Positions 1 to 40,434 of a stretch of DNA of 40,434 bases are shown piece by piece (position 1 is the stretch's first letter; every line of letters begins with the position of its first letter). Source of the stretch: a virus; IMG/VR virus record IMGVR_UViG_3300035670_000531, positions 1-40,434 of that record; one strand, written 5' to 3'. The notes under the pieces are model-generated. The model saw only the letters and a list, made by a program, of their open reading frames with translations, made no database searches and was not told the DNA's origin. Position numbers and translations under genes: made by a program.

Positions 1-60
1 ACCTCGCGGAACCTGCCCGGCACGGCTTCCGAAAGGACCCGCGATATTTCCTCTTCCCAT
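1..60 (-). CDS. partial small protein, runs off the left edge
   Basis: An ATG at position 60 sits directly after the stop of the Z-like gene and is preceded by AGGAGATAGG, a usable ribosome site, so translation probably continues here. Only 20 codons are visible (MGRGNIAGPF and on) and no family is recognisable. If the window ends were joined, this frame would close after 26 residues. A different frame over the same bases looks more protein-like (Glu-rich, EEISRVLSEAVPG) but has no standard start codon. Frame and product are therefore uncertain. Confidence 0.35.
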   Translation of the reverse strand, partial: MGRGNIAGPFGSRAGQVPRG

Positions 61-61
61 C

Positions 62-658
62 CTATCTCCTAAACTTCCCAAGCACGGCATCAAACGCACC
101 CTTGAGATTGTCCATGAGGTTCTTCGTCGTTGACTCTTTGATTTTCTCGATGTTTGCCTGCACAATACCACCAAGTGACGGTCCTGATAGTGCAGTAAGT
201 CCTGACGGTGCTTTCCCTCCGCGTACAAACACCTTCTTGCCGAATCTCATGGTGCGTATGAATGCCTGTGGCAATTCCTTGTAGCCACCTGCCTTTTTGA
301 CCATTGCCTTCACGATAGGCGGTATAACCATCTTAGGCTTCTTACCCTTTGCCACTCTTGCCTTTGCCTTCCTACCCGGCCCGCCTTTCCCGATTGTCTT
401 GTAATCAATCAACGGTACAACCTTGCGCCCGACTGATATCTCTGCCTGTAGTGTGCCTTGTGTCGACCTCGTGACGTTGATGGCCTGCCTCACCGATCCT
501 GCCTTTGCCGTGTACTCCTGCCTGCTCAGTTTCGTTATCTGCGCACGGCAATGAGTGGCAGCCCTGTTGATAGCCGTATTCGTAGCACTCACAATCTTCT
601 TTGCATCCAGAGTCTTGAGCAGATTATCAACGCCTTCAACCTTCATTCGTATTTCCAT
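62..658 (-). CDS. minor tail protein Z-like (tail completion)
   Basis: 198 residues, strongly basic, with an early segment in which a single domain is followed by many Ala, Lys and Arg residues (TAINRAATHCRAQITKL). This composition and layout resemble the prophage minor tail protein Z / gpZ-type family, which acts in tail completion and head-tail joining. The start at 658 is chosen because AGGAGGG lies five bases upstream; the open frame extends 22 codons further without a ribosome site. In lambda the Z gene lies among head-tail joining genes. Here it is at the end of the early operon, just ahead of where terminase would follow if the genome is circular. The family call rests on remembered similarity only. 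Confidence 0.55.
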   Translation of the reverse strand: MEIRMKVEGVDNLLKTLDAKKIVSATNTAINRAATHCRAQITKLSRQEYTAKAGSVRQAINVTRSTQGTLQAEISVGRKVVPLIDYKTIGKGGPGRKAKARVAKGKKPKMVIPPIVKAMVKKAGGYKELPQAFIRTMRFGKKVFVRGGKAPSGLTALSGPSLGGIVQANIEKIKESTTKNLMDNLKGAFDAVLGKFRR

Positions 659-659
659 G

Positions 660-821
660 TCAGCCCTCCTGTTCGTACTGCGGTATGAGGAATACCGCAT
701 CCTTATCCGGTTCAAGAAGTTCAACCCAGGCTATCATGCCTAACCCTGCATCAGCCTCATAATAAACCTCAAAGTCTTGCGGCATCTTTAGCAGTTCGGT
801 TATCAGTTCAGATACTTTCAT
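660..821 (-). CDS. small acidic hypothetical protein
   Basis: 53 residues, acidic (starts MKVSELITEL, ends IPQYEQEG). The ATG at 821 is preceded by AGGAGGT at ideal spacing, and the TGA stop overlaps the ribosome site region of the Z-like gene, so the two are probably translationally coupled. Proteins of this kind with a leading leucine-rich helix and a short beta region occur widely in phages as uncharacterised genes. No function is proposed. Confidence 0.6.
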   Translation of the reverse strand: MKVSELITELLKMPQDFEVYYEADAGLGMIAWVELLEPDKDAVFLIPQYEQEG

Positions 822-839
822 GTTATACCTCCTGTTGCA

Positions 840-1157
840 TTATAACAGCCTCCTGTACTGCTGGATGTGATTGCGTACCAGATAATCCTCCACGTCCTGT
901 GAGCTCCGCGCCAGTATATAATACCCGCCCTGCTGTTCTATCATGTCCTGAAATCCCTTCTGCGCCGGTGATTGAACACCGCGCTCGGACTTACACTCAA
1001 TCCAAATAACCACGCCCTTCTTGATAGCCGTCATGTCCGGTATCCCTTTGTATGCACCTAACCCCTGTAGGTTATACCAGCATCGCCAGCCGAAGAGATT
1101 CAGCCAGCGTTTGATTTCGTGCTTGACCGCCGTCTCCGGTGTCACCGTGCGAGGCAT
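840..1157 (-). CDS. VRR-NUC domain nuclease
   Basis: 105 residues covering a single VRR-NUC domain (PD-(D/E)XK superfamily). The visible active-site pattern is GIPD (Asp41), then WIECKSERG with Glu54 and Lys56, followed by SPAQ, the conserved Gln helix. Stand-alone phage VRR-NUC proteins are structure-selective or Holliday-junction-type nucleases that can resolve replication or recombination intermediates, which fits the RecT and exonuclease genes of the same operon. The start at 1157 has no strong ribosome site, but the preceding gene ends 23 bases upstream. Domain call is firm; substrate is inferred. Confidence 0.85.
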   Translation of the reverse strand: MPRTVTPETAVKHEIKRWLNLFGWRCWYNLQGLGAYKGIPDMTAIKKGVVIWIECKSERGVQSPAQKGFQDMIEQQGGYYILARSSQDVEDYLVRNHIQQYRRLL

Positions 1158-1180
1158 GAATTGAGTGCGGCTAATGGTTC

Positions 1181-1939
1181 TTATGCTGCCTTACCTTCCT
1201 GTAATTCGATTGACTCCACCCGCGCAATAAAATAAATCCTCCGTTTCGTATTGTGATAGTTATAAATCTCTTCCAACATCTGCAAATAGTCTCTGCGGTT
1301 AACACATTTGTGCATACGATGAGACAGGTATTTCATCTTCTGTAACATATACCGATGGTCAAAGTCTGGCAATTTGTATATCGCAGCATAGGCCTTAATA
1401 AAATGCCTCTCTTTATAGCCGACAAAATATGGCTTGAAATCAACAACCGCCTTCGCAATATTACAAGCAGTATCGTAATCTTTAATTTTAAAATCCCCTC
1501 TCCTGAACTGATTATAAACGTCTGCCGACAAATTACCGTTAAGCAAGAAAATCGAATCCATAAGATGAAATCCAAACGTATCCATAAACTCTTGCAATTT
1601 CTTATAATCTTTTTTCCCATCTTCAATGTACCGTTTCATGAAATCATATCCAGTCCACTTATCCTGTTCGCATTCCATACTCGGCACATCCTCGTCAGTT
1701 ATCCTTTCTGTCATGAAATAATGCACCGGCAATCCCAAGTTTTTACAAGCAAGAAAACGGTGCTGTCCACGCAATATAACGAAGTTACGATCTACTGCTA
1801 TCGGGCAATCAACTGTAAGGTCTTTCTTCTTGATCGCCTTTGTTAGCCGTGATAATTTCTGCTCTGTTACTGTTCTGTTTCTTCTCGATAGGCTGAACTT
1901 CGCATAATCCATTGTCGTAATTATTTCTCTCTTTCTCAT
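1181..1939 (-). CDS. ParB-like N-terminal domain protein
   Basis: 252 residues. The N-terminal third carries a ParB/Srx-type nucleotide-binding motif: VILRGQHRFLA with GQHR at residues 58-61, preceded by a short beta segment. The rest is helical and rich in Tyr, Lys and Phe and matches nothing I recognise. ParB-like domains in phages occur in DNA-binding, transcriptional and nuclease-like proteins, so partitioning is not implied and no ParA is present. AGGAG lies eight bases before the ATG. The gene overlaps the preceding zinc-binding gene by four bases. It is visibly more AT-rich than its neighbours, which may mean separate acquisition. Confidence 0.7.
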   Translation of the reverse strand: MRKREIITTMDYAKFSLSRRNRTVTEQKLSRLTKAIKKKDLTVDCPIAVDRNFVILRGQHRFLACKNLGLPVHYFMTERITDEDVPSMECEQDKWTGYDFMKRYIEDGKKDYKKLQEFMDTFGFHLMDSIFLLNGNLSADVYNQFRRGDFKIKDYDTACNIAKAVVDFKPYFVGYKERHFIKAYAAIYKLPDFDHRYMLQKMKYLSHRMHKCVNRRDYLQMLEEIYNYHNTKRRIYFIARVESIELQEGKAA

Positions 1940-2220
1940 CCCCTGTTCTCCTTTCTCCTATGATCTGTTTCCACTCTCCGATACCTCCTCGCATATTCCC
2001 TCTGCTGCACCCTTCTCCTTTCCTTGTCGTATGAGTTGTGTTGTCCGGCGCACTCCACACATAGTTTCTCACCTTCATGCTGATTGTTTCCGTGATTACA
2101 GGTGATATAGTAAATCCCGCATTTATCGCACTTGTGTCGTTTCTCTCCTGATATGTTACAAAACCATTCGTCAAGTTCTGCCCACTCGCTGAAATCACCT
2201 ATCTCGGCAGGTATGGTCAT
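1936..2220 (-). CDS. small zinc-finger protein
   Basis: 94 residues. Two Cys pairs, CDKC near residue 31 and CVEC near residue 54, with intervening Cys and His residues, suggest a zinc-binding knuckle followed by a very basic, Arg-rich tail (RRVQQREYARRYRR). This is consistent with nucleic-acid binding, possibly HNH-associated or regulatory, but no histidine nuclease motif is clear. The start at 2220 has AAAGGAG six bases upstream and overlaps the previous stop by four bases (ATGA). The open frame extends further upstream without a ribosome site. Confidence 0.6.
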   Translation of the reverse strand: MTIPAEIGDFSEWAELDEWFCNISGEKRHKCDKCGIYYITCNHGNNQHEGEKLCVECAGQHNSYDKERRRVQQREYARRYRRVETDHRRKENRG

Positions 2221-2546
2221 TCTTTCTCCTTTAGCATTTCCAGCAGATACCCCATGCTGTTGAAAATTATCCCGCACAGTGATTCCTCCATGAGTTGCCT
2301 GTCCTTCACGGTTGAACGGTGCTGCAGCCACAATTCCATGTGATGCCTGTTCAGCGACTTGGCGTAAACCTCTTTTGGTATCCCCAACTGCCAATTATCA
2401 CTGGCTCTGAGTTGTCCGTCTGCCTGTACCCTGTGATTGTGCAGATACTCGGCGTAACGCTTCAGCACGAACGGATTCAGGAATCCCTCATAATCCAGTT
2501 TTCCGTCGTCAATGTCCCGGGTTGCGCCTGTGGAAAATTCTCTCAT
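2217..2546 (-). CDS. dATP/dGTP diphosphohydrolase N-terminal-like (DUF5664) protein
   Basis: 109 residues with the pattern REFSTGATRD, GKLDYEGFL, RYAEYLHNHR, LRASDNWQLG and a later RHHMELW. This is typical of a widespread phage family (DUF5664, also described as the N-terminal domain of a dATP/dGTP diphosphohydrolase). The family name suggests a link to nucleotide pools, but no enzymatic activity is established for short stand-alone members, and no PurZ-like gene is visible here. It overlaps both neighbours by four bases, so it is translated within the coupled early chain. Confidence 0.65.
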   Translation of the reverse strand: MREFSTGATRDIDDGKLDYEGFLNPFVLKRYAEYLHNHRVQADGQLRASDNWQLGIPKEVYAKSLNRHHMELWLQHRSTVKDRQLMEESLCGIIFNSMGYLLEMLKEKE

Positions 2547-2749
2547 TTTATTCTCACCATTTTTGTTTTTTGGGTAAATTTAATCGGCATACTGACGGTA
2601 TCACCTATATCAAGCCACATCTCCCTATATCCCTCTATTATCTCATCCTTATCTGTTAATAAAGCTACCTTGACGATAGCCCGGTGTTTTTTGCCTTCTT
2701 TAACGATATTCTCCAGAGAGAAGCGAATCCATGCGTTTTGTCTTTTCAT
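2543..2749 (-). CDS. small hypothetical protein
   Basis: 68 residues, basic, with alternating hydrophobic residues suggesting a compact beta fold (AIVKVALLT, MWLDIGDTVSMPI). It overlaps the next gene by four bases and the previous gene by four bases, which is the pattern of translational coupling throughout this operon. No family recognised; it could be a small nucleic-acid-binding beta barrel, but that is only an impression from the strand pattern. Confidence 0.55.
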   Translation of the reverse strand: MKRQNAWIRFSLENIVKEGKKHRAIVKVALLTDKDEIIEGYREMWLDIGDTVSMPIKFTQKTKMVRIK

Positions 2750-3195
2750 TCCTTCACCACCAACCTTCCTTTCTTGGATTCAAGTATGAATACATAATGC
2801 TCAGGTATCCAACACACTTCCACATCCTCTATCGTTGCCTGTCTTGTGATAGTGCCTTCTCCGTGGCAAGTTGGTGTATCTGGATGATAGCAGTCGCCTA
2901 TACCTTTCTCATTTGCACCACAGAGCATATGGTCATTGTATTGACACTCCTCCTCCACCCCCACCCCTTTGAGGAGTTCCTCATATTTTTTTAGTTTCTT
3001 GAAACAGTCATAATACTTAGTCGCCATTTCTGCCATATCTGCACTCAAGTCTTCAGTGAGACTAATTTCTTTATTATGTTCCTGAGAGATGAGGGCAAGG
3101 ATTTGGTCGGCAAGTATCTTCGAGTTTATAGGTTCATAAGTACAGTCCCATGAATCTACATATTTCATAATTATCTCAGCTATTTTATCTTTCAT
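2746..3195 (-). CDS. hypothetical protein with Cys/His cluster
   Basis: 149 residues. The N-terminal half is helical (MKDKIAEIIMKYVD). The middle has a run of Cys and His residues (ECQYNDHMLC, GDCYHPDTPTC) that could bind a metal. The C-terminal end is a short beta segment. The start at 3195 is favoured because GGAGGG lies four bases upstream; the frame is open five codons further. No family recognised. It overlaps its neighbours by a few bases on both sides. Confidence 0.55.
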   Translation of the reverse strand: MKDKIAEIIMKYVDSWDCTYEPINSKILADQILALISQEHNKEISLTEDLSADMAEMATKYYDCFKKLKKYEELLKGVGVEEECQYNDHMLCGANEKGIGDCYHPDTPTCHGEGTITRQATIEDVEVCWIPEHYVFILESKKGRLVVKE

Positions 3196-3326
3196 TCTCC
3201 CTCCTTCCATCCCCGATAGCGGGCGATTGCGCCATGCTTTTCGATAGTGGGCTTCGCAGATAGGCTACTTAACAACTCGCCATTTCCGTCGACGAGTGCA
3301 TGGCAACTCAGTGTTAATAATCTCAT
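3192..3326 (-). CDS. 44-residue hypothetical protein
   Basis: Short frame starting MRLLTLSCHA and ending RGWKEGE. It exactly fills the interval between two coupled genes: its ATG overlaps the preceding stop (AAATGA) and its TGA overlaps the following ATG (GAATGA). GGTGGTG lies just upstream of the start. The tight fit at both ends is the main evidence for reality; no function is visible. Confidence 0.5.
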   Translation of the reverse strand: MRLLTLSCHALVDGNGELLSSLSAKPTIEKHGAIARYRGWKEGE

Positions 3327-3502
3327 TTCACCACCACCTTCAGGTCAAACACTTTTTTCATGTCACTTACATGACCAGACCATAACACCCGTATATCCTC
3401 AAGCCCGAATCGTTCCGACTCCCAGCCCGTGTTATTATTGATAATCCAGTAAGTGTCACCGTCACGCTTCAGACTAAATTCTGGAGGGAGGCACATGGTC
3501 AT
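3323..3502 (-). CDS. 59-residue hypothetical protein
   Basis: Short frame (MTMCLPPEFS, with WIINNNTGWE in the middle and a C-terminal VFDLKVVVK). It overlaps the preceding gene by four bases and the next by four bases. The alternation of aromatic and charged residues is protein-like. No family recognised. Confidence 0.5.
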   Translation of the reverse strand: MTMCLPPEFSLKRDGDTYWIINNNTGWESERFGLEDIRVLWSGHVSDMKKVFDLKVVVK

Positions 3503-3648
3503 TGCTTCAATGCCTCCAGAATCTTGTCTATCTTTGCGTGGATGGTAAGTAGCTCTGCTTGGATATTTAAGATACTTAGCCTGTTCTGCTCGCTTGTGGT
3601 CATGTAGACAAACGGCGGCACTTGTGTCTTGTCTGTTGTTTCGCTCAT
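3499..3648 (-). CDS. 49-residue hypothetical protein, coiled-coil
   Basis: Short frame immediately after the helicase gene, overlapping its stop by four bases (ATGA). GAGGTGA lies five bases before the ATG. The C-terminal 30 residues form an amphipathic helix (SILNIQAELLTIHAKIDKIL) with leucine/isoleucine heptad spacing, suggesting a dimerising coil. It might assist the helicase, given the coupling, but nothing in the sequence shows this. Confidence 0.55.
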   Translation of the reverse strand: MSETTDKTQVPPFVYMTTSEQNRLSILNIQAELLTIHAKIDKILEALKQ

Positions 3649-4889
3649 GCTATCACCTCTTCGAATTTCATTTGATTGCCATTGAATTTCAACTGAACGC
3701 TTCCGAGGCCAATGTTCCGACCCTTCGCAATATCCAGGTTGATAAAATCGGAATCAATGTCGCTGTCCCGTTCCTTGTACAGAAATATCACAATATCCGC
3801 GTCCTGTTCGATTGCTCCCGATTCCCGTAAATCGCTCAATATGGGTTTCCTGTTTTCCCTCTTCTCGACTTCCCGGTTAAGCTGGCTGAGTGCTATGATC
3901 GGTAGGTTGTGTGTCTGCGCCATGATTTTTAGCAACCGGCTAATCTCCGCCACTTCCTGCTCCCGTTTCTTCCCGTTTGAGCCCTTCGTGAGCTGCAAGT
4001 AATCAACGATTATCATTCGGCAGCCGTAGGTCTGGACCATCTGCGTTACGGTCCTCTCTATCTCCGTGCTGTTCTTCGCGGTGAAGCTGAAATACAACGG
4101 CAACTCGGCAAACCGGGATATGCCAGCCGCCACATCAGGCCAATGCTCATGGTTCAGTATCCCCTTCCGCAATCTCCATAAGTCTATCCCCGAGAGTGTC
4201 GCGAGGGTCCTTATGCCTATCTGATGCGCGCCCATTTCGATAGATATTATCCCTGTCGGTACTCCCGCATTCTCAGATATCGCCATGGCAAAGGCAGACT
4301 TACCCTGTCCGGGCCTCGCCGCTATAATTACCAGGTCCCCGTCCTGCCATCCGTCTGTCAGGTCGTCCAATGACTCGAACCCTGACGGCACACCCGATAA
4401 CGATGTATGATTCTTTACCCTTCTCTCCAAGAACTCCTGTAAGTCCTTTGCGATATCCATTGAGGCTATGATTGCCTTACCCCTTCCGTTTGCTATGTCT
4501 GCCAGCTTTGTTCTGATATTCGCCATGACCGTATCAACGGACTCGTCCTGGATATCCTGAATTGCCTGTATGCAAGCCTGACGTATCTTCCTGCGGTTGC
4601 TGTACTCCTTAACGACATCCGCATGGTAATGAATGTTTGAGGTGGTAACGATGTTGTTTATTAACCGGCTTACCTCGTGGGGCTCATGCCCCTTCTCTTT
4701 CAGCGACACATACTCTACCGGGATACCGTCTGCCACAAGCTGAAGGATGGACCGATATAATTGCCTGTGCTTCTCGACATAGAAATCATCTGCGGTTATG
4801 CTGACGGCATGGACCAGGTTGCTGTCCATGATCAGCGTACCAATAATCTGCTCCTCTGCTTCAAGGTTATGCGGGTTTATGTTCTGCAT
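3645..4889 (-). CDS. dnaB: replicative DNA helicase, DnaB family
   Basis: 414 residues, slightly shorter than cellular DnaB (about 450-470). An N-terminal helical domain begins NLEAEEQIIGTLI. The RecA-like motor shows Walker A ARPGQGKS at 191-198, Walker B IIVDYLQL at 293-300, the ALSQLNR motif at 333-339, and the DnaB signature LRESGAIEQDADIV at 354-367. It unwinds DNA ahead of the replication fork as a hexamer. The preceding gene overlaps its start by 23 bases and probably loads it at the origin. AAGGAAAGGG precedes the ATG at 4889. The family assignment is secure. Confidence 0.96.
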   Translation of the reverse strand: MQNINPHNLEAEEQIIGTLIMDSNLVHAVSITADDFYVEKHRQLYRSILQLVADGIPVEYVSLKEKGHEPHEVSRLINNIVTTSNIHYHADVVKEYSNRRKIRQACIQAIQDIQDESVDTVMANIRTKLADIANGRGKAIIASMDIAKDLQEFLERRVKNHTSLSGVPSGFESLDDLTDGWQDGDLVIIAARPGQGKSAFAMAISENAGVPTGIISIEMGAHQIGIRTLATLSGIDLWRLRKGILNHEHWPDVAAGISRFAELPLYFSFTAKNSTEIERTVTQMVQTYGCRMIIVDYLQLTKGSNGKKREQEVAEISRLLKIMAQTHNLPIIALSQLNREVEKRENRKPILSDLRESGAIEQDADIVIFLYKERDSDIDSDFINLDIAKGRNIGLGSVQLKFNGNQMKFEEVIA

Positions 4890-5622
4890 TTTCCCTTTCC
4901 TTCTTAGCCGCCTTTATCTGAGATAGCACATCGTCCTTCGGTTTGATCGTGGGAGTTATGATGGTTTTTATGGGAGTCGGTTCATCCTCCCACCGCGTCT
5001 CGTTAATCCACGTTGCAGGATTAGGAATGTATTGACCTTCCTCTTTAGTCCAGTTAACGGATTTCTTATGTTTTTCCAGTGAAAGCATGATTACCTCAAA
5101 TGTCCCGTTGTTGATTCCTTTTTTCAGCCAAGCTTTTAATGCAGCCCCCTTACCTATCTTTTTCGGGTACTCCTGCCAAAATATCTGAAAATTGTCTGGC
5201 ATGGAGGTTGCTCTTTCCTTATCCTTATCCTTATCCTTATCCTTATCCTTATCCTTATCCTTATCTGTATGGATACAGTTTGCATACTCTATCCATACCC
5301 TTTCTTTTTTTAGAATCTGTATCACACTGTTGTGCACTTTAGAGGCAGGATTGAGTTCACCGTACTGAAAATCAAGGAAATCCTTTATAAACCATTTCTT
5401 GCCGTCTTTGATTTCTATGTATTGCTTTGAGAATGCTTTTTTAATCTCTTCAATGTCCAAATCAGCTTTTATGAATATACTTGCCAGTTCAAAATCAACG
5501 TCCCATATCCCGGCATGGTCGCAAGTGTCAATCATGTACTGCCATAGGCATTTATGCACGGGATTTAACTGTCGAAACCAGGGCTTCTTCCACTTGTCGG
5601 TATCCGTCAACCTTTTTGACAC
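4867..5622 (-). CDS. replication organiser / helicase-loader-like protein
   Basis: 251 residues. The N-terminal 110 residues resemble the winged-helix domain of phage replisome organisers and DnaD/DnaT-like proteins (WFRQLNPVHKCLWQYMIDTCDHAG). The centre contains eight consecutive Asp-Lys dipeptides. The C-terminal part has FWQEYPKK and PNPATWINE, motifs often seen in phage replication proteins next to DnaB or DnaC genes. Probable role: origin recognition and loading of the helicase encoded directly downstream. Translation starts at GTG 5622, with GAGGGTGGG upstream. The charged linker is encoded by a hexanucleotide repeat that could vary in length. Confidence 0.75.
   Translation of the reverse strand: MSKRLTDTDKWKKPWFRQLNPVHKCLWQYMIDTCDHAGIWDVDFELASIFIKADLDIEEIKKAFSKQYIEIKDGKKWFIKDFLDFQYGELNPASKVHNSVIQILKKERVWIEYANCIHTDKDKDKDKDKDKDKDKERATSMPDNFQIFWQEYPKKIGKGAALKAWLKKGINNGTFEVIMLSLEKHKKSVNWTKEEGQYIPNPATWINETRWEDEPTPIKTIITPTIKPKDDVLSQIKAAKKERENAEHKPA
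5217..5264 (+). repeat. hexanucleotide tandem repeat (ATCCTT)n
   Basis: Seven perfect copies of ATCCTT preceded by a partial copy, lying inside the replication organiser gene. On the coding strand the unit reads as GAT AAG, so each copy adds one Asp-Lys pair. Perfect repeats of this length are prone to strand-slippage changes that stay in frame, altering linker length without destroying the protein. Confidence 0.95.
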
Positions 5623-5782
5623 ATCAACCCACCCTCTATTTTACCGGAGGGCCTTAATAGACCCCCCGGCGAGACTAATTCAAATCAGCACCTTAACCGC
5701 AACTTTCAGAGTAAGTTGTCAACTCACACCTTCCCTGCTGATAGATTCTTTCCCTCTGTAGGCTTCACCTCCTTTCTGTTTG
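5623..5782 (-). other. 160-base intergenic segment with hairpin
   Basis: This is the longest gap in the early operon other than the control region. On the transcribed strand bases 5669-5644 can form an 8-bp stem (CCGGGGGG with CCCTCCGG, one G-U pair) around a 10-base loop. It ends about 20 bases before the GTG of the replication organiser and is not followed by a U run, so it is more likely an mRNA-processing or stability structure than a terminator. An orphan AAGGAGGTGAAG just after the methyltransferase-like gene has no plausible frame behind it, possibly the remnant of a lost gene. Confidence 0.4.
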
Positions 5783-6346
5783 CTATCCCCACTGAGTTGC
5801 CATTGCGTTTGCTATATTTTTATATGTTTTTGATCTTTCTTTCGCCCTACTTGGAGAAGGTGGAAGTTTATGTAATCTTTGTTCCCTTGTTATTTCAGTT
5901 ACCGTTGAGATGAGTGGTGGTAAATTCTTTAACCATAAACAGGTAGCTTTACTTTCAGGGTGTCCGAACATCCACGGCTGTATGATTTGAGAGTATTTAT
6001 AATTTCCTATTGCTTCTATTGCATATTTGTGGGGTATAGGGTTTTCTACGGCAATCTTTGGAATGTTTGCTTCAAGAAATACTCTAAAAAAATCTGCTGC
6101 TTTAAACATATCTTCCCAAAGATTACGCTTTTCCAACCAACATACTCCTGAATTACAAAGTCTGGTACACGGCGGGTGTGCTATCATCAAATCCCATCCG
6201 TCATTGAGAATTTTAAGCACATCACCCTGAATATGGTTTCCCGGTATTTCGGTAGGCAATAGATCACATGACCACGCATCATGTCCCCTTGCCTTGAATG
6301 CTTCTCGGACTATACCGCTAAACTCACAGGCTACTAATACTCTCAT
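5783..6346 (-). CDS. minimal C5-cytosine methyltransferase-like protein
   Basis: 187 residues, about half the length of a normal C5 methyltransferase. Visible motifs in order: VACEFSG at 5-11 (motif I, S-adenosylmethionine site), AHPPC at 56-60 (motif IV with the catalytic Cys60), AVENP at 99-103 (motif VI, ENV-like) and NIANAMATQW near the C terminus (motif X-like). The region where motif VIII and the target-recognition domain would lie is absent. Such short proteins are common in phage genomes and are usually annotated as DNA cytosine methyltransferases. Whether they methylate DNA, or modify free nucleotides or RNA, is not shown here. The start overlaps the preceding stop by four bases. Confidence 0.7.
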   Translation of the reverse strand: MRVLVACEFSGIVREAFKARGHDAWSCDLLPTEIPGNHIQGDVLKILNDGWDLMIAHPPCTRLCNSGVCWLEKRNLWEDMFKAADFFRVFLEANIPKIAVENPIPHKYAIEAIGNYKYSQIIQPWMFGHPESKATCLWLKNLPPLISTVTEITREQRLHKLPPSPSRAKERSKTYKNIANAMATQWG

Positions 6347-6468
6347 TCCTCATCATCCTCAACGACTTCATCTTCCTCCGGTTCAACCGTATACCAGTGC
6401 TTCCCGTCATATGATTCCTGATACCATGTCTCGTTATGTTCTTCGTCGTGCAGAGTGCGGCGTTTCAT
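6343..6468 (-). CDS. 41-residue acidic protein
   Basis: Begins MKRRTLHDEE and ends in a run of Glu and Asp residues (EPEEDEVVEDDEE). The ATG at 6468 follows GAGGATAGG and overlaps the exonuclease stop; the TGA overlaps the methyltransferase-like start. An extended frame upstream inside the exonuclease gene lacks a ribosome site. An acidic tail of this kind can mimic DNA, but no target is suggested by the sequence. Confidence 0.55.
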   Translation of the reverse strand: MKRRTLHDEEHNETWYQESYDGKHWYTVEPEEDEVVEDDEE

Positions 6469-7109
6469 CCTATCCTCTTTTTTAGTTCTTTGTCGTAATC
6501 GTAGGCATCCCTGAGTCTGATAAACATTTTCTTGGCTGTCTCTAACTCTCCCCACCAGTTATGTGAGAAGTCCCCGTGCTCTTTCGTGAACCTGACAAGG
6601 TGATATCCTCCTGTAATCGGATCGTCGGGATAGTTCTCTTCCCACAATATACCGTATGCGCCTAACTGACAAAGATTGTCAACTACCAAATGGTTAGACG
6701 TTTTCCAATCTCCGAGCGACCGCTTGCCCTGAATGAACATTGCATCCAGCGTTCCCCCGAACTGATACTTTTCCGATACCAGGCTGACCTCGGTATGTGT
6801 GACTTGTAGCTGACTCTGCTTCGCCCATTCGAGGAATGCCGAGTATGATTTCTTAGCCTTCTTGACTATCTCCTTATCACCTGTCCACTTGTACTTTTTC
6901 CCGTGGATATAGTGTTCTACGGCATCATGGCAAAGTGTCCCTGCTGTGCAGGCAGCCTCTTTAATGTCGCGGATATCGTTGCCTTCCTTGCCTTGTTTCC
7001 ATGCCCAGTAAATGAGACCGCCGGACTCCTTGAAGCGTCCGATAATCGTTGTCGTGCCGGGTACTGCTTTGCCGTCCTTGTTGAAATATCCCTTCTTAGG
7101 ATGCGGCAT
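6465..7109 (-). CDS. RecB-like PD-(D/E)XK exonuclease
   Basis: 214 residues from the ATG at 7109. Nuclease motifs: GTLCHDAVE with His61, a Glu at about 107, GGTLDAM with Asp122, DWKTS with Asp134 and Lys136, and QLGAYG at 148-153, the order typical of RecB/Cas4-like phage nucleases. It lies directly downstream of the RecT-like gene, as exonuclease and annealase pairs do (compare lambda Exo-Beta and Rac RecE-RecT). Likely role: resecting double-stranded ends to give 3-prime single strands for the annealase. Of two adjacent ATGs, the second has better spacing from AGAGGA; the frame also extends 12 codons further without support. Confidence 0.87.
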   Translation of the reverse strand: MPHPKKGYFNKDGKAVPGTTTIIGRFKESGGLIYWAWKQGKEGNDIRDIKEAACTAGTLCHDAVEHYIHGKKYKWTGDKEIVKKAKKSYSAFLEWAKQSQLQVTHTEVSLVSEKYQFGGTLDAMFIQGKRSLGDWKTSNHLVVDNLCQLGAYGILWEENYPDDPITGGYHLVRFTKEHGDFSHNWWGELETAKKMFIRLRDAYDYDKELKKRIG

Positions 7110-7950
7110 CATCTTCCTCTGCATTCCTGGCATCAATAAACGCATCCACTATATCGTTGCCATATTTCGTCACCTTAAACTGTATCGTGATTATCTGACT
7201 AATTTGTGAGGATTCCTTGCAGAAAGTGGCAATATCCTTGTCGAATGTCGAGAACTTGTCACCGCCCGCTGTTATGAAATATTTCGTCCACTTCTTGCCG
7301 CCCTTTTCACCGGATTTCTGTTCGACTTTCTCTACCACGGCAGCCATTTCCATGAGGTCTGCATCTGATTCCTGCGGTACTGCTTCCTTGGTAGGTTCTG
7401 CTTTCGTTTGTGGCGGGGCTGTAGTGACCGTAGAGACGTTTATCGGCTCAACCTTGATTGGTTCCATGTCTGCGACCTCTTCTGGCGTATAAACGCCTAC
7501 CACGCAACCAGGATAGACTGTCCTGATACCCTCAGATATAACCCTCGCCCGTAGCATTTGCCTTGGATATTTCTTCCAGTTATCCTTTGCGCCGAGATCT
7601 GCCAGTTTCGCCCTCGCCATGTCCCATTCAATTTCGACGGATCCCCCGGCAGCGTGGCTGAATACTGCCGATACTCTCTGGTCGGATATCTCCTTCCACT
7701 GAACCTTCCCGCCTGCTTGCTGAAACCGTGCAAGCATGGCATCCGCCTTGAGTGCAGGACGGCCTTGGATAATGTGATAATCACGAACTGCAATGGCGGG
7801 GTGCAACCCTTCTGCCTCACAAATCGCCATCAATGCCAATGCTTCCTCTTTCGTCTTGACTCCAAACAAATGGCTCTTGGCAAAAGCGTCTGCCAATATC
7901 AGTTGTTTTTCAAACGGTACTTCTGCTCTCACTGATAAGTCTGTGCTCAC
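7096..7950 (-). CDS. RecT-family single-strand annealing protein
   Basis: 284 residues. The first 170 residues carry the pattern EALALMAICEAEGLHPAIA, then RPALKADAMLARFQ, KDNWKKYPRQMLRAR and EGIRTVYPG, which is characteristic of phage RecT annealases. The C-terminal third (Thr-, Pro- and Glu-rich, then a short folded end) is variable in the family. It binds single-stranded DNA and anneals complementary strands in phage recombination, working with the exonuclease encoded next. Translation starts with GTG at 7950, with AAGGAG eight bases upstream, and the gene overlaps the previous one by four bases. Confidence 0.9.
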   Translation of the reverse strand: MSTDLSVRAEVPFEKQLILADAFAKSHLFGVKTKEEALALMAICEAEGLHPAIAVRDYHIIQGRPALKADAMLARFQQAGGKVQWKEISDQRVSAVFSHAAGGSVEIEWDMARAKLADLGAKDNWKKYPRQMLRARVISEGIRTVYPGCVVGVYTPEEVADMEPIKVEPINVSTVTTAPPQTKAEPTKEAVPQESDADLMEMAAVVEKVEQKSGEKGGKKWTKYFITAGGDKFSTFDKDIATFCKESSQISQIITIQFKVTKYGNDIVDAFIDARNAEEDDAAS

Positions 7951-8225
7951 TTTGTTTCTCCTTCCCCTGTTAAAAGATTCCCCTGTTTTGCTTCGTTGTA
8001 TCCTTGCTCTTTTGCCAGTGCTATCTCCCTCAGAATCATGTCCCTCATGACCATTAGGAATGCGGGCATATTATCTTGCGGTGTGTCTTGTGCGATACCG
8101 ATAAAACACTCCTCACCTTGCAAATCAACGGCTGAGTGCAATGCCGTCTTGTCCGATTCCCCTTTCAGCGTGTAAGTGATTCCTTCCTCGGTAGGTACAG
8201 CTTTAATGAACTTTGCACGAATCAA
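7947..8225 (-). CDS. hypothetical protein upstream of RecT
   Basis: 92 residues. The start is TTG at 8225, supported by GGGGAGGTG six bases upstream and overlap with the previous stop. A beta-rich N-terminal half (AKFIKAVPTEEGITYTLKG) is followed by a helical half. Small unidentified proteins often precede RecT-like genes and may help recombination, for example as accessory single-strand-binding partners, but no family is recognised here. Confidence 0.6.
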   Translation of the reverse strand: MIRAKFIKAVPTEEGITYTLKGESDKTALHSAVDLQGEECFIGIAQDTPQDNMPAFLMVMRDMILREIALAKEQGYNEAKQGNLLTGEGETK

Positions 8226-8509
8226 ATTCTCACCTCCCCGTCTGTCAGCCTCGTGATTTCCTCTAACTGTTCCACTGCCGATTCCAGGGTGTCACACAGT
8301 ACAACCTTCTCGGCCTTTAATCGCTGGTTTTCAACCAAGATCTGACACATCGGACATTGCTCGCTGAAAAATAAAACCAGTTCATGCGCGCAATCACAAC
8401 TATTAAAACCCATACCTGTTGCCATCTCTTCTCCTTCCTCTTCATTATCTTCATAACAGTCTGGACAGTAGCCAGTGCAATCCCCTCTACCACAGAAGCC
8501 GGTTAGCAC
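8222..8509 (-). CDS. Cys-rich small protein with coiled coil
   Basis: 95 residues from a GTG at 8509 that overlaps the preceding stop and follows GGAG by five bases. Cys residues at 6, 11, 15, 18, 38, 40, 52 and 55 include CPDC and CPMC pairs, suggesting two zinc sites. The C-terminal 35 residues are a Leu/Glu-rich helix. A second good ribosome site, AAGGAG, precedes an internal ATG at 8425 and would give a 67-residue form lacking the first Cys cluster. Function unknown. Confidence 0.55.
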   Translation of the reverse strand: MLTGFCGRGDCTGYCPDCYEDNEEEGEEMATGMGFNSCDCAHELVLFFSEQCPMCQILVENQRLKAEKVVLCDTLESAVEQLEEITRLTDGEVRI

Positions 8510-8739
8510 TGACTCTCCAGTTGATACTTATAGACCCCTCTTTTAATCGGCTCACATTCAACCCTGATGCCCTGCGCTCTTAATTCACTTATAATTGATG
8601 AGACCGCACAGACACCCGCCTTTTGAATAATATCCATAGTGGTCTGCGGGCCTTCTAATAGCAGGTGATATACCCTCTGCAAACGGTCTGATTTATCGAA
8701 TCTTGCGAAGTGCATTAGCATCCTCCCCTTGTCTGCCAT
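8503..8739 (-). CDS. winged-helix DNA-binding protein
   Basis: 78 residues. Residues 22-60 (YHLLLEGPQTTMDIIQKAG, then AVSSIISELRAQGI) fit a helix-turn-helix followed by a beta wing (CEPIKRGVYKYQL). Small phage winged-helix proteins of this form are usually transcription factors or replication accessory proteins. AAGGAG precedes the ATG at 8739. It overlaps the previous gene by 25 bases. As an early-operon gene it is a candidate ligand for the repeated elements around 10.5 kb, but that is inference only. Confidence 0.65.
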   Translation of the reverse strand: MADKGRMLMHFARFDKSDRLQRVYHLLLEGPQTTMDIIQKAGVCAVSSIISELRAQGIRVECEPIKRGVYKYQLESQC

Positions 8740-8903
8740 AGCCTCTCCTTGATTACTTCCTGATAGCCCTTCATGAACGTGGGGTCGCTATACTTACTCC
8801 TGACTTCCTCACCCTTACCGTTGCTCGCGTCAATAATCCTTGCCCCGTGGACATAGCCACACTGAGCGCACATATGAATGAAATGCCTCTCCTCTTTAGT
8901 CAC
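8715..8903 (-). CDS. 62-residue hypothetical protein
   Basis: GTG start at 8903 with AAAGGAGG upstream. The N-terminal part has a Cys pair (MCAQCGYVHGA), resembling half of a zinc ribbon, and the rest is polar. The frame extends into the winged-helix gene. No family recognised. Confidence 0.55.
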   Translation of the reverse strand: MTKEERHFIHMCAQCGYVHGARIIDASNGKGEEVRSKYSDPTFMKGYQEVIKERLWQTRGGC

Positions 8904-8988
8904 CGTCTGCCTCCTTTGAAATAAACATGAGACACATCATAGTTATCCCGATCCACGCGCCCAGGATGAAAGCACCTATGGTTACCAT
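8896..8988 (-). CDS. single-span membrane microprotein (30 residues)
   Basis: MVTIGAFILG then AWIGITMMCLMFI forms one hydrophobic helix of about 22 residues, ending in an acidic tail (EADGD). The stop overlaps the next GTG start, and GGGAGGG precedes a double ATG (8991 or 8988). Too short for family assignment; a small inner-membrane peptide is the simplest reading. Confidence 0.45.
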   Translation of the reverse strand: MVTIGAFILGAWIGITMMCLMFISKEADGD

Positions 8989-9440
8989 CATTCCCTCCCG
9001 ATCAGGCCGAGCAGCTCCGCTCTGGCATCCATGATCTTCGGTATATCGAGCTTCTTATTGGCGGTGTATGTGGTTATCAACGTGTCCACCAGGTTGGCTA
9101 TCTCGCAGAGGCTTGGCATGATCCCGTCTTTCGAAGCATTTCTTATGACTTGTGGTTCCTTCTTCACTCTGGGGATGCTCCTTTTTTCTTCCTTGTTCTT
9201 TTTATTTCTGCACTCCGGACACCTTTTCTGCACGTTAGATGTAGGCTGGTATTCCTGACCGCAATCGACACATTTTTTCATCTGAATTACTTTTTGTATT
9301 GGCACCATTTCCTCCTTGTCATCTCTTATCTTTTCCCCGTCTTCCCTTAATTCTCTTCTCATCTCTGCGAATGAATTGCAGACGGCGCATATACCGTTCG
9401 GATTATTCGTTTGCCTCCCGCAATCGCAAACTAATGGCAT
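8988..9440 (-). CDS. double zinc-ribbon protein
   Basis: 150 residues. Two four-Cys clusters: CDCG with CAVC in the first 21 residues, and CVDCG with CPEC around residues 57-77. A basic linker and a C-terminal helical segment follow (DTLITTYTANKKLDIPKIMDARAEL). The arrangement suggests a nucleic-acid- or protein-binding adaptor. Start and stop interlock with the neighbouring microprotein genes (TAATG and TGA/ATG junctions). No named family. Confidence 0.6.
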   Translation of the reverse strand: MPLVCDCGRQTNNPNGICAVCNSFAEMRRELREDGEKIRDDKEEMVPIQKVIQMKKCVDCGQEYQPTSNVQKRCPECRNKKNKEEKRSIPRVKKEPQVIRNASKDGIMPSLCEIANLVDTLITTYTANKKLDIPKIMDARAELLGLIGRE

Positions 9441-9583
9441 TAAATCTGTACCACCTTTTCAGCCATAGGCTTAATATGCTTCTCGGCGATATGCTTCGCC
9501 TCAAAGTAGAAAAGCGTCATTCCAATTAGCAGGACCAGGATGACCACTATCATGAGCAATAAATTTTCGGATGTCTTGCTCAT
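9440..9583 (-). CDS. membrane microprotein (47 residues)
   Basis: Residues 8-27 (LLLMIVVILVLLIGMTLFYF) form one transmembrane helix followed by a polar, Lys/His-containing C-terminal half. GAGG lies seven bases before the ATG, and the TAA shares a base with the next ATG. The role is unknown; the early position makes a lysis role unlikely. Confidence 0.55.
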   Translation of the reverse strand: MSKTSENLLLMIVVILVLLIGMTLFYFEAKHIAEKHIKPMAEKVVQI

Positions 9584-9675
9584 TGCAGTGCCTCAATCGC
9601 GAGGTACGCAAGATAACTACCGCCTATCAGGTAAAACGCTACGAGGAAATACATCGCATATAAATCAGCCTTCAT
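9580..9675 (-). CDS. membrane microprotein (31 residues)
   Basis: Starts MKADLYAMYF and is almost entirely hydrophobic to residue 28, one membrane span. GGGGGAAGAG precedes the ATG and the TGA overlaps the next start by four bases. No family recognised. Confidence 0.5.
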   Translation of the reverse strand: MKADLYAMYFLVAFYLIGGSYLAYLAIEALQ

Positions 9676-9749
9676 CTCTTCCCCCTTCTCATTTGAAACG
9701 TCATTCTCGCTTGCTCGATATCAGCAATGATTTCAGCCTTGCCGTGCAT
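9672..9749 (-). CDS. possible 25-residue peptide
   Basis: A short basic frame (MHGKAEIIAD, then RRGKR at the end) bridges the HNH gene and the first membrane microprotein, overlapping both. Its ribosome site is weak (GGTGA two bases before the ATG). It may be real because of the overlaps, but could equally be chance. Confidence 0.25.
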   Translation of the reverse strand: MHGKAEIIADIEQARMTFQMRRGKR

Positions 9750-10191
9750 ATTCACCGAATACCTTTGCAGCCTGTACGTCATATTCAAGTGCTGCCATAA
9801 TTTCAGAATTAAAGTATCCAATGATTTGTTCATTACCATTGATCTTTATGCGTGATCTCCACTTGCCTGATTCACAATGAAAATCTACCCCCTTAAACAA
9901 AGAAGATGTCCCTTGTCTTTTGTTTCTATTTATGGCATTTTGCTGATAAGAAACTAATCTGAGATTTGCCCTTGAATTGTTTAATCCATTCCCATCTATA
10001 TGGTCTGTAACAAATCCATTAGGAGCATCTAATATCAATTTGTGCATATAAACATTTTTCTTTTGGATTTTTGTTTCGGCATAATATTTATTCCCGATTC
10101 TGTGTGCGAACCATTTATAGGCGGATATTAAAGGGAAATCGCAGTCGTCAAAAAATGCAGTTTTGTTCTGTGTGAGTGATATCGTTTTCAT
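9733..10191 (-). CDS. HNH endonuclease with AP2 DNA-binding domain
   Basis: 152 residues. The HNH core shows His50, then DHIDGNGLNNSRANLR from residue 63, a classic HNH metal finger. Residues 97-148 (SSLFKGVDFH, WRSRIKING, AALEYDVQAAKVFGEYA) form an AP2-type DNA-binding domain. This pairing is typical of phage homing endonucleases, which cut at a specific site in phage DNA lacking the gene. It is the first gene after the control region and is more AT-rich than downstream genes, consistent with independent insertion. The start at 10191 matches the family N terminus (MKTISLTQ); the ribosome site is weak, and a GTG lies three codons upstream. Confidence 0.88.
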   Translation of the reverse strand: MKTISLTQNKTAFFDDCDFPLISAYKWFAHRIGNKYYAETKIQKKNVYMHKLILDAPNGFVTDHIDGNGLNNSRANLRLVSYQQNAINRNKRQGTSSLFKGVDFHCESGKWRSRIKINGNEQIIGYFNSEIMAALEYDVQAAKVFGEYARQG

Positions 10192-10235
10192 ACCACCCAC
10201 GCACCACAGGAATTGTTAATAAGCTGTTTGTAAGT

Positions 10236-10244
10236 TGTGGATAA
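10236..10244 (-). promoter_or_regulatory. DnaA-box-like site
   Basis: The transcribed strand reads TTATCCACA, a perfect match to the bacterial DnaA box. A second, weaker match (TTATCCAAC) lies about 45 bases upstream. A single box in AT-rich DNA may be chance or part of an origin. Confidence 0.35.
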
Positions 10245-10411
10245 ACGGCAAGACTTTACATAATGACATTTTTTGTTAGTTGGATAAGTGGCGGGTACTA
10301 TTGCAAAGTTACGGCTGCATTTAACACTTTATATCTTATCAGACATAAAGACAACCGCCCCCCAGAAATAAGAAGAGACACCGGGATCGGTTCAGGAGTG
10401 ATGAGTTCCTG

Positions 10412-10434
10412 TTCGTGCCAAAAATTGACACGAA
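10412..10434. repeat. imperfect inverted repeat, operator-like
   Basis: Arms TTCGTGCC and GACACGAA (one mismatch) surround a 7-base AT spacer. It lies about 80 bases downstream of the strong promoter, a plausible operator or RNA hairpin. No cognate regulator is identified. Confidence 0.35.
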
Positions 10435-10507
10435 AAACCCGATGCCTCTTTTTAGTTTTGGATTTGGTGATTGCCATCGTGGAATTTAACCGATTTTCTT
10501 TTCATCA

Positions 10508-10580
10508 GTCACAATATATACCCACCTCGAATACTTGTCAAGGATTATTTTTGTCACATTAAAAAACATTTATTGTCACA
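10508..10580 (-). repeat. three TGTGAC direct repeats flanking the promoter
   Basis: On the transcribed strand TGTGAC occurs at 10580-10575, 10558-10553 and 10513-10508, each followed by an A-rich or mixed stretch. The first two are 22 bases apart (two helical turns); the third is 45 bases from the second and overlaps one base of the -10 box. The same hexamer recurs next to the repeats at 37.4 kb. Binding by a single regulator on one face of the helix is plausible. Confidence 0.45.
10513..10541 (-). promoter_or_regulatory. sigma-70-type promoter for the early operon
   Basis: The minus strand has a perfect -35 TTGACA (10541-10536), a 17-base spacer and a -10 TATATT (10518-10513). It points towards the early genes and is the best promoter match I found. 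The predicted transcript start near 10506 leaves a leader of about 310 bases before the HNH gene. Confidence 0.7.
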
Positions 10581-10724
10581 ATACCACAGCCACGCAAACC
10601 CTATAAAATGTAGCTTGGTATGCTTAATGCTTATGGTCAGTGTCAAAATGCGTCATATCTTTGCTGTAGTGCGATTTCTGCCCTTTTCTCGCCCTGCCCT
10701 ATAGTAGCATATACCCCGGACAAG

Positions 10725-10753
10725 AAAAAGGCCGCCAGGGGAAGCGGCCTTTT
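10725..10753 (-). terminator. rho-independent terminator of the late operon
   Basis: A perfect 10-bp stem (AAAAGGCCGC with GCGGCCTTTT) with an 8-base loop and a following U run on the minus strand, 35 bases after the last structural gene. The symmetrical A and T runs mean it could also stop transcription in the opposite direction. Confidence 0.93.
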
Positions 10754-10787
10754 AGTGGGGAGTAGAGGAAGGGAGAGGAGAGGAGAA

Positions 10788-11495
10788 CTAATCCGGGACA
10801 TAAACCAAAACTGTATAACTATTTGCACTCGATGACCTGCGCTGAACCTGAAGGCTTGAATTATATCTCAGTGGCAACGCGGCTAATCCTACCCTTGCCG
10901 CGCCAGATGATGTGTAAACAGCTCTACCGACAACTATTCGTGCAGTATAAAGTGTCCCTGCGGTATATGTCGAATCGTAAACTGTAATTCCATCAACAAT
11001 GAGATTAAACTGGCAGTTAGAGTTTGTATTGTTATTGAATTGATGAAGACAGAACACCCATCCGGAACCTGAAATATTAACAACATTGATAAGAACATCG
11101 GTAGAGTCGTTCGACACGATAAATCGGTATCCGCACTGATAATCCGTATCTATGATGTTATCGCTTCCTGAATAGTTATCCTGTTGAGGAAAACGATATG
11201 TGTCAGAAGTTCCGAGGTAAACCGAATCCGCCACTATCCCGTTTGTCTGAATCTTTATCTTTGGAATCGGTTTTACATTCGCAAGTGTTGCCGCCAGCGC
11301 ATCAGTCCATGTGGCATTAGATAAGGCCGTAGAAGCCGCTGCCCTTGACGATACCGTTGTATCCACCCTACTTGTCAGATTCGATGCGAGAGTCCCGGTC
11401 CATGTCGAAGTCGAGAGTGCCGTGGAACTCGGCGCACGGCTTGATATTGTTGCATCCAAGTATTGCTGTATTTTCGATAATATCCCTGCTAACAT
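10788..11495 (-). CDS. tail fibre-like structural protein, last gene of the late operon
   Basis: 235 residues. The N-terminal 75 residues contain two copies of a Ser/Thr/Ala-rich unit (SRAPSSTALSTSTWTGTLAS and SRAAASTALSNATWTDALAA), a repeat form seen in phage fibre and neck proteins. The C-terminal 150 residues are beta-rich with many Asn, Ser and Tyr, like a receptor-binding or trimeric head domain. AGGAGGGG precedes the ATG. The position after the gpJ-like protein and before the terminator fits a distal fibre or tip accessory. No specific family recognised. Confidence 0.55.
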   Translation of the reverse strand: MLAGILSKIQQYLDATISSRAPSSTALSTSTWTGTLASNLTSRVDTTVSSRAAASTALSNATWTDALAATLANVKPIPKIKIQTNGIVADSVYLGTSDTYRFPQQDNYSGSDNIIDTDYQCGYRFIVSNDSTDVLINVVNISGSGWVFCLHQFNNNTNSNCQFNLIVDGITVYDSTYTAGTLYTARIVVGRAVYTSSGAARVGLAALPLRYNSSLQVQRRSSSANSYTVLVYVPD

Positions 11496-11507
11496 TTACC
11501 CCTCCTT

Positions 11508-11852
11508 TTATGCTATTGAAACCGTTGTGCCGGTTATTTGCCCTGTGCTGTATGTATGAGTATAGGTTATCGTCTTGCTGTAGAGCGTCCAGACTTCCGT
11601 TGTCATCTGGTTCGAGCCATCATAAGTAAAGGCTGCCGACCCTGCGAGTGTACCCCCGAATGTGATGGTCGATAGTCTGTTCGATCCGTCATACCCGTAA
11701 GCGAGAGTCGCACCGTGGATAGGCGGCGCACCTCCATTCATAATAAATCGCCGTATCCACTCGAAGTTCTCCTTTATCTCATCAAATGCCGTTGCGACAT
11801 TCTCCCCCGGATATGTCGGGCTTGTTACTGTAAATACTCCGTCAGTTGCCAT
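11508..11852 (-). CDS. small tail-tip protein with YD/RHS-like repeats
   Basis: 114 residues. The second half has two units resembling RHS/YD repeats (YGYDGSNRLSTITFGG and FTYDGSNQMTTEVW), which form beta strands. The N-terminal half is a short helical region (AFDEIKENFEWIRRFI), as in small fibre-attachment proteins. GAGGAGGT lies just before the ATG. A virion role is inferred from position; toxicity is not suggested, as there is no C-terminal toxin domain. Confidence 0.5.
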   Translation of the reverse strand: MATDGVFTVTSPTYPGENVATAFDEIKENFEWIRRFIMNGGAPPIHGATLAYGYDGSNRLSTITFGGTLAGSAAFTYDGSNQMTTEVWTLYSKTITYTHTYSTGQITGTTVSIA

Positions 11853-11863
11853 TTATACCTCCT

Positions 11864-12160
11864 CTATGAGTCCGCTACCGTTCCGGCTATGTTCAGCATC
11901 GATTTGACCTTCTGCATGACCGTGCGCTTGAATACCTTCGATATCCTTTTGTCAACTTGCCCCGTCTCTACCTTTGCCGTCACAATGTCGGTAAAGTCCT
12001 GCCCGGTAAGGCTCATGGAACCGGACTTGACGACCGAACCGTCGCTGTCAATCCAGTTCATTTTAATTTTCATGTCCGTATCCGTCATGTGTATGCTCAC
12101 GATATCGAGTTTAATAGCCGGTTTCGCTATATCCTGCGGACTGTCAAAATTTATTGGCAT
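11864..12160 (-). CDS. hypothetical tail-associated protein
   Basis: 98 residues, directly after the gpJ-like protein. A beta-rich first half (KLDIVSIHMTDTDMKIKMNWIDSDG) and a basic helical second half. It lies between the host-specificity protein and two small fibre-like proteins, so a tail-tip role is likely, but no family is recognised. Confidence 0.5.
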   Translation of the reverse strand: MPINFDSPQDIAKPAIKLDIVSIHMTDTDMKIKMNWIDSDGSVVKSGSMSLTGQDFTDIVTAKVETGQVDKRISKVFKRTVMQKVKSMLNIAGTVADS

Positions 12161-14812
12161 TTAGAATCCCTCCACTAACCATTTGCAATCACCACCGGCC
12201 GGAACTCCTGCCGTTGAGAACAGGCATAGGTCGAATCCGATTGTCGTCAGGTTGTCGGCGCAGGCTATTCTCGGCACATTGCCGAGTGGTGTCAATATTA
12301 TCTTCTCTATCTCAAGGAATGTCGTGGTAAACACAACTGCTGCCACCCCGACACTACCACCGGAACTCGGAACGGATGCTTCTCCGAACTCTTCCTTCGG
12401 CTCACTGAATACGGTTGTATAAATGGGTCCTGACAGTATGTGCGTGGTATCGAGTGACGATGATGCAAACACGAACTTCGCCTTCGCGTATCTTCCGACT
12501 GCTGAGAACGGAACTGATGCGTCATATTCCGTGAAGATGACGTTATCAACCGAAAGACAGAGTTTTGGAGTTATGCTTGCCGTCCCGGTCCCCAGCTTCT
12601 GAGCTGAATAACTCAGCGACCACTCCCCCGATATTATCTGCCCGATATCTATTGCCGTTGTCGTGCCGTCTGCCGATGTCGGAGATGGAAGGCAGAGATA
12701 ACTGTAAGTACCTCCTACACCATCCCCGATATTCGTGCCGGGGAATCTCTCTCCGAGCGTGTCGTATGAGGCATGAATGGGGACTACGATATCACCGAGG
12801 CAGAGGGCAATGCTTGAACCCGTCATGGTCGTTACGTCAAAGAACCTGTCGTGCTGGAATGTCGAGTACGGATTCAGTGTAACAACAACATCGGCTGTCA
12901 GGGCTATCTCCGTATAACCGCCGACGCTATCCTTTGCCTTCAGGAAATACCGCCACGTTCCCCCTGGACAGTTCTTATCCGTGTAAACCAGCGCGTCGAT
13001 AAAGGCTATATATACCGCTGAGTCCCATGTGTCTGAAGTAGAACCCCGCCGTATCTCATACCCTGCTATGTCAATATCAATGGCCGGGGCTGTATAGTCC
13101 GGCATATACCATCTGAGTATGACGATGTCCCCGGCCTCTATCCCGACAAGCCCTGCCCCGTCTTTCCAAGTCGGCACAAGGTATTTGCCCTGCGGAATGA
13201 TAGTTCTCTCAACTCCGTCGCTTTTCTTATCCCAAAACGATACCGCCACTATCTTGAACGTATAGGTCGATAACTCCTGTATCGCCCTCAACTCATAGGT
13301 ATTCCCTGTCGTGATATTGATTAACTGATAATCGCCATCGTCTACCTTATACCACACCTCGAAATGTTTCAAAAATTGCCAATCCTCGTCCGTCCATGTC
13401 GCCTTGACAATCGATATCCACGTGCTGTCTTTTAACTGTGTGAGTTCCTCCGTAAGTTCAAACGTCAGGACATCGGGCGGCGTATCATCCGGATCCGGTA
13501 AGTTTGTATCGGGCCATGTTGGTTCGGTTTCGACGGTATCGCTGAAAAATGCAGGGTCGTATTCCCTCCCCTCGATGGTGAATGATCCGTCCTCGTTGGC
13601 ATCTATCTTCGTGCAGAACATCTGCTTGTTGCTCAATCCGAGACTGTGGGTCAGGTAGAAAACATCCCACGGCTGAAGTCCGTAGGAATTATGAGTGCTG
13701 AACTTCGCGAACAGGTCCGACAGCCTCATGTTGATAAGTGCCGTCGCAATCCTCTTAGCCTGTGAGAAAGAATTACACCCGGTCAGGTCATATGTTGCCT
13801 CGTGAACCTCCGCCTGATTTGTGGCAATGAGTGGGTCATCCAAGGTAGGCGCGGTTATGGTATCCCATATCTCAGGGTCGGTGTACGAATACTTTATCCG
13901 GGTTATCATGTCCTGAGACTCGACAGCCGGTATCATTAAATCCCATATCTGTTTCTTCCCGTTGTCGTCGTATTCGTCGAATGTGGCAACCGGCGACTTC
14001 GGCTTCATGGTGTGCATTGTATAGGTGCTTCTGTCCGGATAGATATTGCCGAGGAAGTGAACCTTTACGAAGTCCATGGCACTCTTGATATTTCCATCGG
14101 TGAAGCAGTAATTGAACTCATACCGCTTCTGCTGATCCGGTGATACCCCGATAAGCTCATCACAGTAATCGGCACAGCTTGCAACGCTGTTCCAATCTAT
14201 CGGACTGTTCCCGTAGTTAGGATTTGTATGAATATCCGCGAGAACAAGTGCCGGGTTCGAACTGTAGCCCGTTGAACTGTTGCGAGGGTCATAGACTTTC
14301 TTCCACTTCCCGACTGCCTCTACCGTCGGCATTTCGGTAATCCCGGTATTCATGCCGAACCGGATATAGGCATATGGGTATCCCTCCATTGCATCGGTGA
14401 AAGTCGGGTCATAATCATTAAGGCTGCAGACCGTCTGAGTGGCAGTACCTTTATAATACTCGACGGTTACATTTGAATATGTTGATACGAGTTTGCCGTT
14501 TATGAGTAATGACTCATACTCCTCCATCTCCCCTTCGCCGAATACCCATATCCCATGTATTCGTGTACTTGAAGAATGGATATCTCCAATCTGTTTCAGG
14601 TAAACGAACAATCCCTGTACCTTGCATCTTCCGTATGGTATCGGGATATACTGACCTGCCGGGGAAGCCTCCTTTGGTCTGGTCTTCGTCTGATTGTTTC
14701 TGCCATAGGTTATCTCCGTGACAGGTGACCAGATATATGGCGAGGTATAACTGCCGAATGTACCGATAGACGATGATGTGGAGGGTATCCAGCTTCCGGA
14801 TAATAGACCCAT
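12161..14812 (-). CDS. gpJ-like tail tip / host-specificity protein
   Basis: 883 residues. The first 450 residues resemble the phage tail hub of gpJ and GTA tail-tip proteins (EITYGRNNQ, IPIPYGRCKVQGL, GNIYPDRSTY, IATALINMRLSDL). Two fibronectin type III-like domains follow (from TFELTEELTQLKD to about 555 and from TWKDGAGLVGIEAGDIVILRW to about 660). The C-terminal 200 residues are beta-rich and Ser/Thr/Gly-rich, suiting receptor contact. It probably forms the central tip that contacts the cell envelope. The ATG at 14812 shares a base with the preceding stop (TAATG); an in-frame GTG ten codons upstream is less likely. Confidence 0.82.
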   Translation of the reverse strand: MGLLSGSWIPSTSSSIGTFGSYTSPYIWSPVTEITYGRNNQTKTRPKEASPAGQYIPIPYGRCKVQGLFVYLKQIGDIHSSSTRIHGIWVFGEGEMEEYESLLINGKLVSTYSNVTVEYYKGTATQTVCSLNDYDPTFTDAMEGYPYAYIRFGMNTGITEMPTVEAVGKWKKVYDPRNSSTGYSSNPALVLADIHTNPNYGNSPIDWNSVASCADYCDELIGVSPDQQKRYEFNYCFTDGNIKSAMDFVKVHFLGNIYPDRSTYTMHTMKPKSPVATFDEYDDNGKKQIWDLMIPAVESQDMITRIKYSYTDPEIWDTITAPTLDDPLIATNQAEVHEATYDLTGCNSFSQAKRIATALINMRLSDLFAKFSTHNSYGLQPWDVFYLTHSLGLSNKQMFCTKIDANEDGSFTIEGREYDPAFFSDTVETEPTWPDTNLPDPDDTPPDVLTFELTEELTQLKDSTWISIVKATWTDEDWQFLKHFEVWYKVDDGDYQLINITTGNTYELRAIQELSTYTFKIVAVSFWDKKSDGVERTIIPQGKYLVPTWKDGAGLVGIEAGDIVILRWYMPDYTAPAIDIDIAGYEIRRGSTSDTWDSAVYIAFIDALVYTDKNCPGGTWRYFLKAKDSVGGYTEIALTADVVVTLNPYSTFQHDRFFDVTTMTGSSIALCLGDIVVPIHASYDTLGERFPGTNIGDGVGGTYSYLCLPSPTSADGTTTAIDIGQIISGEWSLSYSAQKLGTGTASITPKLCLSVDNVIFTEYDASVPFSAVGRYAKAKFVFASSSLDTTHILSGPIYTTVFSEPKEEFGEASVPSSGGSVGVAAVVFTTTFLEIEKIILTPLGNVPRIACADNLTTIGFDLCLFSTAGVPAGGDCKWLVEGF

Positions 14813-15324
14813 TACTCTATCGTTATGACCATATCCCACCACGCAATCTTAGTGCCGCGTTCAGGGATATTCGGAAAGTTATATTTCGATATCATCGTGC
14901 CGGGAAACCTTGCCGTCCACGGATTCTTGTGCGGACTTACCGTGATGATTGCGAACTCCTCATTCAGTTCCGGCCTTCCATCTACCTTGCCAGTGAATAC
15001 GATTTCCGAGTCAATCTCCGTCATGGTGCTGTCGAACCAGACTTCCTCTATCGTCACATCGGCATACTTGATGGTATTGTTCAGCACCAGTGAGGCAGCC
15101 GTCAGGTCAACACTTCCGAGTTCTATCTGGCAGCCGTCCATCGTATTGGCATCGGACACTTCTATGGCAGACAGTTTTATCGGGTAATAAATATACGTCA
15201 TCCCACTGTGGTCTATTGTCTCAGGACAATCCGTAAAGCAGAAATCTCCTATGCGGATGAACCAGTAGGTCGTGACATTCGCCTTTGCCTTCTCAGCTAT
15301 TAACTGGGGACTGTAAGCCTTCAC
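14812..15324 (-). CDS. DUF2163-like tail assembly protein
   Basis: 170 residues with beta-rich segments (YWFIRIGDFCFTD, YIYYPIKLSAIEV, EIVFTGKVDGRP) resembling the DUF2163/baseplate hub family found in gene transfer agents and siphophages. It is encoded between the DUF2460-like and gpJ-like genes, as in those modules. GTG start with GAGGAG upstream; four-base overlap with the preceding gene. Cys residues near 29 and 33 might bind a metal, but the match to the lambda gpL iron-sulfur pattern is not clear. Confidence 0.6.
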   Translation of the reverse strand: MKAYSPQLIAEKAKANVTTYWFIRIGDFCFTDCPETIDHSGMTYIYYPIKLSAIEVSDANTMDGCQIELGSVDLTAASLVLNNTIKYADVTIEEVWFDSTMTEIDSEIVFTGKVDGRPELNEEFAIITVSPHKNPWTARFPGTMISKYNFPNIPERGTKIAWWDMVITIE

Positions 15325-15980
15325 GGCTGTAGCTCCTCTATTTCAAATCCCGTGGAGTACAGCAGCCGAACCATGAGGGATCGCTCGATCTCCACACTTG
15401 AGAATACGCAAGTCGGGAAGTATCTGATACCGTTAAATCGGGCCTTGATTATCCCTGTCGGTGCGGTTCCGAATACTATCTTGTCCTGGCTGTTCGTGCC
15501 TGTTCCAGTGCTTACCGAAAAATCAGCATCGGAAACGCCAGCAACCGTAATCGTTACGTTGCTCGTTCCTTTGCCTTTAAGTTCAAATGCCGTCGTGTCA
15601 CCATTGCCAGTGCCAAGGTAAACATCCGTCCAGATCTTGTCGTAGTCAGGAGTGAAGTCAAACATGGCAAACGGTTCATACCCTCCCCGTCTGTCGCAGT
15701 AGAACTCATAAAACGCACCCTCTTCGGCTGCGGTAAGTCGGGACTTGCTGAGTATCGAGATTGTATGTAGTGGACCGTAGGATGATTTCAAACGCCTCTG
15801 GGTTCCGACACGGAGTACGTCATATCTTGCCCGAATCTGCGAACCGTAGGCAATGCTGAGCGTCTCTGGCAATAGAGTGGTAGTCGGGACTACAACCGGT
15901 GGAGTTTCACCGGCCTCCCCGAAGGGTCCAACTCCGGGTATATAATCGCCTAACGTGTCGTATAACTCTTCATCACCCAT
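15321..15980 (-). CDS. DUF2460-like distal tail protein
   Basis: 219 residues. The pattern RYDVLRVGTQRRLKSSYG, then EGAFYEFYCDRRGGYEPF and PTCVFSSVEIERSL, fits the DUF2460 / gene-transfer-agent distal tail family, which forms the ring joining tail tube to tip. It starts immediately after the stop of the acetylesterase gene (TAAATG). The order DUF2460, DUF2163, gpJ is conserved in many siphophages and supports all three assignments. Confidence 0.7.
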   Translation of the reverse strand: MGDEELYDTLGDYIPGVGPFGEAGETPPVVVPTTTLLPETLSIAYGSQIRARYDVLRVGTQRRLKSSYGPLHTISILSKSRLTAAEEGAFYEFYCDRRGGYEPFAMFDFTPDYDKIWTDVYLGTGNGDTTAFELKGKGTSNVTITVAGVSDADFSVSTGTGTNSQDKIVFGTAPTGIIKARFNGIRYFPTCVFSSVEIERSLMVRLLYSTGFEIEELQP

Positions 15981-16967
15981 TTATTCCCCCAGCGTTATAA
16001 TTCCACCAGAACCAAAAGAGAAACTTCCTCCTGCCCCAATGTTTACTGTCCCCGAACTTCCTTCTCCACTTCCGATATAAGTTAGCATGGCTGTTGCCAT
16101 TCTGCCACCTAATGTTAAATGACTTGCCGCTGATATGTGATGCGTATTGACATAGGGTGTCAAATCGTCTAAATTGATATAATCAGAGTAAGATGTTGCG
16201 GTTGCTACATCGACTTGCCCACTCCTGATATATCCCATATAGGGATCGCCGACTAATGTTGAATTGACACTCCGCGCCAATATAAAGGGTAGATTCGCAC
16301 CGTATGTACTTCTTATGTCGGATATAATCTGTGTCAAGTCTGCCTCATACGCAGATTCACTACGGTGCAATAGACCATCATCTATCCCTTGATGCCATAA
16401 CATCCCCCTTATTGTGTAAGTGTTACCGCCAGCACCATACGCTGTCAATTCACTCAATCTGCTTGTGAATGCATTTATCATCGCAGTCCATTTGCTATTA
16501 GGAGAAACCCATGCTGACACTCCCCCCTCTAATGAACTGTAGTTTCCCCAAAACTTTATGACAACGATATTCCTCCATCCAGAAGCATATAACCCTCTAA
16601 TGAAACCAATCTCCGAACCGCAAACCTTATAATGGTCGCCATTTGTATCTGTAGAATATCCGTAAGAACTACCAATAGTTCCCCGTGCGTCTCCGAGGGA
16701 ATAAACTGATACTGATGCTGTCGCCGCAACCAAAGAATTTAAATCTGCTGTCTGTTGCTGTCCAAGTCCATTCAAATCTAAAATTCCTTGTCCAAGCGCA
16801 CATCGTGCAGTAGTGCAGTTACCATCACAAATACCGTCAGCCGCCGCACAATTTGATTGCCCTGCAAAGAAAAACACATTATATGAAGTTGCGAAAGCAT
16901 TGACCGGGAACAACAATAAAAATATAGAGAAAAATATATTATTCAGCAAAATTGTCCCCCAATCCAT
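15981..16967 (-). CDS. SASA-type carbohydrate acetylesterase with signal peptide
   Basis: 328 residues from ATG 16967. A hydrophobic N-terminal segment (IFFSIFLLLFPVNAFA, ending about residue 26) is a Sec signal peptide with an AxA cleavage site. The SGNH/SASA core has GQSN at 36-39 (nucleophile Ser38), GSEIGF at 117-122, WHQGIDD at 191-197 and a C-terminal His near 277 before LGGRMA. Family members remove acetyl groups from sialic acids, xylan or bacterial O-polysaccharides, so this may de-acetylate capsule or O-antigen. A TTG at 16949 with GGGGGA upstream is an alternative start; the frame also extends 59 codons upstream over the LamG gene. The tail ends in a Gly/Ser-rich strand. Confidence 0.82.
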   Translation of the reverse strand: MDWGTILLNNIFFSIFLLLFPVNAFATSYNVFFFAGQSNCAAADGICDGNCTTARCALGQGILDLNGLGQQQTADLNSLVAATASVSVYSLGDARGTIGSSYGYSTDTNGDHYKVCGSEIGFIRGLYASGWRNIVVIKFWGNYSSLEGGVSAWVSPNSKWTAMINAFTSRLSELTAYGAGGNTYTIRGMLWHQGIDDGLLHRSESAYEADLTQIISDIRSTYGANLPFILARSVNSTLVGDPYMGYIRSGQVDVATATSYSDYINLDDLTPYVNTHHISAASHLTLGGRMATAMLTYIGSGEGSSGTVNIGAGGSFSFGSGGIITLGE

Positions 16968-17730
16968 ATAGGGTTGATATCTCAGCGGATGATAAGTCCC
17001 TCGCCCATATAGCCACATCATCCAATATGCCGTCCAAGTAATGTGTTGATGACCCGTCATTACCCAATCTAAGCTGGGCAGTACCATCATAAATGCCATT
17101 TGTCCAAGACTTTGGATTGTCAGCACTGGAGTCCAATGCCCCATTTACATATACGCGGATATCGGTACCATTATAAACACAGGCAAGGTGATACCACGTT
17201 CCAGTACTTAGCGATGTGGCCCCCTTCGCAATCGTCCCCCCGCCTGCTACCCCAGTATAATTAAGCGCACACCATGCCTGCTCAGTGGCATCTACATACA
17301 TCCAATAACTTTTATTTGTCGTACTCGATTCCTTACTAATAATAAACTGGTATATTGTCCCGACTGTCTCTAATTTCACCCATGCGCTCAATGTAATATT
17401 ACCGGTGATAGACAAGGATGTAGTATCTGCCCTATACAGGTAATCTGTGTCCCCTCTTTCAAAATCCGCTGCTGCATTTGCTGAAGTAAAATGTCCATCC
17501 GCATTCACTGGAGTAGCGTTGGCAGTAAGGTCATTGCCATATCCCGATAGGTCAGTCCATGTCTCATTAGCAAGATTCCACTTGCCTCGTACTGAATCCC
17601 AAAGTGTACTTGCAGGATTGGTTATACCTCCACCACTAAATATCAAACCCGCCCCGCTCCCACCTGCATAAACCAGCGAAGGTATCAATAGTAAAATAAA
17701 AATAAACGATATTAGTTTGTATCTGACCAT
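16939..17730 (-). CDS. LamG/concanavalin-like lectin protein with signal peptide
   Basis: 263 residues. Residues 1-22 (MVRYKLISFIFILLLIPSLV then YA) form a textbook Sec signal peptide. The remainder is a LamG-type jelly roll: ITLSAWVKL, GTWYHLACVYNG, IRVYVNGALD and DDVAIW with LSSAEISTLY at the end. These domains bind glycans or act as spacers. AAGGAG lies seven bases before the ATG, so this start and signal peptide are well supported. It overlaps the fibre gene upstream by 19 bases and the esterase downstream by 29, tying the three secreted-type proteins into one set. Confidence 0.82.
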   Translation of the reverse strand: MVRYKLISFIFILLLIPSLVYAGGSGAGLIFSGGGITNPASTLWDSVRGKWNLANETWTDLSGYGNDLTANATPVNADGHFTSANAAADFERGDTDYLYRADTTSLSITGNITLSAWVKLETVGTIYQFIISKESSTTNKSYWMYVDATEQAWCALNYTGVAGGGTIAKGATSLSTGTWYHLACVYNGTDIRVYVNGALDSSADNPKSWTNGIYDGTAQLRLGNDGSSTHYLDGILDDVAIWARDLSSAEISTLYGLGDNFAE

Positions 17731-20252
17731 GTCCCACTCCTTCCTAATGTATACCAGTATGTTGCATCTTTTGCCACCAAACAGATGAAGTCGCCTGCTC
17801 CCGAAGCAGACGTTATTGAATCCCCCGCACTTAATGCTGTCCCATTAAGTACAATATAATCTGAGTTGTCTGGATTCACTACAACGGCGGCTGCCGTGGT
17901 TGAGTAAATGCAGAAACTCATGCCAGCCACCGCACCTGGAAGATTCCACGTCCCGGCCCCCGTTGCAAAAAACATCGTACCATACATTCCAGCCGTTGTC
18001 ATCTCTCCCGATGTCATTCCATTCGCATCGGAGTTTATATTCACCGCACTCTGAAACGCAATGCTTCCAGTGGAAATCATCGTCACACCCGTAGAAGTTC
18101 CAAGCGTAACGGTATTTGCCGTGCTTTCTAAGTCTATCGTCAAATCCTCATTATTACTGCCTCCTACTCCTGTGAATGTCCATTTCCCATCGGTTCCATT
18201 GGCAAAAGTCTCACCATTAGCACCCGTTACTGATGACACTGACCCTGCCGATGCCCATGTGCAGGAAGACACACCAACCGAAGGAGTAGCACAGGATAAA
18301 TATTGCCCGCCTGACGGGTCGGCATCGGGTAGTTTAAGATATAAGTCTGATGACCGAGATGTCGGACCCTGCCAACCCATGCCGTTTGTATCCGTGGAAT
18401 TGGATTCATAGAGCAATAGTTTGCCCGATACTCCTGACTGTTTTGGTATAGTTATTTCTCCCGTAGTCTCATTAATGGTGATGGGACTGTCATTGATTGT
18501 AGTCCCTGCTCCATTATAGTAAGCCAGTGCATTATCTGCGCCTGTTTCAATCGTACCTGAACCGCCGCCAGTTCCTCCCTGAAGAACCCAACTGTTAGTT
18601 GACTCACAACCGTATATCCTTTGTCCACTCGTCGCATCAGTGTCCATATAAATCTGCCCAACGGTGCAAGTCACCGGCAAGGATGTTGAGTTTGGTATTT
18701 CAAGAGTAGCACTTCCGAGGTCAAGAGCTGAGACACTTAATGTATTGGAACTGGTCCAATTCGTTCCATCGGACTTCATAATATTCCCTGACGTTGACGG
18801 ACTTGCCAGTGTATAGGCCGCCCATGAAGGATTCGCACTTGTCCCGCCTGAGAGTAACGGTTGATTCGCCGTACCTTTGGATGATAATGAACCGAGTGCG
18901 GTTGTGCTTGTCCACACTGGCAAATAATATGCCCCCGTTCCGGTTCCCGTGGGATTCCCCGATGCCGTACCTGTCAGCGGTCCAGTGAGTCCGGTTGCCG
19001 TGAGCATACCCGTGCTGGCATTGTACGTTATCCCTGCATCTGTCTTTGGTGCGAGCGTTCCAGTAGCACTCTCAAATAATGCGACATAGGAAGTCGAATC
19101 AGTTGTGTCGGATACCCCACTGATAGAACTTGCTGAACCCGCAGCCATACAAGTAAGGTCAGTACCATCTGATCCGACATATTCATTTGCAGCACATAAT
19201 GGGAAACGCGCTGTAACATTTGAACTATTGCGATAAATAATATCTCCGCGAGTTGTCATGGGATTGGTAAACCCACTCGGCAGATTTGTTATGAGCGAAC
19301 CGTCAAGGGCCGGATACTGTGCCGAGGAGTTCAACTGTACGAGCTGGGAAGCCCCGTTGAACGTATCTCCTTGATTAGTCACGGTAGATGACAACCGGGA
19401 ATCGCTCAATGTCCCAGTCGTTATGCTTGAGGCATCATATGGATTCGCCCCGCACTGCCATGCCGATGCACCCTTATTGATTATCTGATACTGGCTGCAA
19501 GACAGTCCTGCGATGGTATTGATGTCGGTATCTATTGTGCAATCCGTCTGAGCATCCCCGGAATTATCGGCACAAGTCATGGCAGCCCCGACAAAGTTCA
19601 AATTACTTCTCTGTGTCAGTGGTGTCCCGCCATATTCAACTGTTGAATAACCCGTTGCTCCGCCAGTGTCCTGGTCTGTTCCGCATGAGAATGCGTTTGT
19701 TGCCGTATTGTAGAGCAATTTATCGGATGTCCCTGCACATCCATTTGTTCCGCTTGTCGGAAGTGCGACCTCAGCAGGCTTGCTGGTTGAACTTCCTACC
19801 CATATTGAGTCGTCAGTCAATGCCATGCTATACCCGAACTCACTGAAAGCCCCTGCCGTGAAAGCATGAGTGACTTTTGACCCTGATCCCCAGTTCCCAC
19901 TGTGAGTTGTGCCTTCCTGGTTGCGAGCCTTGATAGTGAGCGTGTAAGGGCCAGTTCCGCTCACTGCCTTGACCCTGACGATTTCCCTTGCCGAGCAGTT
20001 AATGTACGATGTGCATGAACTGGAATAGACCTGAACAAGAAACTCCCCGGATGAGGGAAATGTCCCCGAATAGGTATTCAGGTCAACCGCAAAGGTGCTA
20101 TTTTCACCCTCGGCATCACTCAGGATATTCGATACGTTGATCGTCCCCCATGCGGCATTCGACCATGCAAGTGAGGCATGAACATAGTTCGGTATAAACA
20201 ATACAATGAAGCACAGTGCCATGACCGTCAATCTGATTAATCTTTTTATCAT
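17712..20252 (-). CDS. large tail fibre-like protein with signal peptide
   Basis: 846 residues. Residues 1-26 (two N-terminal Arg and Lys, then MALCFIVLFIPNYVHA) form a Sec signal peptide, with AAGGAG at ideal spacing before the ATG at 20252. The rest is Gly/Ser/Thr-rich, with repeated short beta units (GTLSDSRLSS, TTRGDIIYRNSSNVTARF, LLSGGTSANPSWAAYTLAS) typical of phage side-tail fibres built as trimeric beta helices. It follows the tape measure gene, where lambda encodes tail-tip proteins. Export of a virion protein before assembly would be unexpected, so either the signal is not used or the protein acts outside the cell. Confidence 0.75.
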   Translation of the reverse strand: MIKRLIRLTVMALCFIVLFIPNYVHASLAWSNAAWGTINVSNILSDAEGENSTFAVDLNTYSGTFPSSGEFLVQVYSSSCTSYINCSAREIVRVKAVSGTGPYTLTIKARNQEGTTHSGNWGSGSKVTHAFTAGAFSEFGYSMALTDDSIWVGSSTSKPAEVALPTSGTNGCAGTSDKLLYNTATNAFSCGTDQDTGGATGYSTVEYGGTPLTQRSNLNFVGAAMTCADNSGDAQTDCTIDTDINTIAGLSCSQYQIINKGASAWQCGANPYDASSITTGTLSDSRLSSTVTNQGDTFNGASQLVQLNSSAQYPALDGSLITNLPSGFTNPMTTRGDIIYRNSSNVTARFPLCAANEYVGSDGTDLTCMAAGSASSISGVSDTTDSTSYVALFESATGTLAPKTDAGITYNASTGMLTATGLTGPLTGTASGNPTGTGTGAYYLPVWTSTTALGSLSSKGTANQPLLSGGTSANPSWAAYTLASPSTSGNIMKSDGTNWTSSNTLSVSALDLGSATLEIPNSTSLPVTCTVGQIYMDTDATSGQRIYGCESTNSWVLQGGTGGGSGTIETGADNALAYYNGAGTTINDSPITINETTGEITIPKQSGVSGKLLLYESNSTDTNGMGWQGPTSRSSDLYLKLPDADPSGGQYLSCATPSVGVSSCTWASAGSVSSVTGANGETFANGTDGKWTFTGVGGSNNEDLTIDLESTANTVTLGTSTGVTMISTGSIAFQSAVNINSDANGMTSGEMTTAGMYGTMFFATGAGTWNLPGAVAGMSFCIYSTTAAAVVVNPDNSDYIVLNGTALSAGDSITSASGAGDFICLVAKDATYWYTLGRSGTWSDTN

Positions 20253-20262
20253 CTCAATCTCC

Positions 20263-23200
20263 TTATCTCTGTATCAATGCAGGATTTCTCCTGATTTTTC
20301 TTATTGCGTTATTTCCACCGGCCTCGACTATGCTGACTATCGCATCAGCCTTCTCACTTACATTAAACACGACTGTAACAGGCTGGTCGCCTCCCTGCTC
20401 CATCTTCGCCAATCTATCAAGTATGGCCACAAGAGCCTTATTGCCCTGCGCCGTAAGTACAGCCTCGCCTTTGTGGAGATTTGCCGTGTAGTTGTCATAC
20501 GGCACATAGTCAAGCCCCGACTGATGCGAGCCATCAATCACCTTGATTGAGTTGTTCGACAGGTCAAATCCGCCGAGCATGGAGATTATTTCGTTGTATG
20601 CCTGATTCTCACTACTGGTCAGTACCCGTTCACCCTTATGGAGATTCACAAGGTAATTGTCCCGCGGAACATATGCAAGACCCTCTGCAGCCTGTGCAAC
20701 CGAAGATGAGTTCATGGCTGATGCTGCACTGCTTGCCGCTGATGCGAGACTGCTTATAGCTGTTGCCGCCGAATCTGCCGAACCCTTCAAGGTATATAAT
20801 GGGGAGAAGTCTATCTTGCCGAGCTCTGTTTCAAGCCTCTGCAATTCCTTCTCCGTGCCTACGACTGCATCCCCGATCTTAGTAGTCATCAAGTCTTCAA
20901 CCGCATCAAGGAATGCGTTCTTGTTTTCAAGCACCGCCTTCTTTTCTTCCTCGGTGAGGCTACCCCAATACTTCTTGAAGTAGTCCATGTACTGCTCATA
21001 GAGTGCCGCCAGCTTTGTCGGGTCTGCCTCTTTCTGCATCTGATCCCACAACTCAAGCACCTTCGTATCGTAATATTGCGTTTTCTCCGCAGGCTGCATG
21101 GTGTCGAGCATCATGGATTCCTGCGTTGCCTTGATGTCAGCCGAAATCTCCGCGCTTAATGACTTTAGGTACGTCATATACTGGACAAGACTGTTATACC
21201 AATCCTGCGTAAGTGTTACTATTCCTTCCAGCTTCGTGCGGTATTCAGCACCACTGAGACTGTTCAACTCGGTAACGGCTGCAGATATGTCATTCGTCTT
21301 TTGCTGTAACTGTTCCGCATAGGATTTCATGTCAAGCGTTATCTCATCGTAGATGTCCTTGACGTTGATGTCTTTAATTGCCTGAATAGTTGTAACCGTC
21401 TGGATAAGGGATGCGACCGTATCCGTCAGCTTTTCGCCGTCCTTCTGGAACTGCGACCAATCCTGACCTGTGAGAGTCTGGATGTACTTCTTCGTCCAAT
21501 CATCAACCGCCTTCTGGAACTCCTTCTCGGTCTTGAACTTCTTGCGTCCGAACTCGAACGTCTGGTCAAATGCCGTCATGTCCGCGTTGATAGTTTCCCC
21601 GAAGTCCTTGAGTGATGTGCGGATCGCACCGAAATAATCCGTCAGGTATTTCGTTATCTTATAGTCAGGGTCAAGTTCTGAATACGATTCCTTACCCGGC
21701 TTCTTTCTTTCAAAGGCGAACCCTTCATCTGCGGTGTACTGCCCTCTCAGTTTAACCCTTGTTTCCTTGTCACCACCTCCAAAGAGTGAACCAGCCAACG
21801 CACCGAGGGCCATACCTACGATAGAACCGATTATCGGGACGAACGAACCTACCGACAGGCCAAGCATGGAAGCCCCGCCAGACAACGCACCGCCAACCAG
21901 AGAAGAACTCATTCCCAGTGCGCCGATAGTCATATGGGACAACCCTGCACCAAGTACCCCTCCAGCCGCCATGCCTGTGCCTGTATTGCCACCCACAAGG
22001 CTTCCAGCGAGCAGAGGACCGAGATACGGTATCAACCCCGGCAGACTGCTCAAAAGGCTCGCACCGCCAGCCAAGTTTGCCGTACTGCCGCCCGTCCCTG
22101 CGATTGCATTGGTAACTCCTCCAAGAGATCCGCCTACTGCCGACAAGACCACCTTGATAGGATTTGCCACTGCCATCGCCATCATGTCACTGAGCCACTG
22201 AGCGAACAATCCCTTCATCCAATCCAACGTATTCTTCCATGAGATTTTCGTATCCCCGGAAATGACATCCTTGATGTATCCCCTCATGCTGTTCATGGCT
22301 TCTTGCACTATGTCCTTGCCCCGCGCGAATCCCCAATCGAGAGTTTTCAGATATTCCCTCATGCCCTGATCCACTCCATCAGCGAATGAGGCAACCTCTT
22401 CGTACACTTCACGCTCTATCTCTATACGTTCCTTGGCAGAGTCTCTCGCTATGTCGTCAACCTTGCCGTAGTATGTCTTGGCATACCGTTCCAGCTTCTC
22501 GTATATCTTCCGCTGTTCGTCTGAACCTTCGGCATACAGTTCGGCTGTCTTGACGGCATTGTCTATCTCGGCCTTGAATTCCTCCTCCAATGCTGACAGT
22601 TTGTATTCCTTGCGCTTGTCAATCAGGTCGATCATTTTGTCATGGTATTCCTGCGGACTGACCTGTAGACGGCTGTACTGTTCCTTGAGTGCAGACTCTT
22701 CCTGTTCAATCGCATCGAGACGGGCGGCAAGTTCCTGCGAGAGTGATTCCTTAACCATATCCACTTCCATCTGCAATGATTCGAGTTTAATCTGCCTCTG
22801 CCGTGTCATCTCCTCAACCGTCAATGCTTCCCTGTCCGTTGCGCCCTGTGTCTTTATTTCCGTTATCTTGTTGTCGGCATCCCGTTCTATCTCTATCTTC
22901 TTGGCAGCCAGTGCCGCAAAGTCCTTCTCTTCCTGAACGGATATGGAAGAACGCTCCTCCGGTTTTGATGCAGCCTTCAGTCTCGCATAAAGAGCCTTTA
23001 ACTGAGATTCCCATGATGCTATCTCCGCAAGTTGCTTGTCCTTGCCTTGCTGTACCGCCTCGATCTCCTTCTGCATACTGTAGTCAATGTAGTCGACCTT
23101 CTGATCATAGGCTTCTCTCTCGGTAATCAGGCCGAGTTTCAGTGCGTTATCTATGACGGTTAACCTCTGCTTCTGCAAGGATTCCTCTTCCTTTACGGCA

Positions 23201-24576
23201 TCCGTTGCGAAGTCCTTCGCCTGGTCGAGCCGAATCTTGAATGCTTCCTTCTCGGCAGACAATATATCCTTGGCGTTCTTCTCGGCTGCAGCCAGTGCCT
23301 TCAGACTGTCGCCGATCTTACTTCCACCGGTAGCACCTCCAGTTGGAGCAGGCTCTTCTTTCTTTGCAAACTCCGGGGACACATACCCGCCAGACTTTGT
23401 GACCTTCGCCTTGCGTTCCTCAAACTCTTTGTCGTACTTTGAAAGTGTCTCACGCATGGCGGCATCCTGCGCTCTGCTAAAGGCAGCGACCGCTTCCTTG
23501 CCGAGTTCAGCAGCCTTCTTGAAATCAAAGAACAATGCAGCACCTACCGCCATCCATCCCTTTAACGCTCCCTCGGTAGTATCCGACACGACGTTCTTCA
23601 TATCGACAAGCGCATCCTTGATGCTCGGCAGTATCACGCTTCCGAGGTATGCCCAACCCTCAAAGAACCCTGTGGATGACTGAGCGTTCATCTCCCCGAA
23701 TATTGCTCCGACAAGTGAGAGTATGGACTTTAATGTCCCTTCTACACCTATCCATGCGTAGGCAAGGTCTTGCTCGATGTATTCCTTATTGTCCTTCAGC
23801 ATATTGCGGATGCTTTGGAGTGCATCGGTTATCCCTGAAACATCTATGTTGTTTATGATGAATTTGCCGAGGTCTTCTTTTAACTCACCCGCCTGAACAC
23901 TTAACTGCTGCAGCTTTTCATAGTTGCTCAGTGTAACAGGACCCATTTTGGCGGCCTGCTTCTGTGCATTCTCATAAGCAACCGACAGGAGATTTACACC
24001 CTCGACACCGGCATCCATTGCCTTCTGGATGTTCTTCGCTTCCTCCTTACTGACCAATCCCATTTTGACAAGCGACCTCGGCATCTTGTTCGCTATGGCA
24101 TCGGCAAGCTGTTCGTATGCCTCGGATACCGGAATCAGACCCTTCCGTGCCGCCACGACCGACATCTCTGCGATCTTCGTCATATCGCTGGCAGAGAGTC
24201 CCTGGGTGATGCCTTTAATTGCCTTCTGCATGAGGTCCGAGTCATCGACGGTTTCCTTCGTCAGCCGTTTCATGTCGGCAATAAGAGCCTCACCGTCTAT
24301 CCCCATCTGCTTGGTCATGGAGGAGAATGTCTCTTCCGTCTGCTGCGCCTTTGCCCCGATATCGATGTACTCAGATGCCTTGCTTATCATCCCGAATGCT
24401 GCGACAGCTGCCGCTCCGAGTGCTACCCACTTCGCCTTTAGACCACCGAGCATTGAGGAAGAACTGCTGTCAATCTCAGATGCCATCTTCTTCCCGGCAT
24501 CGGCAGTCTTGTTGAAGGCGGCTACGGCTGCAGTGCCGTCAGCATTGATGACTATCTTGACTTCGTTATCCGGCAT
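20263..24576 (-). CDS. tail tape measure protein
   Basis: 1437 residues, the longest gene. The N terminus (VKIVINADGTAAVAAFNKTA) and following helical region match phage tape measure proteins. Long charged coiled coils cover about 380-760, a Gly/Ala/Leu-rich hydrophobic region lies near 800-960, and two C-terminal units GLAYVPRDNYLVNLHKGERVL and GLDYVPYDNYTANLHKGEAVL are typical of these proteins. It sets tail length and is ejected with the DNA. It follows the G/GT chaperone pair that normally coats it. AAGGA precedes the ATG; the start overlaps the T frame by 11 bases. Confidence 0.95.
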   Translation of the reverse strand: MPDNEVKIVINADGTAAVAAFNKTADAGKKMASEIDSSSSSMLGGLKAKWVALGAAAVAAFGMISKASEYIDIGAKAQQTEETFSSMTKQMGIDGEALIADMKRLTKETVDDSDLMQKAIKGITQGLSASDMTKIAEMSVVAARKGLIPVSEAYEQLADAIANKMPRSLVKMGLVSKEEAKNIQKAMDAGVEGVNLLSVAYENAQKQAAKMGPVTLSNYEKLQQLSVQAGELKEDLGKFIINNIDVSGITDALQSIRNMLKDNKEYIEQDLAYAWIGVEGTLKSILSLVGAIFGEMNAQSSTGFFEGWAYLGSVILPSIKDALVDMKNVVSDTTEGALKGWMAVGAALFFDFKKAAELGKEAVAAFSRAQDAAMRETLSKYDKEFEERKAKVTKSGGYVSPEFAKKEEPAPTGGATGGSKIGDSLKALAAAEKNAKDILSAEKEAFKIRLDQAKDFATDAVKEEESLQKQRLTVIDNALKLGLITEREAYDQKVDYIDYSMQKEIEAVQQGKDKQLAEIASWESQLKALYARLKAASKPEERSSISVQEEKDFAALAAKKIEIERDADNKITEIKTQGATDREALTVEEMTRQRQIKLESLQMEVDMVKESLSQELAARLDAIEQEESALKEQYSRLQVSPQEYHDKMIDLIDKRKEYKLSALEEEFKAEIDNAVKTAELYAEGSDEQRKIYEKLERYAKTYYGKVDDIARDSAKERIEIEREVYEEVASFADGVDQGMREYLKTLDWGFARGKDIVQEAMNSMRGYIKDVISGDTKISWKNTLDWMKGLFAQWLSDMMAMAVANPIKVVLSAVGGSLGGVTNAIAGTGGSTANLAGGASLLSSLPGLIPYLGPLLAGSLVGGNTGTGMAAGGVLGAGLSHMTIGALGMSSSLVGGALSGGASMLGLSVGSFVPIIGSIVGMALGALAGSLFGGGDKETRVKLRGQYTADEGFAFERKKPGKESYSELDPDYKITKYLTDYFGAIRTSLKDFGETINADMTAFDQTFEFGRKKFKTEKEFQKAVDDWTKKYIQTLTGQDWSQFQKDGEKLTDTVASLIQTVTTIQAIKDINVKDIYDEITLDMKSYAEQLQQKTNDISAAVTELNSLSGAEYRTKLEGIVTLTQDWYNSLVQYMTYLKSLSAEISADIKATQESMMLDTMQPAEKTQYYDTKVLELWDQMQKEADPTKLAALYEQYMDYFKKYWGSLTEEEKKAVLENKNAFLDAVEDLMTTKIGDAVVGTEKELQRLETELGKIDFSPLYTLKGSADSAATAISSLASAASSAASAMNSSSVAQAAEGLAYVPRDNYLVNLHKGERVLTSSENQAYNEIISMLGGFDLSNNSIKVIDGSHQSGLDYVPYDNYTANLHKGEAVLTAQGNKALVAILDRLAKMEQGGDQPVTVVFNVSEKADAIVSIVEAGGNNAIRKIRRNPALIQR

Positions 24577-24910
24577 TGGATTCCTTGATGTAGTGCAGCA
24601 TTAATCCCTCGGCCTGTTTCAGCCTGTCGTACAGCATCCGCGAGCGTGTAACCTCAAGGATGTCCATTATATTGCCTACCTCTCCCCAGTTAAACCCGAC
24701 AATACCGTTCATATCCCGTAACCATACGGATGGAGAGAAATAGATAATCTCGAACACATCCTCATTGTCGATTGCCAGCCTCGGCCTCTTGTGTCTGCAT
24801 TCTTTCTCATATTCGCAATCTTCACATTCAATGTCCGGTACTGCTTCCCGGCACACTTCCTTGAAGTATCTGAGGCCACCGCCAGTGTGCCAAGCGATGA
24901 CCTCTATCAG
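24566..24910 (-). CDS. tail assembly chaperone, T-like frame expressed by -1 frameshift (GT)
   Basis: 114 codons open in the -1 frame from the slippery site at the end of the G-like gene to 24566. If the shift occurs, the product is a fusion of about 275 residues comprising the 161-residue G-like protein and this tail, close to the size of lambda gpGT. The frame contains a Cys cluster (CEDCEYEKEC) and a C-terminal helix (RLKQAEGLMLHYIKE). The only candidate internal start is a GTG at 24856, without a good ribosome site, which favours frameshifted expression. In lambda, gpGT recruits tail tube subunits to the tape measure. Confidence 0.8.
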   Translation of the reverse strand: MIEVIAWHTGGGLRYFKEVCREAVPDIECEDCEYEKECRHKRPRLAIDNEDVFEIIYFSPSVWLRDMNGIVGFNWGEVGNIMDILEVTRSRMLYDRLKQAEGLMLHYIKESNAG

Positions 24911-25392
24911 TTTTTTGATGCCGACTCAGCCCTGACCTTCGCAAGGTCAAATAGCTTGTCCAGGATGAGTGCTGAGAAGAACCGTTCCCGCTTCTGCTTG
25001 AATACACCCTTCTCCTTTGTCGCTTGGTCCTCGAACTCGATGACCTCTTTATCTTCTACCCTGATACTTCCAAGGAGCAGTTTGTTCTCCCTTACTGTGC
25101 CATCAAGCTGCGTTTCACCGTCAACCGATATTCCCCAGAAGTTCTTGATGTGCTTGTCCATGAGGTCGTCTATCGCCTTCTGGTATTCTGGATCGTCATC
25201 ATCGAAGTAGCTCTGCAAGTCCATCGTCTTCGTGACCGGGTTGTAGGCATTCTTCCGCTTGCTGAACGGTGACATCGCCTTGCGGAAGTCGCGCTGGTCG
25301 AGAGGGAGCAGTTCTATCTCGAACTCCTGCCCCGCCAGCGTCATGGTAGTTTGAATCGGCTTGTCTGTTTCTTGCTTGCGAATGTTAATCAT
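24907..25392 (-). CDS. tail assembly chaperone, G-like
   Basis: 161 residues, acidic-basic mixed, between the tail tube and tape measure genes, the canonical position of gpG. It contains QEFEIELLPLDQRDFRKAM, FDDDDPEYQKAIDDLMDKH and a C-terminal helix ending SASKN. The last two codons before the stop (AAA AAC) form a slippery heptamer. AAGGAGAG precedes the ATG. The protein binds and keeps the tape measure soluble during tail assembly; the assignment rests on position, size and the frameshift signal. Confidence 0.82.
   Translation of the reverse strand: MINIRKQETDKPIQTTMTLAGQEFEIELLPLDQRDFRKAMSPFSKRKNAYNPVTKTMDLQSYFDDDDPEYQKAIDDLMDKHIKNFWGISVDGETQLDGTVRENKLLLGSIRVEDKEVIEFEDQATKEKGVFKQKRERFFSALILDKLFDLAKVRAESASKN
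24910..24916 (-). promoter_or_regulatory. -1 programmed frameshift slippery site A AAA AAC
   Basis: The heptamer A AAA AAC (X XXY YYZ) lies in the G-like frame immediately before its TGA stop. The -1 frame continues without a stop through the T-like frame. A possible stimulatory hairpin (GAGG about 10 bases downstream, pairing with CCTC about 30 bases further) is present. Confidence 0.85.
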
Positions 25393-25467
25393 TTTTTACT
25401 CTCCTTTTTCTTTGCCCCGGCTTTCACGGCGAGAGTTTTCCGCTACTCACCGGGACATGGTTAATAG
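25393..25467 (-). other. intergenic RNA hairpin between tail tube and chaperone genes
   Basis: The transcribed strand can form a 6-bp stem GGTGAG with CTCGCC (25451-25428, one G-U pair) inside an outer CCCGG/CCGGG pairing. It is not followed by a U run. It could protect the upstream mRNA end or attenuate read-through so that the abundant tail tube protein exceeds the chaperone. No gene in this gap. Confidence 0.4.
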
Positions 25468-26877
25468 TTAGACGATAGCCGTCTGCGAGTTCAGCACCGT
25501 CACCGTCAATGCGTTTGCATCTGAATCGTCGTTGTAGTATGCGATACCGGAGAACATGAGCTTCATTCCCCTTGGACCGTCGATGTTCTGCTGTGGAAGG
25601 GCATACTTGACCTCATCCATCTCGATCGTAATCTTCTCGTTCCCTGCCGTACCTGCCCCGGTTCCGTTCATGTTTTCCAGCTTCAGGCTCGACTCGGTTT
25701 CGTTCTGCGCCTTCGTGAAGATGGCGGAATCCTTGAACAGAGTCTCAATGGAGAAGTCTACCTTTGCCCTGCCTTCAGCGAGGGAGTCTTTGACACCGGC
25801 ACTACCGATGGTAGGCTCGCCCGTGATGTCGTTGTTGAGTGTGATTGACATATTCGTGCAAGTCCCTGATGCGAGTGAACCGCCCTCATAGAATGCACCG
25901 AACTTAGCGGAGAACGGAGCATGACCGTTGTTGATCGGGTCTTCGTCGAGACTTGTGTATGTGGTGAATGCCTCCTCCGATGCAACCTCTACACCGAAGT
26001 CGCACATGACCTTGCCGGTAGCATTCTGAGTGAGCTTGAAGCTGTTGATTTTGCAGTGGTAGACCTTATACAGAAGTCCTACCGTGTGCTGAACCTCAAT
26101 CGCAAGACCTGTCGGAAGTGAGTCAATCTTGAAAACGTGCTGATAGTATGCGCCCGGATTGGTTGTCGTGCAACTCCCGAAAACGTGCTTCAGGAATGAT
26201 GTATGGAACGGATTTAGTTCGACAGTGATGTTCCCCGTACCGCCGATTGTACCGCCTGTCGGCATCAGAGGCTGTCTGCCCGATGCTATGGCATTGGACT
26301 CTTCCAGTTCCATCGTCATGCCGAGGGTAGCCGTGTTGAACGGTATCAACTGTCCGCGAGTGTTCAATGCACGGATGTTGTCGAAGTAGATAGTGCAAGC
26401 ACCCTTGTCAACCGTGAACTTTGCCCCCACTGAAACGATTGCTGTATCACTTACGGCTGCAGCAAGTGCTATCGTGCAACAGGTCCATGTATTCGTTGCA
26501 GTGATTGCCGGGATGTCAAGTGTCTCAATCGGTGAAGCACACTGTGCGGTGTTGTCCAGAAGCAGTTGGATATCTCCTGCGTCAAGTGCTACCGAGGAGT
26601 ACACCCATAACTGAACGTAGGTATAACCGCTTAAGTCCTTTGCCGTAAAGTTATCGGTGGCGATTATGTCACCCGCACTCATTCCGTCCGCGATGACAAA
26701 CTTCGCACTCTTTGTCCCTCTCTTGTAAACGCTGGTGTCTGCGGTTACCGTTGCGTCCGCATCGACCAGTTCATCCCATGCCGCTTCGCAGTCATGGATG
26801 GTAAGGACCGGAACTGTCTTTAGCGTATCTTCCGGCATGATTACGATTTTGCTGTCTGCGCCATTAATCTGAGCCAT
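25468..26877 (-). CDS. major tail (tube) protein with inserted beta-sandwich domain
   Basis: 469 residues, long for a tail tube protein. Residues 1-25 and about 175-469 fit a siphophage tube protein (FNTATLGMTMELEES, GGTIGGTGNITVELNP, VQHTVGLLYKVYHC, GEPTIGSAG). Residues 28-170 look like an inserted carbohydrate-binding-module-like jelly roll: SVYKRGTKSAKFVI, YVQLWVYSS, NTWTCCTIALA and CTIYFDNIRA. An exposed domain on every tube subunit would decorate the whole tail. The gene is between tail terminator and chaperones, the expected position. AAGGAGG precedes the ATG. Confidence 0.8.
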   Translation of the reverse strand: MAQINGADSKIVIMPEDTLKTVPVLTIHDCEAAWDELVDADATVTADTSVYKRGTKSAKFVIADGMSAGDIIATDNFTAKDLSGYTYVQLWVYSSVALDAGDIQLLLDNTAQCASPIETLDIPAITATNTWTCCTIALAAAVSDTAIVSVGAKFTVDKGACTIYFDNIRALNTRGQLIPFNTATLGMTMELEESNAIASGRQPLMPTGGTIGGTGNITVELNPFHTSFLKHVFGSCTTTNPGAYYQHVFKIDSLPTGLAIEVQHTVGLLYKVYHCKINSFKLTQNATGKVMCDFGVEVASEEAFTTYTSLDEDPINNGHAPFSAKFGAFYEGGSLASGTCTNMSITLNNDITGEPTIGSAGVKDSLAEGRAKVDFSIETLFKDSAIFTKAQNETESSLKLENMNGTGAGTAGNEKITIEMDEVKYALPQQNIDGPRGMKLMFSGIAYYNDDSDANALTVTVLNSQTAIV

Positions 26878-26898
26878 TGTATTTCCTCCTTCTTCGGC

Positions 26899-27369
26899 TT
26901 ATATTTGCCAATAGTTAGTTCTATACAGAACTTTCGTTTTGATAGTTGCCCTGGCTATCGTCTTGTTGTATTGCTCCACTACCAGATTGATAGACCGCCT
27001 TGTGCCGTCGTTGTCCTCGAACATCGTATATTGAGCCAAGCCGCCCCATGTGTCGTCCACGCCGATAGCAGCAAAGATATCCTCAAGTATCAGACGTATC
27101 TCGGCGGCTGTTGATTTCCCTTTCGTGCAGAACACCTCTATGTCTATGGCAAGTTCGTGGCTGAACAATCCCATGACCTCGATGAAGCATTCCGAGTTGC
27201 CGTCCTTGATATTGCAAAACGGCAGTTTCCAATCAGACGGATCGCTCCCCGAAGTCTCGGTATCCCAATCCAGAACACTGTTGCCGAGGTCAGAGTTGTA
27301 TCCATTCGCCTTCGTTATCCCGGCAAACCGTGTCTTCATCGCATCTATTATCTGCTGTCTAACGCTCAT
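26899..27369 (-). CDS. tail terminator-like protein (gpU position)
   Basis: 156 residues. The N terminus MSVRQQIIDAMKTRFAGI and the later LAIDIEVFCTKGKSTAAEIRLILEDI match the alpha/beta pattern of small tail terminator / minor tail proteins, which cap the tail tube and join it to the head. The gene directly precedes the tail tube gene as in lambda (U then V). The ribosome site is weak; the start overlaps the previous gene by 11 bases, suggesting coupling. Confidence 0.65.
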   Translation of the reverse strand: MSVRQQIIDAMKTRFAGITKANGYNSDLGNSVLDWDTETSGSDPSDWKLPFCNIKDGNSECFIEVMGLFSHELAIDIEVFCTKGKSTAAEIRLILEDIFAAIGVDDTWGGLAQYTMFEDNDGTRRSINLVVEQYNKTIARATIKTKVLYRTNYWQI

Positions 27370-27574
27370 TTCTGATTTTCTTTATTAAGATAGCCGTAAA
27401 AAAGTCTATCTGGTTTTCAAGTGAAAGCCTGTTGAGTTCAAGCACCTTAATCAGATACCACATCTCTTTGTCCATCCGCTTGCAGTCAACCGGGCTATGT
27501 GATTCACAGTCGCACTCTGCTTTCCGCGCCTCGCATCCTGTACTTCTGTCATAGAATCTGCATTGTAAATACAA
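27359..27574 (-). CDS. Cys-rich small protein
   Basis: 71 residues from TTG 27574, chosen because AAAGGTGG lies eight bases upstream; a GTG four codons earlier lacks a site. Five Cys in the first 31 residues (CRFYDRSTGC, ECDC, DC) suggest metal binding. The C-terminal half is helical (WYLIKVLELNRLSLENQIDF). It overlaps the tail terminator start. Function unknown. Confidence 0.5.
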   Translation of the reverse strand: MYLQCRFYDRSTGCEARKAECDCESHSPVDCKRMDKEMWYLIKVLELNRLSLENQIDFFTAILIKKIRNER

Positions 27575-27597
27575 TCCATAAACCACCTTTTGAGAGA

Positions 27598-27613
27598 GGG
27601 AGCCGAAGCTCCC
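27598..27613 (-). promoter_or_regulatory. UUCG-tetraloop hairpin in the late operon
   Basis: The minus strand reads GGGAGC-TTCG-GCTCCC, a perfect 6-bp stem with the very stable C(UUCG)G loop, followed by TCTCTC rather than a U run. It lies between two late genes and could be a partial terminator, an RNase stop point or an RNA-processing boundary. Confidence 0.55.
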
Positions 27614-27621
27614 CCGATTGT

Positions 27622-27822
27622 TTAAGCCGGTACGTCCGGTACTATGTCGTCAAGTGCCTGCGCCTGTGCCTTCAGTGAATCAATGACTGCCTGTGCATCT
27701 GCCGGTATCTGTCCTGCCGTGGCAAGTGCCGCCTCAAGGTCGGCTATCTTTGTAACTATCTCCGTCTTCGCCTTGTCCAACTGTGCCGATACTGCATTTA
27801 ATGCATCCCCTAACTCTGACAT
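27622..27822 (-). CDS. small coiled-coil protein
   Basis: 66 residues (MSELGDALNAVSAQLDKAKT, then helix-rich, ending DDIVPDVPA). Regular hydrophobic spacing indicates a coiled coil. The start at 27822 has GGAGGAGGTG at ideal distance. A second ATG at 27909 overlaps the previous stop (TAATG) and would add 29 residues (MGILTNWLLAEVHEKL); both may be used. Similar small coiled-coil proteins are common near phage structural or lysis genes and are uncharacterised. Confidence 0.55.
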   Translation of the reverse strand: MSELGDALNAVSAQLDKAKTEIVTKIADLEAALATAGQIPADAQAVIDSLKAQAQALDDIVPDVPA

Positions 27823-27908
27823 CCTTATCACCTCCTCCGTCTGCGTTTGTATTATGAAGTCCAGTTTTTCGTGAACTTCTGCCAGTAACCAATTCGTCAG
27901 TATTCCCA

Positions 27909-28553
27909 TTAGTTTGTCGTCATCAACTGCTCGATGATCCTCGGCCTCTCGTACTCGCCCATGTCGAACCTGAACGGCTTCCACAAGCTCTCCTCACGAT
28001 AGAGCATGGATGGTGTTATCCTCGTAACGTGCCAATCCTGAAACAACTCAGCGTCCTTGAACTCAGGCTGGTCCTTTAACACCTGGCTGACATATGCCGA
28101 ACACACAAACGCGCCGGGAAGATGAAACGGGATCGGGAACTTCCGCAGGAACGGAAACAATTTCCAGATTTTAGCCGACACTTGAACCGGGAACCCTCCG
28201 ACCAGTGCGAGATAGTCATACGGCTGCCCATAGTATTTGAGTGCCGTCTGCATTATCCGTTCTCCCATCGGTGCATCCAACCCTATCGGATCCCTGACCA
28301 CGACTGCATAACTTGGATCGTTGAACAGAGGCCAGAGCCGGGTGTACTTGATGCCTTCCTCCGCGCTCTCGATGCCAAACCTTTCGTTCTCCACTATCAG
28401 CACATGGGAGGCGAGGAAGTCAGCAGCGTCGAACTGGTCGAGAAACCAGACGATGCCCTCCGACAGGAAAGCACCGTCTTTGCGAGTGAATAGAACAGAC
28501 CCCGGCTTGTAGTGAGTGCCGAATTGTGGCTTAATCTGTACTGACTTAGTCAT
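27909..28553 (-). CDS. permuted papain-like (NlpC/P60-type, YiiX-like) hydrolase
   Basis: 214 residues from ATG 28553, which overlaps the previous stop by eight bases. The circularly permuted NlpC/P60 fold is suggested by PGSVLFTR, His50 in LASHVLIVE and Cys151 in AFVCSAYVSQVL, with the His before the Cys, as in YiiX/YebB-like enzymes. Members cleave amides or esters in peptidoglycan, lipids or proteins. The location beside the M15 peptidase and holin suggests a role in lysis or entry through the wall. The longer frame upstream (67 codons) overlaps a different gene. Confidence 0.65.
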   Translation of the reverse strand: MTKSVQIKPQFGTHYKPGSVLFTRKDGAFLSEGIVWFLDQFDAADFLASHVLIVENERFGIESAEEGIKYTRLWPLFNDPSYAVVVRDPIGLDAPMGERIMQTALKYYGQPYDYLALVGGFPVQVSAKIWKLFPFLRKFPIPFHLPGAFVCSAYVSQVLKDQPEFKDAELFQDWHVTRITPSMLYREESLWKPFRFDMGEYERPRIIEQLMTTN

Positions 28554-28761
28554 CCGTTGAGAATCCCTCTTCAATGTAAGTCTTGCCGGTTGCCGGATTG
28601 GTCGGATATCCGTATACAGTCTTGATGCCCAAATCAAGTACACCAATCCAGACCCACATGACCCTTTTACCGAGATACCGGCCCCGTGCGTCCTCAACGT
28701 AAGTGCCGTTAGACCGTCTGTACCGTTTGCCGGGGATGATTCCCTGTACGCCAAATGCCAT
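28546..28761 (-). CDS. small hypothetical protein in lysis region
   Basis: 71 residues, basic, beta-rich (MAFGVQGIIPGKRYRR, GRYLGKRVMWVWIGVLDLG, YGYPTNPATGKTYIEEGF). The ATG at 28761 shares a base with the stop of the holin candidate (TAATG), and AGGGTG precedes it. No membrane helix is certain. No family recognised. Confidence 0.55.
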   Translation of the reverse strand: MAFGVQGIIPGKRYRRSNGTYVEDARGRYLGKRVMWVWIGVLDLGIKTVYGYPTNPATGKTYIEEGFSTDD

Positions 28762-28964
28762 TATTTGCACCCTGGAAGAGGAGACTGCTTGAGGTAGTTG
28801 GCAACCGATACGATTGCACTTACCCCGGCAACGGCTGCCGTTTTCGTAAGTCCCTCCTGAAAGTTAAACGTCTCCGGTGCTACCACCATCGTGCTGAATG
28901 CCGTTGCACCGCCACCGATGCCCGCGCTTATCAGCCCCTTAATCCAGACTTTCCAATCGTTCAT
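28761..28964 (-). CDS. holin candidate
   Basis: 67 residues with two hydrophobic helices (about 9-27, GLISAGIGGGATAFSTMVV, and 39-56, TKTAAVAGVSAIVSVANYL) joined by a short polar loop, and a basic end. Small two-helix proteins of this form, ending YLKQSPLP, occur beside endolysin genes in many phages. It would form membrane lesions to release the M15 peptidase encoded directly upstream. AAGGAGG precedes the ATG at 28964; the frame extends ten codons into the peptidase gene without a site. Function inferred. Confidence 0.65.
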   Translation of the reverse strand: MNDWKVWIKGLISAGIGGGATAFSTMVVAPETFNFQEGLTKTAAVAGVSAIVSVANYLKQSPLPGCK

Positions 28965-28974
28965 GATTCCTCCT

Positions 28975-29388
28975 TTACCATTTTTGTTTGCCATCGGTCA
29001 TACTGAAGTGGAATACATCCCCGCCGTAATCACCGCCCCACCTGTTGAGCGGATGCAGGGACTTCCACGTCTCCCCGAAATGGCTGTACGTCGCATGGTC
29101 TGTCATCCATGCCCCATTAAAGAATATATTCAGGTCTATCGCGAGACGCGACCTGTGTAAAGACCGGGAGGACCCTAACCCCCCGACCAATTTTTCATAT
29201 TCGTGTTTTTTTCCGTCGGGTGATATGGCATACAGTTCCGATCCGAATGGCAGTGAGTATATCCATGCCTGCGTCTCAGACCGCCACCACTCCCCACCGG
29301 TAACCGAGTAACCGGGAGTCTTGATAATCTCGTCAAGCAGTATCACCACGTTTCGGCTAAAAACTTCCTGATGTTCGCGAAGTGTCAT
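28975..29388 (-). CDS. endolysin, M15-family peptidase
   Basis: 137 residues. The M15 zinc pattern SLHRSRLAIDL gives His78 and Asp85, followed by GGDYGGDVFHF with Asp124 and His127, matching L-alanyl-D-glutamate or D,D-carboxypeptidase-type phage lysins (VanY/Ply500-like). It cleaves peptide cross-links of peptidoglycan for lysis. There is no signal peptide, so release needs a holin, and a two-helix candidate follows. It overlaps the preceding gene by four bases. Confidence 0.88.
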   Translation of the reverse strand: MTLREHQEVFSRNVVILLDEIIKTPGYSVTGGEWWRSETQAWIYSLPFGSELYAISPDGKKHEYEKLVGGLGSSRSLHRSRLAIDLNIFFNGAWMTDHATYSHFGETWKSLHPLNRWGGDYGGDVFHFSMTDGKQKW

Positions 29389-29648
29389 CTCTCAAATCCT
29401 TCAACGTCGTGTATGTGCCGTGTTACTGTCTCACGACTTGTATGTATCAACCATCCCAGCTTTGCATGGCTTATCTTCCGGTCTACAACCCAGCCACGTA
29501 CACAAGGGAAATACTCAAACAGCATTTCAAGTTTCTCCTTTGCGAACCAGCATCCGTACATTCCTATCGAAACAAACTTTTCCCATTCATCGTCTGTATT
29601 AACAAGTCTTGGGATATCCATTACAACAGAGTACGGTATACGTCTCAA
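29385..29648 (-). CDS. small protein with C-terminal Crp-like helix-turn-helix
   Basis: 87 residues from TTG 29648, which overlaps the preceding TGA and follows GGTGGAGAGGA. Residues 57-82 (RKISHAKLGWLIHTSRETVTRHI) match the recognition helix region of Crp/FNR-type DNA-binding domains. The N-terminal half (MLFEYFPCVRGWVV) may form a dimer interface. A DNA-binding protein just before the lysis genes might time late or lysis expression, but targets are unknown. Confidence 0.6.
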   Translation of the reverse strand: MRRIPYSVVMDIPRLVNTDDEWEKFVSIGMYGCWFAKEKLEMLFEYFPCVRGWVVDRKISHAKLGWLIHTSRETVTRHIHDVEGFER

Positions 29649-29800
29649 TCCTCTCCACCTTCGTCATATTTGATTCTTATAAATTCGAGCAGACAGAAAT
29701 CGACACATTCCGCTATTTTCCTGTCGGGTGCTTTTGCCACCGGACAGGTGACACATTGAGGCTTGATGTACTCGCAGAACTCTGTCCATGAGATTCTCAT
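29645..29800 (-). CDS. 51-residue Cys-containing protein
   Basis: Starts MRISWTEFCEYI; Cys at 9, 16, 19, 32 and 36 (CVTCP; AECVDFC) suggest a small zinc- or cluster-binding fold. It follows the preceding stop directly and its stop overlaps the TTG of the next gene. No family recognised. Confidence 0.5.
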   Translation of the reverse strand: MRISWTEFCEYIKPQCVTCPVAKAPDRKIAECVDFCLLEFIRIKYDEGGED

Positions 29801-30145
29801 TCATAAATCCGTATCGCGTCTATCCCGACGGTTACGTTCTGCCTTCATGTCCTGTTTAATCTCGTCTACCTTTTGCTTTAACTGACTCAACTCTTCCTCA
29901 ATCCGTGCAAGTCGTTCAGGCATTTCATCCCTCAATTCACCCTGTTTTCTCTCAACCTCGTACATCCTACGCTTCATATCACAGCTGTGATGATTTTTCT
30001 CAACCTCATCAATCCTTCTGTTCACGTTCAGTAGGCACTGTTCCGTAGTTCCCATGAATTTGCTGATTTTGGATGAAACAATAACAAGGTGGCTTCCTAC
30101 ACTTAGAACTATTCCTATCAACAGTCCAATGTTACTTATGTCCAT
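29801..30145 (-). CDS. membrane-anchored coiled-coil protein (spanin- or holin-like position)
   Basis: 114 residues. One N-terminal hydrophobic helix (IGLLIGIVLSVGSHLVIV) and then about 80 residues of charged coiled coil (ERLARIEEELSQLKQKVDEIK), with basic RRDRRD at the end. A single N-terminal anchor plus a long coil resembles inner-membrane spanins or membrane-anchored phage accessory proteins, and it sits just upstream of the lysis genes. No matching outer-membrane lipoprotein partner is visible nearby, so the spanin role is uncertain. Confidence 0.55.
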   Translation of the reverse strand: MDISNIGLLIGIVLSVGSHLVIVSSKISKFMGTTEQCLLNVNRRIDEVEKNHHSCDMKRRMYEVERKQGELRDEMPERLARIEEELSQLKQKVDEIKQDMKAERNRRDRRDTDL

Positions 30146-30149
30146 TCAA

Positions 30150-30455
30150 TCAGTCCTCACTTATCTCAAGTAGTAGTGTTGTCATGCCATCACCCTGATT
30201 CTGCATCCCGGTGATTCTGTAGGTTAGCGAGTTGATGATAAGCTGGTCGGTATGTTTGATGCCATAGAGCGAGATGTCCGATGTCCTGATGTGTGCCACC
30301 GGGGCCGTGGATTCGACCCCGTCAAGCACAAGCTGATATCTTTCCCTGAAATCAATCTGCAATGTGACCGGGACTGATTCCGTCTCCGCACCGAAGTAGA
30401 GGTACTCCGCCTCATCCTCCAGAAATACCCCTAATTCGGTATCGGTGAAGAACAT
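30150..30455 (-). CDS. head-tail joining protein, FII-like
   Basis: 101 residues. The pattern VLDGVESTAPVAHIRTSD, then DQLIINSLTYRITGMQNQGDGMT, resembles the gpFII (phage_attach) family, which forms the ring between portal complex and tail. Its place after the capsid module agrees. The ATG follows the stop of the LamG-like gene (TAAATG). Identity is by remembered family pattern. Confidence 0.65.
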   Translation of the reverse strand: MFFTDTELGVFLEDEAEYLYFGAETESVPVTLQIDFRERYQLVLDGVESTAPVAHIRTSDISLYGIKHTDQLIINSLTYRITGMQNQGDGMTTLLLEISED

Positions 30456-31178
30456 TTATTCCCGTTTCATCCACATACGCACGAAATCGATGTGCAATGT
30501 CCCGACTCCTGTGCCGGTTTCCTTGTGAACCATGAAGAACGGCTGTAGTCTCAATGCGGCAACTGTACTCATGTCGAATGTCGTACCCGTCGCTACCCTT
30601 GAACCGTTTACATAGAACTTCACATCGGTTATGGTCGAGCAGTCAATCCTGACTATTGCCCAATCGGATGCGGTGAGTGTCGTCCCGGTAGTTACTCCGT
30701 TGTTATCGTCTGTCGTGTCATCGGTGAATATCTTCAGCACTCCGCTTCCGTCAAAGCAGAAGAAGATATGCTCGGCTGGTCCTGCGTCATCCTCGGCTAT
30801 CGGGCCTTCCACATAATCCCCGGCAAGGCCGAAGTATATCTCTGCCTGATCCGTAGGAAGAACTGCCGGTTTAATCCTCGCCTCGAAGCACAATCCCTGA
30901 TTGAGTGTCCAGTTCCGCATATCCCCGGCATAGATACCTGCTTCCTGCTTCTCGTCCGTAGCACTCAATGACAGGACGCATATGCCGCCATTGCCGTCAT
31001 CCACGACTGCCTCAGACCCGCCTGCGGTATCCTTCAATGTCCATCGTATGGTGGCATCAATAGACTGTCCGAGGAAGTCTTCTTCGAACTTGACAGGAGA
31101 TACCGCCAGCACCCTCTCATGTGTCACATCGTCGTAGAAGGTAAGTATGTCGTTAGGCCAACTTCCTCTTGTGGTCAT
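30456..31178 (-). CDS. LamG/concanavalin-like structural protein, copy 1
   Basis: 240 residues. After about 30 unique residues, a jelly-roll domain (GIYAGDMRNWTLNQG, LAGDYVEGPIAEDDAGPAEH, DVKFYVNGSRVATG) ends HIDFVRMWMKRE. More than half the residues match the neighbouring gene at 31191-31928, so the pair arose by tandem duplication. Position among head genes suggests a capsid decoration, head fibre or neck whisker, perhaps binding glycans. GGGAGGT precedes the ATG. Function inferred from fold and place. Confidence 0.65.
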   Translation of the reverse strand: MTTRGSWPNDILTFYDDVTHERVLAVSPVKFEEDFLGQSIDATIRWTLKDTAGGSEAVVDDGNGGICVLSLSATDEKQEAGIYAGDMRNWTLNQGLCFEARIKPAVLPTDQAEIYFGLAGDYVEGPIAEDDAGPAEHIFFCFDGSGVLKIFTDDTTDDNNGVTTGTTLTASDWAIVRIDCSTITDVKFYVNGSRVATGTTFDMSTVAALRLQPFFMVHKETGTGVGTLHIDFVRMWMKRE

Positions 31179-31190
31179 TTATACCTCCCG

Positions 31191-31928
31191 TTATGCCCTG
31201 TTCTGGTATATCCGGACATAATCAACATACAGAGTGCCAACGCCTGTACCAGTTTCCTTGTGAGCTATGATAAACGGCTGCAGTTGAAGTGTAGGAGTAG
31301 CATTTACTGAGTGAGTGGTTGCAGAACCGACACGACTTCCATTGATGTAGAATTTAACGTCTGTCGGATCAGCGCAGTCGATCTTACAGACCGCCCAATC
31401 AGTGTTGAGAAGAGTTACACCAGTTGCCGTAGCATCTGTGTCGGTAGTACCGTCATCGGTAAATAACAATACTGCTCCGCTGCCATCCAGACAGAAAAAT
31501 ATGTGTTCTGCCGGACCGGCATCTGCTTCCGAGATCGGTCCCTCGACGTAATTGCCAGCGAGACCAAAGTAAAGTTCTGCTTGACCAGTAGGGAGAACGG
31601 CAGCCTTTATGCGAGCCTCAAATACAACACCCTGATTGAGGGTCCAATGGCGAACATCATTCGCATATATACCTGCTTCCTGTTTCTCATTGGCATTCGT
31701 AAGCGTAAGAGCAAAAACACCGTTTGCCGCATTCGCAACCAATGCCTCCGTAGCTGCACCGGTATCTTTGGCTGTCCAGTTGTGTGTCGAATCATAAGCC
31801 TGCCCTATGAAGTCATCATAGAAAACGACATCTGCTACAGGAAGAACTGTCTCATTGCTGTTTGCACTATCAAAAAAAACTAACCGCTGCCCCTGACCGC
31901 TATACTTTCCCTGAATCTTTGTACTCAT
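31191..31928 (-). CDS. LamG/concanavalin-like structural protein, copy 2
   Basis: 245 residues, paralogue of the next gene. Shared segments include EKQEAGIYA, HWTLNQG, YFGLAG, YVEGPI, ADAGPAEHIFFC, KETGTGVGTL. The N-terminal 30 residues differ (MSTKIQGKYSGQGQRLVFFD), so each copy may attach to a different partner. GAGGT precedes the ATG, and the start overlaps the Cys-rich gene by 29 bases. Likely a virion surface protein. Confidence 0.65.
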   Translation of the reverse strand: MSTKIQGKYSGQGQRLVFFDSANSNETVLPVADVVFYDDFIGQAYDSTHNWTAKDTGAATEALVANAANGVFALTLTNANEKQEAGIYANDVRHWTLNQGVVFEARIKAAVLPTGQAELYFGLAGNYVEGPISEADAGPAEHIFFCLDGSGAVLLFTDDGTTDTDATATGVTLLNTDWAVCKIDCADPTDVKFYINGSRVGSATTHSVNATPTLQLQPFIIAHKETGTGVGTLYVDYVRIYQNRA

Positions 31929-32733
31929 CGTTTACCTCGCTTTTCGCGGAGAGGTCTGTGCCTCCCGGTAATTGGTTAATAAGATGCTGATAGGTTACAT
32001 ACTCAGGATACAGAGGCTTCCAATCGGTATAGTTAAACACCGTAACATCACCGATGCTGAATGCCCTCTCTATCCATCGTTGTCTCACATCGTTTTTTGC
32101 ATGTTCCGATTGCACAAGTATGGGAGTGTCGTCTACGAACAACTGCGCCAGCCTAACCTCAAAATCGATCTGTTCTTTTGTCGTAGTCCACTGGTCGCTT
32201 CGCCCTACTCCATGCTCCATCTCAGTGCATCCCCGCTTAAGTATCACCGGGATATTCGGTCCGAGATGTTCGTCGGCATCAACTTCATTCCGCACTTTCA
32301 GGTAACATTCAAGCCCTTCTTTTAAACCGCGATTGTAGAAATAGCCGCCGTAATTTCCGAATACCGATGGCCTTATCTCAATGCCGCACTTGCTCGGATG
32401 GTCAAGACGCGTCTGTAGCGATTCAAGAGCGAAGAGTTGCTGAAGCGTACCCGGTCTCACCACTACCTTGAAGCAATCCTGACAACCCATAGGGACAAAC
32501 CACTTATCTTTCGGAAGTTTTTTCTCGACGATTTCGTGGAATGTCACATCCTTCCAGAGGAAGCACTTCATCCGGTAGCTTGACTTGGCGTGGATCCACG
32601 GAGTGTCTATATCAAACCTGAGATTGGCGACGAACTTGCCGTCGCTTCCTCTCAGGTCGATATTACCGGAGTGGATCATGCCACTCAGCAACCTCACGAT
32701 GTTCGCTGATTTCAGTTCATCGTAAAGTGACAT
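31900..32733 (-). CDS. Cys-containing protein of unknown function in the head module
   Basis: 277 residues, no family recognised. Cys residues (about 57, 84, 87, 116, 143, 169) include CQDC, and conserved-looking motifs are NYGGYFYNRGL, IPVILKRGCTEMEHG and DIDTPWIHAKSSYR. The composition is unlike capsid or tail proteins and more like a metal-binding enzyme or adaptor. It lies directly after the decoration-like gene. The ATG at 32733 has no clear ribosome site but follows the previous stop by three bases, so translation may rely on reinitiation. Confidence 0.5.
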   Translation of the reverse strand: MSLYDELKSANIVRLLSGMIHSGNIDLRGSDGKFVANLRFDIDTPWIHAKSSYRMKCFLWKDVTFHEIVEKKLPKDKWFVPMGCQDCFKVVVRPGTLQQLFALESLQTRLDHPSKCGIEIRPSVFGNYGGYFYNRGLKEGLECYLKVRNEVDADEHLGPNIPVILKRGCTEMEHGVGRSDQWTTTKEQIDFEVRLAQLFVDDTPILVQSEHAKNDVRQRWIERAFSIGDVTVFNYTDWKPLYPEYVTYQHLINQLPGGTDLSAKSEVNDEYKDSGKV

Positions 32734-32736
32734 AAA

Positions 32737-33210
32737 TTACAGTAGTGTTGTGGACTGATTCCCGGATATCCTCGGATTCTCGAGGACTGCTACAACGTGA
32801 ACGATACCCGCGCTGGCTGCATTGCTGATGTTCAGAGTGAGCCACTCTTCTGAGTTCGCGGTATCCATTGCAGAAGCATCAACATGGACGACTGCCATTC
32901 TGGTCGTGTAGGTCGTGCCGGTGAGTGTCAGTCCGGAAGATGCAGTCGCACTTCCCCAATCTGTCAGAACATCGGAACTGTCTGACCCGATGGCCGCACC
33001 GCCATACGCATACCTGAATGGAAGCGCGGATGTCTTTGCCCCCTCGGTAGCACCTGAGTACACCTTGAGGACCGCGTTCCCAGTGACCGCGCCAAAGGTA
33101 AAGATGATCGTCGCGGAGTCGCCCAGCATCTTGAATGAGTCTGTATCCGTTCCATTGTTGAAATCTGCCGTCGTCAGCAACGGAATAATTTTTGCGGTTT
33201 CAGCTAACAT
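32737..33210 (-). CDS. probable capsid decoration/stabilising protein
   Basis: 157 residues, Ala/Thr/Ser-rich and beta-strand-rich (SATIIFTFGAVTGNAVLKVY, RMAVVHVDASAM, AGIVHVVAVLENP). It follows the capsid gene immediately, the usual place of gpD-like decoration proteins, but it is longer than gpD (about 110) and no sequence family is recognised. AAGGAGGT lies ten bases before the ATG. Role inferred from position and composition. Confidence 0.5.
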   Translation of the reverse strand: MLAETAKIIPLLTTADFNNGTDTDSFKMLGDSATIIFTFGAVTGNAVLKVYSGATEGAKTSALPFRYAYGGAAIGSDSSDVLTDWGSATASSGLTLTGTTYTTRMAVVHVDASAMDTANSEEWLTLNISNAASAGIVHVVAVLENPRISGNQSTTLL

Positions 33211-33244
33211 TGTTCATTAACCTCCTTTATGTTTTTTTGTTTCA

Positions 33245-34576
33245 TTACGTTCTGCTCGCCAAAGCTACAAAGGGCGATACGGTTGCACTTCCTTTATACG
33301 GCGTGAGGGTCGACTTCCATATGGGCTGCCCGTTGTTTCGTGTAACCCACTTGAAGGTCATCTCGTCATACACGAACTTGACCTCAACGCTTCTCGATGC
33401 GTTGATGCCACCTTTTTCGATAATGAGGTACTGGGAGAGGTCCACAAAGAGGATATCTCCGACCGTGCCGAGTGCCGCACACTGCTCGATTTCGATGACC
33501 GGTTTTCCGAAGATTGTCCCGTAAGGCTGTTGTGAAAGTCCACCAGGAGGCATGAAGAGAGGAACACCAGCCGTGCCGATGGTCATGTTGAGTTGCATAA
33601 TCTGTGGCATACATTCGCTGTTGATGAGCCAAATGGCATTAGCCTTTGACCTTCCCGGCATTCTGCTATACATCTTGATGATGTTCTCCGCGACGATGGT
33701 AGCTGCCGTCTGTCCGGTTTCCTTGGTCTGGGAAACGAGGCAAGGAGCGTTGAGAATTCCGAGCATCTCGCCCGCGCCCGCACCGTTGACAATTTCGTCG
33801 TCGACTTTGAACCCGAACTCCTCGGTGAATGCCTGAGAGAATACACCTTCAAGTGCCGTTGCATCTGCAAGAAGCTCCTCGGTTGCATAGGCGATACCCA
33901 TGAGCTTCTCAAGTTTCATTTCGAGTTTTGCGAATTTCGGCTTCTTGGAACTGACGGTAGCAGCCTCATCAGCCCTGTAAATCTGTACACCACCCCACCT
34001 TGAACCGGTAGCTCTTGTGGTCTCATCCACAATTGGTGCGCTGATGCCGTTTCCAGAAACGGAGATTTTTCTGCATCTCGGTGCGAGTACCATTGTCTCA
34101 TTTGCCCTGGTGAGCAGTTCAGTGGTGAAGTCGCTCTGAACCAGAAATCCACCATCACTTGACACACTCTCAGATGCACCGCTCGCAGCGTCATACACCT
34201 GAAAGAGTCTCTCGTCCGGTCTGTTCTTCGGGTTGGCAGCATTCACGATTGCGCGGAGTTGCTCTCCGAAGTTCCTGAACGGCTTGCCATCGTGATTCGG
34301 TGTTACGGTCATGACGGGACCGGATGACGGTGATGCCTTTTTGATTCTATTAAGAATTTCAGCTCTCAACTGGTCCTCGTTCCATCCTTCCTGAATTGCG
34401 TGTTCAGCAAGGTTCTCGGCTTTGTACTCCTTGCCGAGGGTGCGAAGATTTTTTGCCCTTTCGATCTCTGACTGCCGTGCCTGCTTTGACGCGGCTTTTG
34501 CTGCGTTGTCGATATCACACCGCGGGCAGGCATCGCCGACCATTGGCGTGCCGCAGTTTGTGCATTGTAATGCCAT
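33245..34576 (-). CDS. major capsid protein from internal start
   Basis: An in-frame ATG at 34576 (residue 237 of the fusion) is preceded by AGAAGGAGGTAG, a near-perfect ribosome site eight bases away. It would yield a 443-residue capsid precursor separately from the fusion, giving the large excess of capsid over protease that assembly needs. It starts with the zinc ribbon MALQCTNCG. In lambda the nested C/Nu3 genes use the same trick for protease and scaffold. Confidence 0.75.
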   Translation of the reverse strand: MALQCTNCGTPMVGDACPRCDIDNAAKAASKQARQSEIERAKNLRTLGKEYKAENLAEHAIQEGWNEDQLRAEILNRIKKASPSSGPVMTVTPNHDGKPFRNFGEQLRAIVNAANPKNRPDERLFQVYDAASGASESVSSDGGFLVQSDFTTELLTRANETMVLAPRCRKISVSGNGISAPIVDETTRATGSRWGGVQIYRADEAATVSSKKPKFAKLEMKLEKLMGIAYATEELLADATALEGVFSQAFTEEFGFKVDDEIVNGAGAGEMLGILNAPCLVSQTKETGQTAATIVAENIIKMYSRMPGRSKANAIWLINSECMPQIMQLNMTIGTAGVPLFMPPGGLSQQPYGTIFGKPVIEIEQCAALGTVGDILFVDLSQYLIIEKGGINASRSVEVKFVYDEMTFKWVTRNNGQPIWKSTLTPYKGSATVSPFVALASRT

Positions 34577-35284
34577 TTTGACTACCTCCTTCTGTTGTAT
34601 GTTTGTGTTTTTTACCGTTTCAGTCTTGTCCGATAATGTTTCTTCCTGTTTTATTTCTGCTTCTACCTTCGGAGCATTCTTGAACCGCGATAGGTCGAAG
34701 GATGCGGCTATCTTTACTGGTTCTATTACCTCATCGGCGAATCCCCAGCCTAATGCGTCCTCTGCATTCATCCATGTCTCATCGCTCATGAGGTCCGATA
34801 CATCCTGCTCGCTTATGTTCGTCTTGGTCATGTACGCGGAAATGATTGATGACTTTATCTTGTCCAATGAATCTGCCATCTTCCGCATATCACTCGCATC
34901 ACCCATGACGATTCCGAATGGATCATGGATCATCATAATAGCGTTCTGCGGCATGATTACCTTGCCTGCCATTGCGATGACTGATGCGATGCTTGCCGCG
35001 ATGCCATCGACATAGACTTCCTTCGCCGCACTGTGAGCCACAAGTAGGTTGTAAATCGCAAGACCCTCGAATACCGAGCCTCCGGGTGAGTTTAACCGTA
35101 GGATGATTTTATCTACATCTCCAAGTGCCTTTAACTCTTTTGCGAACTCCTTTGCGCCGATTCCGGAGTTATCCCAGAAGTCTTTTCCTATTTGCTCATA
35201 AATATCAATCTCGGCTGTTTTCTCTCCCTTGGCCTGCATTGAAAAATATCTGCGCCACTCTGATTGTGCTTCCTTATGTGCCAT
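33245..35284 (-). CDS. ClpP-like prohead protease fused to major capsid protein
   Basis: 679 residues. Residues 20-195 are a ClpP-type serine protease (NSPGGS near 65-70, DGIAAS with nucleophile Ser98, MMIHDP with His120, then DETW around 169). Residues 237-290 carry a zinc-ribbon-like CTNCG and CPRC and a helical delta-like segment. Residues from about 315 onward form an HK97-fold capsid protein (SSDGGFLVQSDFTTELLTR, GSRWGGVQIY, YATEELLAD, IVNGAGAGEMLG). The protease would cleave the scaffold during prohead maturation. GGAGG precedes the ATG at 35284; the start overlaps the portal gene by 11 bases. Confidence 0.92.
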   Translation of the reverse strand: MAHKEAQSEWRRYFSMQAKGEKTAEIDIYEQIGKDFWDNSGIGAKEFAKELKALGDVDKIILRLNSPGGSVFEGLAIYNLLVAHSAAKEVYVDGIAASIASVIAMAGKVIMPQNAIMMIHDPFGIVMGDASDMRKMADSLDKIKSSIISAYMTKTNISEQDVSDLMSDETWMNAEDALGWGFADEVIEPVKIAASFDLSRFKNAPKVEAEIKQEETLSDKTETVKNTNIQQKEVVKMALQCTNCGTPMVGDACPRCDIDNAAKAASKQARQSEIERAKNLRTLGKEYKAENLAEHAIQEGWNEDQLRAEILNRIKKASPSSGPVMTVTPNHDGKPFRNFGEQLRAIVNAANPKNRPDERLFQVYDAASGASESVSSDGGFLVQSDFTTELLTRANETMVLAPRCRKISVSGNGISAPIVDETTRATGSRWGGVQIYRADEAATVSSKKPKFAKLEMKLEKLMGIAYATEELLADATALEGVFSQAFTEEFGFKVDDEIVNGAGAGEMLGILNAPCLVSQTKETGQTAATIVAENIIKMYSRMPGRSKANAIWLINSECMPQIMQLNMTIGTAGVPLFMPPGGLSQQPYGTIFGKPVIEIEQCAALGTVGDILFVDLSQYLIIEKGGINASRSVEVKFVYDEMTFKWVTRNNGQPIWKSTLTPYKGSATVSPFVALASRT

Positions 35285-36824
35285 AAAGTGCCTCCATGTC
35301 TTCCATCGGCCTTCCGGGTCCCTTGCCATTACCTGGCTCGGTACTGGTCTCTTTACGGGAGTCTTCCCTTTCTTCAGCTTTTGGAGATTTCTCTACGGGA
35401 GCGACCCCGTATTTTTTCATCAATTCTTGTTCTTCTTTGATGCGAATAAGTATCTCCTCGAAGTCCTCGCCTGTCTCTGCAGCAAGGTCCGTCCTTGTGG
35501 TCAGTAGATTGTCCAACGCGAGGATGTTTGCATTTATGTCCTTCTCCGGGTCAACCCAAGGCCATGACCGAGGGATGAATTTCGGCTTGTGCAGTTCCGG
35601 AAACTTGTAAGCCGGAAGATTAATTTCCTCCGTAACAAGAGCCATCTTGAGCCACCTTTTGAATATCTCAGCCTTGTAATTCGTTATCATCCATGACTGT
35701 ATGAGCTTCCACATGTCCCTTTCCTCAAGCGCACCGGCGCGAAGGGATGAATAGTTCACGCTTTCAAGGTCGGATGCGAGCGAGTTGTAGGACACCAGAA
35801 GCCCTGCCGAAATCCCCCGGAGCGTAGATTTCATGAACGGCCCGAAGTTCCCGCCGGGGTGCTGCGGGTCAAATGGCTTGAACTGATACCCGTATGGTGC
35901 TTTCATGAATATGCCCGGCTCCATCTCGGATATCGGGTTGCCGTCTGAATCGGTCGTATCGGCATCTGGATTGACACTCGGATCAGCCATTTCGTCTTTC
36001 GGCTCCCATATACCCATTGAGGATGCCCCGATTCTCGCGCCGACTATCTCGGCTTCCTCATATGCGCCCAAATTATTGAGCCGGGTCATGGCTGAATGCA
36101 TCCAAGGAACTCCGCGCGGCTGTTGATATCTTTCCGCGATGAACGGATGGAGTATCTGTTCAGCCGGAATGCGCTGATACTGCCGGGAATTGTATGACCA
36201 GACGTTATCGCCGGGATGCTCGGTAAGTAGATGGTAAGCCACAGGACGCATCCATCTGTCGAACTCCACACCCATGCGGAGGCTGTTGCCATTCTGCATC
36301 TTCGCCAGATTCAGCGTCTCGTCGAGGTGATCGGCCTCTAAAAACTGCAGCGAAAATCCCCACGGGTTGTCGAATCCCTCTAAAAACCGGATGATTATCT
36401 CACCATCGCGCGCAACCGACTGGATAAACAACCTGTCGGCATCCTGTCCTGACAGAGTGCCTGATGCCTCAAAATTTCCACGCTGGCAGTATTTCGCCCA
36501 TGCTTCCTCGATGCGGTCATTCGCGCCCTTGTCGAGCGATCCGTCACGGAGTTTCGCCTTGTTCTGCAGCTTTATGCCTTCAGGACCAACGACGTTTTTC
36601 GCAATGAGCCACAAAAACCCTCTTGCATAGTCGTTGTTTATGACCAAATCCCGGCTTCTCGCCCGGAGAGTTCTCAGGCTTGCCCGTAAGATGCTTGACG
36701 GGCTGGTGATTGATGTCGACCAATCAGCGGTCAGCCTGTTGATATTTGCGGCGGCATAATTGCGGGGTTGTTTCCCCTTGTATGTACGCCAGAATGCCTT
36801 AATTGCCCTATTTATGCGTCCCAT
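35274..36824 (-). CDS. portal protein, lambda gpB-like
   Basis: 516 residues. N-terminal ADWSTSITSPSSILRASLRTLRARSRDLVINNDYARGFLWLIAKNVVG-type region (here summarised: SPSSILRASLRTLRARSRD at 42-60) and the later GVPWMHSAMTRLNNLGAYEEAE and ASDLESVNYSSLRAG are signatures of the gpB portal family. It forms the dodecameric ring through which DNA is packaged and to which the connector and tail attach. A C-terminal Pro/Glu/Lys-rich tail is likely flexible. The ATG follows the stop of the gpW-like gene (TAAATG), with AGGAG ten bases upstream. Confidence 0.93.
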   Translation of the reverse strand: MGRINRAIKAFWRTYKGKQPRNYAAANINRLTADWSTSITSPSSILRASLRTLRARSRDLVINNDYARGFLWLIAKNVVGPEGIKLQNKAKLRDGSLDKGANDRIEEAWAKYCQRGNFEASGTLSGQDADRLFIQSVARDGEIIIRFLEGFDNPWGFSLQFLEADHLDETLNLAKMQNGNSLRMGVEFDRWMRPVAYHLLTEHPGDNVWSYNSRQYQRIPAEQILHPFIAERYQQPRGVPWMHSAMTRLNNLGAYEEAEIVGARIGASSMGIWEPKDEMADPSVNPDADTTDSDGNPISEMEPGIFMKAPYGYQFKPFDPQHPGGNFGPFMKSTLRGISAGLLVSYNSLASDLESVNYSSLRAGALEERDMWKLIQSWMITNYKAEIFKRWLKMALVTEEINLPAYKFPELHKPKFIPRSWPWVDPEKDINANILALDNLLTTRTDLAAETGEDFEEILIRIKEEQELMKKYGVAPVEKSPKAEEREDSRKETSTEPGNGKGPGRPMEDMEALYGT

Positions 36825-37388
36825 TTACGATGGACTCCTGAATTGAACCCTGATTTTGTTGCTTTTCGATGTTCCCTCTTTAATCATCTCACTGCTGTAA
36901 ATCGACTCGTAGTAGGTCTTCCACCGCATAAGCAGTTCCGGATTCCTGGCGATGTTCTTATCCCCGAATGTCTTGCTGAGAATGTCCAGAGTGGCATCGT
37001 CTGCCTTGCCTTCAAGCGTGGATTCGATGTAATCGAGCATTATCCGGGCGTGTGAGCGAGTGTCGTAGGTGGTGGATGCGGTTAAATCGGGGAGGATTTC
37101 AAGCGTCCCGGTGTAAACCGTGTATGCGTAGGTCGCATCAGAGACTCGCCCTGTGAGGGTATATATCCCCGGCGTATAGAGTGCGGATGTGGCTTTTGCG
37201 ATGGTTACATCAAAGTATTCGCTGTCTGCGGTGGCTGTTACGGTATATTTTGCTGCGGAATTGATGATTGTGTAGGTTAAAGTCCAGCTTGAGGCGGGAT
37301 AATCGGCGGTCAGATCCTCACGCGTCCACTGAATCGTATCTCCTGCGCGGATGGATATCGGCTCTTTGGTAGGGATATCTGTCGCCAT
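36825..37388 (-). CDS. gpW-like head-tail connector with N-terminal beta domain
   Basis: 187 residues. Residues 1-105 form a beta-sandwich-like segment (ISIRAGDTIQW, SWTLTYTI, YTPGIYTLTGRVSD, GTLEILPDL). Residues 106-170 contain TYDTRSHARIMLDYIE and NPELLMRWKTYYESIY, a helical pattern shared with gpW-like connectors (DxRSHA, then LLxxRxxY). gpW lies between large terminase and portal in lambda, as here. The added N-terminal beta domain is found in a number of phage relatives and may face the virion outside. The ribosome site is weak. Confidence 0.68.
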   Translation of the reverse strand: MATDIPTKEPISIRAGDTIQWTREDLTADYPASSWTLTYTIINSAAKYTVTATADSEYFDVTIAKATSALYTPGIYTLTGRVSDATYAYTVYTGTLEILPDLTASTTYDTRSHARIMLDYIESTLEGKADDATLDILSKTFGDKNIARNPELLMRWKTYYESIYSSEMIKEGTSKSNKIRVQFRSPS

Positions 37389-37467
37389 TAAGTATCACAA
37401 TATCACCTGTAAAGCAGTTGCTACAAGGTACATTTGTACACATTTGTACACATTTGTCACACTTTTT
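37389..37467 (-). other. short noncoding segment after the HTH gene
   Basis: A 79-base gap in an otherwise tightly packed operon, containing the 10-base repeats and a TGTGAC element. The base sequence ATATTGTGA is shared with the early promoter region. A weak promoter is possible (TTGTAG, then an AT-rich hexamer) but not convincing. Confidence 0.45.
37431..37460. repeat. three tandem 10-base repeats, operator-like
   Basis: CATTTGTACA occurs twice in direct succession and is followed by the variant CATTTGTCAC. Each perfect unit contains the palindrome TGTACA, so sites fall on the same face of the helix (about one turn apart). It lies eight bases after a small HTH protein gene, which is the natural candidate to bind it. 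Confidence 0.8.
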
Positions 37468-37776
37468 TTACTTTCCGGACCAGTTTTTTACCCATGACGA
37501 CCGTTTCGAGGATGTATTTTTGTCTTTTTTGCACTTCACCTCAATAATTTCCACATCTTCATCCGTCTCTTTTTTACCATGATTTTGTTTGACGAACTCA
37601 ACCACTGAACATCTGTAAATTCTGATTGAGCCGTTCAGGTTTGTGCCGTTCAGGACTTCAGGATACCAGCGATATACGGTCCTTTTGGATATTCCGAGGA
37701 AGGATGCTACTTCAAAAAGAGACAATAACGGCTTGTTAGGCAGTTGCTTGAATAGGTCATCGAAATTTACTTCCAA
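37468..37776 (-). CDS. small helix-turn-helix (excisionase/MerR-like) protein
   Basis: 102 residues. Residues 17-37 (LLSLFEVASFLGISKRTVYRW) form a helix-turn-helix of the excisionase type, with a following beta wing (GSIRIYRCSVVEFV). A Lys-rich tail follows. It is encoded between large terminase and the gpW-like connector, an unusual place for a regulator. TTG start at 37776 with GGATGGG upstream and a ten-base overlap with terminase. Possible role: autoregulation through the 10-base repeats just downstream, or a DNA-binding packaging accessory. Confidence 0.7.
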   Translation of the reverse strand: MEVNFDDLFKQLPNKPLLSLFEVASFLGISKRTVYRWYPEVLNGTNLNGSIRIYRCSVVEFVKQNHGKKETDEDVEIIEVKCKKDKNTSSKRSSWVKNWSGK

Positions 37777-39704
37777 CCCTTAACCCATCCTCTTGACGGG
37801 TTGCGTCTAAACACATTCCAACTCTTCTGCTCTTTCTTCTGGACAGGCTGCGGCTCTGGTTGTGGTGTTTCGGGTTCAGGTTTCGGTTCAATCAGCTTCT
37901 TTTCACCCTGATATTGAGCCACTATCTTGTTCATGTCCCGAATCCTGAGAAATGTGAACGCACCATAGGCATACACAAAACAGTCCCATGCCTCTGCATT
38001 CTTACCATGCGGTAGAAACCATGTCCTGACAGATCGCCCGCTCTTGTCTTTCTTGACCGTAGGCACTTCATTGGTCAACTGCTGAAAGTATGAGATATCC
38101 GTACCACTCCCCATCGGGAAGTGAATATATCCGAATGGGATAACTGACTGTTCTTCATTAAGCCTTATTTTTAGCCTGGTATGTAGGATCTCTTTTATCA
38201 TGTCTACTGCCACGATAACCAAATCTGCCTTGTTCTTGCGTTTGGGTCTGTCTATGACATACCGCCGTCTGCCCTCCTCCCCTTTTATGGCAAATAACCG
38301 CCTCCCCTGCTTCCCGGCACAGAACCGATATACCACCTGAGTCAGGAAGCCTGAGTCAATGAATACCGATGACAGCTTCATGGCCTTCCCGCACTCGTGA
38401 TATCTGTCCTTCAGCAGGAACTTCTCCAATTCCCGCCAACAGTCGCTCTCCGACTGCGACGGATCCCCGTAGAATATCTGATGCTCTATCAGCCAAGACT
38501 GCTCGTTCTTGCCGAATCCCCATACGGATGCCTCAATCCTATTGTCCTGAACGTCAACTCCTGCGGTTAATATGCCGACACCCGTTGGTACTTGCGGTCC
38601 GTAGTCTTCCCGCCTGCCGAATAACGCATTCTCGTCTATCTTTGTGTATGTCTCTTTCCATGTCTCTGCGAGCCATTCATTGACGAAAGTCTTCAACTTA
38701 TCCGGTACACTGTGGGACTTCAGCCAGTGTTCAGCGTATTCCTTCCAGTGTATCCACGGTGAATAGAGCGCGTTTATCCAGAACCCGGCATGACCGTTGA
38801 ACTCCTTCTCGGCCCTCCATTCGCCTTTTAAAAGCATATTCGTCTTATGCCGGTGGTCTATTGCAGCATTGCAGAACTCGCACTGATACCAGACGGACTC
38901 GACCTGATTCTCCTTGCCTTCCTTCTCTATCCACTTCAACCGTTTGTGTTGCAATACCTGATAGCCTCCGCACTCAGGACATGGCACATAATACTTCCGC
39001 ATATCAGAATCCTTGTATGCCTTCTCTATGCGGCTGTTTATCTCATCCCTCGGAGTGGATACCCTGATTTTCTTGCGGTTCCATGTGTAGGTAATCGTCC
39101 TATTGAATGCCAGCTCTTCCGGATCACCGGCACGGATTGACTTGTACTTATCCAGTTCATCAAGCAACACGATACGGACAGGCCGGGAAGACAGCTCTGC
39201 CTCAGAACCGGCACCCGTGATAGCAAGGTATCCACCGGCGAAGTCCTTGAATAGGATTTTATTCTCGGAGTCCTTTGCCCTATTCTCCCGAACCTTCCCT
39301 TTCAGGCACGGTGTCTCTTTTATCATTGGTGTCAATCGTTCCTTGCTCCAAGCCTCGGCCTTCGACTCTGTCTCAAATACGGTAAGCATCGGTGATGGGT
39401 CTTGGTCTATGTAATAGGCCACGGTATTGCAAATCATGCCCTCTGTCTTCCCGATCTGTGCAGGAAACATACACGTCACCTCTTCGACCCGGATATCACT
39501 GCAGCAGTCCATCGGCTCTTTAAGATACGGTGTTCTTTTTGTTCGCCACTGTCCGGGTTCTGCGCTTGTTTTTGAGCTGAGAACCCTTCTTCTGTCTGCC
39601 CACTCTGACATTTTTAACGCGGGAGGCGGCAACAGGACTCTCCTCGCGTTCTGTGCTATTAACTGCGGAGATGTTAGGTGTGACGAATCCAGTAAGGCAC
39701 TCAT
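37767..39704 (-). CDS. terminase large subunit, GpA family
   Basis: 645 residues. The ATPase shows a Walker A-like FPAQIGKTE at 80-88 and Walker B IVLLDELDKY at 178-187. A zinc-finger pair CPEC and CEFC lies at 242-245 and 275-278. The nuclease domain begins near AGVDVQDNR around 382-390. EWAD (34-37) and the spacing match lambda gpA. It cuts concatemers and drives DNA into the prohead. The start at 39704 has AAAGGAG at ideal spacing; a longer frame exists upstream without a site. It overlaps the small-terminase gene by 185 bases. C-terminal Pro/Glu repeat and basic end likely contact the portal. Confidence 0.95.
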   Translation of the reverse strand: MSALLDSSHLTSPQLIAQNARRVLLPPPALKMSEWADRRRVLSSKTSAEPGQWRTKRTPYLKEPMDCCSDIRVEEVTCMFPAQIGKTEGMICNTVAYYIDQDPSPMLTVFETESKAEAWSKERLTPMIKETPCLKGKVRENRAKDSENKILFKDFAGGYLAITGAGSEAELSSRPVRIVLLDELDKYKSIRAGDPEELAFNRTITYTWNRKKIRVSTPRDEINSRIEKAYKDSDMRKYYVPCPECGGYQVLQHKRLKWIEKEGKENQVESVWYQCEFCNAAIDHRHKTNMLLKGEWRAEKEFNGHAGFWINALYSPWIHWKEYAEHWLKSHSVPDKLKTFVNEWLAETWKETYTKIDENALFGRREDYGPQVPTGVGILTAGVDVQDNRIEASVWGFGKNEQSWLIEHQIFYGDPSQSESDCWRELEKFLLKDRYHECGKAMKLSSVFIDSGFLTQVVYRFCAGKQGRRLFAIKGEEGRRRYVIDRPKRKNKADLVIVAVDMIKEILHTRLKIRLNEEQSVIPFGYIHFPMGSGTDISYFQQLTNEVPTVKKDKSGRSVRTWFLPHGKNAEAWDCFVYAYGAFTFLRIRDMNKIVAQYQGEKKLIEPKPEPETPQPEPQPVQKKEQKSWNVFRRNPSRGWVKGWK

Positions 39705-40281
39705 CCATTTCTCCTTTTGCGATCTCAAAGATATCTGCGGCATTCTTATCTTCCAGTATCGGCGGCAACCGGAACACAAGATTGTTCAGCCTCTTTTTGA
39801 GTTCGGCATACTCGCGCTCTATAAGCCTCTGTGTCTCCTCGGCATTGACAAGTTTCTTCATCCTCGCAAGGTTTGCAATCTCCAACGCCTTCGCCTGTTC
39901 CATCTTCTGCTTCAGCTTCGCTTCGTTATAGCTCGAATCGCCCTTCTGCAGCTTACGCTGATATTCGATGTAATTCGTTGTACTTTTGTCACGATGGTAC
40001 TTGTTGTGTCCGACTTTCACATAAACGCCGAGATTCACCAGTACAACCGCCATTTTCTTGCTTGTTCCGTGCAGTTTGCATATCTGATCAAGGGTGCAGA
40101 TGTTCGGGCAGAACTCACTGTATTCCTCTGAGGCCAGCACCGGGATGTCGTCAACGGTTTTCGTGAGCAGTATTTCAGCCTGCCCCATGTCGGAGACTTG
40201 ATAGAAGAATGCGATGTAAAAAAGATTTTCCTTCCCGATTAATGTCTTTGCATATTTGGAATATTCTCTCGGAACTGCCAA
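39520..40281 (-). CDS. terminase small subunit, Nu1-like
   Basis: 253 residues from a TTG at 40281. Residues 60-110 (CTLDQICKLHGTSKKMAVVLVNLGVYVKVG) form a helix-turn-helix. Residues 120-190 show the Nu1-type coiled coil (AKLKQKMEQAKALEIANLARMKKLVNAEE, then RLNNLVFRLPPIL), as in small terminases that recruit DNA to GpA-type enzymes. The C-terminal 60 residues are very basic and overlap the large-terminase frame. The start is uncertain: no good ribosome site precedes the TTG, and the frame stays open upstream into the last 130 bases with no standard start codon, so the true start may lie beyond the window edge or use a rare codon. Confidence 0.8.
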   Translation of the reverse strand: MAVPREYSKYAKTLIGKENLFYIAFFYQVSDMGQAEILLTKTVDDIPVLASEEYSEFCPNICTLDQICKLHGTSKKMAVVLVNLGVYVKVGHNKYHRDKSTTNYIEYQRKLQKGDSSYNEAKLKQKMEQAKALEIANLARMKKLVNAEETQRLIEREYAELKKRLNNLVFRLPPILEDKNAADIFEIAKGEMDECLTGFVTPNISAVNSTEREESPVAASRVKNVRVGRQKKGSQLKNKRRTRTVANKKNTVS

Positions 40282-40434
40282 CGATACGGCATATTCCTGC
40301 GTCGCTCGCCTCCAGGTGACACCCTCAAGGCTGCCGGGAATGCGGTCAAGGTTTAAAGTTTCTATCTGTGAGCCTCCACTATTGCGGGATAAGATATTGA
40401 ATTTATTTGTTTATCAGGTCTCTCGATATTGCGA
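40282..40434 (-). other. right-edge segment upstream of small terminase
   Basis: The small-terminase frame remains open here back to a TAA near 40403. The added stretch reads protein-like (GSLEGVTWRRATQEYAVS) but has no ATG, GTG or TTG; a GGAGG lies seven bases before an in-frame ATA. It may be coding, with a start lost or unusual. Confidence 0.4.

Follow-up and report, generated by a model that had tools for sequence, protein, structure and literature searches.

The prevailing view is that tailed phages build their adhesins in the cytoplasm, and the lack of a signal peptide has even been counted in favour of a variable protein having come from a phage (PMC6199706). Bdellovibrio bacteriovorus exports its mosaic adhesive trimer (MAT) proteins, which resemble phage fibres and bind glycans of the prey (PMC10769870), and phages of Porphyromonas gingivalis (the proposed Nixviridae) carry signal-peptide genes of unknown function that follow the Q-rule (PMC10367356), that is, the presence of Gln at position +1 in substrates of the Bacteroidetes signal peptidase (PMC5837995, PMC10653852). 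Export of unexplained phage proteins is thus known (PMC10367356), and we found no description in the literature of exported fibre clusters such as the one considered here.

The stretch of DNA that we analysed, hereafter the window, is the 40.4-kb record of an uncultured siphovirus. The minus strand carries its structural genes, in the order terminase, portal, protease-capsid, major tail protein, tape measure, a trio of genes (fibre, LamG lectin and SASA esterase), DUF2460-like, phiJL001 gp84-like and J-like (Table 1).

Table 1. Coordinates of the trio, its predicted signal peptides and the flanking tail genes
Feature	Position	Strand	Details
Tape measure protein	20263..24576	-	Weak PF09718 match, size and position; marks the late tail operon
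Fibre-like protein, 846 aa	17712..20252	-	AGGAG ribosome site; NPMTTxGDIIY fibre module
Predicted Sec signal peptide of fibre, residues 1-26	20175..20252	-	MIKRLIRLTVMALCFIVLFIPNYVHA; rule-based prediction
LamG/concanavalin-like lectin, 263 aa	16939..17730	-	Pfam PF13385, E=3.4e-28; predicted signal peptide at residues 1-22
Predicted Sec signal peptide of LamG protein	17665..17730	-	MVRYKLISFIFILLLIPSLVYA; rule-based scan
SASA-type carbohydrate O-acetylesterase	15981..16949	-	Pfam PF03629, E=9.3e-15; likely start TTG 16949
Predicted signal peptide of esterase, weaker	16890..16949	-	MLNNIFFSIFLLLFPVNAFA; n-region without positive charge
Tail-tip genes: DUF2460-like, phiJL001 gp84-like hub, J-like protein	12161..15980	-	Directly downstream of the trio

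The initial annotation had proposed that three consecutive tail-region genes each encode a Sec signal peptide. A scan of the roughly 47 window genes, rule-based rather than by SignalP and allowing alternative starts, confirmed this for these three only, with scores of 9.0 (fibre), 9.4 (LamG) and 7.3 (esterase). Among the other 44 or so genes, only one match exceeded 4, and it began 41 codons within the tape measure gene; the three tail-tip genes gave none. Given three hits among 47 genes, the probability that they adjoin is 0.003. In the fibre and LamG genes, strong ribosome sites precede a start that is directly followed by a positive n-region, a hydrophobic h-region and an AxA-like c-region, in line with the ribosome sites and AxA-type ends of the initial annotation; cleavage is predicted between MIKRLIRLTVMALCFIVLFIPNYVHA and SLAWS (VHA/SLA) in the fibre, and between MVRYKLISFIFILLLIPSLVYA and GGSGA (VYA/GGS) in the LamG protein, whose gene carries AGGAAGGAG. 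The weaker start suspected for the esterase is probably the TTG, which is preceded by GGGGGA, overlaps the LamG stop and gives MLNNIFFSIFLLLFPVNAFA followed by TSYNV (AFA/TSY). Its signal peptide is the weakest of the three because the n-region has no K or R; the catalytic domain starts directly after the predicted cleavage site. The listed start of this reading frame at 17144 is an artefact, and the alternative ATG at 16967 lacks a ribosome site. We take the three signal peptides to be real as sequence features, and the products are very probably exported.

The LamG protein scored 99.2 bits against the Laminin_G_3 profile (curated cut-off 27.6), with 4qvs as its nearest PDB sequence (E=6e-10), and the esterase scored 55.3 bits against the SASA profile (cut-off 24.8) with the GQSN, WHQG and HHIS motifs present, placing each in its family. 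The fold of each product (lectin, O-acetylesterase and fibre) suggests work on glycans. Searches of the phage collection returned no relatives of the esterase or, as single-protein queries, of the fibre, and no useful match came from querying with the J, terminase or LamG protein singly; plasmid matches to the esterase were distant Thioclava sialate esterases. A signal-peptide protein from a Falkowbacteria (CPR) genome is 27% identical to mature residues 248-476 of the fibre. Elsewhere in the window, two genes beside the capsid gene (30456-31178 and 31191-31928) have similar N-terminal regions, carry no signal peptide and may encode glycan binders on the capsid side; the first shares with the LamG protein a match to PHROG 3545, in its own case a weak one.

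The trio is tightly packed into the late tail operon. A gap of 10 bases separates the tape measure gene from the fibre gene, the genes of the trio overlap by 19 bases (fibre/LamG) and 11 bases (LamG/esterase), and the start of the DUF2460-like gene abuts the esterase stop. Three Roseobacter phages with terminases 41-43% identical to that of the window (CRP-406, CRP-811 and CRP-821) have the tail-tip genes immediately after the tape measure gene; the trio is therefore an insertion at that point. Its GC3 of 0.35-0.45, compared with 0.52-0.63 for most of the backbone, suggests that it was acquired fairly recently, as a module; low values also occur in the fibre gene after J (0.40) and in one capsid-side gene (0.41). 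In a scan for promoter-like and terminator matches, counts were near those of shuffled sequence, with no clear promoter for the trio itself. The window contains no tRNA and has no close relative that would point to a host.

The same composition could point to genes of the host envelope or host adhesins that still serve the host, as a moron would. Bacterial chromosomes do encode signal-peptide proteins with the same fibre modules, and Bdellovibrio MAT is itself a family of exported, phage-fibre-like trimers (PMC10769870). However, deviant composition is frequent in fibre genes, promoter-like sites occur at about the shuffled rate, the trio is translationally coupled with the tape measure and tail-tip genes, and the closest relative of the fibre C-terminus lies in a podovirus: a signal-peptide protein of 815 aa that shares 59% identity with it over the last ~150 residues (145), with an Hc3 head-closure gene nearby. 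We therefore regard this origin as improbable, and the suggestion of host-acquired envelope genes made in the initial annotation fits poorly with genes coupled inside a late tail operon whose fibre has relatives in phages.

Cysteine content offers evidence of export that is independent of the signal peptides and, for the window alone, of moderate weight. The 16 Cys of the mature fibre form eight neighbouring pairs, as expected of a protein oxidised in the periplasm, with predicted disulfides that include 54-60 and 146-164 in mature numbering; in a permutation test against random placements the summed within-pair distance gave P=0.002, and a second, stricter pairing statistic gave P=0.11. Within-window controls gave 0.86 for J (14 Cys), 0.63 for the major tail protein, 0.09 for the capsid protein and 0.17 for the terminase, and the tape measure protein has no Cys. 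The mature LamG protein has two Cys; the esterase has five (P=0.04), four of which cluster after the catalytic GQSN motif. Beyond the window, Cys fall in clear pairs in L120, L152, L169 and L176, and in G028, a podovirus-type genome with an Hc3 head-closure gene, Cys make up 2.8% of the exported cluster and 0.45% of the remaining structural genes (P=5e-11). Some pairing also occurs in fibres without a signal peptide. Signal-peptide fibres were enriched in Cys in a first motif set (P=0.009) and not in a second (P=0.59), partly because several of the latter are Bacteroidetes-like and Cys-free. Among chromosomal signal-peptide proteins with a phage fibre module, those from Cytophagales and other Bacteroidetes (L237, L240, L242 and L244) are Cys-poor and one from Bacteriovoracaceae (L246) has six close Cys pairs. 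Separately, contig IMGVR_UViG_3300033808_000078 (L479) holds a J-like frame (2124-3440) with a very Cys-rich N-terminus, MGCDTCTTYCLDYPPPPPPCSVCDMAC, and near it a gene (4340-5563) resembling a radical-SAM enzyme (NCNLACSYCFNWG), a possible case of tail-tip protein modification.

Signal peptidase preferences provide a further line. Four Bacteroidetes-type phages (L115, L116, L315 and L321) have Ala or Gly followed by Gln at the cleavage site of most signal peptides in the tail region, in agreement with the Q-rule of that phylum; the pattern as applied is also present in 40 of 1524 background genes. The mature ends in the window (SLA, GGS and TSY) do not follow the Q-rule.

These observations bear on whether the hydrophobic N-termini might instead be uncleaved cytoplasmic segments, for instance with a role in packing fibres on the tail, or in part a product of how the starts were chosen. 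The esterase segment carries no positive charge, and cleavage is a prediction from sequence. Structure prediction, advised for the fibre in the initial annotation, was run with AlphaFold on single sequences, and the models (pLDDT 35-37) were uninformative and discarded, giving no help against this reading. The n/h/c organisation, the VHA, VYA and AFA ends and the strong ribosome sites of two genes nonetheless argue against it, as do the paired Cys, the unrelated signal peptides found in different phages and the Q-rule sites of Bacteroidetes-type phages, and we judge it very improbable.

To place the trio among phages at large, viral contigs were scanned for two fibre motifs independently of signal peptides. 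Thirteen of 123 distinct fibres with complete starts (~10%; both motif scans) passed the signal-peptide rule, L176 falling narrowly below it. Genes next to signal-peptide fibres themselves had a signal peptide in 16 of 55 cases, against 9 of 374 beside other fibres (P=5.5e-10); with the window and L010 excluded, the figures were 12 of 43 (28%) and 9 of 374 (2.4%; P=4.7e-8). Across 80 capsid relatives (673 genes), strong signal peptides were confined to three (L397, L399 and L469), all among the nearest by capsid identity. None of 25 terminase relatives had a LamG domain, and the tail regions read in 20 of them and in three Roseobacter phages contained no comparable run of signal-peptide genes. 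The tail genes read in four cultured phages that share modules with the exported fibres (PfAn1, Cy-LDV1, Tenacibaculum JQ and Leeuwenhoekiella Arctus_1) had no clear signal peptides. Such genes are absent from two cultured Bacteroidetes phages whose tail is related, and the search turned up no cultured phage that both carries them and has virion proteomics.

Looking for the same trio in related phages, as had been advised, drew a blank among terminase relatives, but a similar run appeared in an unrelated podovirus from Manatee Spring (L010), where a fibre, a LamG protein, a GH28 protein and a Collar-domain protein have signal peptides, the annotated GH28 start differing from the signal-peptide start. 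In L399, among the closest relatives by capsid protein (46%), the signal-peptide product is a spike with PHROG tail-fibre matches and a sequence that looks pectate-lyase-like by eye. The exported protein of G029, encoded beside a tape measure gene, has a gp53-like C-terminus, and its signal peptide is fused to an N-terminal domain known from ordinary fibres. That N-terminal domain is common to the fibres of the Roseobacter phages CRP-406, CRP-811, CRP-821 and CRP-831 and of cyanophage MED4-117, which have no signal peptide and begin at the G029 cleavage point. Together with the podovirus relative of the window fibre, which retains the signal peptide as well as the C-terminal domain, L399 and G029 link the trait to tail adhesins. 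A GH108 endolysin with a signal peptide (L378, 5742-6392) shares a cluster with the exported fibres of G029. Signal-peptide fibre clusters, as judged from these gene sequences, are not unique to the window phage and recur in unrelated phages; therefore some phages probably finish or use adhesins outside the cytoplasm.

From the coding organisation, the signal-peptide-like N-termini, the domain identities, the paired Cys and the recurrence in other phages, we infer actual export, cleavage and disulfide formation. We consider it reasonably likely that the trio is a late-expressed, Sec-exported kit for glycan binding and deacetylation, oxidised in the periplasm. It would be an export cassette embedded among the late tail genes and translated along with virion proteins; host Sec would carry the products across the inner membrane, host signal peptidase I would cut them, and the periplasm would oxidise them, above all the fibre. 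There the fibre and lectin could bind glycan and the O-acetylesterase deacetylate it. Once the envelope opens, the fibre may meet virions and attach, and the lectin and esterase may bind and trim surface glycans of the host and host debris.

Loading onto virions at lysis and action in trans have about even odds. The operon position favours the former, suiting virion parts better than early exclusion factors, and so do the virion-type cargos of other phages, which are adhesins and depolymerases (Collar and GH28 in L010, the gp53-like C-terminus and conserved ordinary-fibre domain in G029, the tail-fibre-like spike in L399). Action in trans is favoured because the lectin and esterase each consist of a functional domain with hardly anything beyond the signal peptide, and have no recognisable virion-attachment domain, and because a separate fibre-like gene without a signal peptide lies after J (10788-11495). 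Taken to its extreme, this would mean that the products never act on virions: the fibre and lectin would coat the infected cell or its neighbours and the esterase strip O-acetyl groups, masking or destroying the receptor, for superinfection exclusion or to keep progeny off debris. The Porphyromonas phage genes have likewise been proposed to modify the host surface (PMC10367356), but the typical virion adhesins exported by other phages and the late location count against a purely trans role, which we find doubtful. The exported glycan-binding and deacetylating set of the initial annotation is thus upheld by signal peptides, paired Cys and clustering in unrelated phages, while its non-virion part sits uneasily with those cargos.

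More tentatively, sipho-, podo- and probably myovirus-type phages, scattered but widespread, might pass fibres and depolymerases through Sec, give them periplasmic disulfides or pyroglutamate ends and attach them to virions no earlier than lysis. Export of fibres and depolymerases would mean either an extracytoplasmic step in virion assembly or a release of surface-active adhesins and enzymes before lysis; both would matter for host range, for superinfection and for efforts to find depolymerases, and the clusters supply a defined gene list for testing.

Lambda Lom, a lysogenic-conversion outer-membrane protein, is, like the trio, encoded by a signal-peptide gene among tail genes, but it is a membrane barrel, unlike a fibre, lectin or esterase. 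The Nixviridae genes resemble the trio in being carried by phages and in encoding Sec signal peptides that fit the signal peptidase of the host; they belong to another host group, are not described as tail-region fibre or depolymerase clusters and lack Cys evidence. The Roseobacter and MED4-117 fibres share repeat modules with the exported fibres, besides the G029 N-terminal domain; such ordinary fibres start where their exported relatives are cleaved, and those with the NPMTT motif are mostly Cys-poor. By analogy, we regard the Bdellovibrio MAT family as the closest described analogue. MAT proteins have a conserved ~130-aa domain after the signal peptide and many carry S74, whereas the window fibre has no Pfam match of any kind and so no S74 domain; MAT genes are chromosomal in a predatory bacterium, whereas the window fibre gene is part of the late tail operon of a phage, next to lectin and esterase genes. 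What the two have in common, here as predicted from the genes, is a glycan-binding fibre of the phage-tail-fibre kind that carries a signal peptide and works outside the cytoplasm.
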